NCBI GenBank assembly: GCA_020073145.1
Contig: JAIQFS010000025.1
Location: 1-64,000, forward strand
Direction of reading: 5' to 3'
Length of the DNA: 64,000 nt
DNA from: Terriglobia bacterium
GTDB lineage: Bacteria; Acidobacteriota; Terriglobia; Bryobacterales; Bryobacteraceae
Shown: positions 1 to 64,000 of the stretch, piece after piece
How positions within the stretch are numbered: the stretch's first letter is position 1
How the letters are laid out: each line of letters opens with the position of its first letter
Notes under the pieces: model-generated
The model's database searches: none
Told to the model about the DNA's origin: nothing
Seen by the model: the letters and a program-made list of their open reading frames with translations, nothing else
Made by a program: the position numbers and the translations under genes

Positions 1-322
1 GGAGTAAACGTAGCGCCACAAAGCGATTCCAATGCTCCCTGAAGATGCGATTTAATCCATCGGGCGGTCCACAACGCACGGCGATAAGTCCGCGAGACCT
101 GGTCTCGTAGCCGGGCCGCCCCGCAACGCCACAGTTCTCGACCCACCGCGCAGCCGACGTGTCTTTCAATAACGCGCGCAGCGCCTCATCCCTACTTTTG
201 CCTTTTGCCTTTTGCCCTTTGCCTTTTGATTTGTTCCCCTAGCCGACGTGTCTCCAAAACCACGCGCCGCTCACTTTTGCCCTTTTTTTCCCCTCTCTAT
301 GTGACAATTGGTCGTAGAAATC
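1..322. other. Upstream gap, no recognisable gene
   Basis: No reading frame here has a recognisable product. The plus frames hit stops early, and the longest edge-open plus frame ends near position 110 after about 35 codons. The only clear structure is the repeat listed separately. The sequence before the ileS start has a pyrimidine-rich tract (about 276-299) and no convincing Shine-Dalgarno, so the promoter of ileS could not be placed. Confidence 0.4.
152..282. repeat. Imperfect direct duplication with TTTTGCC short tandem repeats
   Basis: The 13-mer AGCCGACGTGTCT occurs at 152-164 and again at 241-253. Each copy is followed by a similar block that ends in TTTTGCC. Between the copies, 195-228 is a short tandem array of TTTTGCC-like heptamers. 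This looks like a slippage-prone intergenic microsatellite. No function is visible. Confidence 0.6.
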
Positions 323-3300
323 ATGAATAGACTGGAATCCGTGCCACCGGTGTTCGAAGCGCCGGTGCTGGAAGAGGAGATTCTTGCCTTCTGGCGCGAG
401 TCGCAGGCCTTTGAAAAACTGCGGAAACTGAGGGAAGCGCAGCCGCTCTTTCGCTTTGTCGACGGCCCCATTACCGCCAACAATCCCATGGGCGTCCACC
501 ACGCCTGGGGACGCGCGCTCAAAGACGTTTTCCTGCGCTACAAGGCCATGACCGGCCACTCGGCCAAGTACCAAAACGGCTTCGATTGCCAGGGATTGTG
601 GGTGGAAGTGGAGGTCGAGCGCTCCATCGGCTCCAACGGCAAACCCGACATCGAGCGCTTTGGCCTCGATAATTTCTCCCGCCAGTGCCGCGCGCGGGTC
701 GAGAAGTACGCCAAGGTCATCTCCGAGCAGTCCGCCCGCCTCGGCATGTGGATGGACTGGGACCACTCCTACTTCACCCACGACGATTCCAACATCACCG
801 GCATCTGGGCCTTCTTGAAGGAATGCCAGAAACGCGGCTGGCTCTACCAGAAGGGCCTGCCGATGCCCTGGTGCTGGCGCTGCGGCACCAGCCTCTCCGA
901 GCACGAGATGGCGGGCTCGCACAAAGACCTGGAGCATCTCTCGGTCTATGTCCTGGCCTCGCTGAAATCGAACCCCTCCCGCCGCCTGCTCCTCTGGACC
1001 ACCACACCGTGGACCCTCGCCGCCAACGTCGCCGCGGCCGTCAACCCGGAGCTCACCTATTTCGAAATCAGCTCCCACCACTGGAACCACACCCTCATCG
1101 TCGGCAAAGAGGCGATGGGCAAGCTCAAGGAATTTCATCCCAAAGTGGTTCGCGAATTTCCCGGCGCGGAATTGGTCGGCGAGCAGTACGAGCCCTTCTT
1201 TCCGGAACTGCCGCAGCAGAGCGACATCGAACACCGCGTGGTCCCCTGGAAAGACGTGGACGCAGTCGAAGGTTCCGGCATCGTGCACATCGCCCCGGGA
1301 TGCGGCCGCGAGGATCACGAGCTCGGTCTGGAGCTCGGCCTGCCCGCCATCTCTCCCGTGGATGGCAACGGCCACTATCTCCCCGAGTACGGCTGGCTGG
1401 CCAATAAGCACGCCGGCGATGTGGCCCAAGACATCTCGTATGCCCTCAAGGAATCGGGCAAGCTCCTCAAGGCCGAGATGTACACCCACAGCTACCCGGT
1501 CTGCTGGCGCTGCAAAACCGAGCTGATCTTCCGCCTGGTCGACGAGTGGTTCATCAGTTGTTTCGAGATCCGGCCGCTCATGCTCGCGGCCGCCCGCACC
1601 GTCACCTGGATGCCCGAATATGTCGGCAAGTCCATGGAGGACTGGCTCACCAACATGGGCGACTGGTGCATCTCCCGCAAGCGCTATTGGGGTCTGCCCT
1701 TACCGTTCTACCTGTGCCCGGACTGCAACGAGCGCACTGTGGTCGGTTCGCGCGAAGAGCTGCGCTCTTTGGCGGTGGACCCGGCCGTCGTGGATGGCCT
1801 GCCCGAGCTGCACCGCCCGTGGATCGACGAAGTCAAAATCCGCTGCCCCAAATGTTCCGCGGAACTCTCGCGCGTGGTGGAGGTGGGCGATTGCTGGCTG
1901 GACGCCGGGATCGTTCCCTTCAGCACGCTCGGCTACTTCGACAACCGCGCCGCGTGGGAACGCGCTTATCCCGCCCAGTGGGTCAGCGAGATGCGCGAGC
2001 AGGTCCGCTTGTGGTTCTACTCCATGCTCTTCATGAGCGTGACCCTGCAAGGCCGGTCTCCTTACGAAAAGGTGCTCTCGTACGAATCCGTGGTCAGCGA
2101 AGAAGGCACGCGCTTTTCCAAGACCGGATTCATGATCCAGTTCGATGACGCCGTCACCAAGGTGGGCGCCGACCCCATGCGCTACCTGTTCTGCGCGCGC
2201 CCGGTTTCGGTCAATATGCGGTTCAGCTACAAGCTGGCCGAGATGGCCGCGCGCAAGATCGCCGATTTGTGGAACATCTACACCTTCCTGGTGAACTACG
2301 CCATTATCGACCAACCGGATCTTTCGAAGCCGGTGGCGCCCGAAACGCTGCAGGTCACGGACCGCTGGCTCCTGGCCCGCACCGCGGTCATGCTGGAGGG
2401 CGTTCAGAAGAGCTACGAATCCTACGATACCCCGGCCGTCATCCGCGACGTGGAAGCCTACCTGGACGACGTTTCCAACTGGTATGTGCGGGTGAGTCGC
2501 CGCCGCTTCTGGCGCAGCGGGCACGACGACGACAAGCGCGCCGCCTACAGCACGCTGCTGGCGGCCTTGCGCTCCACCACTCTCGCGCTCGCGCCCATCA
2601 TTCCCTTCGTGTGCGAGCGGATCTGGCAGAACGCCGTGCGCGGCCTCGATCCCACGGCCGCCGAATCGGTGCATCATGCGGACTGGCCGGCCGCGCCGGC
2701 CGCGTGGCGCGACGAAGCCTTGCTGCGGCGCACCGAAGCCGTGCGCAACGTGATCCGTCTGGGACTGAAGGTGCGGGCCCAGGCTTCCACGCGCGTCCGC
2801 CAGCCGCTGCAGGCGGCGCACGTTGTTTTCTCCGGTGAGAAGCGGAAGGCCGTGGAAGAACAGAGCGCCCTGATTCAGGGCGAGCTCAACGTCAAACAAG
2901 TCCAGTTCGCCGGCGATGCGAAGGCATTCTTCCAGACCGAGCTCAAGGTGGATTGGAAAGCAGCCAATGCCCATTTTCGCCGCGACTCCGCCAGCTTCCG
3001 CGCCGCATTCGACGCGCTCGACCAGGCCTCGCGAGAAAGGCTGGCCGCGCAGGCCGCGGCTGGAGGCGAGGTGCAAGTCTCCGGTTTCGATCAGCCGGCC
3101 CCGGCCGGCTTATTTAAGATGGAGCGCGCGCCCGACCCGCGCTGGGGCGTGGCCGAAGAAGGCGATGTGCTAGTCGCGCTCGATCTGGCGTTATCCGAAC
3201 CGCTCCAGCGCGAAGGCATGGTGCGCGACCTGGTCCGCAATCTCCAGGTTCTGCGCAAAGATACCGGCCTGTCCGTGAGCCAGCGCATTGAGTTGGGGCT

Positions 3301-3466
3301 GGTCACCGAAAGCAAGCCGATGCAAGATGCCATCTCCGAGCATCGCGACTACATCATGGATGAGTTGCTGGCGGTGAAACTCGAGTTGGCTTCCCTGGAG
3401 GGCGCGAGAGCGCACCTGGAGGTGACGGTGGAAGGGCATAGCGTGCGTGCTACCATGCGGTGGTAG
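323..3466 (+). CDS. ileS: Isoleucyl-tRNA synthetase with altered HIGH motif
   Basis: Cytoplasmic class I enzyme that charges tRNA-Ile with isoleucine. The ATG at 323 is preferred because the family N-terminus aligns from there; a TTG at 308 in the same frame would add five residues. Product about 1,047 aa. The first signature lies in NPMGVHHAWGR, so the usual HxGH is GVHH (residues 57-60). The second signature, normally KMSKS, reads RFSKT (597-601). Cysteine pairs suitable for zinc are seen in CWRCG, CWRCKTE, CPDC and CPKC. The C-terminal anticodon-binding region is present and the length is that of the long IleRS2-type enzymes. In known IleRS2 proteins a GxHH swap goes with very strong mupirocin resistance; that phenotype is inferred here, not shown. 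It stands alone and is followed 41 bases later by cytochrome c. Confidence 0.96.
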   Translation: MNRLESVPPVFEAPVLEEEILAFWRESQAFEKLRKLREAQPLFRFVDGPITANNPMGVHHAWGRALKDVFLRYKAMTGHSAKYQNGFDCQGLWVEVEVERSIGSNGKPDIERFGLDNFSRQCRARVEKYAKVISEQSARLGMWMDWDHSYFTHDDSNITGIWAFLKECQKRGWLYQKGLPMPWCWRCGTSLSEHEMAGSHKDLEHLSVYVLASLKSNPSRRLLLWTTTPWTLAANVAAAVNPELTYFEISSHHWNHTLIVGKEAMGKLKEFHPKVVREFPGAELVGEQYEPFFPELPQQSDIEHRVVPWKDVDAVEGSGIVHIAPGCGREDHELGLELGLPAISPVDGNGHYLPEYGWLANKHAGDVAQDISYALKESGKLLKAEMYTHSYPVCWRCKTELIFRLVDEWFISCFEIRPLMLAAARTVTWMPEYVGKSMEDWLTNMGDWCISRKRYWGLPLPFYLCPDCNERTVVGSREELRSLAVDPAVVDGLPELHRPWIDEVKIRCPKCSAELSRVVEVGDCWLDAGIVPFSTLGYFDNRAAWERAYPAQWVSEMREQVRLWFYSMLFMSVTLQGRSPYEKVLSYESVVSEEGTRFSKTGFMIQFDDAVTKVGADPMRYLFCARPVSVNMRFSYKLAEMAARKIADLWNIYTFLVNYAIIDQPDLSKPVAPETLQVTDRWLLARTAVMLEGVQKSYESYDTPAVIRDVEAYLDDVSNWYVRVSRRRFWRSGHDDDKRAAYSTLLAALRSTTLALAPIIPFVCERIWQNAVRGLDPTAAESVHHADWPAAPAAWRDEALLRRTEAVRNVIRLGLKVRAQASTRVRQPLQAAHVVFSGEKRKAVEEQSALIQGELNVKQVQFAGDAKAFFQTELKVDWKAANAHFRRDSASFRAAFDALDQASRERLAAQAAAGGEVQVSGFDQPAPAGLFKMERAPDPRWGVAEEGDVLVALDLALSEPLQREGMVRDLVRNLQVLRKDTGLSVSQRIELGLVTESKPMQDAISEHRDYIMDELLAVKLELASLEGARAHLEVTVEGHSVRATMRW

Positions 3467-3507
3467 AGAGTATTGTCGATATTAATATTCTTTAAGGAGC
3501 CTGTCGT

Positions 3508-3825
3508 ATGAAGACGATCGTCATCGGAACGCTTTCATTGATTGTGACCGTGGGCCTGGCCTACGGAAGTGCGGCGGAAGGCAAAGGGCTGTATGGCACC
3601 AAGTGCGCGGCCTGCCATGGCGCCAATGGCGAGGGCAAAGCGGCCATCGGCAAGGCCTTCGGGGTCACCATGGCGCCGCTGGGCTCCAAGGAAGTGCAGA
3701 GTATGTCCGACGCCGACATCAAGAAGGTGATCCTCTCCGGCAAAGGCAAAATGAAACCCGTGGCCGGCGTCACCGAGAAGCAGGCCGACGACATCGCCGC
3801 CTTCGTCAAGACGCTCAAAGAATAG
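3508..3825 (+). CDS. Small secreted mono-heme cytochrome c
   Basis: Periplasmic electron carrier of 105 aa. An N-terminal signal peptide (about residues 1-22, ending near YGSAAEG) precedes the heme-binding CAACH motif. The sequence KMKPV in the C-terminal third offers the likely axial Met ligand. This is the class I cytochrome c (cytochrome c6/cbb3-like) layout. The ATG at 3508 has AAGGAG about 8-9 bases upstream. A perfect hairpin just after the gene acts as a terminator, so it appears to be monocistronic. Its redox partner cannot be named from the context. Confidence 0.9.
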   Translation: MKTIVIGTLSLIVTVGLAYGSAAEGKGLYGTKCAACHGANGEGKAAIGKAFGVTMAPLGSKEVQSMSDADIKKVILSGKGKMKPVAGVTEKQADDIAAFVKTLKE

Positions 3826-3837
3826 CGGTTCCTCGTG

Positions 3838-3865
3838 GGGCAGGCGATGCGCCTGCCCGTTCCTT
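3838..3865 (+). terminator. Intrinsic terminator after cytochrome c
   Basis: Perfect 9-bp stem GGGCAGGCG / CGCCTGCCC (3838-3846 and 3850-3858) with a 3-base loop, followed by a T-rich tract. It separates the cytochrome gene from the next gene. Confidence 0.75.
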
Positions 3866-3908
3866 ATTTCCTTGAACTTTCGCCCGTCGTCTTTCGTACC
3901 CTAACTCC

Positions 3909-4781
3909 ATGAGGATCATTCTGCTCACTCTGTTGGGTGCGGGCATAGTTCTGGCGCAGACTCCCGCGGACCTGAAATTCGAAGTGGCCTCCATCCATCC
4001 TTCCCAACCCACGCCGGACCGGGTGGATCTCGGGTACCATATCGATGGCGCGCAAGTCCGGATTGTTTCCGTGCCGATGCGCGATTACATCGCGCGTGCC
4101 TATCGCCTGAAGCCGTATCAGGTCACCGGGCCGGACTGGATCACCTCCGAGCGGTTCGACCTGAACGCCAAGATTCCGGAGGGTAGCAGCCCGGACCACA
4201 TCGCGGAGATGCTGCAATCGCTGCTCGCGGAGCGGTTTCAGATAAAGGTGCATCACGACCAGAAAGAACTGCCGGTGTACGCGTTGATCGTGGGCAAGCC
4301 GCCGCTGAAGATACAGGAGTCCAAAGCAGATCCGCCTGCCCCGGATGCTCCCGCCCCGGCGAAAGGCGCCGTGAACGTGGCCGCCCAAGGCAGTGCCGCC
4401 GGCGTCTCGGTGAATCTCGGCAACGGCTCCTACTACACCTTCGCGAATAACAAGCTCGAGGTCCACAAGTTCAGCATGGACATGCTGGCGCGGCAGCTCG
4501 AGCGCTACACGGACCGTCCGATTGTCGACATCACGGGTCTGACCGGCGTCTACGATCTCTCGGTCACGGTGACCCAGGAGGATGCACAGGTCATGATGAT
4601 CCGCGCCGCCGTGAATGCCGGCATGACGTTGGCGCCGCAAGTCATCCAGTACATGGACAACGGTTCGATTGCTTCCTTGCTCGACGGCTTCCAGCAACTC
4701 GGTTTGAAGCTGGACACCCGCAAGATGCCCATGGATCTGCTGGTGGTGGATCGGTTGTCGAAGACGCCGTCAGAGAACTGA
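3909..4781 (+). CDS. TIGR03435 family soil-associated secreted protein
   Basis: Protein of 290 aa with a signal peptide (residues 1-17, cleavage near VLAQ). It continues with the family opening 'KFEVASIHP' and the conserved middle 'YQVTGPDWITSERFDL', followed by a segment about lowering to a small set and 'LLAERFQIKVHHDQKELPVYAL'. It ends in the family signature 'DRPIVDITGLTGVYDL' and a final 'PMDLLVVDRL'. The family is expanded in Acidobacteria and has no established biochemical role; it is probably exported. A second, divergent member is at 53.4-54.4 kb on the other strand. Poorly conserved alanine/proline-rich linker at about residues 140-160. Confidence 0.88.
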   Translation: MRIILLTLLGAGIVLAQTPADLKFEVASIHPSQPTPDRVDLGYHIDGAQVRIVSVPMRDYIARAYRLKPYQVTGPDWITSERFDLNAKIPEGSSPDHIAEMLQSLLAERFQIKVHHDQKELPVYALIVGKPPLKIQESKADPPAPDAPAPAKGAVNVAAQGSAAGVSVNLGNGSYYTFANNKLEVHKFSMDMLARQLERYTDRPIVDITGLTGVYDLSVTVTQEDAQVMMIRAAVNAGMTLAPQVIQYMDNGSIASLLDGFQQLGLKLDTRKMPMDLLVVDRLSKTPSEN

Positions 4782-4844
4782 GAGGCCGCGCACCGGTCTG
4801 CCTACGACAGTTCCGCGATCGAAGGGTTCTGTCTCGCCAGGGTT

Positions 4845-5846
4845 CTAGTGGTCGCGCTCCGTCACTAGTTCGGTGACAGTCAGCAAAGCGCGCTGATAGG
4901 GCGAGTCGGGAAAGCTGCTGATGATGCGGCGGGCTGTGTCGGTAAAGGCCTGGGCCCGGTCTTTCACGCGGCCGATGCCCCGGTATTTTTCCAAAAACGC
5001 CAGGATCCGCGAAAACGGAACTTCGTCGTAATCGCGCCGGCGCAGGATGGTCTCCACCAGCTGCCGCTCTTCGCCCGAGGCTCGTTCCAGCGCGTAGACC
5101 ACCGGCAGCGTGACTTTGCCTTCACGAAGATCGCCGCCCACTGGTTTGCCCAGCGTCTTTTCGCGGGCCGTGAAATCCAGAACGTCATCCACCAACTGGA
5201 ATGCCATCCCCAGGTTCCAGGCATATTCGGCGAGCTGTTCCTGCGCGTGCGTGTCCGCGCCCCCGGCCAACGCGCCGAGCTTGGCGCACACCGAAAACAG
5301 GCAGGCTGTCTTGCGGTCCACCAGTTCCATGCAGTCGGCTTCGGTGACGTCGATGCGGCCGATCCGTTCCAGTTGCAGCAGCTCGCCATCGACCATCATT
5401 TGCGTCAAGCCGATCAGCAGATCGAGAATTTGAAAATTGCGCTCCCGCAGGGCAATCTGGAAGGCCTGCATGTACAGCCAGTCGCCCGCCAGGACGCACG
5501 TGTGGTTGCCCCACGTGACGTTGGTCGAAGGGCGGCCGCGGCGGGTCTCGGCGGCGTCGATCACGTCGTCATGCACCAGAGTGGCCGCGTGAATCATCTC
5601 AACCACCGCGCCCAGTTGAATGGCGCACGGCCCGGCGCTGCCGGCCAGCTTGGCGGAGAGCAGGAGCAGGGAAGGCCGCAGGCGCTTGCCGCCGGCCGAT
5701 TGCAGGTATTGCCCGATCGCGGTCACGGCATCGACCGAAGCCACTGATTCCAGCGTGATCTTCTTTTCCACCTGATCCATCTCGTCCTGGATCAAGTCGA
5801 AGATCTCGCGCGCCGTGAGGGCCTGCCCCAGCTTTCCTAAACTCAT
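4845..5846 (-). CDS. Trans-polyprenyl diphosphate synthase (IspB-like)
   Basis: Condenses isopentenyl diphosphate onto an allylic primer to make the long isoprenoid chain of quinones. The 333-aa length is standard for octa/hepta/nonaprenyl synthases. Both aspartate-rich motifs are seen: HDDVID (D93, D94, D97) and LVDDVLD (D220, D221, D224). A GGKRLRP segment (about 52-58) is the usual diphosphate-binding element. The exact chain length cannot be read from the sequence. It is the last gene of the minus-strand operon headed by uppS, so the group combines undecaprenyl and quinone-chain synthesis. Confidence 0.92.
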   Translation of the reverse strand: MSLGKLGQALTAREIFDLIQDEMDQVEKKITLESVASVDAVTAIGQYLQSAGGKRLRPSLLLLSAKLAGSAGPCAIQLGAVVEMIHAATLVHDDVIDAAETRRGRPSTNVTWGNHTCVLAGDWLYMQAFQIALRERNFQILDLLIGLTQMMVDGELLQLERIGRIDVTEADCMELVDRKTACLFSVCAKLGALAGGADTHAQEQLAEYAWNLGMAFQLVDDVLDFTAREKTLGKPVGGDLREGKVTLPVVYALERASGEERQLVETILRRRDYDEVPFSRILAFLEKYRGIGRVKDRAQAFTDTARRIISSFPDSPYQRALLTVTELVTERDH

Positions 5847-5860
5847 GGAAGTTAACCAGT

Positions 5861-6646
5861 TTACCCGTTATCGGCCTCATCCTGCAAACACAAGCGCCGG
5901 AAGTTGCGGGTCGTTTGCTCCGCGATGCGCTCCGGCGGCACGCCGCGAACCTCGGCCAGGCGCCGCACGGTCTCCACCAGGAAGGCTGGTTCATTGCGTT
6001 TTCCGCGCATCGGGACCGGCGCCAGATACGGACAATCCGTCTCCACCAGCAGGCGCTCCTCAGGCGTGATGCGCGCGGCCTGCCGGACTTCCTCGGCCTT
6101 CGGGAAGGTCAGCACGCCGCCAAAGGCCAGGTGAAATCCGAGGTCGAGCGCCTGACCCGCCTGCTGCTCGTTCCCCGTGAAGCAGTGCATGACGCCGCCG
6201 CCGTTCCAGCGCGCTCTGAGAATCGCCAGGGTATCGTCCCAGGCCTCGCGTGTGTGGATCACCACCGGCCGGCCAGCTTCCGCCGCGATGGTGAGCTGCC
6301 GTTCGAAGACCGCGCGCTGCACCTCCCGGGGCGAGAAGTCGTAGTGGTAGTCGAGGCCGATCTCGCCGATGGCTTTCACTCTCGGGCGGCGCGCCAGCTC
6401 CTGCAGCCGGACGAACGTATCCTCCGACGCCTTGGAGGCGTCGTGCGGATGCACCCCCACCGTGGCGACGATGAACGGATACTGATCCGCCAGGCGGAGC
6501 GCGGCCTCCAGATCCGGCGGGCCCGAGCCGGTTCCGATGGCCATCAGGGTCCCGACTCCGGCGGCGCGGGCGCGCTCGATGGCGGCCTCGCGGTCTTCGT
6601 CAAACTGGCGGTCGTCCAGGTGGCAGTGGGAATCGACCAGCCTCAC
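5861..6646 (-). CDS. tatD: TatD family metal-dependent hydrolase/DNase
   Basis: Predicted TIM-barrel metallohydrolase of 261 aa. Metal-binding features are visible: the DSHCHLDD opening, GVHPHDA, GEIGLDYHY with the bridging Glu, VIHTREA, HCFTG and the late ETDCPYLAP. TatD enzymes act as 3'-5' exonucleases in DNA repair, and possibly in tRNA quality control, which fits its position next to metG. The GTG at 6646 is chosen because it overlaps the metG stop (GTGA) and gives the family N-terminus at once. This metG-tatD adjacency is common in bacteria. Confidence 0.92.
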   Translation of the reverse strand: MRLVDSHCHLDDRQFDEDREAAIERARAAGVGTLMAIGTGSGPPDLEAALRLADQYPFIVATVGVHPHDASKASEDTFVRLQELARRPRVKAIGEIGLDYHYDFSPREVQRAVFERQLTIAAEAGRPVVIHTREAWDDTLAILRARWNGGGVMHCFTGNEQQAGQALDLGFHLAFGGVLTFPKAEEVRQAARITPEERLLVETDCPYLAPVPMRGKRNEPAFLVETVRRLAEVRGVPPERIAEQTTRNFRRLCLQDEADNG

Positions 6647-8565
6647 TTGAGGCGCGCTCCTACCGGGATATCTTCCAGGAACGCAGCCAGGACCGGCTTG
6701 CCGCCTTCTACGGAGGCCGCGACGATCATCCCGTTGGAGATGAGGCCGCGCATTTTTCGCGGTTGCAGGTTGGCCACGATCACCACCTTGCGGTTGAGAA
6801 GCTGTTCCGGCTTGTACGCCTCGGCGATGCCCGCGACGATGGTTCGCGGCTCGGGCTCGCCGATGTCCACCTTCAAATGCAGCAGCTTGTCCGCGCCCTT
6901 GACCGGCTCGGCGGAAAGCACCAGGCCGACCCGGAGATCCACCTTGACGAAGTCGTCGATGGCAATTTTGGGCGACTCCGGCGCCGCTTCCGCCGCCGGC
7001 GCTTCGGTCTTGCCGAGAATCGCGTTCTGTTCGGCGGTGACGACCACCTCCAGCTCCCGCATCTTGTCGATCGCCGGTTTCAACTCGAGGCGCGGAAAGA
7101 CCGCGGACACCTCGCCGATCTTTTGGCCGTGCGCCAGTTGCCCCCACGACAGGTTGGCGAAACGCACCGATTCGATGGGTTCCTTTATGCCGAGTTGCGC
7201 CCAGATCTTCGGCGTCGACTGCGGCATTACGGGGTAGAGCAGGGCAGTAGCGATGCGTAGCGCTTCGGCGGCCGTGTAGAGCGTCACATCGAGCTGCGAT
7301 TGAGCCTCGGGCTGCTTGGCCAGCTTCCACGGAGCCTGTCTCACGATGTAACTGTCCACTCGTGAGATCAGAAACCAAATCCGCTCCAGGCCCTTAGAAA
7401 ATTCAAAAGTGTCGAAGTATATTTTAACGTTGTGAATAATGTTGTCGGCCAGGGCGCCGATCTCCGAATTCGAACCCTCGGGGATGGTGCCGCCGCGATA
7501 CTGATGGATCATCGCCAGGGTCCGGCTGGCGAGGTTGCCGAGTCCGTTGGCGAGGTCGGAGTTGTATCGGTTGACCAGCGCGTCGTAGCTGAAGTTGCCG
7601 TCCTGCCCGAAGACCACCTCGCGGAGCAGAAAATAACGCAAGGCATCGGCGCCCATCACCTGGCGGATGGGCTCGGCGCGGACCATGTTCCCCCGGGACT
7701 TGCTGATCTTATCGTTCTCGATGAGCAGCCAGCCGTGGGCGAAGATGCGCTTGGGCAGTTCCAGGCCCGCGGCCCACAGGAATGCCGGCCAGTAGATGGC
7801 GTGGAAGCGGACAATCTCTTTGCCGATTAGATGCAGATCGGCCGGCCACAAGCCTTTGCCCTCCACCGCGCTCATGTACGTGGTCAGGGCGTCGAACCAT
7901 ACGTAGAAGACGTGCGGCTCCTCTCCGACTACCGGGATGCCCCATTTGATGTTGGTGCGGGTGATGGACAGATCGGTCAATCCGCCCTTGACGAACGCGA
8001 TCGCTTCATTGCGGCGGGAGTCGGGTTGGATGAACTCGGGATGTTCCTCGTAGAGCTTCAGCAGCTTCTCTTGAAATGCCGAAAGCTTGAAGAAGAAATT
8101 CTCCTCGGTGACGGTCTCGGTGGGGCGGCCGCAATCGGGACAGGGGTCGCCTGGCTTGGCCTCGTTGACGTAGAGATTGTCGTAGATGCAGTATTGGCCG
8201 CTATACGAGGCTTTGTAGATGTAGCCGTTCTTGCGGCAGCGGTCGAACAGGTCCTGCACGACGCGCGCATGTTGCGGGCTGGTGGTGCGCTGAAAGTAGT
8301 CGATATCGAGGTCGAGCAGCTTCCACTGCTTCTCGAAAACGGCGGCGATGACGTCGCAGTGCTCCTTGGGTGTCTTCCCATTCCGCTGGGCGGCCCGCTC
8401 CACGTTGACGCCATGCTCGTCGGAGCCGGTGGTCAACACCACGGGCTCGTAGCCCTGCATGCGCTTGAAGCGCTTGATCAGGTCGGTCACGATGGTGGTG
8501 TACGCATGCCCGATATGCGGCGCGGCATTCACGTAGTAGATGGGAGTAGTGAGGTAGTATTTCAT
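6643..8565 (-). CDS. metG: Methionyl-tRNA synthetase with C-terminal tRNA-binding domain
   Basis: Charges initiator and elongator tRNA-Met. Class I signatures HIGH (17-20) and KISKS (286-290) are intact. The zinc knuckle includes C126 and CPDC (142-145), a compact single-knob form. Residues from about 530 to 640 form the OB-fold dimerisation/tRNA-binding domain (VDLRVGLVL onward, ending NGMIVAA). Length 640 aa is typical of this domain arrangement. The ATG overlaps the larC stop (ATGA) and the stop overlaps the tatD start, so the three are translationally coupled. Confidence 0.96.
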   Translation of the reverse strand: MKYYLTTPIYYVNAAPHIGHAYTTIVTDLIKRFKRMQGYEPVVLTTGSDEHGVNVERAAQRNGKTPKEHCDVIAAVFEKQWKLLDLDIDYFQRTTSPQHARVVQDLFDRCRKNGYIYKASYSGQYCIYDNLYVNEAKPGDPCPDCGRPTETVTEENFFFKLSAFQEKLLKLYEEHPEFIQPDSRRNEAIAFVKGGLTDLSITRTNIKWGIPVVGEEPHVFYVWFDALTTYMSAVEGKGLWPADLHLIGKEIVRFHAIYWPAFLWAAGLELPKRIFAHGWLLIENDKISKSRGNMVRAEPIRQVMGADALRYFLLREVVFGQDGNFSYDALVNRYNSDLANGLGNLASRTLAMIHQYRGGTIPEGSNSEIGALADNIIHNVKIYFDTFEFSKGLERIWFLISRVDSYIVRQAPWKLAKQPEAQSQLDVTLYTAAEALRIATALLYPVMPQSTPKIWAQLGIKEPIESVRFANLSWGQLAHGQKIGEVSAVFPRLELKPAIDKMRELEVVVTAEQNAILGKTEAPAAEAAPESPKIAIDDFVKVDLRVGLVLSAEPVKGADKLLHLKVDIGEPEPRTIVAGIAEAYKPEQLLNRKVVIVANLQPRKMRGLISNGMIVAASVEGGKPVLAAFLEDIPVGARLK

Positions 8566-9722
8566 CTCGATCGGTTCAGATACGCGGCGTTGGCTTCGGC
8601 GATGACGTGCTTGAGGGCGACTCCGGATTCGAGCGCGAGTTTCCGGCAGTCCTCGTACTCGGGGGCGTAGGAGCCTTCGCTCCCCACCTTGATGCGCACG
8701 GTTCCATAACGCGTGGCGACTTCGGTGCGGGTGCGCGCCTGCACGCGGCGTTCGGCGGAATAGATGCGCAAGCCTAGCGTGGAGGTCTCGGTAAAGATCA
8801 GCTGGGCGATCGACTCCCGGTCTTCCGGCCGCACGATGGCGCTCAGCAGGCTGCCGGGGCGGCCTTTTTTCATGAAGAGCGGTTGCACGGTGACATCGAG
8901 CGCGCCCGCTTCCAGCAGCCGTTCGGCGGCGTAGGCCAGCACTTGCGGGTTGAGATCGTCGATGTTGGCCTCGATCACGGAGACCGAGAGCGATTCCATC
9001 GCGCCCGTGGGTTCGCCGAGAATCACGCGCAGGACGTTGGCGTGCTCCGTAAAATCGTGATCGCCGGCGCCGTAACCGGTGCGCGCGATCTTCATCGGCG
9101 GCAGCACGCCAAAGCGGCCGGCCAAGGTGGCGACGACCGCCGCGCCGGTGGGCGTGGTGAGTTCGACCGCCGGACCGCGCGCGTAGACGGGAGCGTTCTC
9201 GAGCAGGCGGGCCGTAGCGGGCGCCGGGACGGGCAGCACGCCGTGTTCGGTGTGCACGATGCCGCTGCCGACGTTGAGCGGCGAGCAGACGATGGCGTCC
9301 ACGTGGAGCAGGTCAAACGCCACGCAGGCGCCGACGATGTCGGCGATGGAATCGGCCGCTCCGACTTCATGAAAGTGCACTTTTTCGAGGGGAACCTGAT
9401 GCACTTCGGCCTCGGCCTCGCCCAGTTTGCGAAACACGGCCGAGGCATCGCGACGAGCTCGGCTGGAAAGATCGGCCTGGGCGATCATCTCGAGGATGTG
9501 GGAAAGGTGCCGGTGCTTCTTGGTTTCTTCGACCGCGACGTGATACTTGGTCGCGGCGATGCCGCGGCGCTTCACCTTTTCGAACGAGACCGTGGCTCCG
9601 GCATTCAGCGATGCGATAGCCGATACCAAGGCCTTCGGATCGGCGCCGGCATCGGCCAGCGCGCCCACCAGCATATCGCCGCTGATGCCGGAAAACGCAT
9701 CCAGATAACAGGTCAAGGCCAC
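8562..9722 (-). CDS. larC: LarC-like nickel insertion protein (pincer cofactor)
   Basis: Matches LarC, the CTP-dependent cyclometallase that inserts Ni into the pyridinium-bis(thiocarboxylic acid) mononucleotide cofactor of lactate racemase and relatives. Family hallmarks: YLDAFSGISGDM at the start, VHFHEVGAADSIADI, SGIVHTEHGVLPVPAPAT, TPTGAA, and EANIDDLNPQ before a C-terminal domain with MKKGRPG. About 386 aa. The GTG at 9722 starts the family N-terminus; no strong ribosome site precedes it and a TTG two codons later is possible. No larA, larB or larE is in the window. It sits oddly inside a lipid/isoprenoid and tRNA-charging operon and is coupled to metG by an ATGA overlap. Confidence 0.9.
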   Translation of the reverse strand: MALTCYLDAFSGISGDMLVGALADAGADPKALVSAIASLNAGATVSFEKVKRRGIAATKYHVAVEETKKHRHLSHILEMIAQADLSSRARRDASAVFRKLGEAEAEVHQVPLEKVHFHEVGAADSIADIVGACVAFDLLHVDAIVCSPLNVGSGIVHTEHGVLPVPAPATARLLENAPVYARGPAVELTTPTGAAVVATLAGRFGVLPPMKIARTGYGAGDHDFTEHANVLRVILGEPTGAMESLSVSVIEANIDDLNPQVLAYAAERLLEAGALDVTVQPLFMKKGRPGSLLSAIVRPEDRESIAQLIFTETSTLGLRIYSAERRVQARTRTEVATRYGTVRIKVGSEGSYAPEYEDCRKLALESGVALKHVIAEANAAYLNRSR

Positions 9723-9751
9723 GGTTTCTTCATTGTAGCGGGTGGAGCCGC

Positions 9752-10519
9752 TCAGCCCAGGTAGCGCACGTAGGCGTAGATCACCGGGAGGGCGAACAAG
9801 GTGCTGTCCACGCGGTCGAGCATGCCGCCGTGGCCGGGCAGCAAGGCGCCGCTGTCCTTGATGCCGGCGCCGCGCTTCATGGCGGATTCGGCCAGGTCGC
9901 CCAATTGGCCCGCGGCGTTGGCGGTCAAGGTGAGAGCCACGACCGGCACAATGCCGATACCGCTGACAAACCGCAGCAGGTACCCGCCGGCGATCAAAGC
10001 CGAGACGGCCAAGGACCCGATGGCTCCCTCCCACGTCTTCTTCGGGCTGATTCTTTCGGCGAGCTTATGCCGGCCGAAGGCGCGCCCCACATAGTAGGCG
10101 CCGATGTCTCCGGCCCAGTTCACCAGCAGCGCGAACATCAACCAATGCGGGCTGCGATCCCGCAGCGGGATGGCGCACTTCCAGGCGCCGAACACGTAGA
10201 GGATCCCCAGGACGCGGAGGGCCGCGCCCGGCAGAGAGTCGGCGAGGTTCTCGGCCCGCATCGCCAGCAGCAGCGCGGCCAAGGCAAACACGGTGACCAG
10301 CAGCCAAGGTTCGGGAATGGGAGCGAACAGCAGCAAGCCCGCGGCGTAACCCGCGGGACCGGGCGCTCCATAGCCGTAAGCGGCCGCGATGCCGTCATAT
10401 TCGCGGTAACAGAGGCACGCCACGGCCACCAGAACCGCGAGGAAGATCCAGAAATTCGCCCACAGCACCACGTAGACGACGATGGGAATCAGCGCAAGGG
10501 CGGTGGCAACCCGCTTCAT
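9752..10519 (-). CDS. cdsA: Phosphatidate cytidylyltransferase
   Basis: Integral membrane enzyme that makes CDP-diacylglycerol from phosphatidate and CTP, the entry step of phospholipid synthesis. Length 255 aa with six to eight hydrophobic segments across residues 5-190. The C-terminal signature is clear: GQLGDLAESAMKRGAGIKDSG followed by LLPGHGGMLDRVDS. The start overlaps the uppS stop by ATGA, the widespread uppS-cdsA coupling. The usual dxr/rseP neighbours are not here; larC follows. Confidence 0.95.
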   Translation of the reverse strand: MKRVATALALIPIVVYVVLWANFWIFLAVLVAVACLCYREYDGIAAAYGYGAPGPAGYAAGLLLFAPIPEPWLLVTVFALAALLLAMRAENLADSLPGAALRVLGILYVFGAWKCAIPLRDRSPHWLMFALLVNWAGDIGAYYVGRAFGRHKLAERISPKKTWEGAIGSLAVSALIAGGYLLRFVSGIGIVPVVALTLTANAAGQLGDLAESAMKRGAGIKDSGALLPGHGGMLDRVDSTLFALPVIYAYVRYLG

Positions 10520-11370
10520 GAGGGGCGGAGGACTTCAATCAGAGCTTCGTCACCGGCCTTCGGCAGCCGGCGCAGAGATTGCGGGGCGTCCGGCCCGCCA
10601 GTGAGCCCACCGTAGCGGCGTTCGCGCTTCTGGTATTCCAGAATGGCTTGCAGCAGATCGCGGCGCGTGAAATCGGGCCACAACGTCTCGGTGACATACA
10701 ACTCGGCGTAGGCGATCTGCCAGAGCAGGAAATTGCTGATGCGCATTTCGCCCGAGGTGCGGATCAACAGATCCGGGTCCGGACAGGTGGCGGTGTAGAG
10801 GTTGGAGGAGATCAACTCCTCATCCAGCTTGAGAGAGGCGATGCTGCCATCGAGGCGCGCCACTTCGAGAATGGAGTTGACGGCGTCGACGATTTCGGCG
10901 CGGCCGCCGTAGTTGATGGCCAGGTGGACCAGCAGCCCGCGGTTGGCGGCGGTGGCGTCCACCGCGGAATCCAGCTCGCGGCGGACCTGGGGCGGCAGCG
11001 CATCGAGGCGGCCGATGGCCTGCAGGCGGATGTCGTTCTTTTGCAGTTCGGGAAGTTCCTGGCGCAGGTAGTACCGCAGCAGACGCCAGAGGGTCTCCAC
11101 TTCGGCTCTGGGGCGCTTCCAGTTCTCCACTGAAAACGCGTAGAGGGTCAGCGCCTTAACGCCCAGGCGCGCGCACGTTTCCACGGTGCTGCGGACCGGG
11201 CCGACGCCTGCCTGGTGACCGGCGACGCGGGGCAGCCGGCGCTGGCGGGCCCACCGTCCGTTGCCATCCATGATGACCGCAATGTGGGCGGGCAAGCGTG
11301 CCGGATCGATGGCCTGGGCCAGATCCCAATCCTTATCGCCGGGCCCGAGGGAGTCCAGTAAGGCCTTCAT
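10516..11370 (-). CDS. uppS: Undecaprenyl diphosphate synthase
   Basis: Cis-prenyltransferase that makes the C55 carrier lipid for peptidoglycan and surface polysaccharide synthesis. Catalytic Asp is D35 in MDGNGRWA. Further motifs: GHQAG, TLYAFSxENWKRP, and DPDLLIRTSGEMRISNFLLWQ near the C-terminus. About 284 aa from the ATG at 11370; the open frame extends further upstream but that region does not look like the family. First gene of the six-gene minus-strand operon. No clear Shine-Dalgarno precedes the ATG. A TATA-rich stretch lies at 11378-11390. Confidence 0.95.
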   Translation of the reverse strand: MKALLDSLGPGDKDWDLAQAIDPARLPAHIAVIMDGNGRWARQRRLPRVAGHQAGVGPVRSTVETCARLGVKALTLYAFSVENWKRPRAEVETLWRLLRYYLRQELPELQKNDIRLQAIGRLDALPPQVRRELDSAVDATAANRGLLVHLAINYGGRAEIVDAVNSILEVARLDGSIASLKLDEELISSNLYTATCPDPDLLIRTSGEMRISNFLLWQIAYAELYVTETLWPDFTRRDLLQAILEYQKRERRYGGLTGGPDAPQSLRRLPKAGDEALIEVLRPS

Positions 11371-11446
11371 GAAGTAAACACATATAGTACAACACAGGCG
11401 CTCCGATGGTCGCACAACTGGAAGCGTAAAGAAGCGGCGGGGCTGG

Positions 11447-11797
11447 CTAGGCGAGCTCGGGTGTGGAAACTTCGAGACTCGAAGAATGCACGCGGAACTT
11501 GTGCGAGCTGATGCGAACAGCGGTCTCGCGGTTATCGCTCCAGACGACGAAACCGGTGGCCTGCAAATCGATGGGGCGGATGGCTTCTTGCTTGATGGGC
11601 CAGTCGATGCGGAGCTCCACATGGGAGCCAATGGGCATGGGCTGCCTGCTTTTGAAGGCGACTCCGTCCTTGCTCATGTCGCGCGTGATGCCGCTGCTCC
11701 AGCGGTGCTCGATGCCTTTTTCGGATTGCCGGTAACGAACCGAGAGGTGAACCTCAAACCGGAGGCTTCTCCGCCGTTCGTCCGCCGTTTTCGCCAT
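11447..11797 (-). CDS. PilZ domain protein (predicted c-di-GMP binding)
   Basis: Single-domain protein of about 116 aa. The N-terminal RRRSLRF supplies the arginine motif and TRDMSKDGVAF matches the DxSxxGxxF motif, the two elements that contact cyclic di-GMP in PilZ domains. Start chosen at the ATG at 11797 because GGGAGGAG lies 12-19 bases upstream and the domain begins there; an earlier in-frame start would add 27 residues of basic, unconserved sequence. Probably a stand-alone c-di-GMP adaptor. Divergent from cysS. Confidence 0.85.
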   Translation of the reverse strand: MAKTADERRRSLRFEVHLSVRYRQSEKGIEHRWSSGITRDMSKDGVAFKSRQPMPIGSHVELRIDWPIKQEAIRPIDLQATGFVVWSDNRETAVRISSHKFRVHSSSLEVSTPELA

Positions 11798-12027
11798 GTA
11801 GAAGTTTCTCCTCCCGCCCGTTTCGAGCTCATTCCGAAAAAAACGCGGACGCTGTGCCCGCCAGAGCTTGCAATTCAAAGGCCGTCATCACAAGTGCCGC
11901 GCGCGGTGTGCTCCGAGAGTACGAACCAGAACTTTTTACTCAGTGAGATCTTCACTCCATTACCATTCTGCCCGAGCCGAACGCAGGGCAAGCGTCGTCT
12001 GCTACGATGGAAAAAATCCCCTCAACT

Positions 12028-13431
12028 ATGGCATTGCGCTTTTATAACACGCTGTCACAGCAAGTGGAGACATTTTCTCCAGCTCGCGACAACATCGTCC
12101 GCATGTACACCTGCGGACCCACGGTGTACGACTACGCGCACATCGGCAACTTTCGGACTTTTACGTTTGTCGATCTTCTGCGCAGATGGCTGCGCACCAA
12201 CGGATTCGGTCTCGATCACGTCATGAACATCACGGATGTCGACGACAAGATTATCCGCAACGCGGTGGCGCAGCGCAAGTCCCTGGCGGAATATACCGCG
12301 GTGTACACGGAGGCATTCCGGAAAGATTGCGCCACGTTACGGCTGGAAGAACCGGAACGGCTGGTCCCGGCGACCGGCCACATTGACGACATGGTGGAAG
12401 CCATCGAGCGGTTGAGCGCCAGCCACCATACGTACTCGAGCGAAGGCTCGGTATATTACCGGATCTCGAGTTTTCCGGGCTACGGCAAGCTCTCGCACAA
12501 TGACTTCAGCGGCAACCTGGCGGGCGCGCGCGTAGACGTGGACGAATACGAGAAAGCCGACGCGCGGGATTTCGCGCTGTGGAAGGCGCCCAAGGAAGGC
12601 GAGCCGTTTTGGGAGACGGCGCTGGGGCCCGGGCGGCCGGGCTGGCACATCGAATGTTCGGTGATGGCGATCAAGTACCTCGGGGAAACCCTGGATATTC
12701 ATGCCGGGGGCATCGATCTGATTTTTCCCCACCACGAGAACGAAATCGCGCAGTCGGAGGCGCTCACCGGACAGCCGTTCGCGCGCTTCTGGCTGCACGC
12801 GGAATTCCTGATGGTGGAAGGCCAGAAGATGTCGAAGTCGTTGGGGAACTACTTTACCTTGCGCGACATCCTCGAACGGGGACATTCGCCCGAGGCCATC
12901 CGGTACCTGCTGGCCTCGGTGCCCTATCGCAAGTCGCTGAACTTTACTTTTGACGGATTGAAGTCGGCCAAGACCGCGATTGACCGTCTGCGGAACTTCA
13001 AGCTTCGGCTGGAAACCGATCGCTACCCCGAGGGACAGAGCGAAGAGCTGGCGGCGCGAACCGCGCAAGCCTGCAAAGGATTTACCGAGAGCCTCAACGA
13101 TGACCTGAACACGGCGGAGGCCCTGGGCGCGGTGTTCGAATACGTCCGCGACGCCAACAGCGCCATGGACGCAGGCACCTTCCGGGCCGGCAACGCGGCG
13201 GCGGCCTTGGAGCTTTTGGCGCTGTTCGATTCGGTGTTTGCCGTGTTGCAGCCGGCGGCGTCGCAGGGGACGTCGGATGCCGGGGTGGACGCGCTGGTGG
13301 CCGAGCGCACGGCCGCCAAGAAGGCGAAGAATTTTGCGCGCGCCGATGAGATCCGCGACCAGCTGCTGGCGCAAGGCATCATTCTGGAGGACACCAAGTC
13401 GGGGGTGCGTTGGAAAAGGAAATCGCCGTGA
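12028..13431 (+). CDS. cysS: Cysteinyl-tRNA synthetase
   Basis: Charges tRNA-Cys. From the ATG at 12028 the product is 467 aa and begins MALRFYNTL, as in the family; an in-frame ATG at 12007 would add seven residues, and neither has a strong ribosome site. Signatures: [15 protein letters not shown] (zinc Cys C29, HIGH-type HIGN 38-41), WHIECS (second zinc Cys), [11 protein letters not shown] and KMSKS (267-271). The stop overlaps the start of the next gene (GTGA), so cysteine charging is coupled to a sulfur amino-acid enzyme. Confidence 0.96.
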
Positions 13432-14609
13432 AGATTCATACCAAAGCCGTGCACGCCGGCGACCGCAAGAAAGCCGGAGCGCATATTCCCGTGACCACGC
13501 CGATTTACGCGGCGACCAGCTTCTTCTACGAATCGATGGAGCAGTTGGATCGCGTCTTCGGGCAGCAGGAGAAGGGATACAGCTACGCCCGCTACGAGAA
13601 CCCGACTACGGCCGCGCTGGAAGAGTTGATGACGGTGCTGGAGGGCGGCCACGGGTCGCTCGCCTGCGCGTCGGGAATGGCCGCCCTCCAGATGGCGGTG
13701 GTGACGGCGCTGGCGGACCGGCGGAAGTCGGTGATCGCCGCCAACGCGATGTATGGGGCGACGGTGAGCCTGCTGCTGAACGTGCTCGAGCCGACCGGCG
13801 TGGAGACGCGCTTTGTGGATGTGTGCGATCTGGACGCGCTGCGCGCGGCGGTCGCGGAAGCCAAGCCCGGCTGCATTCTGATCGAGAGCATCTCCAACCC
13901 GCTGCTGCGGGTCGGCGCCCTGGACAAGATCGCGGAGATCGCGCGCGCGGCGGGAGCGGCGCTGGTGGTGGACAACACGTTTGCCAGTCCGCTGCTGGTG
14001 CGTCCTTTGGAGCTGGGCGCACATTTCAGCGTGCACAGCCTGACGAAATATCTTTCCGGGCACGGGGACGTGTTGGGGGGAGTGGTGGTCACCGATGCAG
14101 CGCATTTCGACAGCCTGCGCAATCTGTCGCGCGCGATCGGCCCGGTGCTGGGGCCGTTCGAGAGTTACCTGACCATGCGCGGCATCAAGACGTTTCCGCT
14201 GCGGATGGAGCGGCAATGCGCCAATGCCTGCCGGGTGGCCTCGTGGCTGGCGACGCATCCGCGAGTGGAGCGCGTGTATTTTCCGGCGACTGCGGACCAT
14301 CCGGACGCCGCCACGATTCGCCGCCTGTTCCCGCCCAATCTGTACGGCGCGATGGTCAGTTTCGAGTTGAAAGACGCGGGCAGGGAAGAGATCTTCCGCT
14401 TCATGGATGCGCTCGAAGTGGTGGTGCGCGCCACGTCGCTGGGCGACGTGCACACCATGATGCTCTACCCGGTGATGAGTTCGCACCGCGAGGTGTCGCC
14501 CAAGCACCGCGAGCGCATGGGCATCCGCGACAACCTGGTGCGGCTGTCGGTGGGGATCGAAGCGCCGGAAGACATCATCGAAGACCTGGATCAGGCGCTG
14601 GCCCGGTAA
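13428..14609 (+). CDS. PLP-dependent Cys/Met metabolism (trans-sulfuration) enzyme
   Basis: Fold-type I PLP enzyme of 393 aa of the MetB/MetZ/MetC family. It carries YSYARYENPTTAALEE near the N-terminus, the phosphate-contact segment ASGMAA, VVDNTFASPLL with the PLP-contact Asp, and SVHSLTKYLSGHGDVLGG with the Schiff-base Lys. Candidate roles are cystathionine gamma-synthase, O-acyl-homoserine sulfhydrylase or cystathionine lyase; the sequence does not decide. The GTG at 13428 overlaps the cysS stop and gives the family N-terminus ([10 protein letters not shown]). Confidence 0.88.
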   Translation: MKIHTKAVHAGDRKKAGAHIPVTTPIYAATSFFYESMEQLDRVFGQQEKGYSYARYENPTTAALEELMTVLEGGHGSLACASGMAALQMAVVTALADRRKSVIAANAMYGATVSLLLNVLEPTGVETRFVDVCDLDALRAAVAEAKPGCILIESISNPLLRVGALDKIAEIARAAGAALVVDNTFASPLLVRPLELGAHFSVHSLTKYLSGHGDVLGGVVVTDAAHFDSLRNLSRAIGPVLGPFESYLTMRGIKTFPLRMERQCANACRVASWLATHPRVERVYFPATADHPDAATIRRLFPPNLYGAMVSFELKDAGREEIFRFMDALEVVVRATSLGDVHTMMLYPVMSSHREVSPKHRERMGIRDNLVRLSVGIEAPEDIIEDLDQALAR

Positions 14610-14630
14610 CCGGCGGTGGAGCCGGAGACT

Positions 14631-16484
14631 TTATTCCGGTTCGGCGTCGTAAATGGAAAGGACGCGCGGGGAGCCGCGGTAGAGCTCGTCCACCACGCCG
14701 GCGCGGTTGTCGAGCACGGCGCGCTGGCTGATGGAGCCCTTATCGGTTAACTCATGCGCGTCAATGGAAGGCGGCACATCGAGAACAATCGCGCGGACGA
14801 TGCGATTGGAGCTGCCGGTGGCGGTTTGGGCCATGCTGACGAGCAGTTCCTTGAATTTTGCGCGGACCCGCGGGCGCGCCAACAATTCCGGCACGCTGCC
14901 GGGCTCGGGCGACAGTTCGCGGCAGGAATCGATGTCGGGAAAGATGAGAGCGCCGACGTCGTCGCGATCGACGCCGGCAATCACGACTTCCTTGGCGTAG
15001 GGCGCGAAATGGGCCAGGAAGTCGACGCGCATTGGTCCCACGCTCACCCACGTCGCGGTGGACAGCTTGAAGTCCTCAGCAATCCGGCCGTCGAAGAGGA
15101 ATCCCTTGCTGGGGTCGGACTCGTCCACGAATCGCAGCGCGTCGTGTAATTTGTAATACCCTTCTTCGTCGAATGCGGCGCGCGTCTTTTCGGGCTCATT
15201 CCAATAGCCCGGCGTGACATTGGGCCCCCGAACGCGAGCTTCGAGTTTGTGCTCCGAGGGAACCAGCTTCAATTCCATGCCCGGAGCCGGCACGCCGCAT
15301 TCGCCGGCGCGGCGGACGTCTTTGCCCACCCAGAGGGCAAACGGCCCGGTTTCGGTGGAGCCCAGACCGGAGAGCATCAGGATGCGTTCGCCGCAGGCTT
15401 GGATGGACAGGTCCTGGAGCGCGTCCCAAACCTCCTGCGAGATTCCCGCCCCGGCGTAGAACAACGCTTTTAACCGGCTGAAGTAATGCCGGCGGAACTC
15501 CGGGTCTTTGCGCAGATAGGGAATGACCGCTTCGTACCCTTTGGGCACGTTGAGCACAATGGTGGGAGCAATCTCGCGCAGATTGCGGAGGGTCTCGTCA
15601 AACGCGCCGGGCACCGGCTTGCCTTCGTCCAGATACAGAGTGCCGCCGTTATAGAGGATCATGCCAAAATCTTTGCTGCCGGCGAAGGTGTGATTCCACG
15701 GCAGCCATTCCAGGATGACGGGCGGCTCATCCTCCAGGAACTGCCAGCACTGGCGGACCATCTCCTGATTGCTGGTCCACACGCGGTGCGTGTAAATGAC
15801 GCCCTTGGGGACTCCGACGGAGCCGGAGGTGAAGAGAATTTTGAAGACGGTATCGGGTCCGACGCGCGCGTGCGCTTCGTCGATGGCGGGGCCGGCGGGG
15901 GTATTTCGCAAATCGGAGAACAGGGTGGCGCCGGGGAGGGGATCGGACGCGCAGACCAGTTCCGCATCGGCGGGCATGACGGCCTGGATCGCGTTGGCAT
16001 AGCGCGCGCCGTTGGAGGCGAACACGAGCCCGGGATTCAGGAGCTGGAAGATGTGTTTCAGCTTTCCGAAGTCTTTGGAGACCAGCGAATAGGCGGTGGA
16101 GATGGGCGAGTAGGGCACGCCTGCGTACATGGCGCCGAAGCCCAGCAGCGCATGGTCCAGATCATTGCCGGACAAGATGGCAATCGGGCGCTCCGGCGAC
16201 AAGCGGCGCTGGACGAGGGCCTGCCCGACTTGCCGGCCCCCGGCGGCCGCCTGGGCATACGTCAGGCGCTGCCAGGGACCTTGCGGAGTGCGCTGCGCAA
16301 GGAACGTGCGGTCCGGCGCTTGCTGTGCCCAATGGTCCAGCCGGTCGGTCATGCGGCGTGGATACGGCCCGAGCTGGAGCTTCGAGCGGACATAGATGGT
16401 GCCGTCGGGTTTCCGGTCCATGATGACGTCGGTGGACGCCAGGCGGATTTCTCGAACCGGTGTGCTGGGGGGAGTTGTGGGCAT
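14631..16484 (-). CDS. Feruloyl-CoA synthase-like acyl-CoA ligase
   Basis: ANL-superfamily adenylating enzyme, 617 aa, that would activate an aryl or acyl carboxylate to its CoA thioester. AMP-binding motif [19 protein letters not shown], then [27 protein letters not shown] and, later, [11 protein letters not shown] and [21 protein letters not shown]. The combination of the last motif with [10 protein letters not shown] is typical of feruloyl-CoA synthases. The C-terminal Lys position typical of the family is hard to place ([14 protein letters not shown] holds the likely one). No other aromatic-degradation gene is nearby, so the substrate is inferred. Divergent from the PadR gene, whose relatives often respond to phenolic acids. 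Confidence 0.82.
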
Positions 16485-16555
16485 GCGGCTGCGGGGAAGT
16501 TGCTCCTCCTGGATATTATAGGCGGTCGGGAGGCACTACAACTCCGGAAACCCGC

Positions 16556-16599
16556 TTGACAAGGCTCCCGAGCCGGCATTAATATGTCGTTATGCGACA
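16556..16599 (+). promoter_or_regulatory. Promoter and palindromic operator of the PadR gene
   Basis: TTGACA (16556-16561) and TAATAT (16580-16585) are 18 bases apart, close to the sigma-70 consensus. The ATG at 16592 starts only six bases after the -10 box, so transcript and reading frame may begin together. A perfect palindrome TGTCG-TTATG-CGACA (16585-16599) spans the -10 end and the start codon, placed where a bound repressor would block RNA polymerase. It resembles the ATGT...ACAT sites of PadR proteins, so autoregulation is likely. Confidence 0.75.
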
Positions 16600-16936
16600 G
16601 GTCGTGACACAACCTGACGGACGGCCGCTGAGCGAGCCGGTTCTGTTGATCCTGATGAGCCTGGCCGGCCAGCCGCGGCACGGATACGCTCTGCTGAAGG
16701 ACATTGAATCGATCAGCCAAGGGCGGGTGCGGTTGAGCACGGGCACGCTATACGGGGCCCTGGCCCGGTTGCTCGAGGACGGCTGGATCGAGCGCTTCGA
16801 GCAAGAGGACACGTCCCGGGAAAAACAGGCGTACCGTCTGACTGCGGCGGGGCGGCGGCAACTGCAGATGGAGTTGGACCGGATGAAGCAATTGACGCGG
16901 GCGGGGATGGCGCGCTTGCGGGTTCGGGAGGCATGA
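16592..16936 (+). CDS. PadR family transcriptional regulator
   Basis: DNA-binding protein of 114 aa. Winged-helix core: VLLILMSLAGQPRHGYALLKDIE, followed by LSTGTLYGALARLLEDGWIE and the wing REKQAYRLTAAGRRQL; the C-terminal helix is short (PadR-s1 type). A palindrome overlaps its own promoter and start. Its stop overlaps the start of the next gene (ATGA), so the two are co-expressed; in Acidobacteria such PadR genes commonly pair with membrane-protein genes. Confidence 0.92.
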   Translation: MRQVVTQPDGRPLSEPVLLILMSLAGQPRHGYALLKDIESISQGRVRLSTGTLYGALARLLEDGWIERFEQEDTSREKQAYRLTAAGRRQLQMELDRMKQLTRAGMARLRVREA

Positions 16937-17370
16937 GGCGGATGAGACGCGTGTACGAACTGCTGCTGCGGCTCTACCCGGCCGCTTACCGGGAGTTGTT
17001 TGGCGAGGAGATGCCGCGCGTTTTCGAGCAAGCAGCCGCGGAGCGGCGCGGGATGGCCTTGGCGCGCTTTGCCGCCGGAGAGTGGATGGGGCTGGCGGCG
17101 GGAGCGGCCGCCGCGTGGATCGACCGGTGGAAGACCGATCCCGCTCTCGATCTGACGAAAATGCGCCCGGTCGACGTGACCCGGGAATCGTATGTATCCG
17201 CCCTGGACGAAGTGATCGAAGCGCAGAAAGCGGTGGACTTCCATCTCAGACGGATGCAGGCCGCCATCTCCCGCCACGATTTCGTCGAAGCGCGTCTCTC
17301 TTCGGACCAGGACCGGCGCGCGAGAGAGAACCTGCGCCTGGTCCGGCGGAAATACCACATCGCGGAATAG
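16933..17370 (+). CDS. Hypothetical protein coupled to PadR (permease-prefix-like N-terminus)
   Basis: 145 aa, function unknown. The N-terminus (RRVYELLLRLYPAAYRELFGEEM) looks like the 'LLxLYPxxYRxxxGxEM' segment at the front of acidobacterial ABC-type permeases found next to PadR genes, but no permease domain follows. A hydrophobic, alanine-rich stretch at about 45-62 could be a membrane segment. The rest is charged and helical. It starts inside the PadR stop codon and ends nine bases before the next gene's start, so it belongs to a three-gene unit. Confidence 0.75.
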   Translation: MRRMRRVYELLLRLYPAAYRELFGEEMPRVFEQAAAERRGMALARFAAGEWMGLAAGAAAAWIDRWKTDPALDLTKMRPVDVTRESYVSALDEVIEAQKAVDFHLRRMQAAISRHDFVEARLSSDQDRRARENLRLVRRKYHIAE

Positions 17371-17379
17371 GGGTTGACG

Positions 17380-18045
17380 ATGCTTGTCGGACACCTGGCG
17401 GCCGGCTTGGTTGGGAAGCGCGTGGCGCCGAAGATTTCCCTCGGCACTCTGGTGCTGGCGGCTGTGGCCGCGGACCTGCTCTGGTGTGTCTTCCTGATCA
17501 CGGGAATCGAACAAGTGCGGTTCGTTCCCGCGGCCACGACCCAGAATTCCCTGCAGGCGATCCACATTCCTTACAGTCACGGTCTGCTGCTGGATCTGGT
17601 ATGGGCGGGTCTGTTCGCAGGCGCCTACCTCTGGCGGCGGCATTTCCCGCGCGGGGCGAGGGTGCTGTTTGCGGCGGTGGTGAGCCACTGGGTGCTCGAT
17701 TGCATCAGCCACAAACCGGACATGCCGCTGGCGCCGGGCGTGGCGGGCCGGTTCGGACTAGGGCTCTGGAATTCCATTCCCGCGACGGTGGCAGTGGAAG
17801 GGGGATTCTGGGCGGTGGCGCTGTTTCTGTACGCGCGCGGGAACAAACCTCGAAACCGTGCCGGCGTTTACGCCTTCTGGGGCGGCGTGGTTCTGGTGAC
17901 GGCGGCCTGGTACAACAACGTGGCGGGCCCGCCGCCTGCGCCGAATGTGGTGGCGGCGGGCATGAGCAGTCTGGTGTTCTTTTCGCTGATCGTGGCATGG
18001 GCTTACTGGATGAATCAGGTTCGAGCCGTGCCGGCGCCATCGTGA
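17380..18045 (+). CDS. Predicted membrane-bound metal-dependent hydrolase (YdjM/DUF457-like)
   Basis: Multi-spanning membrane protein of about 221 aa. The opening MLVGHLAAGLVGKR with an early His, HIPYSHGLLLD and VVSHWVLDCISHKPDMP give the His/Asp-rich membrane pattern of the YdjM/DUF457 group, whose substrate is not established. About six hydrophobic segments. The ATG at 17380 is preferred over a TTG two codons earlier. Third gene of the PadR unit. Confidence 0.72.
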   Translation: MLVGHLAAGLVGKRVAPKISLGTLVLAAVAADLLWCVFLITGIEQVRFVPAATTQNSLQAIHIPYSHGLLLDLVWAGLFAGAYLWRRHFPRGARVLFAAVVSHWVLDCISHKPDMPLAPGVAGRFGLGLWNSIPATVAVEGGFWAVALFLYARGNKPRNRAGVYAFWGGVVLVTAAWYNNVAGPPPAPNVVAAGMSSLVFFSLIVAWAYWMNQVRAVPAPS

Positions 18046-18106
18046 GGCGAACGCGGCCTGCAAAAAAGCGGTTGCCCGCGGCCGCAGGCTGGGGGGACGG
18101 GAACGC

Positions 18107-18135
18107 GGGACACCCGCGCGCGCAGGTTGTATACT
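18107..18135 (+). promoter_or_regulatory. Probable promoter of the DUF1800 gene
   Basis: TATACT (18130-18135) is a strong -10 box; GGGACA (18107-18112) is 17 bases upstream and matches four of six -35 positions. The ATG at 18146 is only ten bases after the -10 box, which leaves an untranslated leader of at most a few bases. Confidence 0.55.
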
Positions 18136-18145
18136 GACCTCAATT

Positions 18146-19957
18146 ATGCTTCGAAGGCTCGCGTTGATTGGGGCTCTCTTGACCGTTGGCGGAGCGCCGG
18201 CACTGGCGCAGACCGCCGTACCGGCGGCCTGGCAAAACGATCTGGCGCCCATCGCGGCCTCGGATTGGAATGCCGATTTGGCGGCGCACCTGCTGGAGCG
18301 GGCCGGATTCGGCGGAACTCCGGAAGAGATCCAGGCGCTGGCGCAGTTGACGCCGGCGCAGGCGGTGGCGCGGCTGGTTCGCTTCCAAGGGACCGACGCC
18401 GGCAAGCTGCCTCCGTTCGACGAATCAGGCATTCACGATGCCGGCCTGGAACCGTTCCCGCCGAGCCGTCCCGCGGTCACGGACCTGGCCAAGGCGAAAG
18501 GGGAAGCGCTGGGGATCAAGGTCAAGGCCAGCGGCAACCGCCGGCTGCAGCCCATCGTGGACGAGTTTTTCTATTGGCTGAGGGCCAGCGCTCTGGAAAC
18601 CAACCGGGTGGCGTACTGGTGGGCCAATCGCATGCTCACCAGCCCGCGACCGCTCGAAGAGAAGATGGCGCTGTTCTGGCACGGGCATTTCGCATCCAAC
18701 GAAGCCAAGGTGCGGGACTATCGCAAGCTGCTGGGCGAACTGGAACTGTTTCAGAAACAGGGAACCGGCAATTTCCGGGACCTCACGGTGGCGGTGGCGC
18801 AGAGTCCGGGGATGTTGTCGTTCCTGGACGCGGGCGTCAACGTGAAGGGCGCGTCCAACGAGAATTTCGCGCGCGAGATCATGGAGCTGTTCACCATGGG
18901 GGTGGGCCACTACACGGAGAAGGACATCCGTGAGGCCGCGCGCGCGTTTACCGGCTGGAATTACGTGGACCTGAAGTTCGTGGTTAACCAAGACCAGCAC
19001 GACGATGGGGAAAAGACCTTTCTCGGGAGGACAGGGCGCTTCGACGGCGTGGATGTGATCGACATCATCATGCAGCAGCCAGCCACGGCCGACTACATCG
19101 CGGGCAAAATCTACCGGTACTTTGTGCGGCAGGACCTGTCGCCGGAGTTGCAGAAGCAGTTGGGCGCGGTGCTGCGCCAACACAAGTATGAGATCGCGGC
19201 CCTGCTCGAGACCATCTTCCTGTCGCGGGATTTCTACAGCCCGGCCTCGGTGGGCACGCGGATTCAGAGCCCGGTGGAACTGGCGGTGAGCACCTATAAA
19301 AAGCTCGGATTGAAGAGCATCCCCGGGGTTCCGGACTTCAACCTGGTGACCGGGGGGTTGGGGCAGCAGCTGTTTGCGCCGCCCACGGTAGCGGGCTGGG
19401 CGCAAGGGCAGGCCTGGATCACCCCGGGCCTGCTGCTGGAGCGCGCGAACTTCGCGCGCGACGTGTTGTTCCCGAACATCAGTTTCCTGCCTCCCGACCG
19501 CTACACCGGCGGCGGAGAGGTGCGGCGGGTGGCCGAGCGAATTCGGGAAGGGATGGATATTTCGACCGCGACCAAGGACGAGGCGAAGACCGGAGACGTC
19601 GCGGAGTCGAACAAGAATGCCGACCGGGACGAGGAGTTCAACACGCGTTACGGGAGTTTTCGCGGCTCGCAGCTGGCGATCGAGCGGGTCAAGGCGATTC
19701 CGCGCGACACGGCGCAGGTGAATCTGTCGCGCATGGTGATCCGAGCGGATTTGCGAAACACCACACAGGTGGTGGATTACTTCATCCATCGCTTCATGCG
19801 GGTTCCGCCGGGCGATGAGGCGCGGCAGAAGTTGATTGCGTTTCTGGACAAAGACCTGGGGACCACGGACATCACCGTGGCTCAAACGTACATGGAACAG
19901 TCGCTGCGGCTGGTGCTGCATCTGATCATGAGCCAGCCGGAGTATCAGTTGGGTTGA
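18146..19957 (+). CDS. DUF1800 family secreted protein
   Basis: 603 aa with a signal peptide (cleavage near PALAQ, residue 22). The N-terminal helical region has 'AAHLLERAGFGGTPEEI' typical of DUF1800, then 'MLTSPRPLEEKMALFWHGHFASN' and 'LDAGVNVKGASNENFAREIMELFTMGVGHYTEKDI', the family core. The biochemical function is not established; members almost always sit beside a DUF1501 gene, as here, and the pair is thought to handle a surface or exported substrate. The two genes are seven bases apart and surely co-transcribed. Confidence 0.9.
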   Translation: MLRRLALIGALLTVGGAPALAQTAVPAAWQNDLAPIAASDWNADLAAHLLERAGFGGTPEEIQALAQLTPAQAVARLVRFQGTDAGKLPPFDESGIHDAGLEPFPPSRPAVTDLAKAKGEALGIKVKASGNRRLQPIVDEFFYWLRASALETNRVAYWWANRMLTSPRPLEEKMALFWHGHFASNEAKVRDYRKLLGELELFQKQGTGNFRDLTVAVAQSPGMLSFLDAGVNVKGASNENFAREIMELFTMGVGHYTEKDIREAARAFTGWNYVDLKFVVNQDQHDDGEKTFLGRTGRFDGVDVIDIIMQQPATADYIAGKIYRYFVRQDLSPELQKQLGAVLRQHKYEIAALLETIFLSRDFYSPASVGTRIQSPVELAVSTYKKLGLKSIPGVPDFNLVTGGLGQQLFAPPTVAGWAQGQAWITPGLLLERANFARDVLFPNISFLPPDRYTGGGEVRRVAERIREGMDISTATKDEAKTGDVAESNKNADRDEEFNTRYGSFRGSQLAIERVKAIPRDTAQVNLSRMVIRADLRNTTQVVDYFIHRFMRVPPGDEARQKLIAFLDKDLGTTDITVAQTYMEQSLRLVLHLIMSQPEYQLG

Positions 19958-19964
19958 GGTGTCT

Positions 19965-21215
19965 ATGACGAACCGCTTCTCGTTCTCGCGTTCCAGCCGC
20001 CGCGATCTGCTGCGCGCCGGCATGTATGGGGTGTGTGTCACGGCGGGCGCGTCGCTTCCCGTGCCGGTGTTCGGACAAGCGGCGGCGGCGCTGGCGGCGG
20101 AAGGGCGGGCGGACGGCAAGATCCTGGTGGTGCTGGAATTGTCCGGGGGCAACGACGGGCTCAACACGCTGGTCCCGTATGCGGACGATGCGTACTACAA
20201 GCACCGGCCCAACCTCGGCATTCCCAAGAAGAGCCTGCGGGTCATCGACGAACATTTCGGGTTCGGCGGCGGGATGACCGGGTTCGAGCGGTTGTATAAG
20301 GATGGCAAGCTGGCCATTGTGCATGGCTGCGGCTATGAGAACCCGTCGTTTTCGCACTTCACCTCGATGGCGTACTGGCACACGGCCGCGCCCAACAGCG
20401 GCGAGGAATACGGCTGGGTGGGCCGGCTGGCCGATGCCATGGCGCCGCAAGCGCCCGCGAATTATCTGGTGAACATTGGGGCGCGGCAATCGCTCGCCGT
20501 GCGCGCGCGCAAGCATGTTCCGGTGGTGTTTGACGATCCCAACAAATTTACGCAGGAGAAGTTCTACCAGGAGCGGGATATCCTGGGGTCGCTGCCAGAG
20601 AGCGGCAAGGTGGAGAATCCGTCGCGCCGGTTCCTGCTGGATACCGCCCGGAGCGCCAAAGACGCCTCGGCGCTGGTGCGGGAAGCCTGGGCCCGGTACC
20701 GCTCGCCCATCGACTACGGCATCGTGGGTCTGGATCTGCCGAAGGTGGTCGCCTTGATCGACGCGGGCATGCCGACGCGGTTGTACTACACCTCGTATCG
20801 CAACAATGCCTTCGATACGCACGTATTCCAGAACGATAGCCACCAGCGCCTGCTGACCTACGCTTCCGACGCGGTGTATGCGTTCGTTCGCGATCTGGAG
20901 CGGATCCATCGCGCCGACGACGTGGTGGTGATGGTGTTTTCCGAATTCGGGCGGCGGGTGCCCGAGAACGTCAACCTTGGAACCGATCATGGGACGGCCA
21001 ACCTCATGTTTGCGGTGGGCAATTCAGTGAAGGGCGGGCACTACGGCCAGGTTCCCAGCCTGACCAAGCTGGACGCCGGCGACAACCTCATCTACACCAC
21101 CGATTTCCGCCGTGTCTACGCGAGCATGATCTCGGGGTGGCTGGGGTATAGCGACACCCACTCGCTGCTCAACGGGGACTTCGAGAACTTCGATTTGTTC
21201 CAGCACAAAGGGTAA
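19965..21215 (+). CDS. DUF1501 family Tat-exported protein
   Basis: 416 aa. The N-terminus has a twin-arginine signal, SRRDLLRAGM, followed by a hydrophobic stretch to VFGQA. The body shows the sulfatase/alkaline-phosphatase-like DUF1501 motifs: LVVLELSGGNDGLNTLVPY, NPSFSHFTSMAYWHTA, FDTHVFQND, VMVFSEFGRRVPEN and GTDHGTAN, which place Asp/His residues as in metal-dependent hydrolases. Activity is inferred only. The ATG at 19965 follows GAGG by five bases. Partner of the upstream DUF1800 gene. Confidence 0.9.
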   Translation: MTNRFSFSRSSRRDLLRAGMYGVCVTAGASLPVPVFGQAAAALAAEGRADGKILVVLELSGGNDGLNTLVPYADDAYYKHRPNLGIPKKSLRVIDEHFGFGGGMTGFERLYKDGKLAIVHGCGYENPSFSHFTSMAYWHTAAPNSGEEYGWVGRLADAMAPQAPANYLVNIGARQSLAVRARKHVPVVFDDPNKFTQEKFYQERDILGSLPESGKVENPSRRFLLDTARSAKDASALVREAWARYRSPIDYGIVGLDLPKVVALIDAGMPTRLYYTSYRNNAFDTHVFQNDSHQRLLTYASDAVYAFVRDLERIHRADDVVVMVFSEFGRRVPENVNLGTDHGTANLMFAVGNSVKGGHYGQVPSLTKLDAGDNLIYTTDFRRVYASMISGWLGYSDTHSLLNGDFENFDLFQHKG

Positions 21216-21240
21216 GGCGGCTCGGACGCCCGTCTCGTGA

Positions 21241-21268
21241 CATCCACAATTTAGATAGAGTGTGGATG
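21241..21268. promoter_or_regulatory. Inverted repeat upstream of the ribbon-helix-helix gene
   Basis: Perfect 8-bp arms CATCCACA (21241-21248) and TGTGGATG (21261-21268), with a 12-base AT-rich spacer, 22 bases before the start of the downstream DNA-binding protein. Ribbon-helix-helix proteins commonly bind such repeats, so this is a likely autoregulatory operator. It could also form an RNA hairpin. Confidence 0.5.
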
Positions 21269-21290
21269 AGGTTTTGAGGCCCGGATTTCC

Positions 21291-21584
21291 ATGGGAAGAC
21301 GCATTAATGTCGTTTTGAGCGATGCCACCGTCCGGACCCTGGACAGGCTGAGCCGCCCGGGGCAGCCCAGCCGTTTGATCGAGCATGCCGTGCAGCATTA
21401 TCTGATGACGAACAGCCCGCGGGCCCTTGGGAAGCGGCTGAAGGCAGCAGCCCTGCGTGACCGCGATCTGGACTTGGAAATCGCGGGCGCCTGGGCCGCG
21501 GTGCATCAAGAGCAATGGCAACGATTCGAAGTGCCCACAAAACGGCGGCGGGGAACTGGCCGAAACAAGGCTAAATCTAACTGA
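21291..21584 (+). CDS. Ribbon-helix-helix (CopG/MazE-like) DNA-binding protein
   Basis: 97 aa. The N-terminal 45 residues (GRRINVVLSDATVRTLDRL followed by PSRLIEHAVQHYL) fit a beta strand plus two helices of the RHH fold. The C-terminal half, RALGKRLKAAALRDRDLDLEIAGAWAAVHQEQWQRFEVP, resembles the toxin-binding tail of MazE-type antitoxins. No toxin gene follows: the next gene is a convergent aminotransferase 47 bases away. So this is an orphan antitoxin or a free-standing regulator. An inverted repeat upstream is its likely operator. Confidence 0.82.
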   Translation: MGRRINVVLSDATVRTLDRLSRPGQPSRLIEHAVQHYLMTNSPRALGKRLKAAALRDRDLDLEIAGAWAAVHQEQWQRFEVPTKRRRGTGRNKAKSN

Positions 21585-21631
21585 CGGCGCAGGAAAACAG
21601 CCCCGCCACGTCGCCCGCCTTGGACCTCACC

Positions 21632-22780
21632 TTACGGCAGCAAGTCCAGCATGCGGTCGATGTCTTCCGGGCGGATGTAGAAGTGGGGGGAAGTGCGGAC
21701 CCAACCGGCGCGGGGGGCGGCGGTGATCCCTTCGGCGCGGAGTTTGCGAACGATGTCGCCGGCTTCTTGGCCCGCCTTGCGAAAACTGACAATCCCGGCG
21801 CCGGTTTCCGGGGTGCGCGCGTGCAGGGTTTCGTAGCCTTTCGCGATGACTCCCGCGGCAATGCGGTCACCCAAGTTCTGAACCACGCCGGCAATGTTCG
21901 CCACTCCGACTTCGAGTAAAAACTCGATTGCGGCCTGCAAGCCGAAGCAGCCAATGGTGTTGAGAGTTCCGCATTCGTACCGGCCGGCATCTGCCCGCAG
22001 GGACATATCGCGGGAGGCGTAGTCGGCGTAGTGGGCCACGTTGGTCCAGCCGAATTCGACCGGCTCGACGCGGTCTTGGAGAGCGCGGTCGATATACAGG
22101 ATGCCGCAGCCTTCGGGGCCGAGCAGCCATTTGTGGCCGTCGGCCGCGAGGGCGTGGATGCGGCTGGCGCGGACATCCACCGGAAACGCGCCCAAGCCCT
22201 GGATGGCATCCACCATGAAGAGGCAGCCATGGCGGTGACAGATCTCCCCGATCGCGGTCAGCGGAGCGCGGTAGCCGCTGAGGAATTGGACAAAGCTGAT
22301 GGAGAGCAGGCGGGCGCCGCGGCAGGCTTCGTCGATGCGGTCCAAGGGATCGTTCACCGAAAGCCAAGTCACATGGACGCCCCGCTCTTCCAATTTCTTC
22401 CAGGGAAACAGATTGGCGGGAAATTCCTCCTGAAAGCCCACCATGCGGTCGCCCGGCTTCCAATCCAGCCCCATGGCCACAGTGGCGATGCCCTCGGAAG
22501 TGTTCTTGACGAGCGCGATCTCGGAGCGGTCCGCGCCGATGAGCCGGGCGGCCGCGATGCGCAACCCCTCATAGGCCGCCATCCACCGGTCGTAGTGCAG
22601 GCTGCCGAACTGCAGGCAGTCGTCGGCCAGGGCCTTCATGGCGTCGGCGGCGGGTTTGCACAGGGGGGCCACGGCGGCATGGTTGAGGTAGGTCAAGTGC
22701 TGGCGGACCGGGAACTGGCCGGCATACCGTTCCCAGAGCGGCATTTCTTTTACAGGGTGTTTACCCATTTCGAAACCCAT
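21632..22780 (-). CDS. Class V aminotransferase (isopenicillin N epimerase/cysteine desulfurase-like)
   Basis: Fold-type I PLP enzyme, 382 aa. N-terminal YLNHAAVAPLCKPAADAM, then ALVKNTSEGIATVAMGLDW, HGCLFMVDAIQGLGAFPVDV with the PLP-contact Asp, and ADGHKWLLGPEGCGILYI with the Schiff-base Lys. The C-terminus ends RTSPHFYIRPEDIDRMLDLL. Cysteine desulfurases of the SufS/NifS type carry a catalytic Cys loop that is not obvious here, so an epimerase, lyase or aminotransferase role is as likely. Start taken at 22780; a second ATG lies four codons later. Only 20 bases separate it from the divergent M48 gene. Confidence 0.82.
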   Translation of the reverse strand: MGFEMGKHPVKEMPLWERYAGQFPVRQHLTYLNHAAVAPLCKPAADAMKALADDCLQFGSLHYDRWMAAYEGLRIAAARLIGADRSEIALVKNTSEGIATVAMGLDWKPGDRMVGFQEEFPANLFPWKKLEERGVHVTWLSVNDPLDRIDEACRGARLLSISFVQFLSGYRAPLTAIGEICHRHGCLFMVDAIQGLGAFPVDVRASRIHALAADGHKWLLGPEGCGILYIDRALQDRVEPVEFGWTNVAHYADYASRDMSLRADAGRYECGTLNTIGCFGLQAAIEFLLEVGVANIAGVVQNLGDRIAAGVIAKGYETLHARTPETGAGIVSFRKAGQEAGDIVRKLRAEGITAAPRAGWVRTSPHFYIRPEDIDRMLDLLP

Positions 22781-22800
22781 ATCCTCTACGATACGTTAGT

Positions 22801-23721
22801 ATGAGTTTAGCCATGCGCGCCCTCCTCACCTTCGTTCTACTGTTGGCGGTGGCGGGTGGGCTGCGCGCGGAAGACAAGAAGAAGGATCCGGGCCAGATTG
22901 GCAATCGCGACGTCGGCAAGGGCATCAACTTTTATTCCCTGGAAAAAGAGATCGCGCTGGGCCGGCAGATGGCCCAGGAAGTCCAGCGGCAGGCCAAGCT
23001 GAACACGGACCCGATTCTCACCGAATTCGTGAACCGCGTAGGCCAGAATCTGGTGCGGAATTCGGACGCGCGCGTGCCGTTCACCTTTCAGGTGATCGAA
23101 GCGGAAGACCTGAACGCGTTCGCGCTGCCCGGCGGCTACATCTTCGTCAACACCGGGCTCATCGTGATGGCCGAGGAAGAAGACGAATTCGCGGGCGCGC
23201 TGGCGCATGAGGTCGCGCACGTGGCGGCGCGCCACATGACCCGGCAGGCCACCAAATCGCAGATCGCCAATATGGCCAGCATCCCGCTGAGCGTGCTGTT
23301 GGGAGGCTGGGCGGGCGTGGTCGCGCGGCAGGGCGCCGGTGCGGTGATCCCGATGACCTTCCTGAGCTTCAGCCGCCATGACGAAAGCGAAGCGGACTAC
23401 CTCGGGCTGCAGTACATGTATGAAGCGGGCTACGATCCCAACGGCGCGATCAACATCTTCGAGAGACTGGAAGCGCTCTCGCGGCGCCGGTCAGGAAAGG
23501 TGTCCAAGTTGTTCTCGACGCACCCGATGGACGCGGACCGCATCCAGAAGGCCCAGCAGGAGATCCAGCAGATTCTTCCGGCACGCAGCGAGTATGTGGT
23601 CAGCACCTCGGAATATCACGACGTGCGGGCGCGCCTGCTGAAGCAGGAAAGCCTACGCAAGCCCGAGGAGCCGGACAACCGCCCGCGCCTGATCAAGCCA
23701 CTGGCCGCTCACGAGGAGTGA
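22801..23721 (+). CDS. M48 family metalloprotease (BepA-like), copy 1
   Basis: Secreted zinc protease of 306 aa. Signal peptide to about residue 23 (LRAED), then the family opening GNRDVGKGINFYSLEKEIALG. The zinc motif HEVAH is at 136-140, with the third ligand Glu in ESEADYLGLQY. Bacterial relatives (BepA/LoiP) act in the periplasm on outer-membrane protein quality control. Lacks the tetratricopeptide repeats of full BepA. A close paralogue is at 38.4-39.4 kb. Confidence 0.9.
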   Translation: MSLAMRALLTFVLLLAVAGGLRAEDKKKDPGQIGNRDVGKGINFYSLEKEIALGRQMAQEVQRQAKLNTDPILTEFVNRVGQNLVRNSDARVPFTFQVIEAEDLNAFALPGGYIFVNTGLIVMAEEEDEFAGALAHEVAHVAARHMTRQATKSQIANMASIPLSVLLGGWAGVVARQGAGAVIPMTFLSFSRHDESEADYLGLQYMYEAGYDPNGAINIFERLEALSRRRSGKVSKLFSTHPMDADRIQKAQQEIQQILPARSEYVVSTSEYHDVRARLLKQESLRKPEEPDNRPRLIKPLAAHEE

Positions 23722-23775
23722 GCGGGGCGGCTCAGGCGAGAGGCGCTCGTCTGCACAAGCCAGGGCCTTAGGCCG

Positions 23776-24207
23776 TTATTCCGCCAGTTTGGGAAAGAGG
23801 GCGCGATCCAGGATTTTTTTCGAGAGGTCCTCGGCGGTCAGGTATTGGTCGTCGAGGCGGAAGGCGAGCCGGTCTCCCGGCAGCAGGCTGATTTCGATCA
23901 TCTGAGCCTCGGTCTCTCCGCGCTCCACCTTAAAGGCCGGAGGGATCGAGACCAGGCTGACATCCACTTTGGCGCGCGGCTGCCATTTGCCGCCCTGCTC
24001 CTCGCGAACCGTGATCCGCAGCTTGGAGATCAGGTTGGTGATGTCGGCGGACTCCGGTCCGAAGGCCTCCTTGTATTTCTCGATGCAGGCCGTCAGTAGA
24101 GCGTGTAATTCTTCCAGGCCTTTCGGCATCAAAGACAGGGTCTTGGCTTCCTTGCGGCGGCGATCCTGTTCTTCCTGGATGCGCATGTCCATCCATTGAG
24201 CACTCAT
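23776..24207 (-). CDS. Hypothetical protein
   Basis: 143 aa, no family recognised. The N-terminal 30 residues are very charged (RIQEEQDRRRKEAKTLS), then a helical segment to about residue 60, and a C-terminal half with alternating strand-like sequence (VDVSLVSIPPAFKVERGETEAQMIEISLLPGDRLAFRL) ending in a helix. No signal peptide or membrane segment. Codon use resembles its neighbours and it follows the transhydrogenase gene at a distance of 15 bases, so the two are probably co-transcribed. Confidence 0.65.
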   Translation of the reverse strand: MSAQWMDMRIQEEQDRRRKEAKTLSLMPKGLEELHALLTACIEKYKEAFGPESADITNLISKLRITVREEQGGKWQPRAKVDVSLVSIPPAFKVERGETEAQMIEISLLPGDRLAFRLDDQYLTAEDLSKKILDRALFPKLAE

Positions 24208-24222
24208 GAGTGAACTTCTACG

Positions 24223-25506
24223 CTACCACGCACTCATGGAGTCTTCGAACAGGCGGCTAAGTTCCTCAGGGCCGGCGGGGCGCGGCGCCAGTTTGGTGAC
24301 GCGATGCTGAGGCAGAGTTCCCTCCACGAGCGCGGGGATATCGGCAGCGGTATAGCCGATGGCGCTGAGGCCGTTGGGGATTTTCAAGCGCTGCATGAAC
24401 CAGAGGATGCGTTCGGCCAGAATGCGCCCGGCGTCCTGGCTCTGGCAGCGCGAGACGTCAACGCCGAGAGCCTGAGCGGCCTCCAGGTGCCGGCCGGGGT
24501 TGGCGGACGCGGTGAACCGGAAGACGGCGGGGGCGTTGAGGATGACGGAGTAGCCGTGGGGCACGAGGGGATGATCGACGGCATAGCCGGGCGCGCGGTA
24601 GCTCTTCACCATTCCGGAGACGGGATAGGACATGCCGTGCGGCAGGTGGACGCCGGCGTTTCCGAATCCCACGCCGGCATACGAAGAAGCCAGAATCATG
24701 TGGGCGCGCGCTTCGTCGTCCGAAGGGTCTTCGACTTCGCGAACCAGGTATTGGGCCACCATTCGCAGGGCCTGGAGCGACCACACATCGCTGATGGGGT
24801 TCGACCCTTGATAGGCGGGGCGCAGCAGGGGCCGGTCCGGCCGGGGCCGTTGGGAGAAGGGAAGGGCGGTGTACGATTCGAGCGCGTGGCTGAGCACGTC
24901 GAGCCCGGTGGCGGCCGCGACTTGTGGCGGCATGGTGCGGGTATTCTCGGGGTCGAGCAGACCGAGGGTGGGCTTCAAGCGGCGGCTGGCGATCCCGGTC
25001 TTGGCGTGCATCCGGCTCAGGTCGAAGATGGAGACGCCGGTGGTTTCGCTGCCGGTCCCGGCGGTAGTGGGAATCGCGATCAGAGGCTTGAGCGGCCCGG
25101 GTACGGGCAGTCCTTTGCCGATGGGCGGGTTCACGTAGTCCAGGAAGTCGGCCGGCGGATAGGAGGTGTAGAGGTTGACGGCTTTGGCGGTATCCAAAGT
25201 GGAACCGCCGCCCACGGCCACGAAGGCATCGCACTGGGCCTCGCGGGCAAAGGCGATGGCGTGCAGAAAGGACTCGTCGGTAGGCTCCACCCGCACCTGG
25301 TCGTAGAGGACGAACGGGACACGGTTCTCGTCGAGAGATTGCTGGACGGTTTGCGCCGGTCGCATGCGGCCCATCAGGGGGTCGGTCAAGACGAGGGCCT
25401 TGCGGACGCCCAGGTCCGCCAGATCCATCCCCACTTCGCGGGTCACTCCTACGCCAAAGCGGATGCTGGAGGTAGCCATCTCAAACGCGAATTCGTTTTG
25501 TGCCAT
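24223..25506 (-). CDS. Hydroxyacid-oxoacid transhydrogenase (ADHFE1-like iron alcohol dehydrogenase)
   Basis: Iron-containing group III alcohol dehydrogenase, about 427 aa. The sequence follows animal ADHFE1 nearly throughout: NEFAFEMATSSIRFG, VRVEPTDESFLHAI, FVAVGGGSTLDTAKA, FLDYVNPPIGKG, IPTTAGTGSETTGVSIFD, ALESYTALPFSQR, ASSYAGVGFGNAGVHLPHG and VDHPLVPHG with the metal-site His residues, and GTLPQHRVTKLAP. That enzyme couples oxidation of 4-hydroxybutyrate to reduction of 2-oxoglutarate to 2-hydroxyglutarate; the same reaction is inferred here. The ATG at 25506 matches the family start. Followed by a hypothetical gene 15 bases downstream. Confidence 0.9.
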   Translation of the reverse strand: MAQNEFAFEMATSSIRFGVGVTREVGMDLADLGVRKALVLTDPLMGRMRPAQTVQQSLDENRVPFVLYDQVRVEPTDESFLHAIAFAREAQCDAFVAVGGGSTLDTAKAVNLYTSYPPADFLDYVNPPIGKGLPVPGPLKPLIAIPTTAGTGSETTGVSIFDLSRMHAKTGIASRRLKPTLGLLDPENTRTMPPQVAAATGLDVLSHALESYTALPFSQRPRPDRPLLRPAYQGSNPISDVWSLQALRMVAQYLVREVEDPSDDEARAHMILASSYAGVGFGNAGVHLPHGMSYPVSGMVKSYRAPGYAVDHPLVPHGYSVILNAPAVFRFTASANPGRHLEAAQALGVDVSRCQSQDAGRILAERILWFMQRLKIPNGLSAIGYTAADIPALVEGTLPQHRVTKLAPRPAGPEELSRLFEDSMSAW

Positions 25507-25938
25507 GTCCCTTGAGGTCACCTATCCTATTGAAAATTATACGCAATCCGGAGCCGGCTGTGCAGCCTGGAGGGAGGCCCGGGACCATCGTTCTGGTACC
25601 GATGGAGTACGTTTAGCTCTTCCAAAACGGACTATTTGGACGCATGATGCTCTTGCGGCTCCCTGGGGTCTCCAAACTCGGTGACAACCTCAGACAGACT
25701 CACCTCGGAGCCGCCCCTTCTGGATTGCCAGAATTGAACCTGACTCCTCAACCGCCGGGGCTCCTGCCATGGTCCCGGCGGCCTTTTTCTTTCTTCTCCC
25801 AAACAGCCAGCTTCCCAAAGTGACCTCGGGCGCGGGATCGCTCGAAAAGTACAAGGTACCCGGGGGTACTCGACTTGGTACGATGCGGACTCGACTTCAA
25901 GTCCGGGGAGACGCACAATTGGACCTCGGAGAACGAGT
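25507..25938. other. 430-bp gap with hairpins, no clear gene
   Basis: No convincing reading frame. It holds a terminator-like hairpin at 25752-25790, a GTACCC-GG-GGGTAC inverted repeat at 25856-25869, and the nonamer ACTCGACTT twice (25868-25876 and 25889-25897) directly before the small zinc-ribbon gene. The stretch 25560-25750 could encode a transcript ending at the hairpin, but no known RNA family was recognised. Confidence 0.4.
25752..25795 (+). terminator. Terminator-like hairpin in a gap
   Basis: Perfect 8-bp stem CCGCCGGG / CCCGGCGG (25752-25759 and 25774-25781) with a 14-base loop, followed by CCTTTTTCTTTC. It reads as a plus-strand intrinsic terminator, yet no plus-strand gene lies before it back to the divergent transhydrogenase start. 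Confidence 0.6.
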
Positions 25939-26112
25939 ATGAGCGCCCCGATCAGAATCGAAACCACACCAGCATGGCCGAAGACTTTGCGGTATTGCCA
26001 AACGTGCCAGCGCGAGACGACGCATCAGCTCCGCCAGGGCGCGGGCATGATGGTCACCATCTGCGTTCCGTGCCTGGAGCGGGCCCTCAGCTACGAACTG
26101 GACCGCGACTAA
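25939..26112 (+). CDS. Small zinc-ribbon-like protein (57 aa)
   Basis: 57-aa frame with GGAG seven bases before the ATG. The sequence has two CxxC knuckles, RYCQTCQRETTHQL (C20/C23) and ICVPCLERAL (C42/C45), separated by 18 residues, which is a rubredoxin/zinc-ribbon spacing. The flanks are short and polar and there is no membrane segment. The protein is too short for functional assignment; it could be a nucleic-acid or protein adaptor. The codon usage and Shine-Dalgarno support it being real, although it has no operon partners. Confidence 0.6.
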   Translation: MSAPIRIETTPAWPKTLRYCQTCQRETTHQLRQGAGMMVTICVPCLERALSYELDRD

Positions 26113-26256
26113 CTCAACGTACTCCGTCCTCCCATCCGGCCACGGTCTGACTGGCGTGCCGAGTCGGCCCTATCCCATCCACAGATCGAGACAGAACCAT
26201 CCTGGAGCCGCGGGGACGTGTGTCTGGGGATAGAGCCCGGGGGCGGAAAGGGCAGG

Positions 26257-26472
26257 TTAGTGTTCGAGGTCTTTGTGCAGAAAGAGCCGCTTGCGCGCCT
26301 GATTCCGGCGCTTGAGGGCGTGATCGATCAGGGCTGACGCAAGCTGGCTTGCCGTAGCAGGAGGGCGCGCCTGTAACCGCTCTTTGTTGTCGACGATTTC
26401 ATTTGCGGCAGAGATGTAATCGGTAAGCAACTCCGCGCAAAGCTCGCACTCGGAAGTAAAGCGGCTGACCAC
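26257..26472 (-). CDS. Small hypothetical protein
   Basis: 71 aa starting at a GTG. The N-terminal part contains CELCAELLTDYISAANEIVDNKERL, an acidic helix beginning with a CxxC pair, and the C-terminal part is a basic helix (HALKRRNQARKRLFLHKDLEH). The composition suggests a two-helix bundle. No family is recognised. Located between the zinc-ribbon gene and rsfS. Confidence 0.5.
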   Translation of the reverse strand: MVSRFTSECELCAELLTDYISAANEIVDNKERLQARPPATASQLASALIDHALKRRNQARKRLFLHKDLEH

Positions 26473-26616
26473 GGTTTCATTATGGGCGGGAAGCCTGGCG
26501 GTGAAAAGGTCCAGATGTACACGATGAGTACTAGGACAACCTTCACTTGTACGGGAGGTTACCGGTGCGCGGGAGTCGAAAGGGCTTCCCGGGCTCCGCG
26601 GCCTTCCTTCCGGCCG

Positions 26617-27003
26617 TTACTCGGCTGGAATGTCCAGACTCTTGGCGCTGCGCCACAGCCGCTCCAGGCTGTAATATTCGCGCGCCTTGGGGGAAAAGAT
26701 GTGGACCAGGAGGTCGCCGTAATCGGCCAAGACCCATTCCGCCTGGCTGTAGCCTTCCACGCTGATGGGCAATTCGCCGGCTTGCTGTTTGAGCTGGAGT
26801 CCGACCTCGTCGGCGATGGCTTGAATCTGGCGCTGATTGGCGGCCGTGCAGATGACGAAGAAATCGGCGAAGGAAGTGATGCCGGTGAGGTCCAGCACCT
26901 TGAGGTCCGTCGCTTTCTTCGATTCGGCAGCGCGGACCGCGATGAGCCACGTGGGGGTCTGGGCTAAAGTTTCTTTGGATTCGCGGACGTCGGCCGTTTT
27001 CAG
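26617..27003 (-). CDS. rsfS: Ribosomal silencing factor RsfS, probable CTG start
   Basis: RsfS/Iojap protein that binds L14 on the large subunit and blocks subunit joining when nutrients fall. Core: KKATDLKVLDLTGITSFADFFVICTAANQRQIQAIADEV and GYSQAEWVLADYGDLLVHIFSPKAREYYSLERLW. No ATG, GTG or TTG lies in frame where the family normally begins. The codon at 27003 is CTG, six bases after AGGAG, and gives 128 aa, the usual length. An in-frame ATG at 27144 would add 47 unconserved residues and lies upstream of a TATAGT box at about 27025-27030. The CTG start is inferred from this; the protein identity is firm. Confidence 0.88.
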   Translation of the reverse strand: MKTADVRESKETLAQTPTWLIAVRAAESKKATDLKVLDLTGITSFADFFVICTAANQRQIQAIADEVGLQLKQQAGELPISVEGYSQAEWVLADYGDLLVHIFSPKAREYYSLERLWRSAKSLDIPAE

Positions 27004-27239
27004 AACACGCTCCTGCTTGTATCGTACTATAGGCGAGCCGCGGGGCGTGTGGCGGGAGCCTTGGCTTTGCGAAGGCGCCTCGCTCCGGCCGTGTATAAGC
27101 TCACCTTGTGACCGTCGAGGCTGTCCAGGTAGGCATGTTCCCATCCGGTATGGCGGCTCGGTTCACCAGGGTGGCACGCCTCGTGATCGAGGAGAGGCGC
27201 TGCCAAGGGAAGCGTTTTTCTGCCGATGGCCGGGCTCGG

Positions 27240-30200
27240 TTAGAACGTCAGACGGGCCACAATCAGCCCATTGCGCGGCACCAGCGCGCCGGTGAAGCCG
27301 GGGGTGATGGTGTTCATGAAACCGAAGCCGGAGGCGGCGTTGCCGTTCTTCTGCCGGGTCTGAATCTGCTGGGCATTGGTGGCGGTGGGGTTGCCCCAAT
27401 ACGCGCGGTTGAACACGTTGGTCAACTCAAAGCGCAGGTTGAAGCTGGCCCTCTCCTTGAACCGCCAGGTGCGGCCGAGGTTCATATTCTCCGAAGGCCG
27501 ACGCTGCGTTCGATAATCGCTATAGTACGCGGCCGACGATCCGAACTGTCCGGCCGCGGGAGTGGTGGTGGACCAGGCGTTCGGATTCAGCAAGAACGTC
27601 GTGTTCGGATCGTAGCAATGACAATTGGGATCCACCGTGAACAGGGGCTGGCCCGCGACCCGGTTGGCAAAGGTAGTCTGGAACACCTGATTGCCCAGGT
27701 TGTTCTGGGCAAGGGGCACCTGGATGGGGAAACCGCTGGCGTATTGCAGGAAGACGCCATAGGTCCAGTCGCGGGCGGCCCAGGACAAAACCCGGTTGCC
27801 TCCGATTTTGGGGGTCACATAGGTGGCCGAGACATTGAACAACAGGGGCTGGTCATACAGCGAAAGGTACTTGTTGTTCTTACGGTTGAAGACGTCATTC
27901 ACCACCGCGTTCCCGGTCGTTCCAGGATTCGGCTCGCCGATTTCGACGCCGGCATCCTGAGTTTTCGACCAGGTGAAGGTGCTCACGAACGACAGGCCGC
28001 GCGAAAAGCGTTTGGTCGCTTTCACCTGGAGGGCGTTGTACCAAGTGTCGCCAAGCGGATCCCAGTAAGCGTTGATGGTCGTGAACTGCGGAAAGGGTCG
28101 TAAGGCCTGGCCGAGGGTCTGGGTGAGCGGGAACCCGGCATAGGGGGGCCGAACGTTCAGTCCTCGCGCAATCACCGCTGGTGAATTGAGGGCTTGGCTC
28201 AACAGCCCGGCATCGGTCGGGTTGTTGATATCGAGCCCCGCGCCCGCAATGCGCGACAACGGAATGGCGTTGAGGTTGAGCAGTGCCGGAGACTGCCACC
28301 AGATGCCGCGGTTCCCGATGTAGTACACATCGACAGCCAGGTTCGGGAATATCTCTCTCTGGAAACCGACGCTCCATTGATACTGGCGGGGAGGCCGGCC
28401 CGCGTTCGGATCCATAAACGGCGCCACGGTCGCGGCCGGAGTGGTGGTTGGGTTGTATTGGCCAGCGTTCAGATTGGGCCAGGGTATCGGGTTATACGAG
28501 GCCGGAATGCCTTGCGCGAGGGTGGTGATGGGCAGACCAAAGGTGGTGGTCGGCACCGTGTTGATGGACCCGGCCAGGCCCCCCGCAGCGTTGTTATTGG
28601 ATTCGGTGTTGGCGTATACGATTCCAAAACCGCCGCGAAAGACGGTTTTGGAGTTGAACTGATACGCCAGTCCCAGACGCGGGGCGAAGCCCCACGGATA
28701 GTTTTTGGCGAGGCTGCAATTGCAGTGGCCGGGTCCCGAGCCATCAAATACCACGGCGCCTGGAATGCCGACCGTCGGGTTGAGCGTCGTGGGGGAGAAG
28801 AACGGAGCCCGCCCGTATTGCTCGCGCAGGTAGGTCGAGTAATCGTAGCGGATCCCGTAGTCGAGCGTGATCTTACGAGTCACCTTCCAGGAGTCCTGCG
28901 CAAAGAAGCCAATTTCATGTTTGCCGAGCCTGGGGTCCACCGGGTTGGAAACACTGACAGTCTTGACCTGGCCCAATAGGAAGCTCGCGTAACCGAACCC
29001 CGGGGTTTGACCCTTCAGCGTGCTTCCATTGAGATACGGAAGGCTGGTCTGGTCGCCTGCAAATGTATAGGAACCTGCGCCGCCCGACTGGCTGGGCGCC
29101 GGATAGCCCTCGATGCGGGTTTCAGCGCCGGCCTTATACGTATGATTATTGCGGACCCAGGTCAGACTGGCGTTGAAGGAAGGCGATTCGGTCCAAGCGT
29201 GACCATTGGCCGAGCCTCCGAAGTTCTGCATGCCTCCCTGGCCGGTGCAGACGTAGGGTGAGAAAGCGGATGCACCGGTACAGAGCCCACCCATGCTGGG
29301 AAAGAACCGGTGGGTGATGCCACCGTTCAATCCGAGCTCCGTCTGGGCGTTGTAATTGGGAACCTGCCCCTCCTCATTGACGTTGGGCGTATAGAAATCA
29401 TTGCTGCGGTATCCCGCGCCCAAATGCAACAGGAGCGTCGGCGATAGCGTGTGGTCGTAGTTCAGCCGGTACACTTTCGAGATTTGGAATGTGGCGACAT
29501 TGGTCGCCAGCGGGTCTGGAAGACCGTCGACTTGCCCGAAGGTAAAGGAAAGAGGCGCGGTGGTCTTGGTGTCCTGCCAGAAGAACGAAAGCCGTCCTTT
29601 GGGCCCGATCGACTGGTCCAGCTTCAGTGACGGAATCTGCGTGATTCGTGACGTGGGGATATTGGGAATATAGTTATTGACGACGCCGCTGGCGAATGGG
29701 CCGAGGGGTTGTGGAAACAAGGCCTGGATCTTCTGCGCGATCGGATCCCACTGGGGCTGCGGAATGGTCTGGTTCGAGAAGGGGTCGCGGACCAGACCGG
29801 TTGGCCCGGGCCGGGTGGTCGCGGGATCGTAGATTTCGCCCGCGAAAATCGGGCGGTTGAGAGAATCGGTTCCAATGGCGGCGGAACCCTGTGGGATGGC
29901 GGTCGTGAAGTCGCCGGTGCGATACGCGGCGGTGGGCACGGTCTCCTGTTGGTTGTTGATGTCGACGTGCTCCCGGTACTGCTCCCAGTTGAAGAAGAAG
30001 AAGGTCTTGTCGTGGCCGTCATAAACCTTCGGGATCCAGACCGGACCGCCAACGGTGAAGCCCCAGTCCTGGCGGCGGTTGCGCGGCCGGGGATTGCCAG
30101 CCGGGTTATCGGTAAAGGGATTGCCCGCATTGAATACTTCGTTGACGAAGTAGTCGTACAGGGTGCCGTGGAACTGATTGGTGCCGGACTTCATGGTGAC

Positions 30201-30917
30201 GTTGAACATGCCGCCGCCGACCTGGCCGTATTCCGCCGCAAAATTGCTGGTCTGGATCGCCACTTCCTGGATGGCGTCGACGCTCGGCTGGGTCTGCGCC
30301 TGGACTCCGGGAGTACCGGTATTGGACGCGTCCTGGCCTTCGATCCGGAACGATTGAGTATTATTGGGCGCGCCGTTGACGCGGACTTGGGCGTTGGCCT
30401 GCCACATGGCCCCCGGCACCAACTGGATCATGGCATAGGGATTGCGGATGCCGGCGCTTCCGGCTTGGCCGGCGCCAATCCCCAGGATGGGGAGGTCGTT
30501 CATACTTGACGCCTTAATGGTGTGGCTGATGTCGCCGCTTTCGGTTTTCAGCAGAGGCGCATCGGCCTGAACCGTGACGGACTCGGTCGGAGCGCCGACT
30601 TCGAGGGTGATATCGATGCGCAGGGTTTGAGCGACTTCCACTGTAAGTCCCCGGCGCGTGTATCGCTTGAAGCCCGGCACAGCGACGGACACCTCGTAAG
30701 AGCCGGCGGGCAACTGAGCGATGGTATAGTTTCCGGTCGGGGTGCTCGCCGCCTGGTAGCTGACGCCAGTTGCCGTATTCCTGGCTTCAATCGCGGCGGC
30801 AGCCACCACGGCGCTCGCCGGATCGGAAACGGTGCCCGTGATCGTGCCACGGTCGCTCTGCGCGAACAGCGCGAAAGGAGACACGAAGAGACAGAAAGCA
30901 GCAATCCGTTTGTGCAT
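27240..30917 (-). CDS. TonB-dependent receptor, Oar-like, with carboxypeptidase-regulatory domain
   Basis: Outer-membrane transporter of 1,225 aa. Signal peptide to about residue 19 (ALFAQ). Residues about 22-110 form a carboxypeptidase-regulatory-like domain (RGTITGTVSDPASAVV, GNYTIAQLPAGSYEV). A plug domain follows (about 120-260), then a long barrel ending in a C-terminal Phe (VARLTF), the beta-barrel assembly signal. Typical of the expanded acidobacterial Oar-type receptors believed to import polysaccharides or other large substrates; the substrate cannot be told. It has its own promoter with a leader of about 60-70 bases and lies opposite the DUF6152 operon. Confidence 0.93.
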   Translation of the reverse strand: MHKRIAAFCLFVSPFALFAQSDRGTITGTVSDPASAVVAAAAIEARNTATGVSYQAASTPTGNYTIAQLPAGSYEVSVAVPGFKRYTRRGLTVEVAQTLRIDITLEVGAPTESVTVQADAPLLKTESGDISHTIKASSMNDLPILGIGAGQAGSAGIRNPYAMIQLVPGAMWQANAQVRVNGAPNNTQSFRIEGQDASNTGTPGVQAQTQPSVDAIQEVAIQTSNFAAEYGQVGGGMFNVTMKSGTNQFHGTLYDYFVNEVFNAGNPFTDNPAGNPRPRNRRQDWGFTVGGPVWIPKVYDGHDKTFFFFNWEQYREHVDINNQQETVPTAAYRTGDFTTAIPQGSAAIGTDSLNRPIFAGEIYDPATTRPGPTGLVRDPFSNQTIPQPQWDPIAQKIQALFPQPLGPFASGVVNNYIPNIPTSRITQIPSLKLDQSIGPKGRLSFFWQDTKTTAPLSFTFGQVDGLPDPLATNVATFQISKVYRLNYDHTLSPTLLLHLGAGYRSNDFYTPNVNEEGQVPNYNAQTELGLNGGITHRFFPSMGGLCTGASAFSPYVCTGQGGMQNFGGSANGHAWTESPSFNASLTWVRNNHTYKAGAETRIEGYPAPSQSGGAGSYTFAGDQTSLPYLNGSTLKGQTPGFGYASFLLGQVKTVSVSNPVDPRLGKHEIGFFAQDSWKVTRKITLDYGIRYDYSTYLREQYGRAPFFSPTTLNPTVGIPGAVVFDGSGPGHCNCSLAKNYPWGFAPRLGLAYQFNSKTVFRGGFGIVYANTESNNNAAGGLAGSINTVPTTTFGLPITTLAQGIPASYNPIPWPNLNAGQYNPTTTPAATVAPFMDPNAGRPPRQYQWSVGFQREIFPNLAVDVYYIGNRGIWWQSPALLNLNAIPLSRIAGAGLDINNPTDAGLLSQALNSPAVIARGLNVRPPYAGFPLTQTLGQALRPFPQFTTINAYWDPLGDTWYNALQVKATKRFSRGLSFVSTFTWSKTQDAGVEIGEPNPGTTGNAVVNDVFNRKNNKYLSLYDQPLLFNVSATYVTPKIGGNRVLSWAARDWTYGVFLQYASGFPIQVPLAQNNLGNQVFQTTFANRVAGQPLFTVDPNCHCYDPNTTFLLNPNAWSTTTPAAGQFGSSAAYYSDYRTQRRPSENMNLGRTWRFKERASFNLRFELTNVFNRAYWGNPTATNAQQIQTRQKNGNAASGFGFMNTITPGFTGALVPRNGLIVARLTF

Positions 30918-30937
30918 AGTCTAACCCCTTGACGTCG

Positions 30938-30953
30938 ACAGACCCGAGTCTGT
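30938..30953. repeat. Hairpin in the TonB receptor leader
   Basis: Perfect 6-bp stem ACAGAC / GTCTGT (30938-30943 and 30948-30953) with a 4-base loop, about 20 bases before the receptor's start codon on the minus strand. It would fold in the mRNA leader and could affect translation or stability. Confidence 0.45.
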
Positions 30954-30985
30954 GACTCACACCTCGACGTTAAAAACTGTCGGCA

Positions 30986-31014
30986 ACTATATAACAACGG
31001 CTGTATCTCGTCAA
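30986..31014 (-). promoter_or_regulatory. Promoter of the TonB-dependent receptor
   Basis: On the minus strand TTGACG (31014-31009) and TATAGT (30991-30986) are 17 bases apart, five of six matches in each box. Start of transcription near 30978 gives a leader of about 60 bases containing the hairpin listed above. Confidence 0.7.
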
Positions 31015-31191
31015 GGCAGTTGGAGACACACCGGTTTGAGAAGGCTACGGAGAAGCAGGCGGAGGGAGACCCTTTCCGGCGGCGCCGGGAGTGCGAAAGC
31101 GCGCCGGACTTCTCCGGCCGCGGGACGTGTCGATCGCCAACTGACGCCAGGGGACGCGGACTCCTGCGACCGGGTCTTGGCAGCCGGAAAC

Positions 31192-31220
31192 TTGACAGTC
31201 GGCGGTGCTCTTGTTACCTT
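31192..31220 (+). promoter_or_regulatory. Promoter of the DUF6152 operon
   Basis: Perfect TTGACA (31192-31197), 17-base spacer, TACCTT (31215-31220). It is divergent from the TonB receptor promoter and followed by AGGAGG at 31237-31242 before the GTG start at 31254. Confidence 0.65.
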
Positions 31221-31253
31221 GGCCTCCAGCGTGAACAGGAGGTATCAGCGTCC

Positions 31254-31643
31254 GTGAAAACCCGTCTTTTCGCCTTAATCCCTTGTTTGGTATTGGGGGT
31301 GAGCGCCCTGTGGGCCCACCACTCGTTGACCGCCGAGTATGACCAAAGCAAGAAGGTCACGCTCCATGGGACTCTGACCAGCATCGACTGGCGGAACCCG
31401 CACGCCTGGATTTATCTGAGCGTGAAAACCGAGAGCGGGGCCACGGAGAAGTGGCAATGCGAGTTGGGATCGCCCAACGCCATGACGCGCCAGGGCTGGA
31501 CGCAGGATGCGGCCAAGCCCGGTGACGAGATGGTGGTGGACGGCCTGCTGGCCAAGGATGGCTCCAAAACCTGCAGCAGCCGCAATGTGAAGATGAAAGA
31601 CGGCCGGGTGCTGTGGAGTCAGAGCCAGGGGCCGGAGCGCTAG
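31254..31643 (+). CDS. DUF6152 family secreted protein
   Basis: 129 aa with a signal peptide to about residue 22 (SALWAHHS). Family features are AHHSLTAEYDQSKKVTLHGTL and DWRNPHAWIYLSV, a small beta-rich domain with a His pair. Function unknown. The GTG at 31254 has AGGAGG 11 bases upstream; an upstream in-frame open region has no family resemblance. The gene is followed ten bases later by another secreted protein, and the pair recurs in Acidobacteria. Confidence 0.85.
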   Translation: MKTRLFALIPCLVLGVSALWAHHSLTAEYDQSKKVTLHGTLTSIDWRNPHAWIYLSVKTESGATEKWQCELGSPNAMTRQGWTQDAAKPGDEMVVDGLLAKDGSKTCSSRNVKMKDGRVLWSQSQGPER

Positions 31644-31653
31644 GAGATCGACC

Positions 31654-32439
31654 TTGAAGAATCGTGCGATATGGGTGGCGGTGGTATTGGCCGCGATGCC
31701 CGGACTGACCGTGGCTCAGCCGCGAGGCGGCCGGGGAGGGGGGCGTGGAGGTTATCAGGCTCCGGAAGGGCCGGCGCCCAAGAATCCGTGGGGCAAGCCG
31801 GACTTCAACGGGGTGTGGCAACGTCCCTATGCACCGGATGTGACGCGCGATTTCGGGCCCAGCCAGAAGGGCGCGGGCGAGTTGCCCTACACCGAATGGG
31901 GCAAGGCGCAGTGGGACAACTACCATCCCGAGAACGGCGACTATACCGGCTCTTGTCTGCCATTCGGCTACATGCGCTCGGTGGGCTCGCCGGATCCCAT
32001 GCAGATCGTGCAGACCGACAAGGTGCTGGCTCTGCTTTGGGAACAGAACACGTGGTTCAAAGAGGTGCCGATCGACGGGCGGCCGCACGGCAAGAAAGTC
32101 CCGACCTGGTTCGGGGACTCGGTGGGCCACTGGGAAGGCGATACGCTGGTCATCGACACGAACAATTTCAACGGTCTGACCAAGCTCGATACCATTGGGC
32201 ACCCGCATAGCGACCAACTGCATGTGATCGAGCGGTACAACCGCACCGACGCCGGGCATATCGGATACGAAGTCACGGTGGAAGATCCCAAGACCTATAC
32301 CAAGCCCTGGAAGAACACGCGAGTCTTCACGCTGCGCACCGATTGGGAGATCCTGGAATACTCGTGCGAGGAGAACAACAAAGGGCTGGTCGAGGGGCGA
32401 ATCAAGGTTCCCGAGTCCGGGGCCGCTCCGAAGAACTAG
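31654..32439 (+). CDS. Secreted hypothetical protein paired with DUF6152
   Basis: 261 aa starting at a TTG with AGGAG eight bases before it. Signal peptide to about residue 22 (LTVAQ), followed by a short Gly/Arg-rich stretch, RGGRGGGRGG. The body has NPWGKPDFNGVWQRPYAPDV, YTGSCLPFGYMRSVGSPDPMQIVQT and WFGDSVGHWEGDTLVIDTNNFNG, a recurring acidobacterial pattern without known function. The aromatic-rich, Gly-Asp repeats suggest a soluble beta-rich fold. Same operon as the DUF6152 gene. Confidence 0.8.
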   Translation: MKNRAIWVAVVLAAMPGLTVAQPRGGRGGGRGGYQAPEGPAPKNPWGKPDFNGVWQRPYAPDVTRDFGPSQKGAGELPYTEWGKAQWDNYHPENGDYTGSCLPFGYMRSVGSPDPMQIVQTDKVLALLWEQNTWFKEVPIDGRPHGKKVPTWFGDSVGHWEGDTLVIDTNNFNGLTKLDTIGHPHSDQLHVIERYNRTDAGHIGYEVTVEDPKTYTKPWKNTRVFTLRTDWEILEYSCEENNKGLVEGRIKVPESGAAPKN

Positions 32440-32554
32440 GCGCTAACTCCCTTGTTTGGCGGCGCCCGAGCCCGACGCGAGTAGAGCGCTGCTAACGTTC
32501 GACAGTCTTCCAGTTTGCCGGTGGGGCCCTCAGAATCAAGGGAGGGGGTGTCCC

Positions 32555-33004
32555 GTGGCGAAATATGCGGCGCCGGCAATACTGGCCCTAGTGGTGATCG
32601 CCAGCGGCTGTTCGAGCAACCGCCGCCAGGACGTTTCCGATGCTGCGGTCAGCCCCGCGGTTCACGGTCCGGAACCGACGCCGGTGTTGGCTGAGCGACG
32701 CACGGCGGCAGTGGCGAACCCCATTCCTCCGGCTCCGCCCGAGGCACCGAAAGCTCCGGTGGTGAAGAAGAAGGCGAGCGTAGCCTCGCCGACACTCCAG
32801 GCGCAGGCGTTTGACGACCCGCGGCGGATTCAGGCTGGCACCACGTACCGCGAGATGGTCCGGCGGTTCGGACCGCCCTCGATGCGGGTGGTGGTGGGGC
32901 CGGACCGGATCAGCTATTCGTATGCCAGTCGCAAGAGCCGGGTGCAAGTCGAAGTGCAAGGCGGCAAGGTGATCTCGGTGGAAGAAGCAGACACCGGACT
33001 GTAA
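32555..33004 (+). CDS. Lipoprotein with SmpA/BamE-like C-terminal domain
   Basis: 149 aa from the GTG at 32555, with GGGAGGGGG upstream. The N-terminal IASGC is a plausible lipobox (Cys about residue 18). An Ala/Pro-rich linker of about 65 residues follows (PPAPPEAPKAPVVKKKAS). The last 50 residues, IQAGTTYREMVRRFGPPSMRVVV and so on, resemble the SmpA/OmlA (BamE-like) 'G-T-x-x-E-V-x-x-x-F/L-G-x-P' domain. Probably anchored to the outer membrane; the partner is unknown. Its location after the DUF6152 pair may be fortuitous. Confidence 0.7.
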   Translation: MAKYAAPAILALVVIASGCSSNRRQDVSDAAVSPAVHGPEPTPVLAERRTAAVANPIPPAPPEAPKAPVVKKKASVASPTLQAQAFDDPRRIQAGTTYREMVRRFGPPSMRVVVGPDRISYSYASRKSRVQVEVQGGKVISVEEADTGL

Positions 33005-33134
33005 GCGGCGAGAGCCCTCCGACTTGGGCCCTGGCATTTGACGCGGCCCGATCCATTGACGCTGTTGCCGGCTTGGTGGAACCTGATAACCTGTTAAGAA
33101 CTTCTGTTTCTACAGGCTGGGGGATACCAAGCAA

Positions 33135-33641
33135 ATGGCTGGCGAACTCAAGATCCGGGTGAACGATCAGGTGCGGACGGTGACGGCCGCGCCGGATACG
33201 CCCTTACTGTACGTGCTTTCCAACGAATTGGAGCTGCAAGGCCCGCGGTTCGGGTGCGGACTGGGGCAGTGCGGGTCCTGTTCGGTGCTGGTGAACGGGG
33301 TCGAGACCCGGTCGTGCGTGACTCCGGTTTCGGCCGTGCAGGGAAAATCGGTCACTACGTTGGAAGGCCTACCAGCCTGGTATGCGGCGCAGAAGAAGCT
33401 CCACCAGGCGCCCGCGCTGCATCCCGTACAACAAGCGCTGATTGACGAACAGGCTGTGCAATGCGGGTATTGTTTCAACGGAATGATTGTCAAGGCGTCG
33501 GAACTGCTTTCGAAGAATCCGCAGCCCACGGACGCGCAGATTCGCACGGCGATGAACGGACATTTGTGCCGGTGCGGGACGTACCCGCGGGTGCTCAAGG
33601 CCATTCAGCGGGCATCGCGGATGATGGCGGGGGTGGCGTGA
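33135..33641 (+). CDS. 2Fe-2S subunit of a molybdenum hydroxylase (isoquinoline 1-oxidoreductase alpha-like)
   Basis: 168 aa, with two 2Fe-2S clusters. The plant-ferredoxin cluster uses C41, C46, C49 and C61 (GCGLGQCGSCSVLVNG); the helical cluster uses C110, C113, C145 and C147 (QCGYCFNGM ... LCRCGTY). It passes electrons from the molybdenum site of the next gene product. No FAD subunit is present, as in isoquinoline 1-oxidoreductase-type enzymes, whose electrons go to a membrane or periplasmic acceptor. The stop overlaps the next gene's ATG. Confidence 0.92.
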   Translation: MAGELKIRVNDQVRTVTAAPDTPLLYVLSNELELQGPRFGCGLGQCGSCSVLVNGVETRSCVTPVSAVQGKSVTTLEGLPAWYAAQKKLHQAPALHPVQQALIDEQAVQCGYCFNGMIVKASELLSKNPQPTDAQIRTAMNGHLCRCGTYPRVLKAIQRASRMMAGVA

Positions 33642-35848
33642 TGGGCAACGTGATTCGCCGCGACTTCCTCAAGACGGGCGGGGCGCTGGTGATCGGGTTT
33701 CATCTGGGCGGCGTGGTTTCGGCGCAAGAGCGCGGTTCCGCCGCCGGCCCGCCGGACGCCAAGCAAGTCGACACCTGGCTGGCCATTCACCCCGACAACA
33801 CGGCGACGGTGTACATCGGATTCGCTGAACTAGGGCAGGGGAACTCGACGGCATTGCTGCAGGTGGCGGCCGAGGAATTGGACCTGGGGATGAGCCAGAT
33901 CGCGACGGTGCGGCTCGATACCAACGTCACTCCCAACCAAGGCGGAACGTATTCCAGCGCGTCGATCCAGCGCGGCGGTCCGCAAGTGCGGGCAGCGGCC
34001 GCGGAAGCGCGACGGGCGCTGCTCCAACTGGCATCCAAGAAACTAGCCACGCCGGTGGAGCGGCTCGAAGTGTCGAAGGGAGTGGTGTCGGTGATGGGCA
34101 GCCCCAACCAGTCCGTCACCTACGGCGCGCTGGTGGGCGGCAAGCATTTCGACCTGGCGTTCACGGGATCGGCGCCGGTCAAGCCGCCGTCGGCCTACCA
34201 GGTGGTGGGCACGGCCGCTCCGCGCAACGACATTCCGGACAAGGTTAGCGGGAAGTATGTGTACATGCAACACGTGCGAGTGCCCGGGATGCTGCATGGG
34301 CGGGTGGTGCGCCCGCGGGGACAGCGCGCGTATGGCGCCGGGGCCAAGGTGGCGACCCTGGATGAATCCTCGATCGCCCACATTGCGGGGGCCCGCGTGC
34401 TGCGGCGCGGGGATTTCGTGGGGGTGGTTGCGGAACGCGAGTGGGACGCCATTCGAGCTGCCCGCCAACTGAAAATCACTTGGGAAGCCGCACCCCCATT
34501 GCCAGGCAGCGCCGGTCTCTACGTGCAGATGCGCAAGGAAAAGACGACCGACCGGGTGGTGGTAGAGCGCGGGAACGTCACGGCCGCGCTCGACAGCGCG
34601 GTGCATCACGTCTCGCGGAGTTACACGGCTCCGTATCAGGCGCATGTGCCGTTCGGGCCGAACTGCGCGGTAGCCGATGTGACGCGAGAATCGGCGCTGG
34701 TGATGTGTTCGACGCAGGATGTCTATGCCACGCGCGGGAGCCTGGCCCGCTTGCTTGGCATCCCGCAAGAGAAGGTGCGCGTTCAGTATTACGAAGGATC
34801 GGGAACGTACGGCCACAGTTGTTACGACGACGTGGCGCAAGCCGCGGGGCTTCTGTCACAATTGGCCGCCAAGCCCGTCCGGCTGCAGTTCATGCGCTGG
34901 GATGAGCATGGGTGGGACAACTACGGTCCAGCGCACGTGGCGGATGTGCGCGCGGCGGCGGACGCCTCGGGCAATATAGTGGCATATGAATACGCCGGCT
35001 GGCAACATAACTGGAGCGGCACGGAAACGTCGGCGCAACTGACCGGAGTGGCGCCCGCCGCGTGGCCGGCGAGCGGGGTCCAGGAGGTCAACCGGCTGAC
35101 GTGCGGGGGCATGTACGACATTCCCAATCTGCGCCTGCTGAACCATCAGGTGCCGGCGCTGGGATATCTGAAAGGCGCGTGGCTCCGGTCTCCGCTGGAC
35201 CTTTCGTTTGCGTTTGCTTCGGAGCAGACGCTCGACGAGTTGGCTTACCTGGCGGGGCTGGACCCGTACGAGTTTCGGAAACGCAACATGAAGGACGAAC
35301 GCTGGCTGGGGGTTCTCAACGCTGCCGCGCAGGCCGCCCAATGGACGCCGCGGCGAGCGGCTGCCAAGCTATCGGGCGCGAAGGTCGTGACGGGGCGGGG
35401 CATCGGTGTGGGCACTCACCTGGCGTCGTACGGCGGGGCGGTCGCCGAGATCGAAGTGAACAAAGAGACCGGCAAAGTGGTGGCCAAACGTCTTTATGGC
35501 GCGATTGACGCCGGTTTGGTGGTGAATCCAGGCAACGTCGAAAACCAGATCAGCGGCCAGTTGGTGCAGACCGCCAGCCGCATGTTCCACGAAGAGGTGA
35601 CGCTCAATACGACCAACGTCACGAGTCTGGATTGGACCAGCTACCCCATTCTCCGGTTCGAGGAGTCGCCGGAAATCACGGCGGTGGTGGTGCAGCGCCT
35701 GAACGAGCGCTACAGCGGGGCCGGCGAAGAAGTGATGGCAGCGTGCGCCGCGGCCATCGGCAATGCGTTCTTCGATGCGACGGGTGTGCGGATGCGCGAA
35801 TTCCCGATGACGCCCAGCCGAGTGCTGGCGGCGCTGAAGCGCGGGTGA
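33641..35848 (+). CDS. Molybdopterin-binding subunit, isoquinoline 1-oxidoreductase beta-like, Tat signal
   Basis: 735 aa. A twin-arginine signal (RRDFLKTGGALVIGFHL) implies periplasmic location after cofactor insertion in the cytoplasm. It shows FAELGQGNSTALLQVAAEELDLG and the repeated AELGQGN/GGxY motif of COG1529 enzymes, and the catalytic-Glu segment YSGAGEEVMAA near the C-terminus. Such two-subunit hydroxylases oxidise aldehydes or N-heterocycles; the substrate is unknown. The start ATG at 33641 overlaps the previous stop. No XdhC-type maturation chaperone is nearby. Confidence 0.9.
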   Translation: MGNVIRRDFLKTGGALVIGFHLGGVVSAQERGSAAGPPDAKQVDTWLAIHPDNTATVYIGFAELGQGNSTALLQVAAEELDLGMSQIATVRLDTNVTPNQGGTYSSASIQRGGPQVRAAAAEARRALLQLASKKLATPVERLEVSKGVVSVMGSPNQSVTYGALVGGKHFDLAFTGSAPVKPPSAYQVVGTAAPRNDIPDKVSGKYVYMQHVRVPGMLHGRVVRPRGQRAYGAGAKVATLDESSIAHIAGARVLRRGDFVGVVAEREWDAIRAARQLKITWEAAPPLPGSAGLYVQMRKEKTTDRVVVERGNVTAALDSAVHHVSRSYTAPYQAHVPFGPNCAVADVTRESALVMCSTQDVYATRGSLARLLGIPQEKVRVQYYEGSGTYGHSCYDDVAQAAGLLSQLAAKPVRLQFMRWDEHGWDNYGPAHVADVRAAADASGNIVAYEYAGWQHNWSGTETSAQLTGVAPAAWPASGVQEVNRLTCGGMYDIPNLRLLNHQVPALGYLKGAWLRSPLDLSFAFASEQTLDELAYLAGLDPYEFRKRNMKDERWLGVLNAAAQAAQWTPRRAAAKLSGAKVVTGRGIGVGTHLASYGGAVAEIEVNKETGKVVAKRLYGAIDAGLVVNPGNVENQISGQLVQTASRMFHEEVTLNTTNVTSLDWTSYPILRFEESPEITAVVVQRLNERYSGAGEEVMAACAAAIGNAFFDATGVRMREFPMTPSRVLAALKRG

Positions 35849-35973
35849 CCGACGCGACCCGGTCACGGGGTGCGTCCGGTCTCCGGTTCCTACTCATCCC
35901 TGCCGCTTCAAAATACGGCAATTACGGGATGGAAACGTGCATTGGGTCACTTTAGAGTCAAGACTGGGTGACT

Positions 35974-37470
35974 ATGCAAACGATGAGGAGGTTGGCTGCC
36001 AGCCTGCTCGGCGGGGTGGCGCTGCTCGTGGCGCAGGAAGGGCTGGATTCCCGGCTGGTCGATCTCAACGTGGTAGCCGTCAACTCGCAAGGCGAACCGG
36101 TCGCCGATTTGACGCAGGACGATTTCCGCGTGACCGATTCCGGCAAGCAGCAGAAGATCGTCTTCTTCCGTCACCAGGATAGCCGGCGCTGGGAAGCCCC
36201 CAAGCTCCAGCCTGGAGAATTCTCCAACCGCACCCTCCCGAATGCCCCGCGGGCTACATTGATTCTATTCGACCTGATGAACGAAGATTTTTCATCGCGA
36301 GGCGTTGCGGCCAGCCAACTCGTCCGCAATCTGGAATCTCTGGAGAATGCGGATTACGTGTACCTGTACTTGCTCACGCTGGATGGCAAGCTGGACCCCG
36401 TGCGCGCGTTGCCCGATGCGACCACGAATGTCCCCGCGGCGGGAGGCAAGCCGTGGACCCGCCAGGCGAAACCTCTCTTGGACCAGGCCATGCGAGCGGT
36501 GATGCAGGTACGCCGAACGGACATCGATGTGGCGATCCGCACGCAAATCACCTACCAGGCCCTGGGCGCGCTGGCGGTACAGCTCTCGCGAATTCCCGGC
36601 AGGAAGAACGTCGTCTGGATCACCGATGGCGTGCCGATCGAATTGGGGCCGAATCGTTCGGACACCGGCGATTACGTCGATTTCACGCCGCTGCTGCGGC
36701 AGATGAGCGAAGCGCTGGACCGGTCCGACGTGTCCATCTATCCGGTCCGGCAGGTGATGTTGGGCAGCCCGGACAACGTGGATCAGGGCCGTAGCGGCAT
36801 TGGAAGTCTCGATACGCTCAATTTGTTCGCGGGAATGACCGGCGGGCGGCCGGATTCGGGGAAAGATATCGGCGCCGCTGTCCGGCAGGCGGTCCACGAC
36901 GTGGTGACGAGTTACCAGATCGGGTACTACCCACCGGACAAGGAGTGGGACAACAAGTTCCATAAGCTGAAGATAGCCTGTACTCGGAAAGGCGTGCGTC
37001 TGCAGGCCAAAACCGGATATTATGCCTGGCAGGAGCCGCCGGGCGCAAAAGCGCAATCAGCCATCAGTTCCGCCATGCAGACGGCATTCGACGCTGCCGA
37101 GATCGGCTTACGCGGTACTTTGTCGCCCGCGCCCAAGGGTGGAACTGCTTTTCACCTCGACGCGCACCTCGACGCCAAGGACATCGTGCTGGTGCATGAA
37201 GGTAATCAATACAACGCTCAGCTCCGGCTGGCGATCGTGGGATACGGACCGGGCGGGCCACCGCAAGGCGGACCCATGATCCCGCTGGATCTGCACTACA
37301 GTGCACAGGATCGCGACCAGGCGCTGGCGCACGGAATCGACTTCCAGCAGGACGTGACTCTGATTGCGGGCGCCAAGGCGGCGCGTTTCATCGTGTTTGA
37401 CCGCAATTCTAATGCAATCGCCTCGGTGACCATGCCTGTGCCGGAAGTGCAGCCGAGTCCCGCGCGCTAA
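35974..37470 (+). CDS. VWFA-related Acidobacterial domain protein (TIGR03436)
   Basis: 498 aa, secreted (signal peptide to about residue 20, VALLVAQEG). Opening LVDLNVVAVNSQGEPVADLTQDDFRVTD is the family's fold start, followed by a von Willebrand type A-like domain with LILFDLMNEDF, NVVWITDGVPIEL and DVSIYPVRQ. The metal-ion-dependent adhesion site (DxSxS) is not clean: FDLMNEDF keeps the first Asp but not the Ser pair. Function unknown. The start is the ATG at 35974 or a GTG two codons earlier. Confidence 0.85.
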   Translation: MQTMRRLAASLLGGVALLVAQEGLDSRLVDLNVVAVNSQGEPVADLTQDDFRVTDSGKQQKIVFFRHQDSRRWEAPKLQPGEFSNRTLPNAPRATLILFDLMNEDFSSRGVAASQLVRNLESLENADYVYLYLLTLDGKLDPVRALPDATTNVPAAGGKPWTRQAKPLLDQAMRAVMQVRRTDIDVAIRTQITYQALGALAVQLSRIPGRKNVVWITDGVPIELGPNRSDTGDYVDFTPLLRQMSEALDRSDVSIYPVRQVMLGSPDNVDQGRSGIGSLDTLNLFAGMTGGRPDSGKDIGAAVRQAVHDVVTSYQIGYYPPDKEWDNKFHKLKIACTRKGVRLQAKTGYYAWQEPPGAKAQSAISSAMQTAFDAAEIGLRGTLSPAPKGGTAFHLDAHLDAKDIVLVHEGNQYNAQLRLAIVGYGPGGPPQGGPMIPLDLHYSAQDRDQALAHGIDFQQDVTLIAGAKAARFIVFDRNSNAIASVTMPVPEVQPSPAR

Positions 37471-37507
37471 GAGCCCGCGCCATGGCTGACGCGGCTGAAG
37501 TGGGCGC

Positions 37508-38359
37508 TCAATCCGCGGAGCGGATCCGCTTAGCCACATCGGCGCGAAAGCGGTCGATGAAGGAGAGTACGTAGTCCATCACCGGCAGTTGCGGGTCCTC
37601 GACGAGGGGCGTTAGGTCCATGGCGAAGCTGAGGGCGCTTTCTCGATCGGTCCCGTGCGAGGCGGAGTACGTGGCGTTCGCCAGTCGGCGCCCGGCGGTG
37701 GCGAGATCGTAGCGTTTGCCGCCGCTGATCTGTGAATCGAAAACTTCAACCAGCGCCGAGGCCAGGTTGGATCGCTCCGAGACGGGCAGCGCCTGCTTGG
37801 TTTCGTCGGGAAGCCAATCGAGGCCGCGCCAGACTTCGCAGCCATAGACTTTTTTAGGCCGGACCTGATCGCGCACAGCGCGCAGGGCAGCGATCGACCG
37901 CAGAGCCGCCGCCACGTGGGTGTCATGTTTATCCGCCAGATTGTGGAGGTACACGATTTCCGGTTGCGCGGCCCGGAGGATCTGCTTCAGATCGCCGACG
38001 ACAGCGGTTTCGGCGGGGTTCTTGACTTGCGAGCTGGTGAATCCGAGCTGCACCTGGCACGCGTATTCGCCCACATACGCAGCCTTACGCTGCTCGCGGA
38101 GCCGCACCGTCTGCATTTCTTCATCGGTGGCGCCGCCATAGATTCCCGCTCGCGGGCTGCCGGCGCCGTTGGTCATCACCACTCCCGTAAACCAGCGGTC
38201 GCGCTGCCCAAAACACTCGCCGATGCCGTGATAGGCCATGATCTCGATGTCGTCCTGATGCGCGGCGAGGCAGAGGTGAGTGGTGCGCGACAGGGCCGCC
38301 ATCAGCTCCAGGGTGTCCGGAACAAAGACATCGGTATCGGGATTATGAAACTGGATCAA
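37508..38359 (-). CDS. PIG-L family deacetylase
   Basis: 283 aa, LmbE-like zinc deacetylase. The metal motif is AAHQDDIEIM, so AHPDDE has become AHQDDIE, and a late HDTHV provides the third His. Substrates of the family are N-acetylglucosaminyl groups of bacillithiol, mycothiol, GPI precursors or antibiotics. The start is a TTG at 38359 with AGAAGG directly before it, which is close for a ribosome site; an ATG at 38302 that would remove 19 residues is an alternative. Stand-alone, convergent with the VWA gene. Confidence 0.82.
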   Translation of the reverse strand: MIQFHNPDTDVFVPDTLELMAALSRTTHLCLAAHQDDIEIMAYHGIGECFGQRDRWFTGVVMTNGAGSPRAGIYGGATDEEMQTVRLREQRKAAYVGEYACQVQLGFTSSQVKNPAETAVVGDLKQILRAAQPEIVYLHNLADKHDTHVAAALRSIAALRAVRDQVRPKKVYGCEVWRGLDWLPDETKQALPVSERSNLASALVEVFDSQISGGKRYDLATAGRRLANATYSASHGTDRESALSFAMDLTPLVEDPQLPVMDYVLSFIDRFRADVAKRIRSAD

Positions 38360-38399
38360 CCTTCTACTGTACGTGAATTCCGAGGGCGCGCGGAATCGG

Positions 38400-39404
<1,005 letters not shown>

Positions 39405-39496
39405 GCGACACTCCCCTCAAGCCGCAGGCGCGGCTTTCCTGATAGTACGCCTCCTGGGCGGCGGTTTCCATCCCCTATTCCTAGTAGGGCGGCCTT

Positions 39497-39518
39497 GGGC
39501 CAGCGAGCCCGCTGGCCC
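39497..39518. repeat. Perfect GC-rich hairpin in the M48 upstream gap
   Basis: GGGCCAGCG / CGCTGGCCC (39497-39505 and 39510-39518), 9 bp, 4-base loop. No T-tract follows, so it does not look like a terminator. It lies about 95-115 bases before the M48 start codon on the minus strand. Confidence 0.5.
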
Positions 39519-39638
39519 CCGAACCTGCCCGCAGGACGGTGGAATCCAAGAGTTTTGCCCGTGTTTTTACCGTCCGCAGGGTATGTCCAGGCGGGTCCAT
39601 CCTGGCGTTTACTGCTGAATGGAGGGAGAAAACCAGAG

Positions 39639-39779
39639 ATGGGCCATGCCAAAGCGGCGGGTACGAGAGAGGTATTGTGGGCGAAAGAATCCGAACTGCT
39701 GTCGATCCTGAGGAATCGGGAAGGGTTGGAGGCCAAACCGGACCATTCGGTGGAACTTGAGTTTTCAGCCCGGCGTTAG
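39639..39779 (+). CDS. Possible small protein (46 aa), doubtful
   Basis: An ATG frame of 46 codons beginning MGHAKAAGTREVLW and ending VELEFSARR, convergent with the pseudo-receiver gene. A GGAGGGAG sits 11-18 bases upstream of the ATG, which is rather far. Sequence is charged with a helical middle (ESELLSILRNREGLEA). No family resemblance. It may be real or chance; codon use is only weakly biased. Confidence 0.25.
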   Translation: MGHAKAAGTREVLWAKESELLSILRNREGLEAKPDHSVELEFSARR

Positions 39780-39831
39780 GGGCTGGAGGGCCGGGGCTTT
39801 CCCGATAGCGTGGACGAACGCGAAGCGGAGG

Positions 39832-40260
39832 TTAGACGGCGACGGCGATTTCGTGCGGTTCGAGCAACGGGTTCGCGGTTTCGAACTGAACCTGCCACCG
39901 CAGCCACGCCTGGAACAGGGTTCGGTGAAACTCGCGGGCGTTGAACGGCTTGGCGAGGAGATCGTAGGCGCCGGAGCTCAGGGCTTCCACCCAAAGCTGG
40001 TCGTCGGCATGGCGGGACGTGACGATCAGGGAGGGTGGATTGGTCAGGATGGCGAGTCGGTCCGACAGATCTTTCCAGGTATCGGGCGGAAGATTCCGCT
40101 CACAAACGACCAGCGGGATTCGGTTCTGCCGTACCATGGCGAGGGCTGATCCGAGTGTACGGGCCTCGGAAAGAAGCCATTGCGTACCATCGAGCAATTC
40201 TCGTAACACGGCGTGATCCGTATCCGACGGACTCACCGACAACAGCGGAATGGTCTGCAT
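39832..40260 (-). CDS. Receiver-like (CheY fold) protein without phospho-acceptor Asp
   Basis: 142 aa with the receiver-domain outline: a first strand PLLSVSPSDTDHAVLRELL, a third strand PLVVCERNLPPDTWKDL and VTSRHADD...LSSGAYDLLAKPFNAREF. The conserved Lys (K104) and the T/S position are present but the phospho-acceptor position holds Glu (E54 in VVCERN), so the protein is probably not phosphorylated and may mimic the active state. No output domain follows; the last 25 residues form a basic-acidic tail. A partner could not be identified. Confidence 0.72.
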   Translation of the reverse strand: MQTIPLLSVSPSDTDHAVLRELLDGTQWLLSEARTLGSALAMVRQNRIPLVVCERNLPPDTWKDLSDRLAILTNPPSLIVTSRHADDQLWVEALSSGAYDLLAKPFNAREFHRTLFQAWLRWQVQFETANPLLEPHEIAVAV

Positions 40261-40608
40261 TGAACGACGACTCCGTTTTCTGAAGATGAGCGAGTTCTGA
40301 TTTCCTTCTCGCTACGGTGGATGGAAAGGCTGGGCTGCCGTCAGCCTCAAATCGCTTCGAATCGGTCTGGGGGAAGTGCCTACGGGAACGCAGCGGATTG
40401 GAGCTCTTCCGGAAAACGCCCAGACCCGTTTCTATGTTACTTAGTAAGTCTAGCCAATTCCACTGTGGGCTCGTTCCGGTGCAATGTCAACGGTGTGTTT
40501 TTCAACAATTGAATTCCTGCGTTTACCCGATGTGAGGCTGCAATTCAGAGGAGATGATCCGAAAAAGGCAATCTCCGCTTACAATATCGGAGAGGGAGCG
40601 AAAACATC
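40261..40608. other. Gap before the YtxH gene
   Basis: About 350 bases without a convincing gene; short frames here are not conserved-looking. The AT-rich end carries a TACAAT box (about 40575-40580) that could drive the YtxH gene. A short palindrome ACTTAGTAAGT lies at about 40439-40449. Nothing else recognised. Confidence 0.35.
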
Positions 40609-40857
40609 ATGAGACGTAGCATTCGTACCTTCAGCATGGTTCTCGGTTCGGCGGCCGTCGCGGCGGGAGCGGCTCTTCTGTTTGCGCCCCAGTCCGGGGA
40701 AAGAACCAGGCGTCACATCCGGCTCAAGGCGGAGTCTGTGGCGAAGGATCTCTGCGAAGACATGAACGCCCAAGCGCATGAACTCTACAGCCGGGGATCG
40801 GGCAATGTCCGGCGCCTGTGGCGTCAGGTTCGCAAGACCGGACCGATTGCGGCATAA
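40609..40857 (+). CDS. YtxH-domain-like small protein
   Basis: 82 aa. A hydrophobic segment (FSMVLGSAAVAAGAALLFAPQSGERTRR, residues 8-35) with the 'GxxLFAPxSGxxTR' pattern of YtxH/DUF883-like proteins, followed by a helical charged tail. Such proteins are general-stress-associated, membrane-tethered and of unknown activity. GGAG lies about 15 bases upstream. Not linked to an operon. Confidence 0.7.
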   Translation: MRRSIRTFSMVLGSAAVAAGAALLFAPQSGERTRRHIRLKAESVAKDLCEDMNAQAHELYSRGSGNVRRLWRQVRKTGPIAA

Positions 40858-40916
40858 GCATTTTCAGTAATCCGCCTCTAGAGAGGTCGAGCAACCCAAG
40901 AGCCGGCAAGCCACCT

Positions 40917-42053
40917 TTATGTGCCGGGGACTCCCGTGAGTTCTGGGGCGGGCAGCACGGCGGGCAAAGACCGGGCCACGGCGAGAGCCATTTCGCGAGT
41001 GCCGGCCGTGCCTCCCATATCATAGGTACGGACGACGCCGCGAGCGATCACCTCGGCGATGGCGGCGTCGATGCGGCGGGCGATTTCCGACTGGCCGAGC
41101 CATTCCACCATCATCTGGGCCGCGAGAATGGCCGCCATCGGGTTGACCTTGTTCTGTCCGGCGTATTTGGGCGCAGAACCGTGAGTGGGTTCGAAGACGG
41201 CGTATTTCGCGCCGATATTGCCGCTGTAGGCGAAACCCATGCCGCCCACCAACTGGGCGCAGAGGTCGGAGAGGATGTCTCCGAACAGATTGGTGGTGAC
41301 GATGACGTCGTAATGGAGCGGGTTTTTGAGCAGCCACATGCACATGGCGTCGACATTGGCGGCTTCGAACTCGATTTGCGGATAGCGCGCGGCTACTTCG
41401 CGGGCGGATTCGAGGAAGACGCCGCAGGTGGCGCGTAGGACGTTGGCTTTGTGCACCGCGGTCACCTTACGGCGTCCGTGTCTCACCGCGTACTGAAAGG
41501 CGGCCTCCACGATGCGCTGGGATGCGGCGGGCGTGACGCTGCGGATGGAGATAGCGGCATCGGCGGAAATCGCATCCATGGCCGGCTCCGCCAGGAAGCC
41601 TTTAGGGACCTTGGGAAATTCCACTCCGATGTACATGCCTTCGGTGTTTTCGCGGAAGACGACCAGGTCGATATTCTCTCGATAGTTGAGGCGGCTTCCG
41701 GGGTAGGCACGGCACGGCCGGAGGCAAATGTAGAGATCGAGCAACTGGCGCATGCGCACGATGGGACTGCGGTAGACGAGACCCTTGCCCCGCAACTCCG
41801 GAGCGAGTTCCCGCTCGGCGTCGGCGACGGGTTTCGAGGTAATGGCTCCGAAGAAGGCGCAGTCGGTAGCTGCCAGTAATTCGAGCGTACGGCGGGGCAG
41901 GGCATCGCCTTCGCGACGCCAGAACTCCCAGCCGATGTCGCCGTGCACATATTCGGCTTGGAAACCGGCGGCGTCGAGGACCAGCCGGGCGGCATCGCAG
42001 ACTTCGGGGCCGATGCCATCGCCGGGCAACCAGGCAATTCGTACCTTTCTCAC
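40917..42053 (-). CDS. Isocitrate/isopropylmalate dehydrogenase family enzyme
   Basis: Beta-decarboxylating dehydrogenase, 378 aa. LPGDGIGPEV at the start, RMRQLLDLYICLRP, FRENTEGMYIGVEF, NLFGDILSDLCAQLVGG metal-binding Asp residues, and HGSAPKYAGQNKVNPMA. The last motif has the Lys-Tyr pair of NADP-dependent isocitrate dehydrogenases rather than the Asp-Ile/Leu of NAD-type LeuB, so the enzyme is not a simple LeuB. Fourth and last gene of a minus-strand operon with an aconitase-family hydratase and an isocitrate-lyase-superfamily lyase; substrate probably a 2-hydroxy acid produced by that hydratase. Confidence 0.85.
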   Translation of the reverse strand: MRKVRIAWLPGDGIGPEVCDAARLVLDAAGFQAEYVHGDIGWEFWRREGDALPRRTLELLAATDCAFFGAITSKPVADAERELAPELRGKGLVYRSPIVRMRQLLDLYICLRPCRAYPGSRLNYRENIDLVVFRENTEGMYIGVEFPKVPKGFLAEPAMDAISADAAISIRSVTPAASQRIVEAAFQYAVRHGRRKVTAVHKANVLRATCGVFLESAREVAARYPQIEFEAANVDAMCMWLLKNPLHYDVIVTTNLFGDILSDLCAQLVGGMGFAYSGNIGAKYAVFEPTHGSAPKYAGQNKVNPMAAILAAQMMVEWLGQSEIARRIDAAIAEVIARGVVRTYDMGGTAGTREMALAVARSLPAVLPAPELTGVPGT

Positions 42054-42074
42054 AAGCCCTCCTGGATTGGCGGC

Positions 42075-42587
42075 CTAGGCTGCATACTTTCGCCGGAGGT
42101 ACGGGATCAGGCCGCCGGCGGCAAGCAAGTCCAACGCCCTGGGGTCGAGGGCGGCGGCGGGAATGCTCTGGTTGGTTGTGCAGTTCCGGACCACGCCGGC
42201 GGAGAGATCGATTTCCAATTCGTCGCCCACGCGGCAGGCGGCGAAGGCTTCGGGTGCAATCAAGGCGGGCAGCCCCAGGTTGATGGCGTTGCGGAAAAAG
42301 ATCCGTCCGAACGAGGCTGCCAGCACGGCGCCCACGCCTGCCACCTTCAAAGCGGCGGCCGCCTGCTCCCGGCTGGAGCCGCAGCCGAAGTTGCGGGCCG
42401 CCACAATGACGTCGCCTGGTTGGATGGAGGCGCGAATCTCCGGATACACGAGTTCGAAGAGATGCTCGGCGGTCTTTTCGCGATCGGTGATATTGAGGTA
42501 ACGGCCGGGATAGATGACGTCGGTGTCGATGTGGTCGCCCAACACCGCGCGGACCCGGCCGCGCCATTTCAACCTTCCGTCAGGCAT
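42075..42587 (-). CDS. Aconitase-family hydratase small subunit (LeuD/HacB/DmdB type)
   Basis: 170 aa swivelling domain. Contains DHIDTDVIYPGRYLN, RNFGCGSSREQAAAALKVAGVGAV and FFRNAINLGLPAL, standard for the small subunit of isopropylmalate isomerase, homoaconitase or dimethylmaleate hydratase. The substrate is set by the loop YPGRYL and cannot be called. The start ATG is inside the preceding large-subunit gene (19-base overlap). Confidence 0.9.
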   Translation of the reverse strand: MPDGRLKWRGRVRAVLGDHIDTDVIYPGRYLNITDREKTAEHLFELVYPEIRASIQPGDVIVAARNFGCGSSREQAAAALKVAGVGAVLAASFGRIFFRNAINLGLPALIAPEAFAACRVGDELEIDLSAGVVRNCTTNQSIPAAALDPRALDLLAAGGLIPYLRRKYAA

Positions 42588-43864
42588 GGCTCCTCCTCGT
42601 GGACGATGGACGCGGGATGAGCGAGTCTGCCGGCGATGGCGGAGGCTGCCACGACGGCCGGGCTGGCCAGATACACGCGGGAGTCTTTACTGCCCATCCG
42701 CCCGAGAAAATTGCGGTTGGTGGAAGAAACGCAGGTTTCTCGCGCCGCCAGGATTCCCTGATGCAGGCCCACGCAGGGGCCGCAACCGGGAGGATTGATG
42801 ATGGCGCCGGCGGCCACCAGGGTCTCCAGATAGCCCAGGCGCAGGGCCTCCAGGTAGACCCGTTGGGAAGCGGGGATGACCAGCAGGCGCGCGCGGTCGC
42901 AGACGACTCGGCCCGCCACCACGCGAGCCGCCACTTCCAGGTCTTCCAGGCGTCCGTTGGTGCAGGAACCGAGCACCGCCTGGTCGATGGGCACTTCGCC
43001 GAGCGCCGAGAGCGGCCGCACGTTATCGACCGAATGGGGGCACGCAATCTGCGGCTCAGGCAGGTCGCGCGCGACATCGATATGGATGGTGCGCTCGTAG
43101 TGGGCATCGGGGTCGGGCGCGATCCGGTGAATTTTTTGCGGTGTCAGCGGGCGCAGATAGTCCAGGAGCACTTCATCCACCGGCGTGAAGGCGACCTTGG
43201 CGCCCATCTCCATGGCCAAATTGGTGAGTACCATACGGGAGGCGATGCTCATCGCCCGGATGGCCGGGCCGTCAAACTCGACGGCGCGATAATCGGCGCC
43301 GGCGGCTCCCAGCATGCCGATGATGTAAAGGATCAGATCTTTGGCTGTAATCCATTGATGAAAAGAGCCTTTGACTTCGATTCGAATGGTGGATGGAACC
43401 TTGAACCAGAGGGCACCTTCGGTCCACACCCCGGCCATTTCGGTGGCTCCAATCCCGGTGCTGAAGGCGCCAAAGGCTCCATGGGTGGTGGTGTGCGAAT
43501 CGGTGCCGACGACGAGCATGCCCGGCCGGACGTGGCCGTTCTCGGGCAGGACCTGATGGCAAATCCCGCCGCGGCCGACGTCGTAGAAATTCGGGATCCC
43601 TTGGGCAGCCACGAATTCGCGGACGGCCTTGTGGGTGGTCGCGGTTTTTTCCGATTCGGCGGGGACGCGGTGATCAAAGATGATGGCGATCCGGGTGGGG
43701 TCCCATACTTGGTTGAGGCCGATCTCGAGAAAGCTTTTGCGGACCAGATCGGCGTTTTCGTGGCTCATGGCGAGGTCCACGCGCGCCACCACGACTTCAT
43801 CGGGAGTGACGCGGTCGCGACCGGAAGCGCGGGCCAGAATCTTTTCGGCAAGGGTCATGCCCAT
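42569..43864 (-). CDS. Aconitase-family hydratase large subunit (LeuC/HacA/DmdA type)
   Basis: 431 aa. Cysteine ligands for the 4Fe-4S cluster are present: GSCTNGR and GCGPCVGLHQG. The middle has GTDSHTTTHGAFGAFSTGIG. The length and short form match the archaeal-type LeuC/HacA and the bacterial dimethylmaleate hydratase. The ATG at 43864 has AGGAGG five bases upstream. Positioned between the lyase and the small subunit. It hydrates an unsaturated di- or tricarboxylate; the exact substrate is open. Confidence 0.92.
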   Translation of the reverse strand: MGMTLAEKILARASGRDRVTPDEVVVARVDLAMSHENADLVRKSFLEIGLNQVWDPTRIAIIFDHRVPAESEKTATTHKAVREFVAAQGIPNFYDVGRGGICHQVLPENGHVRPGMLVVGTDSHTTTHGAFGAFSTGIGATEMAGVWTEGALWFKVPSTIRIEVKGSFHQWITAKDLILYIIGMLGAAGADYRAVEFDGPAIRAMSIASRMVLTNLAMEMGAKVAFTPVDEVLLDYLRPLTPQKIHRIAPDPDAHYERTIHIDVARDLPEPQIACPHSVDNVRPLSALGEVPIDQAVLGSCTNGRLEDLEVAARVVAGRVVCDRARLLVIPASQRVYLEALRLGYLETLVAAGAIINPPGCGPCVGLHQGILAARETCVSSTNRNFLGRMGSKDSRVYLASPAVVAASAIAGRLAHPASIVHEEEPCLTEG

Positions 43865-43879
43865 GGCAGCCTCCTAAAC

Positions 43880-44788
43880 TCAATGCGCAAGGCCGGCGGG
43901 CACCAGCAGATACTCGCGTTCGAGTGCCCGATACTCCGGCAAACCGACAAACGCCGTATACTCGGCGAAGCTGGTCAAGCGATTGGTCTGGCCGGCGAGC
44001 AGGCCGGTGGGCGAGGCCCGCAGCGCGGCGAAGAAATCCGTCAAGGCTCGGTGCACGACGAAGATGGAAGCCACGGGAATGCTGACGCGGGCGACTCCCA
44101 TGGCAGCGAGCTCGGGGACGGGGATGAGCTCGGTCTTGACGCCGGTGACGCCGTCCATCAAGTTCACCGAGAAGAGTCCGCGGACCTCGCGAACGGCGCG
44201 CTGGATCTCGGCGCGAGTGCCGATGCCATCGATGAAGGCCATATCCGCGCCGGCTTCCAGGTACAGGTTCGCGCGGGCGATGGCTTCCGACAGGCCATAC
44301 ACGGCGTAGGCGTCGGTGCGGGCGTTGATGACGATGTCCCGGCCGAGACGACGGCGGGTATCGGACATGGCGCGCACCTTGCCCGCCATCTCTTCGGCCG
44401 CGGTCACCTGCTTGCCCTCCATGTGGCCGCAGCGCTTCGGAAAGATCTGATCTTCGATATTGACGCCGGCCACGTGCATTTCGAGCAGGCGCTCGGTGAG
44501 GGAAGCGGCGTTGAGCGCGTTGCCGCCGCCGGTGTCGATATCGGCCATCACCGGGATCGCGACCGCGCGGGCAATGTGGCCGGTTACGTCGAGAATGTCT
44601 TTCATCTCGACCAGCCCGACGTCCGGCTGGCCGAGCAGGCTCCCCGCCAGCCCAAAGCCGCTGACTTGCACGGCTTCGAACCGGGCATTTTCCACGATTT
44701 TGGCGCTGAGCGCGTCATGGCACCCGGGCACCACCAGGGCCCGTTTGCGTTGCAAGGCAGACCGCAGAACCGATGCTCGATCGGACAC
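43880..44788 (-). CDS. Isocitrate lyase/PEP mutase superfamily lyase (2-methylisocitrate or dimethylmalate lyase-like)
   Basis: 302 aa TIM barrel. The catalytic loop FPKRCGH (K118-H122) is that of 2-methylisocitrate lyase and related C-C lyases; Mg site ADIDTG (D83, D85), then INARTDAY and FIDGIGT. Starts at a GTG preceded by GAGGAGGT, in a leader that holds a TATATG box around 44820. First gene of the operon, so a lyase precedes a hydratase and a dehydrogenase. No propionate-pathway PrpC is nearby. Likely splits a 2,3-disubstituted malate/isocitrate to pyruvate plus an acid; substrate inferred only. Confidence 0.85.
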   Translation of the reverse strand: MSDRASVLRSALQRKRALVVPGCHDALSAKIVENARFEAVQVSGFGLAGSLLGQPDVGLVEMKDILDVTGHIARAVAIPVMADIDTGGGNALNAASLTERLLEMHVAGVNIEDQIFPKRCGHMEGKQVTAAEEMAGKVRAMSDTRRRLGRDIVINARTDAYAVYGLSEAIARANLYLEAGADMAFIDGIGTRAEIQRAVREVRGLFSVNLMDGVTGVKTELIPVPELAAMGVARVSIPVASIFVVHRALTDFFAALRASPTGLLAGQTNRLTSFAEYTAFVGLPEYRALEREYLLVPAGLAH

Positions 44789-45202
44789 ACCCCGGCACCT
44801 CCTCTATGCCGATTTCACATATAGCATATTGCGGAGTTGTTTATCGGAATTGAGCCGGTTCGTGCGGTGGCGACCCGGCGCTGGATGCTCTAGAGCCCTC
44901 AGGCATTGGCGACACGAGAGGCCGGCGTCTTGGCGGTCGATGCCACCAGCCAATGTGGAGGGTCCGAAGCGCAGGTATTCTTATCGTTCCGAGCCTGGAA
45001 GCGGGACCCTTAATCCAACCGTCCGGGCATCACTTTCCCATAACGCCGTTTCTCAGTCACAATTAGCCAGCGCGATGAGTTAGCGGCAGTCTGGGACAGG
45101 CTACAGAGTAACGACGACATCGAGGGTCACGAAAGAATGCCGGGCCGCATGGCGCTGCCTACCGTCCCGGGCATTTGTTGTTATCCGTGTTCCTTATTGC
45201 CC
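44789..45202. other. Gap between lyase operon and propeller gene
   Basis: Holds the likely promoter of the minus-strand lyase operon (AT-rich stretch with TATATG, about 44812-44832). The remaining 350 bases to 45202 show no conserved-looking frame, tRNA or terminator. Confidence 0.35.
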
Positions 45203-46303
45203 TTATTGCCAACTCCCAGCCGTCGATTGCCGTATATGCCAGAGCGCACCGTCGGAGCCCACTGCGAAAGCGTCAACTGTCTGGTCCGCATCGCGCACCG
45301 CGATTGGATTACCCACGAGAGAACCGCCGAGGCTCTGCCACGGTCCGAACGGCGATCCACTTCCCGGAGACGCCGTGACCCATAAGGCAGTGTCACCACC
45401 GACGACCAAGACTTCCAGATCATTAGGACCGAAGTGTGGGGGAGGCGCCATCGTTGGATTACTGATGATATAACCGCCAAGCGAAGCCGGATCCGACCAT
45501 GTGGCGGGGGCGACCTTGCCGGTGAGCGGTGTTGTATCGAGAATGGACCAGGCGGCGTTATCCATGCCCCGGTACATGACGTACCGGCCGCTCTCCACGA
45601 CACTAGCAGGGCCGTTCATCGCGCCGCCCAGCGTAGCCCAGTCATTAAATGTAGGACTTGCCCCAGGCGATGTTGCTTGGCGGTACCAGGGCGCATTGTC
45701 GTAGCTGCCGCGCACGAACACAGTGACTTGGCCGTTGCCATTCACGCCTGCTCCCGGCGCGCTCGCCAGAGATCCGCCCAGGCTTGTCCACGATGTCCCC
45801 CAGGGCCCGCTCGCTTCGTTCGTCTGGTTGTACCACAGGGCATTATCGGGACCGCGCATAAACACATATGCGGCGGGAATGGAAACATGCAGCATATCCG
45901 TCTGCACGACTGCAAGATCGCTCGTGCCAGAGCCACCGATGCTGATCCAGTCCGAATAGTTGTCAGCCGTGGTTTCTGATCGCCTCCACACGGCGGTATC
46001 GCCGCCCACTGCGAAGACCGCGATGTGCCCGCTCGGGTCCAGTACTGCTTTGGGATTGCTGATGATGACGCCGCCGAGGCTGACGAACGGTGTCCAGCTT
46101 CCACCGGGAGAGGTTTGCGCCGCGAACCAGAGCGCATTATCGGCACCCCGAATGAAGACTCGCAGCCGGCCATCGTAGCCGGACACGGCGAATGGGTCGC
46201 CCTGGGCACTGCCGCCCAGACTTTCCCATGAGGGAGTTGCGAGGAGAATACTGGCGGAAAAAAACGAGCACAACGAGACTAAGACCGCTTTTGGGCAATG
46301 CAT
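45203..46303 (-). CDS. Secreted seven-bladed beta-propeller (PLL lectin-like)
   Basis: 366 aa, signal peptide to about residue 22 (SILLATPS). Seven similar modules of about 45-50 residues, each with W-x-SLGG or its variants (WESLGG, FVSLGG, WISIGG, WTSLGG, WATLGG, PASLGG, WQSLGG) and then an 'N-A-L/P-W' blade end. This fits the PLL/tectonin-type lectin propeller, which binds fucose or other sugars. It probably recognises surface or environmental glycans. No partner gene nearby. It may be leaderless (see promoter). Confidence 0.78.
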   Translation of the reverse strand: MHCPKAVLVSLCSFFSASILLATPSWESLGGSAQGDPFAVSGYDGRLRVFIRGADNALWFAAQTSPGGSWTPFVSLGGVIISNPKAVLDPSGHIAVFAVGGDTAVWRRSETTADNYSDWISIGGSGTSDLAVVQTDMLHVSIPAAYVFMRGPDNALWYNQTNEASGPWGTSWTSLGGSLASAPGAGVNGNGQVTVFVRGSYDNAPWYRQATSPGASPTFNDWATLGGAMNGPASVVESGRYVMYRGMDNAAWSILDTTPLTGKVAPATWSDPASLGGYIISNPTMAPPPHFGPNDLEVLVVGGDTALWVTASPGSGSPFGPWQSLGGSLVGNPIAVRDADQTVDAFAVGSDGALWHIRQSTAGSWQ

Positions 46304-46311
46304 ATGGCTGA

Positions 46312-46340
46312 GGATAAAGTGCGCTCCCGCCGGCAGTCAA
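46312..46340 (-). promoter_or_regulatory. Probable promoter of the propeller gene
   Basis: On the minus strand TTGACT (46340-46335) and TTATCC (46317-46312) are 17 bases apart. The ATG is eight bases beyond the -10 box, so there is little or no untranslated leader. Confidence 0.45.
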
Positions 46341-46939
46341 TTCGGGCCAGTGCGATGCGACCCCAAGCGGACAGACGGGTGTGAACAACCGAACGCCGCG
46401 TCGCGGAAACAGTAGGGGTTAACACAGATGGTCCGGCGAGTCTCAGATAAAACTCGGAGACCATCCCGATTCGGCCGGAAGCCATTCATGCGAAGAGTTC
46501 CAGTTATCACACTGCCAAGTCTGGGGCACCGTCCTGCGACATGCCGCAAATACTACATTCATCCCGCGATACTCGACGCATACTCGGATGAAACGCTGTT
46601 TGATGCCGTGGGCAACCGGTTGAGGATACGGCTTTGCCCGCCGCGCGCAGGGGGGAAATAAAAAGGGTCCCAACAGACTTGGACTCACCTGGACCCGCCA
46701 TTCATTCAACAAGGCCATCGCTGACCGCGCGAGCCTGACCTTCCAAACCGGGCTCGTTGGCCGCTCAGCCTGCGGGTCTGACCGCCAATCGGGTGAATCC
46801 TAGTTCCTATTGGGACCTGTTTCTCTTATATACCTACTTGTTCCGGGCGTCAAGGGGGATTTTGCGAGGGCGGCGACAGGGTCGAATCCAGAGGTCTGCG
46901 GAACGAGGGGCGCCGAACCGCAGTCCAGGGCCCCCGGCG
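46341..46939. other. 600-bp gap without a recognised gene
   Basis: Only short unlike-protein frames are seen. A weak hairpin GGGTCC / GGACCC spans about 46666-46697. Sequence around 46880 has GGGTCGAATCC, which recalls a tRNA T-arm but lacks the rest of a tRNA. Nothing else supported. Confidence 0.3.
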
Positions 46940-46969
46940 TTGACAACCCGCAAGCGGAGGGCGTATATT
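46940..46969 (+). promoter_or_regulatory. Promoter upstream of rpsA
   Basis: Perfect TTGACA (46940-46945), 18-base spacer, TATATT (46964-46969). The leader to the GTG start is about 150 bases, long enough for S1 autoregulation, which is known in other bacteria but not visible here. Confidence 0.7.
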
Positions 46970-47127
46970 TGCTAACATACTGATCTCACAGTGGTTTGCT
47001 ATCGAGGGCGCATGGTCTCGGTCATCTGGGTGGTTGAGCGGCGTCTCGCGCCGATCGAGTCCTCGCCGGAGGCATCTTCGAATCTGCAGCCACCGGTGAT
47101 TCAGTGCTCGGCCGAGGAGTTTTAGCC

Positions 47128-48837
47128 GTGGACCAAGACAAGGGGCATGTCGACGAACCGGTTCCCGAGAGCTACGAGGATCTCCTCGAGGACTACAGCC
47201 ACTTCGCCCCGCCTGCCAGCGATGAAGTTCTGCAGGGCACGGTTCTCAGCATCACCGGCAAAGACGTAATCATCGATTTCGGGTTTAAGTCGGAAGGGAT
47301 CGCGCCGCTGGAGCAATTCCAATCGGCGACCGGGGAAATTACGGTGCGGCCGGGAGATGTGGTCGATGTCATGATCGATCACGGCCCGCCCCAGGAAGGC
47401 TACGTGCTGCTTTCGCACACGCGAGCCGCGCGGCTGCGCATCTGGGACAACCTGGAGAAAGCCCAACAAGACCAACTGACGTTGTCGGGTCGGGTGCTGG
47501 GACGCGTTAAGGGGGGCCTGGCGGTGGATGTCGGCATAGAGGCATTCATGCCCGGATCGCAGGCGGATCCGCGGCCCATCCACAACCTTGACGGGCTGAT
47601 CGGGCAGGATATTCCCATCAAGATCATCAAGCTCAACCGCCGCCGCGGCAATGTGGTGGTCTCGCGAAAAGTGGCGGTGGAGGAAGAAGTCAACGCGCGC
47701 AAGAGCACGACGCTGGAGCATTTGGCCGAAGGCTCGGTGGTCACCGGCGTGGTGAAGAACCTGACCGACTATGGCGCGTTCATCGATCTGGGTGGAATCG
47801 ACGGGCTCTTGCACGTGACCGACATGTCCTACGGCCGGATCGGGCATCCCTCCGAGTTGCTGCACGTCGGCCAAGAGATCACGGTCCAGGTTCTGAAATT
47901 CGATCGCGGCAAAGAACGCGTCTCGCTCGGCTTGAAGCAGCTGGCGCCGGATCCGTGGGAGACAGTGGATACGCACTTTCCGATCCATGGGCGGGTGATC
48001 GGGCGGGTGGTGAACGTCACCGACTACGGCGCCTTCGTGGAGCTGGAAGCCGGGGTGGAAGGCCTGATCCACATCAGCGAAATGACCTGGTCGCGGCGCA
48101 TGAAGCATCCCTCCAAAGTGGTCAAGCCAGGGGATCAAGTGGAAGCCGTGGTGCTGGAAGTGCATCCCAAAGAGCGGCGGATTTCGCTGGGGCTCAAGCA
48201 ACTGGAGCCCAACCCGTGGACCACCATCGACAGCCGCTACAGCGTCGGTTCGGTAGTGGAGGGGCGGGTGCGCAACATGACCGATTTTGGCGCGTTCATC
48301 GAAATCGAGGAAGGGATCGACGGCCTAGTGCATGTGTCCGATCTTTCCTGGACCAAGCGCGTCAAGCACCCGTCGGAAGTGCTGAAAAAGGGACAGATTG
48401 TCCAGGCGGTGATTCTGAACATCGACTCGTCGGCGCACCGGCTGTCGCTGGGCATCAAGCAGCTCCAGCCGGACGCCTGGGAGACGTATTTCCAGAACCA
48501 TCAAGTGGGCGACACGGTGCACGGGCGCGTCGGCCGGCTGGCGAGTTTCGGCGGATTTGTCGAACTGGCTGACGGAGTGGAGGGGCTGTGCCATTTCTCC
48601 GAGGTACCCGGGTATTCGGGACGGCGCGGCTCGGAGGAGCCGCCTTTGAGCGTGGGGCAGGAGTTTGATTTTAAGATTATTAAGATGAGCGAAGCGGAAA
48701 AGAAGGTCGGGCTCAGCTTGCGCGCCGTAGCGGAGGATGACGAGAAAACGCGTCTGGAAGACTATCAACGGCAAGCGGCGGCCGCCACCACCACCATTGA
48801 AGAGGTAATGAGCCTCAAAGACCGCAATCTAGAATAG
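47128..48837 (+). CDS. rpsA: 30S ribosomal protein S1
   Basis: RNA-binding ribosomal protein that recruits mRNA to the 30S subunit. About 569 aa from the GTG at 47128, which has GAGGAG eight bases before it; a GTG at 47104 would add eight residues. Six S1 (OB-fold) domains are visible, each with a variant of 'G-x-V-x-x-x-x-x-F/Y-G-A-F-V/I-x-L' (for example VTDYGAFVELEAGVEGLIHISEM and MTDFGAFIEIEEGIDGLVHVSDL). The order starts with a short acidic N-terminus. Full length for the family. Followed by an HU/IHF gene, an arrangement seen in many bacteria. Confidence 0.95.
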   Translation: MDQDKGHVDEPVPESYEDLLEDYSHFAPPASDEVLQGTVLSITGKDVIIDFGFKSEGIAPLEQFQSATGEITVRPGDVVDVMIDHGPPQEGYVLLSHTRAARLRIWDNLEKAQQDQLTLSGRVLGRVKGGLAVDVGIEAFMPGSQADPRPIHNLDGLIGQDIPIKIIKLNRRRGNVVVSRKVAVEEEVNARKSTTLEHLAEGSVVTGVVKNLTDYGAFIDLGGIDGLLHVTDMSYGRIGHPSELLHVGQEITVQVLKFDRGKERVSLGLKQLAPDPWETVDTHFPIHGRVIGRVVNVTDYGAFVELEAGVEGLIHISEMTWSRRMKHPSKVVKPGDQVEAVVLEVHPKERRISLGLKQLEPNPWTTIDSRYSVGSVVEGRVRNMTDFGAFIEIEEGIDGLVHVSDLSWTKRVKHPSEVLKKGQIVQAVILNIDSSAHRLSLGIKQLQPDAWETYFQNHQVGDTVHGRVGRLASFGGFVELADGVEGLCHFSEVPGYSGRRGSEEPPLSVGQEFDFKIIKMSEAEKKVGLSLRAVAEDDEKTRLEDYQRQAAAATTTIEEVMSLKDRNLE

Positions 48838-48848
48838 CGTGGAATCGC

Positions 48849-48877
48849 TTGCAAATTTCCCGTATTCACGCGATACT
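48849..48877 (+). promoter_or_regulatory. Possible promoter of the HU/IHF gene
   Basis: TTGCAA (48849-48854), 17-base spacer, GATACT (48872-48877). It allows expression independent of rpsA. Confidence 0.45.
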
Positions 48878-48915
48878 GCGGTTTCGTAACCGGTTGAGAG
48901 GACAAGGAGAACGGA

Positions 48916-49245
48916 ATGACCAAGGCCGATCTGATTGAAGAGGTCTCCCGCGTGGTGGAGATGACGCGGAAGGAGTCCGAGGTCATCGTGGAGGCGATTT
49001 TTGACAGCATCGTGAAGTCTCTTCGCTCCGGCGACAAAATCGAGATCCGCGGCTTCGGCAGCTTCCGCACCCGGCAACGGCAACCGCGCATCGGCCGCAA
49101 CCCCAAGACGGGGGCACGGGTGGAAGTGCCCGCCAAGAAGATTCCGTATTTCAAACCCAGCAAGGAACTCAAGGACGTGGTGAACAACTCCGCCACCGCA
49201 GTCGCGGCGGAGCCTCCGCCCGAGCGAGTTCCGAACCCGCAATAG
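48916..49245 (+). CDS. HU/IHF family DNA-binding protein
   Basis: 109 aa. Nucleoid-associated histone-like protein: TKADLIEEVSRVVEMTRKES, the core GDKIEIRGFGSFRTRQRQPRIGRNPKTG and VPAKKIPYFKPSKELKDVV with the DNA-inserting Pro. The N-terminus and RGFGSF resemble IHF beta. A C-terminal extension of about 15 residues rich in Pro/Glu is unusual. GGAG lies upstream. In the rpsA-ihfB order it is probably part of the same transcription unit. Confidence 0.92.
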   Translation: MTKADLIEEVSRVVEMTRKESEVIVEAIFDSIVKSLRSGDKIEIRGFGSFRTRQRQPRIGRNPKTGARVEVPAKKIPYFKPSKELKDVVNNSATAVAAEPPPERVPNPQ

Positions 49246-49262
49246 CCTCGATCCGCAATCCC

Positions 49263-49748
49263 ATGGATTATCTCTGGACCCCCTGGCGCTATCAGTACGT
49301 CACCAAGCTGGGGGAGCCGGTGGATTGCCTTTTTTGCGCGGTGGCGGCGGATGCGCCCCAGGATCGTGAGCACCTCGTGTTGTACCGCGGAACGCGCAAT
49401 CTAGTGATGCTCAATCGCTACCCGTACACCTCCGGGCATGTGATGGTGGTGCCATACGAGCACCAGGCCACGCTGGAAGATTTGCAGGACGAAACCCTGG
49501 TGGAGCTGATCCGGTTGGGGCGGCTTGCCGAGAAGCATCTGCGCGCGGTATACCGGCCCGACGGTTTGAATCTGGGATTCAACATCGGACGGAGCGCGGG
49601 CGCGGGCATTGCCGGCCACGTTCATCTGCACGCGCTACCGCGGTGGACCGGCGATACCAGCTTCATGACGTCGGTAGGGGAGACGAGGGTGCTCCCCGAG
49701 GATTTGGACACGACGTGGGAGAAGCTGCGCCCGGTGTTTCAGGCATAA
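49263..49748 (+). CDS. HIT family protein (Ap4A phosphorylase/hydrolase-like)
   Basis: 161 aa. WTPWRYQYVTKL opening and C-L-F-C pair (CLFCAV), SGHVMVVPYEH, then the catalytic HVHLHALPRW triad. Matches the mycobacterial-type Ap4A phosphorylase subfamily. It likely degrades dinucleoside polyphosphates. It starts 17 bases after the HU/IHF gene and is probably co-transcribed with it. Confidence 0.9.
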   Translation: MDYLWTPWRYQYVTKLGEPVDCLFCAVAADAPQDREHLVLYRGTRNLVMLNRYPYTSGHVMVVPYEHQATLEDLQDETLVELIRLGRLAEKHLRAVYRPDGLNLGFNIGRSAGAGIAGHVHLHALPRWTGDTSFMTSVGETRVLPEDLDTTWEKLRPVFQA

Positions 49749-49870
49749 GAACCCAGCGCCCCTCGAAGAGTGGAGGCCTGGAAAGTCCGCTTTCCGCCAG
49801 GGCGCCCCATGCGGCCTTCGGGCCTCATCGGAGAGCGTCAAAACCGTAGGCCGAGAGCACCGGCAGAAGC

Positions 49871-49975
49871 TTCCTCACCCCGCCAATCTCAGAGGAAAAA
49901 GCAGCCTTCGGAGGCTCCGGGGGAGACGCCGTGGAGCCGCAGGCGTCCGCACCGATGGGAGCCTCCGGTGAGGAA
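49871..49975 (+). ncRNA. Strongly structured intergenic element (possible RNA)
   Basis: Three nested perfect stems: TTCCTCACC / GGTGAGGAA (49871-49879 and 49967-49975), GGAGGCTCC / GGAGCCTCC (49910-49918 and 49958-49966) and GACGCC / GGCGTC (49925-49930 and 49942-49947). No coding frame here looks like a protein. The element lies 79 bases before the small HTH gene. It may be a riboswitch, leader or small RNA, but no family was recognised and expression is unknown. Confidence 0.45.
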
Positions 49976-50053
49976 AGTAACCGCGACGCGAGATTTGTCG
50001 TAGCCGTGGCGCCAGAGGGCGTATGCTGTTCGTCCCACGGAGACGACCGGACC

Positions 50054-50251
50054 ATGCAGGACGAACCCAAGCCCCTGAAGAAAAGAGCCTCGGGGCGACC
50101 GCGCCGGTACGTCTCAGGGGAACGCATCCACGAGCTGCGGCGCCAAGGCCTGAGCTTCCGCCAGATCGCCCGGAAGACGGGATTTGGCTATGGCACGGTG
50201 CGGCGGGCCTATTGGGCGTCCGTAGAAGCGGGAACCGCCGCGGCGGATTGA
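50054..50251 (+). CDS. Small helix-turn-helix protein (resolvase-HTH-like)
   Basis: 65 aa from the ATG at 50054. Sequence SGRPRRYVSGERIHELRRQGLSFRQIARKTGFGYGTVRRAY has the 'GRP-x-x-x-(x)n-L-x-x-x-G-x-S-x-R-x-I-A' helix-turn-helix of the Hin/recombinase C-terminus. No catalytic domain is attached, so a stand-alone DNA-binding protein is inferred. Preceded by the structured element, which could be its leader. Convergent with the following small gene (12-base gap). Confidence 0.7.
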   Translation: MQDEPKPLKKRASGRPRRYVSGERIHELRRQGLSFRQIARKTGFGYGTVRRAYWASVEAGTAAAD

Positions 50252-50263
50252 GGGAGAAACCGC

Positions 50264-50491
50264 CTACTTAGCCGCCTTGGCTTTCTTGTAGGCGGCCCAC
50301 CGTTTTTTTTGAGCCGCCGCAATGCGACGCCGGGCCGCGGCGGACATGGTGCGTTTTCGCTGGGGCGCAGCGCCGCTCCCGGCAGAGCTTTTCAACTGGT
50401 GGCGCAGGTCGGCCATGGCGCGGTCGATTTCCGCAAGCCGGCTCTCATACCCAGCCAAGGCGGCGCGCAAGAACGATGGGTCAGATTTCAT
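50264..50491 (-). CDS. Small basic protein with AARRRIAAAQKKRWA motif
   Basis: 75 aa. N-terminal coiled helix (RAALAGYESRLAEIDRAMADLRHQL), then a Lys/Arg-rich tail with SAAARRRIAAAQKKRWAAYKK, a motif seen in many small bacterial proteins of unknown role that are thought to bind nucleic acid. The -10-like TATTCT stands nine bases before the ATG. No family assignment. Confidence 0.6.
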   Translation of the reverse strand: MKSDPSFLRAALAGYESRLAEIDRAMADLRHQLKSSAGSGAAPQRKRTMSAAARRRIAAAQKKRWAAYKKAKAAK

Positions 50492-50714
50492 ATGGGCACC
50501 AGAATATCACAGGGCATCCCAGGAGTGAGCCAAAATCCAAATCCGGGGATTTTCGAGAAGCCGGAGACATTCGCACATGAGGCGGCAATGCGGCTGGCCT
50601 GAGCCATAATTCAATTCCAGCGATCCGCGTCAGAGTTGGAGCGAGGGCCCTCCTACGCACGGGATTCTCGTGGGGCGCGGGGTGCTACGCTGTTCGTTCG
50701 CAGGCAGGTGGACG

Positions 50715-51968
50715 GTGGACTTTGTTCGGGGGCTCCGATGTGTGTTCTGCGGTAGTCACTACCGGTCGAGGGCGCTGTGTACTTGCCCGCGGTGCGGGAT
50801 CTCCGGCATCCTCGACGTCCTCTACGACTATCCCTCGGTGGCGCGCAGTCTGACGCGCCGGGTGCTGGCGGGGCGCCGGGAACCCGGGCAATGGAGATAC
50901 CGCGAGCTGTTGCCGATCGGGGCGGGCGCGAAACTGCCGCAACTGGCGGTAGGCGGGACGCCGTTAACCCTGGCGCCGGCGTTAGCGCGGCATGTCGGTG
51001 TCGGGCGGCTGCTTCTGAAAGACGACGGGCGCAACGCCACCGGGTCGCTCAAGGATCGCGCCAGCGCGCTCGGAGTGGTGAAGGCGCGCGAGCGGCGGCA
51101 GAAGATCATCGCCTGCGCCAGCACCGGGAACGCGGCATCTTCGTGCGCGGGCATGGCGGCGTCGATGGGGCTGCGGAGCGTGATCTTCGTGCCGGAGCGC
51201 GCTCCGGAGCCAAAGGTCACGCAACTGCTGATCTTCGGCGCGACGGTGATCCGGGTCGGCGGGAGTTACGAGCAGGCCTTCCAACTGTGCCAGCAGGCCT
51301 GCGAGCGGTGGGGCTGGTACAACCGCAACTGCGCGATCAATCCATACCTGGTGGAAGGGAAGAAGACGGTGGGGCTGGAGATCGGCGAGCAGATGGAGTG
51401 GGAGCCAGCCGACTGGGTAGCGGTGTCGGTGGGCGACGGCTGCACGGTGGCGGGTGTCTGGAAAGCCTTCCGCGAGCTGCGGCAGTTGGGATTGATCGCC
51501 AGGACTCCGCGGATTTTGGGCGTACAAGCGGCCGGCGCCGCGCCGGTAACCGCGGCATTCCAGAGCGGTGAAGCCGTGCGGCCGCTGGAGCCGCGAACCG
51601 TGGCGGACAGCATTGCCGTGGGGGTTCCGCGCAACTGGAAAAAAGCTGTGCTGGCGGTGCGAGAGTCGGGCGGCACGATGATCAACGTCAGCGATGACGA
51701 GATTCTGGAGGCCATGCGCTACACCGGGCGGCTGGCTGGGATTTTTGCCGAGCCGGCGGCGGCCACCGCGGTGGCCGGCTTACGGCGGGCGGTGGCCGAG
51801 GGCGTCATGCGGCGCCGCGCCAGCGCGGTGGCAGTGATCACGGGCAACGGGTTGAAGGATATCCAATCCGCGCGGACGGCGGCCGGCCAACCCTTCGAGA
51901 TCGCGCCGGACGGAGCCGGACTGGACGACATCGTATGCCGGCAGGAACTGATCCCGCGTCCCTCCTGA
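50715..51968 (+). CDS. Threonine synthase-like PLP enzyme
   Basis: 417 aa, fold-type II PLP enzyme. N-terminal zinc-ribbon (C9/C12 and C22/C24/C27), then GGTPLTLAPALARHVGV, the Schiff-base motif RNATGSLKDRASA, and ASTGNAASSCAGMAA phosphate-binding loop, NGLKDIQSA at the end. The family makes threonine from phosphohomoserine. Here it stands beside 8-oxoguanine deaminase and the purine cluster; in E. coli the analogous place is held by YgeX (2,3-diaminopropionate ammonia-lyase, also fold type II). A role there is only inferred. Start is the GTG at 50715. It overlaps the next gene by 34 bases. Confidence 0.82.
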   Translation: MDFVRGLRCVFCGSHYRSRALCTCPRCGISGILDVLYDYPSVARSLTRRVLAGRREPGQWRYRELLPIGAGAKLPQLAVGGTPLTLAPALARHVGVGRLLLKDDGRNATGSLKDRASALGVVKARERRQKIIACASTGNAASSCAGMAASMGLRSVIFVPERAPEPKVTQLLIFGATVIRVGGSYEQAFQLCQQACERWGWYNRNCAINPYLVEGKKTVGLEIGEQMEWEPADWVAVSVGDGCTVAGVWKAFRELRQLGLIARTPRILGVQAAGAAPVTAAFQSGEAVRPLEPRTVADSIAVGVPRNWKKAVLAVRESGGTMINVSDDEILEAMRYTGRLAGIFAEPAAATAVAGLRRAVAEGVMRRRASAVAVITGNGLKDIQSARTAAGQPFEIAPDGAGLDDIVCRQELIPRPS

Positions 51969-53416
51969 TTCGCGACATCCACACGCTGGTTGTGATGGAT
52001 GAGCAGAACACGGTGCTGCACGGCGCCTGGGTATTCGTCCAGAATGGCGTCCTTCAGCAGATTGGCGCGCACTCCGCGAAATCGCCCAAGGCCGGGCGCA
52101 CGATCGATGGCCGGCACGCGGTGGTGATCCCGGGGCTGATCAATACGCACCATCACTTGTACCAGACGCTCACCCGGGCCTATGCTCCGGCGGCGGATGC
52201 GGAATTGTTCGATTGGCTGCGTACTCTGTATCCGATCTGGGCGCGGCTGGATGAAGAGGCCGTTTACGCCGCGGCGCTGGCCGGGATGGCGGAACTGCTG
52301 CTGTCGGGATGTACCACCACCAGCGACCATCATTACGTGTTCCCCAGGGGCCAGAGCCGCCTCATCGACGCGGAGATCCGCGCGGCGCGGCGAATTGGCA
52401 TCCGTTTCCATCCCACGCGCGGGAGCATGAGCATGGGCCGGAGCCGGGGTGGTTTGCCGCCGGATTCGGTGGTGGAGAGCGAAGACAGGATTCTCGAAGA
52501 TTGCGAGCGCGTGATCGCGAAGTATCACGATGCATCGCCGGGGTCGATGCTGCGCGTGGGGCTGGCGCCGTGCTCTCCGTTTTCGGTCTCCCGCCGGCTG
52601 TTGCGCGAGAGCGCGGAACTGGCGAGCCGCTGCGGCGTGAGGCTGCACACGCACCTGGCGGAGACCCGGGACGAGGAACTGTTCTGTCTGCGCCGGTACG
52701 GGAGGCGGCCGCTCGAACTGCTGGCGGGCGCGGGCTGGCTGCATGCGAACACGTGGCTGGCCCACGGGATTTATTTCGATGCACGGGAAATTCCCCGCCT
52801 GGGCCGGGCCGGCGTCGGCATCGCGCACTGCCCGACGTCGAATATGCGATTGGGTTCGGGCTCGGCTCCGGTGCCGGCGTTGCGGCGGGCGGGATGTCCG
52901 GTGGGGCTCGGAGTCGATGGCAGCGCCTCCAATGACAGCTCGCACCTGCTGGCCGAGGCGCGCCAAGCGATCTTACTGCAGCGGCTGGCGCGTGGCGCAT
53001 CGGCCCTGCGGGTGCGCGATGCGCTGCGCATGGCGACGGTGGAAGGGGCCCGCTGTTTGGGACGCGACGATATTGGCACATTGGAGGCGGGCAAACGTGC
53101 CGACCTGGCGATGTTCGATCTGCGCGACGTGGGCTATAGCGGGGCTGGCGACGCGGTTTCCGCGCTGCTGCTGTGCGCGCCGACGCGCGTGGCGGCGCTG
53201 ATCGTAGAGGGCCGCGTGGTGGTGGAGGGCGGGGAATTGCGGACCCTGTCGCTGGACCGGATCGTCGCCCGGCACGGGCGTGCGTCGCGCAGAATCCTCA
53301 GTCCTGGCTCAGCCTCTATCGTTTTTGCCCCTTGTACGCCAGTCCGAACCTCATCAGAGGGCGAATCCGCTGCCGTCCCCAAAGTTCCACCAGGACCATT
53401 TCGACGGCAAGGCTAG
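51935..53416 (+). CDS. 8-oxoguanine deaminase-like amidohydrolase with extended C-terminus
   Basis: Metal-dependent TRZ/ATZ-type amidohydrolase, 493 aa. Metal His pair in NTHHHLYQTLTRAY (H72-H74), followed by CTTTSDHHYVFPRG, VRLHTHLAET, LAHGIYFDAREIP, AHCPTSNMRLGSG and GVDGSASND, the pattern of 8-oxoguanine deaminase and hydroxydechloroatrazine hydrolases. The reaction would produce urate from 8-oxoguanine. The normal C-terminus ends near RRILS (about residue 455); the last 38 residues are unlike the family and run through what should be intergenic DNA. Starts 34 bases inside the threonine-synthase-like gene. Confidence 0.85.
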   Translation: MPAGTDPASLLIRDIHTLVVMDEQNTVLHGAWVFVQNGVLQQIGAHSAKSPKAGRTIDGRHAVVIPGLINTHHHLYQTLTRAYAPAADAELFDWLRTLYPIWARLDEEAVYAAALAGMAELLLSGCTTTSDHHYVFPRGQSRLIDAEIRAARRIGIRFHPTRGSMSMGRSRGGLPPDSVVESEDRILEDCERVIAKYHDASPGSMLRVGLAPCSPFSVSRRLLRESAELASRCGVRLHTHLAETRDEELFCLRRYGRRPLELLAGAGWLHANTWLAHGIYFDAREIPRLGRAGVGIAHCPTSNMRLGSGSAPVPALRRAGCPVGLGVDGSASNDSSHLLAEARQAILLQRLARGASALRVRDALRMATVEGARCLGRDDIGTLEAGKRADLAMFDLRDVGYSGAGDAVSALLLCAPTRVAALIVEGRVVVEGGELRTLSLDRIVARHGRASRRILSPGSASIVFAPCTPVRTSSEGESAAVPKVPPGPFRRQG

Positions 53417-53421
53417 GCCGG

Positions 53422-54396
53422 TCAATTGTCGGTCGGCACTCTTTCCGCATGGTCCACTACGATCACGTCAAGTTGTGCCTTCGTCTGTTCCAGCCTCAAA
53501 CCAAGTTGCTTATCGATCGCCACGGACAACCGCGCGGCACTCGGCTCTAGATCATATCGCAGCGTAAAATCGTATCTCCCTGTCAGTCCCGTATGGTCTT
53601 GGACACGGTTGGAGCGCAGCGACGCTGCCAACTCTCTAGTCAACTCCGAAAGCCGCGCCGCCCTAGCCGTCACGTAAGTTCCGTCGGGTGTTCTTCGCGT
53701 TGCGAAGGTCCTGCCGGGGGGAAGTTGCGGGAACCCGTTTCCGTCCACCCCGACTTGAACGTCGCCACCCGCGTTCCTTCTACCAGGCGTCGGCTTATCG
53801 AAGGGGGCTACCGACTCCTTCATCTTCGGCCCGTCCTTGGCCACCGCCAGTTCGTAGACAGAAAAATCCCTCAGTTCATGGTGGACGGCCATTTGGAAGC
53901 GTTCCAGCAGCAACTGTCTGAGCATTAGCCGGACGTCCTGCTTGGTTACACTCTCCGGAAGCCCGGCAGTGATCTCGTACCTTTCCGACTCCATCCAATT
54001 GGGACCGAAAACCTGATCGAACCCAACTCCGTATGCAGACACAAGGAGTTGCTTTAACGACAGGTTGGAATAAATCACCCTGCTTGGGTCGGTGGTGCCC
54101 GGCCCGCCGTTTATTGTTCCCACCGGAAACACCATACTCGACCCCACCCCAAAGCTAACTGAGGGTGTGTCCTGGCGTGCCACCGCACGTCTGACCACGG
54201 CTACCTCGAACTGTGGCACTACATTGGCCTCTATTTCAGCCGGACTCGGCACGGCCTGCTCTGGTTGCCGCGGGCTGCGCCCAATCAGTCCCAGCGTACC
54301 CTCATCCTGGGCAACCGACGCGACAACCACCAAGGAACAGATTATCGGTACAAAGAACCCGCCTCTCAATAGCATCCAGCACCGGTTGTGAGACAT
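53422..54396 (-). CDS. TIGR03435 family protein, divergent copy
   Basis: 324 aa from the ATG at 54396; an in-frame ATG at 54435 adds 13 residues. Signal peptide about 1-32 (VVVASVAQDE). Family motifs: FEVAVVRRAVARQDTPS, FGPNWMESERYEITAGLP, ERFQMAVHHELRDFSVYEL, VQDHTGLTGRYDFTLRYDL and final VIVVDHAERVPTDN. Function unknown. It sits on the opposite strand inside the purine cluster, between the deaminase and the hydroxylase operon, so it probably arrived by insertion or rearrangement. Confidence 0.85.
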   Translation of the reverse strand: MSHNRCWMLLRGGFFVPIICSLVVVASVAQDEGTLGLIGRSPRQPEQAVPSPAEIEANVVPQFEVAVVRRAVARQDTPSVSFGVGSSMVFPVGTINGGPGTTDPSRVIYSNLSLKQLLVSAYGVGFDQVFGPNWMESERYEITAGLPESVTKQDVRLMLRQLLLERFQMAVHHELRDFSVYELAVAKDGPKMKESVAPFDKPTPGRRNAGGDVQVGVDGNGFPQLPPGRTFATRRTPDGTYVTARAARLSELTRELAASLRSNRVQDHTGLTGRYDFTLRYDLEPSAARLSVAIDKQLGLRLEQTKAQLDVIVVDHAERVPTDN

Positions 54397-54525
54397 AGCA
54401 AGCGATCGAGGAAGCAGGTCGAACTTAGCCCTCACTTGACTAAATCTGTTTGTACGATTGAGTGTGGCTACATCTTGCCATTATCCGTCATCCTAAACGG
54501 GAGGGCCTTTTTGCGTCCTGAGGCG

Positions 54526-54832
54526 TCATCCCACGCGCATCGAGAATAGTTTTTCGCCCGAAAGTCTCCACGCTGCGATGAACATGACGAGACAGGCTGG
54601 CAGGTAGACAATCTGTTCTCCAAAAACCAGCGGGTTGATCGAGTATGCGGCGAGAAAAGATCGCACTGACGGTAGCGGCCCGTGTCCTGCGCCTCCAAAC
54701 GAGCGGGAGCGCAGCGATGAGGACGGGAAGGATGACGAAGGTGTACCAGCCCAGAGCGGGATTCGGAGAGCCCCTCCACAACCAGCCCGATCCGCCAAGC
54801 GTCAGTGCGAATGCGATCCAAGCCCAAACCAT
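54526..54832 (-). pseudogene. Small membrane protein split by a frameshift
   Basis: The minus strand reads a membrane-protein start, VWAWIAFALTLGGSGWLWRG then LGWYTFVILPVLIAALPLVWRRR, that breaks near 54655. The sequence continues one frame over with LAAYSINPLVFGEQIVYLPA and CLVMFIAAWRLSGEKLF. Joined, it makes about 100 aa with three or four membrane helices. The break lies at a TTTT run (AAAA at 54655-54658 on the plus strand), so it may be a sequencing error or a genuine disabling mutation. No function is assigned. Confidence 0.6.
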
Positions 54833-55021
54833 CAGTTATAGGTTCTCACGATCTACCCGCTTGGTGTCCAGAGGCAGATGCACGCGTTGGCACCTCCGCT
54901 GAGCGGCGACCCGAGGAATTGTGTCGACGGTTGCCAAATGGCGTTTGATGCGGGTGAGCGCCCCTGCTTGCAAAGGACCCGCGAGTCATCGCACGGAAAC
55001 GCGTGCCTCATCGGCTACCGG

Positions 55022-55050
55022 TTGTTTAAGATCTGGAAGCCTGATATATT
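55022..55050 (+). promoter_or_regulatory. Promoter of the purine-degradation operon
   Basis: TTGTTT (55022-55027) and TATATT (55045-55050) are separated by 17 bases. The start codon at 55076 allows a leader of about 20 bases with AGAGG (55061-55065) as a possible ribosome site. All following genes overlap, so this may drive the complete operon. Confidence 0.6.
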
Positions 55051-55075
55051 TTGGTCAGCCAGAGGTGGGCAGCTT

Positions 55076-55945
55076 ATGTTCGACAGGGTGGAGGCCTTCT
55101 ACCGGCCCGAAAGCGTTCCCGAAGTACTCCGGTTGTTGCAGCGAAGCAAAGGACAGGCACGCATGGTGGCCGGCGGCACGGACCTGGTGGTGGAGGGAGA
55201 TCGTTCCGTCCGCTTCCTGATCGATCTCACGCGAGCCGGATTGACGTACATCCGGAGCCGCGATACCACCTGCGTGATCGGCGCCACCACCACGCTGGCG
55301 GACCTGGAAGAATCCACGGCGATTCATGCCCTGGCCGGAGGACTGCTCTCGCGGGCCGCGGCGGCCTGCGGGTCCGTGCAAAACCGGAACCTGGCAACCC
55401 TGGGCGGCAACCTGGCGCATGGTTCGCCGGCCGCCGACATGGCGACTCCGCTGCTGGCGCTGGACGCCAGCGTGGTGGTCGCGGATGGGGAAGGGCGGCA
55501 CAAGATGCCGCTGGCCGAGTACTTCGGGCGGGCTTGGCAGAATGGCGCTTCCCACGCGCTGCTGATCGAGGTGAGGGTGCCGATGCCGCCGCAGAACGGG
55601 CGCTGCGGCTGGTCGTTCCAGAAATTCGGACGCACGGAGGTGGATCTTTCCCTGGTCAACGCGGCAGCGGGCCTGCAGTTGGACGCGCGCGGCCGGGTCA
55701 AGTGGGCGCGCCTGGCGCTGGGCGCCGTGGCCGCGGCCCCTTTCCGCGCGCTTCCGGTGGAAAGCCTCATGGCGGGCCGCGAGTTCGATCACAGCCTGCT
55801 GGCTGAAGCCGGTGAGGAAGTCATGCGCGAAGTTCAGCCGATTGCCGATCTGCGGGCCTCGGAAGAATTTCGCCGGGAACTGAGCCGGGTGGTGGCGGGA
55901 CGGGCGCTGGAGGAATGCGCGGCGCGGGCGGGGTGCTCTCTATGA
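55076..55945 (+). CDS. Xanthine dehydrogenase family FAD-binding subunit (YgfM/XdhB-like)
   Basis: 289 aa. FAD-binding segments RMVAGGTDLVVEGDRS and LATLGGNLAHGSPAADMATPLLALDA. It transfers electrons from the iron-sulfur subunit to NAD or another acceptor. ATG at 55076 gives the family N-terminus (DRVEAFYRPESVPEVLRLL). Its stop overlaps the next gene's start. First gene of the overlapping operon. In E. coli the counterpart in the yge/ygf cluster is YgfM. Confidence 0.92.
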   Translation: MFDRVEAFYRPESVPEVLRLLQRSKGQARMVAGGTDLVVEGDRSVRFLIDLTRAGLTYIRSRDTTCVIGATTTLADLEESTAIHALAGGLLSRAAAACGSVQNRNLATLGGNLAHGSPAADMATPLLALDASVVVADGEGRHKMPLAEYFGRAWQNGASHALLIEVRVPMPPQNGRCGWSFQKFGRTEVDLSLVNAAAGLQLDARGRVKWARLALGAVAAAPFRALPVESLMAGREFDHSLLAEAGEEVMREVQPIADLRASEEFRRELSRVVAGRALEECAARAGCSL

Positions 55946-56430
55946 AAACCATGTCCCTGTGCGTCACCGTGAACGGCGAATCGAAACAATGGACCATTGC
56001 GCCCGGCGACTTGCTGCTCGACGTGCTGCGCCGCGAAGGGTACTTCGGGGTCAAACGCGGCTGTGAGAAAGGGGAATGCGGAGCCTGCACGGTCCTGGTA
56101 CATGGGAAGCCGGTGAACTCGTGCCTGATCTTTGCCGCGCAGGTGGAAGGGGGCGAGATTCTCACCATCGAAGGGCTGGCGCAGGGCGATACGCTCGATC
56201 CGCTGCAGGAAGCATTTCTGGATCATGGCGCGGTGCAATGCGGATTCTGCACTCCGGGGATGATTCTGGCCGCCAAGGCGCTGCTCGACCGGCAGCCGCA
56301 TCCGACCGAAGAGCAGGTGCGGGAAGCGTTAGCCGGGAATTACTGCCGTTGCACCGGCTACCGGAAGCCGGTGGAGGCAGTCCTGGCGGCGGCCGCGCGG
56401 CGGAAAGTGCCGACGGAGGTGGCGCGATGA
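55942..56430 (+). CDS. Xanthine dehydrogenase family 2Fe-2S subunit
   Basis: 162 aa. Cluster ligands C41, C46, C49, C61 (GCEKGECGACTVL and SCLIFAA) and C100, C103, C135, C137 (QCGFCTPGMIL and NYCRCTGY). Cytoplasmic, no signal peptide. Start ATG at 55942 overlaps the preceding stop (ATGA), and its stop overlaps the next start the same way. Middle subunit of the three-part enzyme; corresponds to XdhC-type proteins. Confidence 0.95.
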   Translation: MKTMSLCVTVNGESKQWTIAPGDLLLDVLRREGYFGVKRGCEKGECGACTVLVHGKPVNSCLIFAAQVEGGEILTIEGLAQGDTLDPLQEAFLDHGAVQCGFCTPGMILAAKALLDRQPHPTEEQVREALAGNYCRCTGYRKPVEAVLAAAARRKVPTEVAR

Positions 56431-58769
56431 ATACCACGGTGGTGGGCAAGAATCTTCGGAAAGTGGACGGCTTCAAGCTGGTGACAGGCGGGGCCGCGTT
56501 CACCGATGACGTGCTGCTTCCCGGAATGCTCTACGGCAAGATTCTGCCCAGTCCGTACGCGCACGCGCGCATCAAGCGGATCGATACCAGCAAAGCCAAG
56601 GCGCTGCCGGGAGTGCACGCCGTGCTTACTTATAAGGATGTGCCGCGCGTGCCCCACACCACAGCGGGACAGGCCTGGCCGGAGCCCTCGCCCTACGACA
56701 CCTACCTGCTGGATTCGAAGGTGCGGTTTGTGGGCGACCGGGTGGCGGCAGTGGCGGCGGAGAGCCGGGCCCTGGCCGAACAGGCCTTGCGATTGATCGA
56801 TGTGGACTATGAGGTTCTCCCAGCGGTGCTCGATATGGAGGCGGCCATGGACGCGGGGGCTCCCGTGATTCATGACGAGCCGGACTCGACGAAGATCTTC
56901 GACCGCGAACACAACATCGCGGCTCACATTCGGCGCGAGATCGGAAATGTCGACGATGGGTTCCGCGAAGCCGATTTCATCTTCGAGCGGGAGTACCGGA
57001 CGCAGCGCCAGCAACATTGCATGCTGGAGCCGCACGTGACGATTTGCTGGCTGGACGGAGATGGACGGCTGATGATCCGAACCAGCACACAGGTTCCTTA
57101 CCATTGCCGCCGGCAAGTGGCGATGATCCTGCAGATCCCGGTCAGCCGCGTGCGCGTGATCAAGCCGCGCATCGGCGGCGGGTTTGGCGGTAAGCAGGAA
57201 ATGCTGCTCGAGGACATCTGCAGCGCCCTGGCGCTGGCCACACGGAGGCCGGTGAAAATCGAGTACACGCGCGAGGAAGAGTTTTACATGGCGCGGAGCC
57301 GCCATCCCCAGATCCTGCGCATGAAGATGGGGGTGAAGCGCGATGGCACGGTGGTGGCCAGCCATCTGCAAGTGCTCGCGACCACCGGCGCGTACGGCAG
57401 CCATGCCAGCACCGTGCAGGGCAACACGGGGAGCAAGGTGCTGCCGCTGTATCGCGCTCCGCACCTGCGCTTCGAATGCGATGTGGTCTACACCAATACG
57501 CCGGTGGCGGGGGCATTTCGCGGCTATGGTTGCCCGCAAGGATTCTTCGCGCAGGAAAGCCTGGCCGATGAAATCGCGTACAAACTGGGGATGGATCCCG
57601 TGGAGTTCCACCGGAAGAACGCAATCCGGCTGGGCGACGTCGACAAGCTGTCGGCCCAACTGGGGGAAGGCAAGGAGGGCTTGCCGCGCGTGATCCGCAG
57701 TTGCGGGCTGCCGGAGTGCGTCAAGCGGGGCGCAGCGGCCATCGATTGGGACCGGAAGCGCCAGTCGCTGCCAGCGCGCGCGGGCTTTGTGAAGCACGGG
57801 GTGGGAATGTCGTGCACCATGCAGGGCAGCGGCATTGCGGGGATCGACTGGGCAGCCTCTTTCCTCAAGATGAACGAGGACGGCTCATTCTTTTTGCAAG
57901 TGGGCGCTTCGGATGTGGGGGCGGGCGCCGACACGGTGCTGGCGCAGATCGCGGCCGAAACCCTGGGAGTGAGTCTGGGCAAGATCATCGTGACGTCGGG
58001 AGACACGGATTTTACGCCCTTCGATACGGGCGCGTATGCCTCCAGCACCACCATCATCTCGGGCGGCGCTGTGAAGAAGGCGGCGGAGAAAGTGCGGGCC
58101 CAGGTGTTGGGCGTGGCGGCGAAGATGCTTGCCGTTCCCGTCGAAAACCTGGCGTGCGCGAAGGACGAAGTCTTCACGACCACGAAGCCCCGGAAGTCGG
58201 TGAGCATGGCGGAGGTGGCGCTGCAAGCTCTGTATCAGGAAAAACTGCAGATCATGGACGGCGCGTCGCACTATAACACCGACAGCCCGCCGCCGTTCTG
58301 CGCGACCTTTGCAGAGGTGGCGGTGGATACGCAGACCGGGCGCGTGCGGGTGGTGCACCTGGCGACCGCGGTGGACCCCGGGGTGGCGATCAATCCCATG
58401 CAGGCGGAAGGGCAAGTGGAGGGGGCGGTGACGCAAGGCCTTGGGTTTGCCCTGAGCGAGGAGTTGATGCTCAACCACACCGGCTGGCCGATGAATCCGA
58501 ATTTTCTGGATTACAAGATTTTCTCGGCCAAGGACATGCCGAAGCTGACTACGATTCTGGTGGAGACGGAGGAGCCGTTGGGGCCTTACGGCGCCAAGTC
58601 GGTGTCGGAAGTCCCCATCAACGGGGTGGCGCCGGCGATTGCCAACGCCATCTTCCATGCCGTGGGCGTGCGGATCCGGAAGCTGCCGATCCGGCCCGAA
58701 GACATGCTGCGCGCCCTATACGAGCAGCAGCCGGAACTCAAACCGGAGGAGGCACTGGTCACTCAATGA
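56427..58769 (+). CDS. Xanthine dehydrogenase family molybdopterin-binding subunit (XdhA/XdhD-like)
   Basis: 780 aa. Contains GGFKLVTG-type start, YTREEEFYMARSRHPQ, the GGGFGGKQEMLLED moco loop, VAGAFRGYGCPQG and the catalytic-Glu segment GPYGAKSVSEVPINGV. No Tat signal, so a cytoplasmic enzyme. A purine substrate is inferred from the context, not from the sequence: relatives also act on nicotinate, pyrimidines and aldehydes. Related E. coli enzymes are XdhA and the selenium-associated XdhD. Stop overlaps the M20 gene (ATGA). Confidence 0.92.
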   Translation: MNTTVVGKNLRKVDGFKLVTGGAAFTDDVLLPGMLYGKILPSPYAHARIKRIDTSKAKALPGVHAVLTYKDVPRVPHTTAGQAWPEPSPYDTYLLDSKVRFVGDRVAAVAAESRALAEQALRLIDVDYEVLPAVLDMEAAMDAGAPVIHDEPDSTKIFDREHNIAAHIRREIGNVDDGFREADFIFEREYRTQRQQHCMLEPHVTICWLDGDGRLMIRTSTQVPYHCRRQVAMILQIPVSRVRVIKPRIGGGFGGKQEMLLEDICSALALATRRPVKIEYTREEEFYMARSRHPQILRMKMGVKRDGTVVASHLQVLATTGAYGSHASTVQGNTGSKVLPLYRAPHLRFECDVVYTNTPVAGAFRGYGCPQGFFAQESLADEIAYKLGMDPVEFHRKNAIRLGDVDKLSAQLGEGKEGLPRVIRSCGLPECVKRGAAAIDWDRKRQSLPARAGFVKHGVGMSCTMQGSGIAGIDWAASFLKMNEDGSFFLQVGASDVGAGADTVLAQIAAETLGVSLGKIIVTSGDTDFTPFDTGAYASSTTIISGGAVKKAAEKVRAQVLGVAAKMLAVPVENLACAKDEVFTTTKPRKSVSMAEVALQALYQEKLQIMDGASHYNTDSPPPFCATFAEVAVDTQTGRVRVVHLATAVDPGVAINPMQAEGQVEGAVTQGLGFALSEELMLNHTGWPMNPNFLDYKIFSAKDMPKLTTILVETEEPLGPYGAKSVSEVPINGVAPAIANAIFHAVGVRIRKLPIRPEDMLRALYEQQPELKPEEALVTQ

Positions 58770-59995
58770 GCGCACTCGCAACCGATGTTTTGAATGCCGA
58801 GCGCCTGGCCACACGCGCGCAGGCGTATGAAGGCGATATGGTCCGCTTCCTGCGCGACCTGATTGCGATTCCGGCGGAGAGCGCCCAGGAAGGGCCGGTG
58901 ATCGCGCGCATCCGGGAGGAAATGGAGAGGGTGGGTTTCGACGAGGTGCGCGTCGATGGCATGGGCAATCTTCTGGGCCGGATCGGCTCCGGGAAGACCA
59001 TCGTCATGATGGACTCGCACACTGACACCGTGGGCGTGGGCGACCCCAAAGAGTGGGCCTGGGACCCCTATCGCGGCAAGGTGGAAGACGGCTACATCTA
59101 CGGGCGCGGAGCGTGCGACCAGCGAGCCGGGATGGCCTGCATGGTGTACGCGGGCAAGCTGATCAAAGAGCTGGGCCTGGGCGGCGACTACACGTTGTAC
59201 GTGGTGGGCTCGGTGCAGGAAGAAGACTGCGACGGCCTGCCGTGGCTCTACATCTTGAAGGAAGACGGCATCCGGCCCGATTGCGTAGTGATCACCGAAC
59301 CCTCAAGCCTGCGCATTTATCGCGGCCACCGCGGGCGGATGGAGATTGAGGTGCACTTGCGGGGCGTCTCCTGTCACGCCAGCGCACCGGAGCGCGGCGA
59401 CAATCCGATCTACAAGATGAGCCGGCTGGTGGCCGAGGTAGAGCGTCTCAACACTCGACTGCGGAGCGATCCGCTCCTGGGGAAGGGAAGCATCGCGGTG
59501 ACGGAGATCCGGTCTTTATCGCCTTCGCTGTGCGCGGTGCCGGGCGCGTGCTCGATCCATCTGGATCGCCGCCTGACGGCGGGCGAAACCAAGGAGAGCG
59601 CGCTGGCCGAAGTGAAATCGCTGCCGGGCGCGGAGCAGGCTGAAATCGAGATTCTGAGCTACGACCGGCCCAGCTATACCGGGTTGCGTTACCCGATGGA
59701 GAAGTATTACCCGACCTGGGTGATCGAGGAATCGCATCCGGTGACGCGGGCCGCGATCGAAGCCTATCGGGCCTTGTGGGACCGCGAGCCGGTGGTGGAC
59801 AAGTGGACGTTTAGCACCAACGGGGTGGGGTCGATGGGGCTGATGGGCGTGCCCACCATCGGCTTCGGGCCGGGCGACGAAGAGGTGGCTCACAGCGTGA
59901 CCGAGCGCGTGCCGATCCGCCATCTGGTGGAAGCGGCTCAGTTCTATGCGGTATTTCCGTTGACGTTCGCGGCTCTGCGAAAAGCCAATGGCTGA
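58766..59995 (+). CDS. YgeY-type M20 family hydrolase
   Basis: Zinc amidohydrolase of 409 aa. Metal ligands: His/Asp in MDSHTDTVGVGDP, the catalytic Glu pair in GSVQEEDCDG, VITEPSSLRIYRGHRGRMEI and late VAHSVTERVPIRHLVEA. The closest group is the YgeY selenium-metabolism hydrolase (family TIGR03526), part of the purine cluster of E. coli. It probably removes a carbamoyl or acyl group from a ring-opened intermediate. Starts inside the previous stop; its end overlaps the ygfK start by eight bases. Confidence 0.9.
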   Translation: MSALATDVLNAERLATRAQAYEGDMVRFLRDLIAIPAESAQEGPVIARIREEMERVGFDEVRVDGMGNLLGRIGSGKTIVMMDSHTDTVGVGDPKEWAWDPYRGKVEDGYIYGRGACDQRAGMACMVYAGKLIKELGLGGDYTLYVVGSVQEEDCDGLPWLYILKEDGIRPDCVVITEPSSLRIYRGHRGRMEIEVHLRGVSCHASAPERGDNPIYKMSRLVAEVERLNTRLRSDPLLGKGSIAVTEIRSLSPSLCAVPGACSIHLDRRLTAGETKESALAEVKSLPGAEQAEIEILSYDRPSYTGLRYPMEKYYPTWVIEESHPVTRAAIEAYRALWDREPVVDKWTFSTNGVGSMGLMGVPTIGFGPGDEEVAHSVTERVPIRHLVEAAQFYAVFPLTFAALRKANG

Positions 59996-61919
59996 ATTGG
60001 TTCCCATTCCGCTCCCGCACCTGTGGCGGCGCGCCGTTCTGGAGTATGAGCGGGAAGGGAAGATCTTCGACCTGCCGAAAGACAAATTCTTTCGCGGCAT
60101 TGCGGGGCTCGACTTGTCGGTTTCGTTCCATGGACGCCGAGCGGCCACTCCGCTCGGTCCGGCGGCCGGCCCGCACGGCCAACTGGCGCAGAACATCGTA
60201 CTTTCCTGGCTGGGCGGCTCGCGCATCATCGAGCTGAAAACCGTCCAGATATTGGATGACCTGGCGATTTCGAGGCCGTGCATCGACGCCGCCAATGTCG
60301 GCTACAACGTGGAATGGTCGCAGGAGCTCTCGCACGAGCAGTCGCTGCGGGAGTATGTCAGCGCCGCCATGCTGCTCGAGATGCTGCAAGCGTCGAAGCT
60401 GCTGGGCGGGGAAATTCCCGACGCCACGATTTTCGACATGAGCGTGGGATACAACCTGAAGGGCATTCAGTCGAAGAAGGTGCGGCGGTGGATGGAATCC
60501 ATGCGGAACGCCCGGACCGTCATCGACGAACTGCGCACCGGCCTGCCCGCACCTTATCGAGACCTGCCCTTTCCGGACCGCATTAGCGACACCGTCAGTT
60601 TGTCGACGTTCCACGGCTGTCCGGCCGCGGAAATCGAAGACATTGTCACCTTTTTGCTGCGCGAGATGGGCTGCCACGTGTGCATCAAGCTCAACCCGAC
60701 GCTGCTCGGCCAGGCCGAAATCGAGCGCCTGTTGCACGAAGTCCTCGGGTATCGTGAGATTCAACTTCATCCTCCCGCCTTTGAAAACGACTTGCAGTTC
60801 GACGAAGCCGTGGACCTGATTCCGAGGCTGCAGAGCGTGGCGCGCGCCTGCGGCCGGGGTCTGTCGGTGAAATTCAGCAACACTTTGGTGGTGAAAAATC
60901 ATAAGGGCATCTTCCGCGATGAGGTCATGTACATGTCTGGCGCGCCGCTGCACCCCATCGCGCTGAGCCTGGCCCACGAGTTCCGGAAGCGGGTAGAGAC
61001 GCCGGCATCATTTTCAGGCGGCCTGGATGCGCACAACGTGGCATCGGTGGTGGCCTTGGGCTTCGTGCCCGTGACTACGTGCACCGACCTGTTGCGGCCG
61101 GGCGGATACGGCCGGTTGATCCACTACCTGGAGAACCTGGGGGCGGAGATGCAGGCCGCGGGAGTTTCCACCATCGCCGACTTTGTGCGACATCAGATGG
61201 GCCGCAAGGATGCGATTGTAGCGGAGGCCGTCAAGAACCCGCGTTATGGTTGGGAACGCAACCGCGGCGTTCCGCGCAAGGTGGGGACGAAGCTTTGGCT
61301 GTACGACTGCATCAACTGCGACAAGTGCGTGCCGGTCTGTCCGAATGATGCCAACTTCGCGTATGAATCGGCGCCGCGGACCATCGAGTACGATAATTTC
61401 GAGCTGCAGCCGGGCGTCATTCGCCGCCTGCCAGGCGGCGTGCTCCGGATCCTGAAGCCGAAACAGTTGGCCAATTACGCCGATGCCTGCAACGATTGCG
61501 GCAATTGCGATGTCTTCTGCCCCGAGGACGGCGGGCCCAACGAAGAAAAACCCCGCTTCTTCGGTTCGCCGGAGACTTACCGCAAACAAGCCGGTGAGAA
61601 TGGCTTTTACATCGACTGGAAGGCACACGCGATCTACGGCACGTTTAGCGGAAAGGCGTACGTCTTGACTCTCGATCCCGAGCGCGACCGGGCGCGGTTC
61701 GACACCGAAACGGCGGAGGTGGAAATCCGCCTGAGCGGCCACCAGGCGCTGGGCTGGAAGCCCAAGCCCGGCGCGCGCCCGACGGAAATCATCGACATGC
61801 TGCCCTACTTCAAGCTCAAACTCTTGTTGGAATCCATGGCGGATCCGCGGCACGTACACTTTGCCAATGTCGCAGGTCTGGAGGAGGAGGTTGTCCATGC
61901 CCACGACGTCGGCGATTGA
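59988..61919 (+). CDS. YgfK-like iron-sulfur oxidoreductase lacking the NAD(P)H module
   Basis: 643 aa. N-terminal 420 residues follow the DHOD-like half of E. coli YgfK: ATPLGPAAGPHGQLAQNIV, SWLGGSRIIELKTVQIL, MSVGYNLKGIQ, LSTFHGCPAAEIEDI, VCIKLNPTLLG, YMSGAPLHP and TDLLRPGGYGRLI. The ferredoxin part follows directly: YDCINCDKCVPVCPNDANF (C441, C444, C447, C451) and CNDCGNCDVFCPED (C501, C504, C507, C511). The GltD-like FAD/NAD(P) module of about 400 residues in E. coli YgfK is missing with no frameshift remnant. The start lies in the preceding gene; the end overlaps ygeW. Confidence 0.88.
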   Translation: MAELVPIPLPHLWRRAVLEYEREGKIFDLPKDKFFRGIAGLDLSVSFHGRRAATPLGPAAGPHGQLAQNIVLSWLGGSRIIELKTVQILDDLAISRPCIDAANVGYNVEWSQELSHEQSLREYVSAAMLLEMLQASKLLGGEIPDATIFDMSVGYNLKGIQSKKVRRWMESMRNARTVIDELRTGLPAPYRDLPFPDRISDTVSLSTFHGCPAAEIEDIVTFLLREMGCHVCIKLNPTLLGQAEIERLLHEVLGYREIQLHPPAFENDLQFDEAVDLIPRLQSVARACGRGLSVKFSNTLVVKNHKGIFRDEVMYMSGAPLHPIALSLAHEFRKRVETPASFSGGLDAHNVASVVALGFVPVTTCTDLLRPGGYGRLIHYLENLGAEMQAAGVSTIADFVRHQMGRKDAIVAEAVKNPRYGWERNRGVPRKVGTKLWLYDCINCDKCVPVCPNDANFAYESAPRTIEYDNFELQPGVIRRLPGGVLRILKPKQLANYADACNDCGNCDVFCPEDGGPNEEKPRFFGSPETYRKQAGENGFYIDWKAHAIYGTFSGKAYVLTLDPERDRARFDTETAEVEIRLSGHQALGWKPKPGARPTEIIDMLPYFKLKLLLESMADPRHVHFANVAGLEEEVVHAHDVGD

Positions 61920-62940
61920 ACTCAAGAAAGCGCTGTTCCGCGGTCGGGACTGGATTACCACCCAGGAATGGACCGATGCCGAGATTGAGGTGCTGCTGGA
62001 CGTCTCCGCGGACTTGAAACGGAAATTCAGGGGGCGCATCCCGCACCGTTATCTTCCCGACGAGACGCTCTTTCTGATGTTCTTCGACAAGTCCACGCGC
62101 ACGCGCAACTCATTTGAAGCCGGTATGACGCAACTCGGCGGCCACGCCCACTTTCTGACCGCCGATGCCATGCAGGTTTCGCACGGCGAAAGCCCCAAGG
62201 ACACCGGGATCATTCTGTCGAGTTACGGGCACGGCATTGCCATCCGCCACGACCTGATTCCCGGGGAAGGGAACGCGTACATGCGGGAGGTCGCGCAGTG
62301 GGCCAGCGTGCCGGTGATCAACATGCAGTGCGACGTGGATCACCCCTGCCAGACCCTGGCCGACCTCATGACCATCCGCGAGATGCGCGGGCGGAATCTG
62401 CGCGGCCTCAAGGTTGCGGTGAGCTGGGCGTATGCGCCGAGCTATGCCAAGCCGCTCTCGGTGCCGCAGGGTCTGATCATGCTGCTGCCGCGATTCGGCA
62501 TGGACGTGATGCTGGCGCATCCGCCGGAGTACCGGCTGATGCCCGAGACGCTGAGTGCGGCGCACGAAAACGCGCGGCGGGGCGGCGGCAGTTTCCGCGA
62601 GGTTCCGGGCATGGACGAAGCCTTCCTCCATGCCGATGTGGTTGTGCCCAAAAGCTGGGGTTGTCTGGAAAGCATGGGCAGCAACCCGGCCGAGTCGCTG
62701 CGGATCGCCAAGCAATACACGGACTGGATTTGTGACACGGATCTGATGAAGCTGGCGCGGCCCGATGTTCTGTACATGCATCCGCTGCCGGCCGACCGCG
62801 GCAACGAGGTCACGGACGAAGTGATCGATGGCGCGAATTCCGTGGTCTACGCCGAAGCGGAGAACCGTCTGCACACGGCCAAGGCGATCCTGGCGCTCAC
62901 GATGGCGGATGCCGCGGTCGAGTACGAGGCCCATGCCTGA
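61897..62940 (+). CDS. YgeW-type carbamoyltransferase
   Basis: 347 aa of the aspartate/ornithine carbamoyltransferase superfamily, YgeW group. Carbamoyl-phosphate site FDKSTRTRNSFEAGMTQLGG (S66-R70), HPCQTLADLM and the C-terminal HPLPADRGNEV. Typical knotted fold. In E. coli YgeW acts in urate breakdown and gives carbamoyl phosphate from a ureido compound for carbamate kinase, which follows here. The ATG at 61897 has GGAGGAGGAGG upstream inside ygfK; an earlier in-frame ATG lacks the family N-terminus. Its stop overlaps the next gene. Confidence 0.93.
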   Translation: MPTTSAIELKKALFRGRDWITTQEWTDAEIEVLLDVSADLKRKFRGRIPHRYLPDETLFLMFFDKSTRTRNSFEAGMTQLGGHAHFLTADAMQVSHGESPKDTGIILSSYGHGIAIRHDLIPGEGNAYMREVAQWASVPVINMQCDVDHPCQTLADLMTIREMRGRNLRGLKVAVSWAYAPSYAKPLSVPQGLIMLLPRFGMDVMLAHPPEYRLMPETLSAAHENARRGGGSFREVPGMDEAFLHADVVVPKSWGCLESMGSNPAESLRIAKQYTDWICDTDLMKLARPDVLYMHPLPADRGNEVTDEVIDGANSVVYAEAENRLHTAKAILALTMADAAVEYEAHA

Positions 62941-63877
62941 GACGCTGGTGGTCGCGCTCGGCGGCAACGCGATCACGCGGCCCGGCGAGCCGGGCACCAT
63001 CCCGCAGCAGTTTGCCCATACCGCCGAAACCCTGGAACATCTCACGCCGCTGTTCCGCGGCGACGCCCGCATCGTGATCACGCACGGCAACGGCCCGCAG
63101 ATTGGCAATATTCTGATTCGCGTGGAAGAGGGGGAGCGGCGTGTGCCGAGACTTCCGCTGGACACCTGCGTCTCCGACTCGCAGGGTGGCATGGGGTACA
63201 TGATTCAGCGCGTGGCGCTGGAGCTGTTCCGGCGCGAGCACATCGATCGCAGCGTGGCCACGATCATCACGCAAGTGCTGGTGAACGAGGGCGACCCCGG
63301 CATGGTCCATGCCACCAAGCCGATCGGCCCGTTTTACAGCGCCGCCGAGATGGAGCAGATTCGCCGCGAGAGGCCGCACTGGGAGGTCCAGGAAATCGAC
63401 CAGGGCCGGTGGCGCCGCGTGGTGGCCTCGCCGCGACCGATCCGCATCCTGGAAGAAGACGCGATTGCCAGGCTGCTCGATGCCGGCGTCGTGGTGGTCG
63501 CCTGTGGCGGCGGAGGAATTCCAGTGGCGTGGGAAGGCGACCGGCTGGTGGGCGTGGAAGGAGTGATCGATAAGGACTTCGCGTCCAGCCTGCTGGCGCG
63601 CCACCTGCGCGCGCAGAGGCTGATGATTGTGACGTCGGTGGAGCGGGTGGCGGTGCGGTTTGGCAAACCCGATCAGCAATGGCTCAACACCATCACCGTT
63701 GGAGAGGCACGTCTGTATCTGGCCGCCGGCGAGTTCCCACCCGGCTCGATGGGGCCGAAGATCGAAGCGGGCATCGAATTCGTCGACCAAGGCGGCCGGG
63801 AGTGCATCATCACCTCCGCCGAACAGGCCGCGCAGGCTCTGTGCGGCAGAGCCGGCACGCACCTGGTGGGGTCATGA
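62933..63877 (+). CDS. Carbamate kinase
   Basis: 314 aa. VVALGGNAITRPGEPGTIPQQFAH, VITHGNGPQIGN, LPLDTCVSDSQGGMGYMIQ and VVACGGGGIPVAWEGD then GVIDKDFASSLLA are standard. It transfers the phosphate of carbamoyl phosphate to ADP, giving ATP, CO2 and ammonia: the energy-conserving step of such pathways. Start ATG at 62933 overlaps ygeW by eight bases; stop overlaps the SsnA start (ATGA). Corresponds to E. coli YqeA/ArcC in the same cluster. Confidence 0.94.
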   Translation: MPETLVVALGGNAITRPGEPGTIPQQFAHTAETLEHLTPLFRGDARIVITHGNGPQIGNILIRVEEGERRVPRLPLDTCVSDSQGGMGYMIQRVALELFRREHIDRSVATIITQVLVNEGDPGMVHATKPIGPFYSAAEMEQIRRERPHWEVQEIDQGRWRRVVASPRPIRILEEDAIARLLDAGVVVVACGGGGIPVAWEGDRLVGVEGVIDKDFASSLLARHLRAQRLMIVTSVERVAVRFGKPDQQWLNTITVGEARLYLAAGEFPPGSMGPKIEAGIEFVDQGGRECIITSAEQAAQALCGRAGTHLVGS

Positions 63878-64000
63878 TTCTGACCAACGCCCGCGTGCTG
63901 ACCTTCGACTCCGCAAATCGCATGCTGGACTCCGGCAGCGTGGAAATCCGCGCGGACGGCAGCATCGGATTCGTGAAGTCCGGCCGTGTGCGCGGCAAGG
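63874..64000 (+). CDS. SsnA-like amidohydrolase (start only, runs off window)
   Basis: ATG at 63874 inside the carbamate kinase stop. The first 42 residues, MILTNARVLTFDSANRML followed by GSVEIRADGSIGFV, have the opening of SsnA and other amidohydrolase composite domains. The remainder lies outside the window, so the catalytic His motif is not visible. SsnA in E. coli lies in the same cluster and is needed for urate-derived intermediate hydrolysis. Truncated by the window edge, not by mutation. Confidence 0.7.
   Translation, partial: MILTNARVLTFDSANRMLDSGSVEIRADGSIGFVKSGRVRGK

Follow-up and report, generated by a model that had tools for sequence, protein, structure and literature searches.

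We analyzed an open reading frame (308-3466, forward strand) of the window, by which we mean the whole 64,000-nucleotide stretch of DNA under analysis. Its first ATG lies at 323, with an alternative TTG start at 308 and the stop codon at 3464-3466, and residues are numbered from the Met encoded by the ATG at 323 (residue 1). The features of the gene are given below; conservation refers to a comparison of 87 proteins of the GVHH clade with 16 canonical type-2 isoleucyl-tRNA synthetases (IleRS2) and 12 IleRS1.

323-3466, forward strand: ileS2, isoleucyl-tRNA synthetase type 2, 1047 amino acids, intact
467-469, forward strand: Pro49, a proline in 86 of the 87 clade members and in all canonical IleRS2
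491-502, forward strand: GVHH (residues 57-60, codons GGC GTC CAC CAC), swapped class I HIGH motif
578-601, forward strand: GFDCQGLW (residues 86-93), where canonical enzymes read GWD(T/C)HGLP
1271-1315, forward strand: editing-site stretch GSGIVHIAPGCGRED with the invariant Asp331 (Asp in all 87, 16 and 12 sequences)
1883-1909, forward strand: VGDCWLDAG (residues 521-529), including Trp525; canonical xDxWFDSG
2012-2014, forward strand: Trp564 in RLWFY (canonical RGWFY)
2111-2125, forward strand: RFSKT (residues 597-601), altered KMSKS motif with the fourth-position Lys kept
2360-2815, forward strand: anticodon-binding domain (PF08264)
2870-3445, forward strand: C-terminal DUF5915 domain (PF19302)

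The preliminary description of this DNA had placed GVHH at 491-502 in the position of the HIGH signature and RFSKT in place of KMSKS; translation of the frame and alignment bear out both motifs and their positions, and the two align with the HVGH/HIGH and KMSKS motifs of solved IleRS2 structures. The enzyme thus carries the G/AXHH form of the motif, with Gly or Ala in the first position and His in the third. Chance was ruled out as the origin of GVHH, which the five other proteins in alignment A1 share without exception, as was a sequencing error, the motif being found also in two sister species (G258 and G261) whose proteins are 76-78% identical. Among the 87 relatives the first position is Gly in 85 and Ala in 2, and the third is His in 87/87, a count that is itself biased by the use of the peptide MGVHHAW in gathering part of the set. 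Since the other nearby class I synthetases, MetRS (6643-8565, reverse strand) and CysRS (12007-13431, forward strand), have ordinary signature motifs, the change is specific to IleRS. The genes for IleRS, MetRS and CysRS fall within a stretch of about 13 kb (323-13431 of the window).

By alignment, the enzyme retains the editing residue Asp331 and the Ile-pocket residues Pro49, Trp525 and Trp564. By reference to Thermus IleRS, we take Pro49 to be the equivalent of the isoleucine-binding Pro, Asp331 to act in editing, and Trp525 and Trp564 to have their roles in the Ile pocket. Given this conserved pocket, together with its sole-copy status and the dN/dS of 0.12-0.15 described below, the window IleRS would be expected to catalyze isoleucine activation.

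Sequence, C-terminal domain and predicted fold all assign the enzyme to IleRS2. The protein passed the curated cut-off of the TIGR00392 ileS model (693-694 bits versus 621.4) and is composed of class I synthetase, anticodon-binding and DUF5915 domains, the last of which (PF19302), together with a full-length match to Priestia IleRS2 8c8v, marks the type-2 C-terminal domain. In the tree, a long branch with support of 100 splits the IleRS1 proteins from the window enzyme and the type-2 enzymes. The AlphaFold2 model (mean pLDDT 90.8) found its best PDB matches in Priestia IleRS2 structures 8c8v, 8c9d, 8c8w (a GVHH mutant) and 8c8u, with E values of 1e-91 to 1e-87, and IleRS1 structures scored clearly below these; the sequence, too, had its best solved relatives among the Priestia structures. 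The Priestia megaterium enzyme is therefore the nearest solved full-length fold, C-terminal domain included, although it is naturally HVGH and KMSKS and only ~33% identical to the window IleRS. Identity with MupA was rejected, as the protein scored 554 bits with NF000257, far under the cut-off of 1900. MupA, the product of the staphylococcal plasmid ileS2, has the same IleRS2 architecture, but it is plasmid-borne and ~31% identical, whereas the window gene is its genome's sole ileS. No plasmid-borne relative exceeded 60% identity; the best of the matches listed reached ~33%, and these were mostly MupA and other IleRS2.

We then consider whether this gene is the main ileS of the cell. No second ileS was found by ileS model search in the window's genome (G000; a 6.3 Mb draft in 88 contigs, completeness 100, with the start of ileS2 323 bp from the contig end), in which the next matches to the model were partial and corresponded to ValRS, LeuRS, MetRS and CysRS; the same search was positive in all 14 control genomes. 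A count of tRNA genes gave 45. Four sister species of the genus have an orthologue at 73-78% identity (two of them cut by contig ends), and neither IleRS1 nor any other ileS was found in these four. Within the genus, ileS2 is under purifying selection, with a dN/dS of 0.12-0.15 (Nei-Gojobori; approximate, as dS is near saturation). Because it is the only ileS in this genome and its sisters and evolves at this dN/dS, ileS2 very probably encodes the housekeeping isoleucyl-tRNA synthetase. The suggestion that the only IleRS seen in the window may be the main one in the cell was thus right, and the proposed search for a second ileS and alignment with IleRS1 and IleRS2 returned a sole, type-2 enzyme.

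To the housekeeping role one may oppose a degenerate or specialized paralogue, such as a stress or self-resistance copy, with another IleRS doing the main work. Such arrangements have parallels in a family member (G244) that has IleRS1 plus a GVHH IleRS2, and in Ktedonobacter and a Micromonosporaceae genome, each with two ileS genes. We give this reading almost no credence here, given the lack of any other ileS in the five genomes searched with a model that performed in every control, the strong purifying selection and the intact editing and Ile-pocket residues. Descent of ileS2 within the lineage, with IleRS1 as the newcomer in the family, is also very improbable. It could draw on the other GVHH enzymes of the phylum (G062, G008, G172, G244, G218 and G210), but these are placed elsewhere in the tree, and both the distribution of IleRS1 and the shared ileS1-lspA arrangement, described below, speak against it.

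In a sample of the family comprising 61 genomes, one per genus, IleRS1 was the best match in most genera. The window's genus has GVHH enzymes, as do G244, G218 and G210; G244 retains IleRS1 as well, and G205 has a canonical IleRS2. A scan of named genomes yielded at least 579 relatives, and the best 80 of 579 were used. Among the matches listed, the closest outside the genus was that of the planctomycete Aquisphaera insulae (63% identity), followed by Hydrogenedentota (55%) and Clostridia (~50%). Like the window IleRS, the Aquisphaera insulae enzyme has GVHH, GFDCQGLW and FSKT and is the sole IleRS of its genome; it differs in belonging to another phylum and in having Met rather than Arg at the first KMSKS position. 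In a 98-protein tree the genus was joined with Aquisphaera insulae (SH-aLRT 99) and Hydrogenedentota (99), far from the GVHH enzymes found elsewhere in the family. A single clade of the genus and the family's other GVHH enzymes (G244 and G218) was rejected (p-AU 3e-60, likelihood gap 722), in a test whose group was picked after inspection of the tree and whose model was simple, with a large likelihood gap.

The ileS1 gene adjoins lspA in G187, G202, G226 and G244, and in the window's genome and three others (G258, G259 and G261) lspA stands with lgt but without ileS1. Taking into account that the nearest relative is planctomycete, that the family mostly has IleRS1 and that lspA has been left without ileS1, our analysis indicates that ileS1 was displaced by a horizontally transferred ileS2, independently of another GVHH acquisition in the family. 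The simplest history is that ileS2 was gained elsewhere on the chromosome and ileS1 was then lost. The direction of transfer and the selective cause are inferred; Aquisphaera could itself be a recipient of the gene, and the donor lineage is poorly sampled.

Conserved synteny around ileS2 is absent in a sister contig (L075), whose protein is identical to that of G258, and the neighborhood is partly common to another sister genome (L060), with cytochrome c and polyprenyl synthase genes downstream. At 3909-4781 of the window, after ileS2 and a gene for a small cytochrome c, lies a secreted protein that by eye resembles the TIGR03435 family, which is typical of Acidobacteriota. On another contig of the same genome (L168, G000 C43; 2013-6627), lspA-lgt comes after what looks, by eye, like a CO dehydrogenase-type operon encoding the large, medium and small subunits together with a CoxG-like protein, and the genes upstream of lspA vary among sister species.

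The comparison of clade and canonical enzymes revealed a block of co-substituted residues in the active site. Phe87, Gln90 and Trp93 (GFDxQGLW for GWDxHGLP) and Leu526 and Ala528 (WLDA for WFDS) are each present in 86-87 of the 87 clade proteins, and the canonical residues are found at these five positions in nearly all of the 16 canonical IleRS2 and 12 IleRS1. It should be noted that the peptides MGVHHAW and YQNGFDC served to gather part of the set, which makes positions 57, 59 and 87 selection-biased; positions 90, 93, 526 and 528 lie outside these peptides. In the KMSKS loop, most of the clade reads MHKS and the window's subclade FSKT; members of the clade typically lack the first Lys, and the fourth-position Lys is kept in 80/87, with Arg in 5. 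The deep GXHH clade combines the swapped HIGH motif with Trp-to-Phe, His-to-Gln, Pro-to-Trp, Phe-to-Leu and Ser-to-Ala changes, and its first KMSKS Lys is often missing. We tentatively propose, while holding the opposite to be somewhat likelier, that the class I active site was rebuilt here in a coordinated way, in which the changes might compensate each other and the chemistry of ATP binding and the transition state might differ from that of the mutants examined to date, which were altered in a single motif.

The GXHH swap in IleRS2 and its effect on Ki were known already (Brkic et al., 2023; PMC10485003), and the displacement history, the co-varying block and the loss of the first KMSKS Lys are what our analysis adds. 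According to the text of that study, G/AXHH is found in 86 of 163 IleRS2 and in 0 IleRS1, and IleRS2 can be the sole housekeeping gene. The GVHH variant is therefore widespread and already described, and less surprising than a lone report suggests. Like the window enzyme, the G/AXHH IleRS2 discussed there (D. radiodurans ALHH IleRS2, S. griseus IleRS2) are able to serve as housekeeping enzymes; the window's clade also has GFDxQGLW, WLDA and the altered KMSKS loop, candidate differences from the assayed enzymes. That text, figures apart, discusses no such co-substitution block; the study includes an alignment of the KMSKS motif (Fig. 2b).

The extreme mupirocin resistance that the preliminary description attributed to the swap in IleRS2 is a published effect. 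The text of PMC10485003 reports that the GXHH swap raises the mupirocin Ki by ~1000-fold at most with activity retained. Introducing GVHH into two canonical IleRS2 raised the Ki ~200- to 430-fold at a cost of at most 10-fold in kcat or KM, and the D. radiodurans ALHH enzyme has a Ki of 6.6 mM, which dropped 823-fold on reversion to HVGH. Structurally, the third-position His replaces the first His in function and would clash with mupirocin. By analogy with these enzymes, the window IleRS would be expected to resist mupirocin; the size of the effect is not transferable to it, because RFSKT differs from KMSKS and this loop also shapes mupirocin binding.

It is also plausible, at slightly less than even odds, that the swap is not mainly about mupirocin and that resistance is a by-product of a rebuilding of the IleRS2 active site that was old, neutral or driven by stability. 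The fixation of GVHH together with F87, Q90, W93, L526 and A528 across many phyla and some archaeal bins points that way, as do the presence of anaerobes and gut bacteria in the clade and the lack of an evident catalytic cost in the ALHH enzyme native to D. radiodurans (text of PMC10485003). On the other hand, resistance is the only large effect of the swap measured in that study, and soil acidobacteria plausibly encounter IleRS inhibitors.

Our preferred explanation, to which as a whole we assign a probability of roughly 0.86, is that of a housekeeping GXHH IleRS2, predicted to be resistant, that was gained horizontally and displaced the native ileS1. This acidobacterium (Terriglobia, subdivision 3) would draw its housekeeping IleRS from a deep GXHH clade of type-2 enzymes, in which the third-position His would do the job of the first-position His, with Gly at position 1, as in the structure of the Priestia IleRS2 GVHH mutant. 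A clash between the position-3 His and mupirocin is expected, predicting intrinsic, high resistance at the level of the target. The ancestor of the genus would have gained ileS2 from a donor lineage whose present-day representatives are Aquisphaera (Isosphaeraceae, Planctomycetota) and Hydrogenedentota, and the native ileS1 would have been displaced and lost from its place beside lspA.

The window IleRS represents no new kind of system; it is its displacement history, which is well supported, and its active-site block that are worth following. It would provide a clear-cut natural example in which an essential enzyme of mupirocin-sensitive type was wholly displaced by one with a scrambled signature motif. 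Since a single family holds native (IleRS1), two-gene (G244) and replaced states, it should be possible to work out in what order gain, coexistence and loss took place, and the co-substituted residues provide a testable list of what allows a class I synthetase to work with GXHH.

Several variants were observed among the relatives. The other acidobacterial group of GVHH IleRS2 (L039 and L040, from G244 and G218, with L016 and L019) has an insertion of ~46 residues after LGYWxDWD and more insertions in the editing region, which are absent from the window protein. IleRS of the GVHH/AVHH clade occur in archaeal bins (L104, L119 and L133; Heimdallarchaeota, Thermoplasmata and Brockarchaeota), where binning errors are possible. 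Finally, two actinobacterial members (L128 and L154) have GVHT for GVHH and MHG(N/S) in the KMSKS loop, and the genome of L154 has a second ileS ~0.7 kb away, suggesting a specialized copy.

Follow-up and report, generated by a model that had tools for sequence, protein, structure and literature searches.

A probable operon for reductive urate breakdown in a Bryobacterales-type acidobacterium

Background

Does an acidobacterium, from a lineage found mostly in soil and peat, carry the genes to degrade urate without oxygen, and if so, are they those of the gut bacteria? The reductive urate pathway was reportedly elucidated in 2025 from gut bacteria, and has so far been described from selected, mostly gut, anaerobes; here its genes stand in an acidobacterium alongside a full uricase pathway. 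Work on E. coli and C. difficile showed that the pathway runs from urate to yanthine and, after ring opening, through diaminopropionate to pyruvate (PMC12507026). Our literature search found no paper on such a cluster in Acidobacteria. The cluster described here, found at the end of a 64,000-nt stretch of DNA (the window) and continuing beyond it on the same contig, is real, its host is a Bryobacterales-type acidobacterium, and the operon is a variant of the E. coli and C. difficile systems, not a copy.

Results

Layout of the locus

Every gene named by the original prediction was present, with family matches far above chance in profile and pairwise comparison, and its central claim, a urate- or purine-degradation operon in an acidobacterium with carbamate kinase downstream of YgeW, is well supported. 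The description "E. coli-like" overstates the likeness, since the YgfK module is lost, YgeX is replaced, the hydroxylase is divided among three proteins and there is an extra 8-oxoguanine deaminase. Nine genes between 55.08 and 66.48 kb, in the order XdhB-XdhC-XdhA-YgeY-YgfK-YgeW-carbamate kinase-SsnA-PALP2, overlap their neighbors by 4, 4, 4, 8, 23, 8, 4 and 4 nt, respectively, as had been claimed for nearly all genes from 55.08 kb on, and all the reading frames of the cluster are intact. Upstream, at 50.67-53.42 kb, lie PALP1 (50670..51968, plus strand; PF00291, 244 bits), a threonine-synthase-like fold-type II PLP enzyme, and a member of the 8-oxoguanine deaminase family (51935..53416, plus strand; PRK08203 equivalog, 660.6 bits, cut-off 532), predicted to convert 8-oxoguanine to urate. 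The cluster is interrupted by a minus-strand TIGR03435/DUF3738 gene from outside the pathway (53422..54435; 198.6 bits, cut-off 40), which sits between the deaminase and the nine-gene run; this interruption is absent in genome G121. The gene order is shared with other Terriglobia/Bryobacterales genomes.

The molybdenum hydroxylase

The hydroxylase is encoded as three separate subunits on the plus strand: an XdhB/YgfM-type FAD subunit (55076..55945, start ATG; PF00941 and PF03450; XdhB, 153 bits), an XdhC-type 2Fe-2S subunit (55942..56430; PF01799 and PF00111; 50% identity to E. coli XdhC) and the molybdenum subunit (56427..58769). In a tree, the last forms a clade with E. coli XdhD (support 0.99) while E. 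coli XdhA falls outside, and in the sequence alignment its GEGK insertion aligns with Glu606 of XdhD, a residue that XdhD has and XdhA lacks (PMC12507026). The urate reductase signature of the E. coli-type cluster is thus found here, and we propose from these comparisons that the subunit is of the XdhD type, a putative reductase of urate to yanthine. Counting against the urate reading, clusters elsewhere with the same partner genes have a molybdenum subunit of another kind that lacks the Glu606 insertion.

A short YgfK

The plus-strand ygfK gene (59988..61919) belongs to the family predicted for it (TIGR03315, 410.5 bits, under the NCBIfam equivalog cut-off), but its product has 643 aa and not the full size of ~1030 aa. 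In the alignment to E. coli YgfK, the FAD/NAD(P)H module at residues 458-904 is missing, so that the three-module form of the E. coli cluster (FMN, FAD/NAD(P)H, 4Fe-4S) is not found. The DHOD/DPD-like FMN domain and two 4Fe-4S sites are kept, the first half is 37% identical to E. coli YgfK, and the 4Fe-4S cysteines C441/444/447/451 and C501/504/507/511 are invariant. A sequence search of the PDB with the short YgfK gave no match; its AF2 model (pLDDT 83.5) best matched DPD and DHODB among PDB structures, and the DPD-like fold agrees with a reductive dearomatisation. As its own module is missing, the short YgfK would take electrons from a separate donor, either ferredoxin or an NAD(P)H module on another protein. 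No gene for the lost module was seen in ~10 kb on either side where the contig allowed, and there are six GltD-like places elsewhere in the genome from which it could be supplied in trans. The short form was found across many phyla, for example in the isolate Rhodoplanes tepidamans.

Ureido-group enzymes, SsnA and HyuA

Four plus-strand genes of the nine-gene run match further parts of the E. coli-type cluster. The M20 hydrolase YgeY (58766..59995), expected to act in ureido-group hydrolysis, scored 574.7 bits against TIGR03526 (cut-off 321.5) and is 55% identical to E. coli YgeY. The YgeW-like knotted carbamoyltransferase (61897..62940) falls under the NCBIfam YgeW cut-off (229 vs 500) and is 40% identical to E. 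coli YgeW; its best PDB match is 3q98 (E=5e-65), in which the knot motif SWAYAPSYAKPLSVPQG is aligned to TWAYSPSYGKPLSVPQG, and the motif is kept. The carbamate kinase behind it (62933..63877; 40% identity), predicted to make ATP from carbamoyl phosphate, lies above its subfamily cut-off (PRK12352, 333 vs 266). SsnA had been placed in the window and is indeed present, but only its start is covered (63874..64000 of 63874..65139); it scored 438.6 bits against PRK07203, just under the cut-off of 444, no non-SsnA family scores above 175 bits, and it is 37% identical to E. coli SsnA. That YgeW, YgfK and, barely, SsnA lie below the NCBIfam equivalog cut-offs counts against a reductive urate pathway.

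The absence of HyuA and YqeB/YqeC from the cluster, noted by the original prediction, was borne out. Extension of the sequence past 64000, which it had suggested, gained PALP2, and hyuA, YgeX and a transporter were not found in the operon. HyuA-family enzymes are encoded on contigs C69 (45%) and C10 (33%) and a PF00860 permease on contig C64, all away from the operon, while in two relative loci (L066 and L107) HyuA lies directly 3' of PALP2. The lack of HyuA, YgeX and a transporter in the operon likewise counts against a reductive urate pathway.

PALP1 and PALP2

The first gene of the cluster had been called threonine-synthase-like and assigned the place of YgeX, and only the former description stood. 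PALP1 has its catalytic Lys within NATGSLKDR and scored 285 bits against PRK08197 (cut-off 303). Against the diaminopropionate ammonia-lyase (YgeX) model, with a cut-off of 276 bits, PALP1 and PALP2 reached 47.5 and 23, which rules out a YgeX identity for either; the YgeX of the E. coli-type cluster is thus not found. PALP1 is less likely to be the housekeeping threonine synthase, as another one is encoded on contig C4 (255 bits, cut-off 167).

PALP2, the last gene of the operon (65136..66479, same contig, wholly past the window), is a CysK-like PLP enzyme by its family profiles, and a relative with 73% identity, modelled with AF2 (pLDDT 90.8), is closest to beta-cyanoalanine synthase/OASS in the PDB. 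In a phylogenetic profile of 297 Acidobacteriota genomes, PALP2 was found in 30 of the 32 genomes with YgfK and in 18 of the 265 others (p=2.5e-26). PALP1 recurs beside it in YgfK/SsnA clusters of many phyla, and the partner of PALP2 varies between clusters, being PALP1, a divergent PALP (F22) or a true YgeX, which fits PALP1 as a YgeX analogue; we propose that PALP1 is a stand-in for YgeX. We found no counterpart of PALP2 in the published reductive urate pathway and no mention of it in the pathway literature consulted, and this counts against the reductive reading.

Other purine and pyrimidine pathways

A complete oxidative operon lies on contig C10 (XdhAB, GuaD, OHCU decarboxylase, uricase, HIU hydrolase, allantoate amidohydrolase and allantoinase), and contig C69 has a PreT-PreA-dihydropyrimidinase operon for pyrimidines. 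We judged it unlikely that C10 is contamination, since the congener G423 has both uricase and YgfK and C10 carries what we read as an acidobacterial-type permease.

Discussion

The locus is probably a translationally coupled operon for the oxygen-independent, reductive breakdown of urate. The matches to XdhABC, YgeY, YgfK, YgeW, carbamate kinase and SsnA share one overlapping operon, the molybdenum subunit has the Glu606-type insertion and falls in the XdhD clade, the knotted transcarbamylase motif is kept in YgeW, PALP2 tracks YgfK, and the order is kept in Terriglobia/Bryobacterales relatives, with HyuA after PALP2 in two of the loci. With urate as the likely substrate in this organism, to which the 8-oxoguanine deaminase could contribute, XdhBCA would produce yanthine (2,8-dioxopurine), the short YgfK would reduce its pyrimidine ring with electrons from the separate donor, and SsnA would open the reduced ring. 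A hydantoinase/dihydropyrimidinase encoded elsewhere, presumably the HyuA-type enzyme, would open the imidazole-derived ring; YgeW would then release one of the ureido groups by phosphorolysis, giving carbamoyl phosphate for ATP formation by carbamate kinase, and YgeY would hydrolyse the other. Finally, PALP1, in the place of YgeX, and PALP2 may form pyruvate and ammonia from the resulting diaminopropionate or ureido-amino acid, roles that we infer from sequence.

The complete uricase pathway makes a second urate pathway unneeded under oxygen, and so it counts against the reductive reading. It also speaks for the idea that the operon degrades another N-heterocycle (another oxopurine, a pyrimidine or a hydantoin-like compound) through paralogues of the urate enzymes and leaves urate to the uricase operon, which would also accord with the lack of HyuA and YgeX in the operon and with the several families under their equivalog cut-offs. 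We consider this unlikely, because six pathway-specific families occur together with the XdhD-type signature, pyrimidines are served by their own operon on C69, and urate is the very product of 8-oxoguanine deaminase. Still less probable is that the molybdenum enzyme forms urate by oxidation, as a xanthine dehydrogenase, and that the other genes are a remnant, incomplete or in decay: the best NCBIfam match of the subunit is indeed XdhA_XDHase (771 bits, cut-off 780), and the three-subunit layout resembles E. coli XdhABC, but the insertion and the clade are those of XdhD, a true xanthine dehydrogenase is encoded separately on C10 (948 bits, cut-off 849.5), and intact, overlapping reading frames with invariant Fe-S cysteines do not look like decay. 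That YgfK is a selenate reductase, for which only the NCBIfam model name of TIGR03315 (putative selenate reductase subunit) speaks, is hardly credible, given that E. coli YgfK acts together with SsnA on yanthine (PMC12507026), that the fold matches dihydropyrimidine dehydrogenase and that the neighbors are purine enzymes.

The operon shares with the E. coli yge/ygf/ssnA/xdhD cluster (PMC12507026) the XdhD-type molybdenum subunit with its insertion, YgfK, SsnA, YgeW, carbamate kinase and YgeY. It differs in the short YgfK without residues 458-904, PALP1 and PALP2 and no YgeX, the separate 2Fe-2S subunit, hyuA outside the operon, the added 8-oxoguanine deaminase and the arrangement as a single overlapping operon. 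In the C. difficile uricolytic cluster (UacX/UacY, PMC12507026), the reductase likewise has an FMN domain and no FAD/NAD(P)H module, which makes an external donor such as ferredoxin likely in both. However, UacX is a PydA (PF01180) homologue, whereas the reductase here is a truncated YgfK (TIGR03315) in which no PF01180 match was found; YgeW and carbamate kinase take the place of UacY, and an XdhB FAD subunit is present. The reductive pyrimidine pathway on C69 has in common reductive dearomatisation, cyclic amide opening and removal of a ureido group, but has its own operon and enzymes and acts on uracil and thymine; the uricase-allantoin pathway on C10 also consumes urate, but needs oxygen and uses unrelated enzymes at a separate locus.

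A broader and more tentative reading, to which we would give somewhat less than an even chance, is that the operon belongs to a widespread environmental branch of the pathway, in which the short YgfK depends on ferredoxin and PALP2 carries out an unrecognised PLP step as the constant partner of an exchangeable diaminopropionate lyase (PALP1, F22 or YgeX), and that, in a genome also with uricase, the cell could change over from the oxygen-dependent to the oxygen-independent route and back. If the reductive urate reading holds, anoxic soils and waters may widely recycle purine nitrogen by this route, the annotation of many such environmental genes as "selenate reductase", "threonine synthase" or "cysteine synthase" would be wrong, and two enzyme roles, the electron supply to the short YgfK and that of PALP2, would be directly testable. 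Mutual exclusion of uricase and YgfK across the phylum was not significant (uricase in 1 of 32 YgfK genomes and 23 of 265 others, p=0.49), and within the order uricase co-occurs in 4 of 8 YgfK genomes (p=0.035). Related genes extend to Planctomycetota, Myxococcota, KSB1, Calditrichota, SAR324 and Alphaproteobacteria.

Results and discussion

Gene order and molybdenum subunit

The original prediction placed an E. coli-like yge/ygf purine (urate) degradation cluster at 50715-64000, and the observation holds. Nine overlapping genes at 55076-66479 (overlaps of 4, 4, 4, 8, 23, 8, 4 and 4 nt) encode, in order, FAD, 2Fe-2S and molybdenum subunits, YgeY, YgfK, YgeW, carbamate kinase, SsnA and a CysK-like PLP enzyme (PALP2). 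They are preceded by the gene of a threonine-synthase-like PLP enzyme (PALP1), which starts the cluster at 50670 and overlaps that of an 8-oxoguanine deaminase. The window end cuts through SsnA, and PALP2 lies wholly past it on the 90.5-kb contig, one of 88 in the 6.32 Mb genome. The deaminase is followed on the opposite strand by a TIGR03435 gene (53422-54435), of a family whose name refers to Solibacter. Since the relatives G121, G073 and L107 have PALP1, the deaminase and the remaining genes in identical order without the TIGR03435 gene, the cluster was probably divided by that gene in this genome. Just 3' of PALP2 (contig 66516-68224; L005:6516-8224) are an ArsR-type regulator and three small SRPBCC-looking ORFs.

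In the pathway demonstrated for E. coli and C. difficile, XdhD-YgfM converts urate to yanthine, YgfK or UacX carries out a reductive dearomatisation that is coupled to SsnA, which opens the ring, and HyuA, YgeW or UacY, YgeY and YgeX then lead to pyruvate; the same work singled out Glu606 of XdhD, a residue that XdhA is without (PMC12507026). Aligned against 31 further molybdenum subunits, the protein encoded in the window has a GEGK-bearing insertion at the place of Glu606; this insertion is missing from E. coli XdhA and from the xanthine dehydrogenase that the genome encodes on contig C10. A phylogeny of 74 molybdenum subunits places the window protein, along with its Terriglobia relatives, with E. 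coli XdhD (support 0.99), leaving XdhA outside. No other evidence in this analysis favours urate reduction over xanthine oxidation as strongly as the insertion and the grouping. The urate interpretation is well supported, though not proven, and the cluster is a new variation on the pathway described in 2025 and no new kind of system. Its points of most interest are what donates electrons to the short YgfK, what PALP2 does, and the coexistence of two urate routes in one genome.

The short YgfK

The window YgfK covers residues 7-464 and 905-999 of E. coli YgfK in alignment and is missing the FAD/NAD(P)H module (458-904). Across 29 sequences, eight C-terminal cysteines and a large part of the FMN domain do not vary, and an AlphaFold model of the short form (pLDDT 83.5) has its best matches in dihydropyrimidine dehydrogenase and dihydroorotate dehydrogenase B. 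C. difficile UacX likewise lacks the module, for which reason ferredoxin was inferred as its donor (PMC12507026); by analogy, the short YgfK would be served by the same kind of external donor. The closest named relatives by short YgfK are Bryobacterales and Candidatus Solibacter MAGs (66-72% identity), and short forms also occur in Planctomycetota, Myxococcota, Elusimicrobiota, KSB1, Calditrichota, SAR324, Neomarinimicrobiota and Alphaproteobacteria. Acidobacteriota have long as well as short forms, the long ones being a single clade (support 1.0), at frequencies biased by the short-form query used for sampling. In L050 (G054) and L056 (G201), the short YgfK is broken across two reading frames, by frameshift or assembly error. 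The best match in the genome to the missing module is the GltD part of a NuoF-GltD fusion of ~1050 aa (contig C61, positions 7334-11316 of locus L173), which adjoins a HoxU-like subunit and perhaps belongs to a hydrogenase or other NADH-linked complex.

Two PLP enzymes and no YgeX

Where YgeX would be expected, the cluster has PALP1 and PALP2. Orthologues of PALP2 (>150 bits, with a score gap between 170 and 122) occur in 30 of the 32 Acidobacteriota genomes with YgfK versus 18 of the 265 without (Fisher p=2.5e-26, a guide only, as related genomes are counted as independent). Among 54 PALP2-bearing stretches, 16 of them chosen for holding PALP2, the partner is PALP1 in 33, a divergent PALP (F22 or a weak PALP1 match) in 7 and true YgeX in 2, with none in 12, several of which are cut contigs. 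As the two true-YgeX stretches (L042 and L139) have PALP2 and lack PALP1, the distribution suggests that PALP1 has taken the role of YgeX and that PALP2 does something more. PALP2 resembles CysK/beta-cyanoalanine synthase, with its catalytic Lys likely within SGSHK/TGAHK; our guesses for its reaction are the other diaminopropionate enantiomer, or beta-elimination/replacement on ureido-alanine. In many genomes (L147-L161), PALP2 accompanies SsnA, YgeY, YgeW or a Mo hydroxylase with no YgfK match, and a different dearomatising reductase may replace YgfK there.

Apparent hydrolytic variants and other purine and pyrimidine loci

In 11 stretches (L042, L080, L081, L091, L096, L099, L100, L102, L112, L115 and L131), an allantoate/N-carbamoyl-amino-acid amidohydrolase (F10) and a CN-hydrolase (F11) occur together, and YgeW in none. 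The pair, found in YgfK/SsnA clusters from several phyla, looks like a purely hydrolytic removal of both ureido groups, yielding no carbamoyl phosphate.

A HyuA-family gene lies directly downstream of PALP2 in L066 and L107. In the present genome, a reductive pyrimidine operon (contig C69, positions 1834-7975 of locus L144) encodes PreT and PreA (684 against a cut-off of 335) along with a dihydropyrimidinase (604 against 393), an aminotransferase and an N-carbamoylputrescine-amidase-like amidase. The dihydropyrimidinase shares 45% identity with E. coli HyuA and is a candidate HyuA that could open ureidomethyl-hydantoin.

The genome also has a complete oxidative urate operon (contig C10, positions 5351-16680 of locus L145). 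XdhAB (948 bits against a cut-off of 849.5), allantoate amidohydrolase (508 against 479) and allantoinase (532 against 358) are encoded there together with GuaD, a uricase (PF01014) and, as we read the sequence, putative OHCU decarboxylase and HIU hydrolase. Across 150 genomes of the order, YgfK is sporadic (8 genomes) and uricase is found in 27, the two together in four, one a congener; among 297 genomes of the phylum, both are present only in this one.
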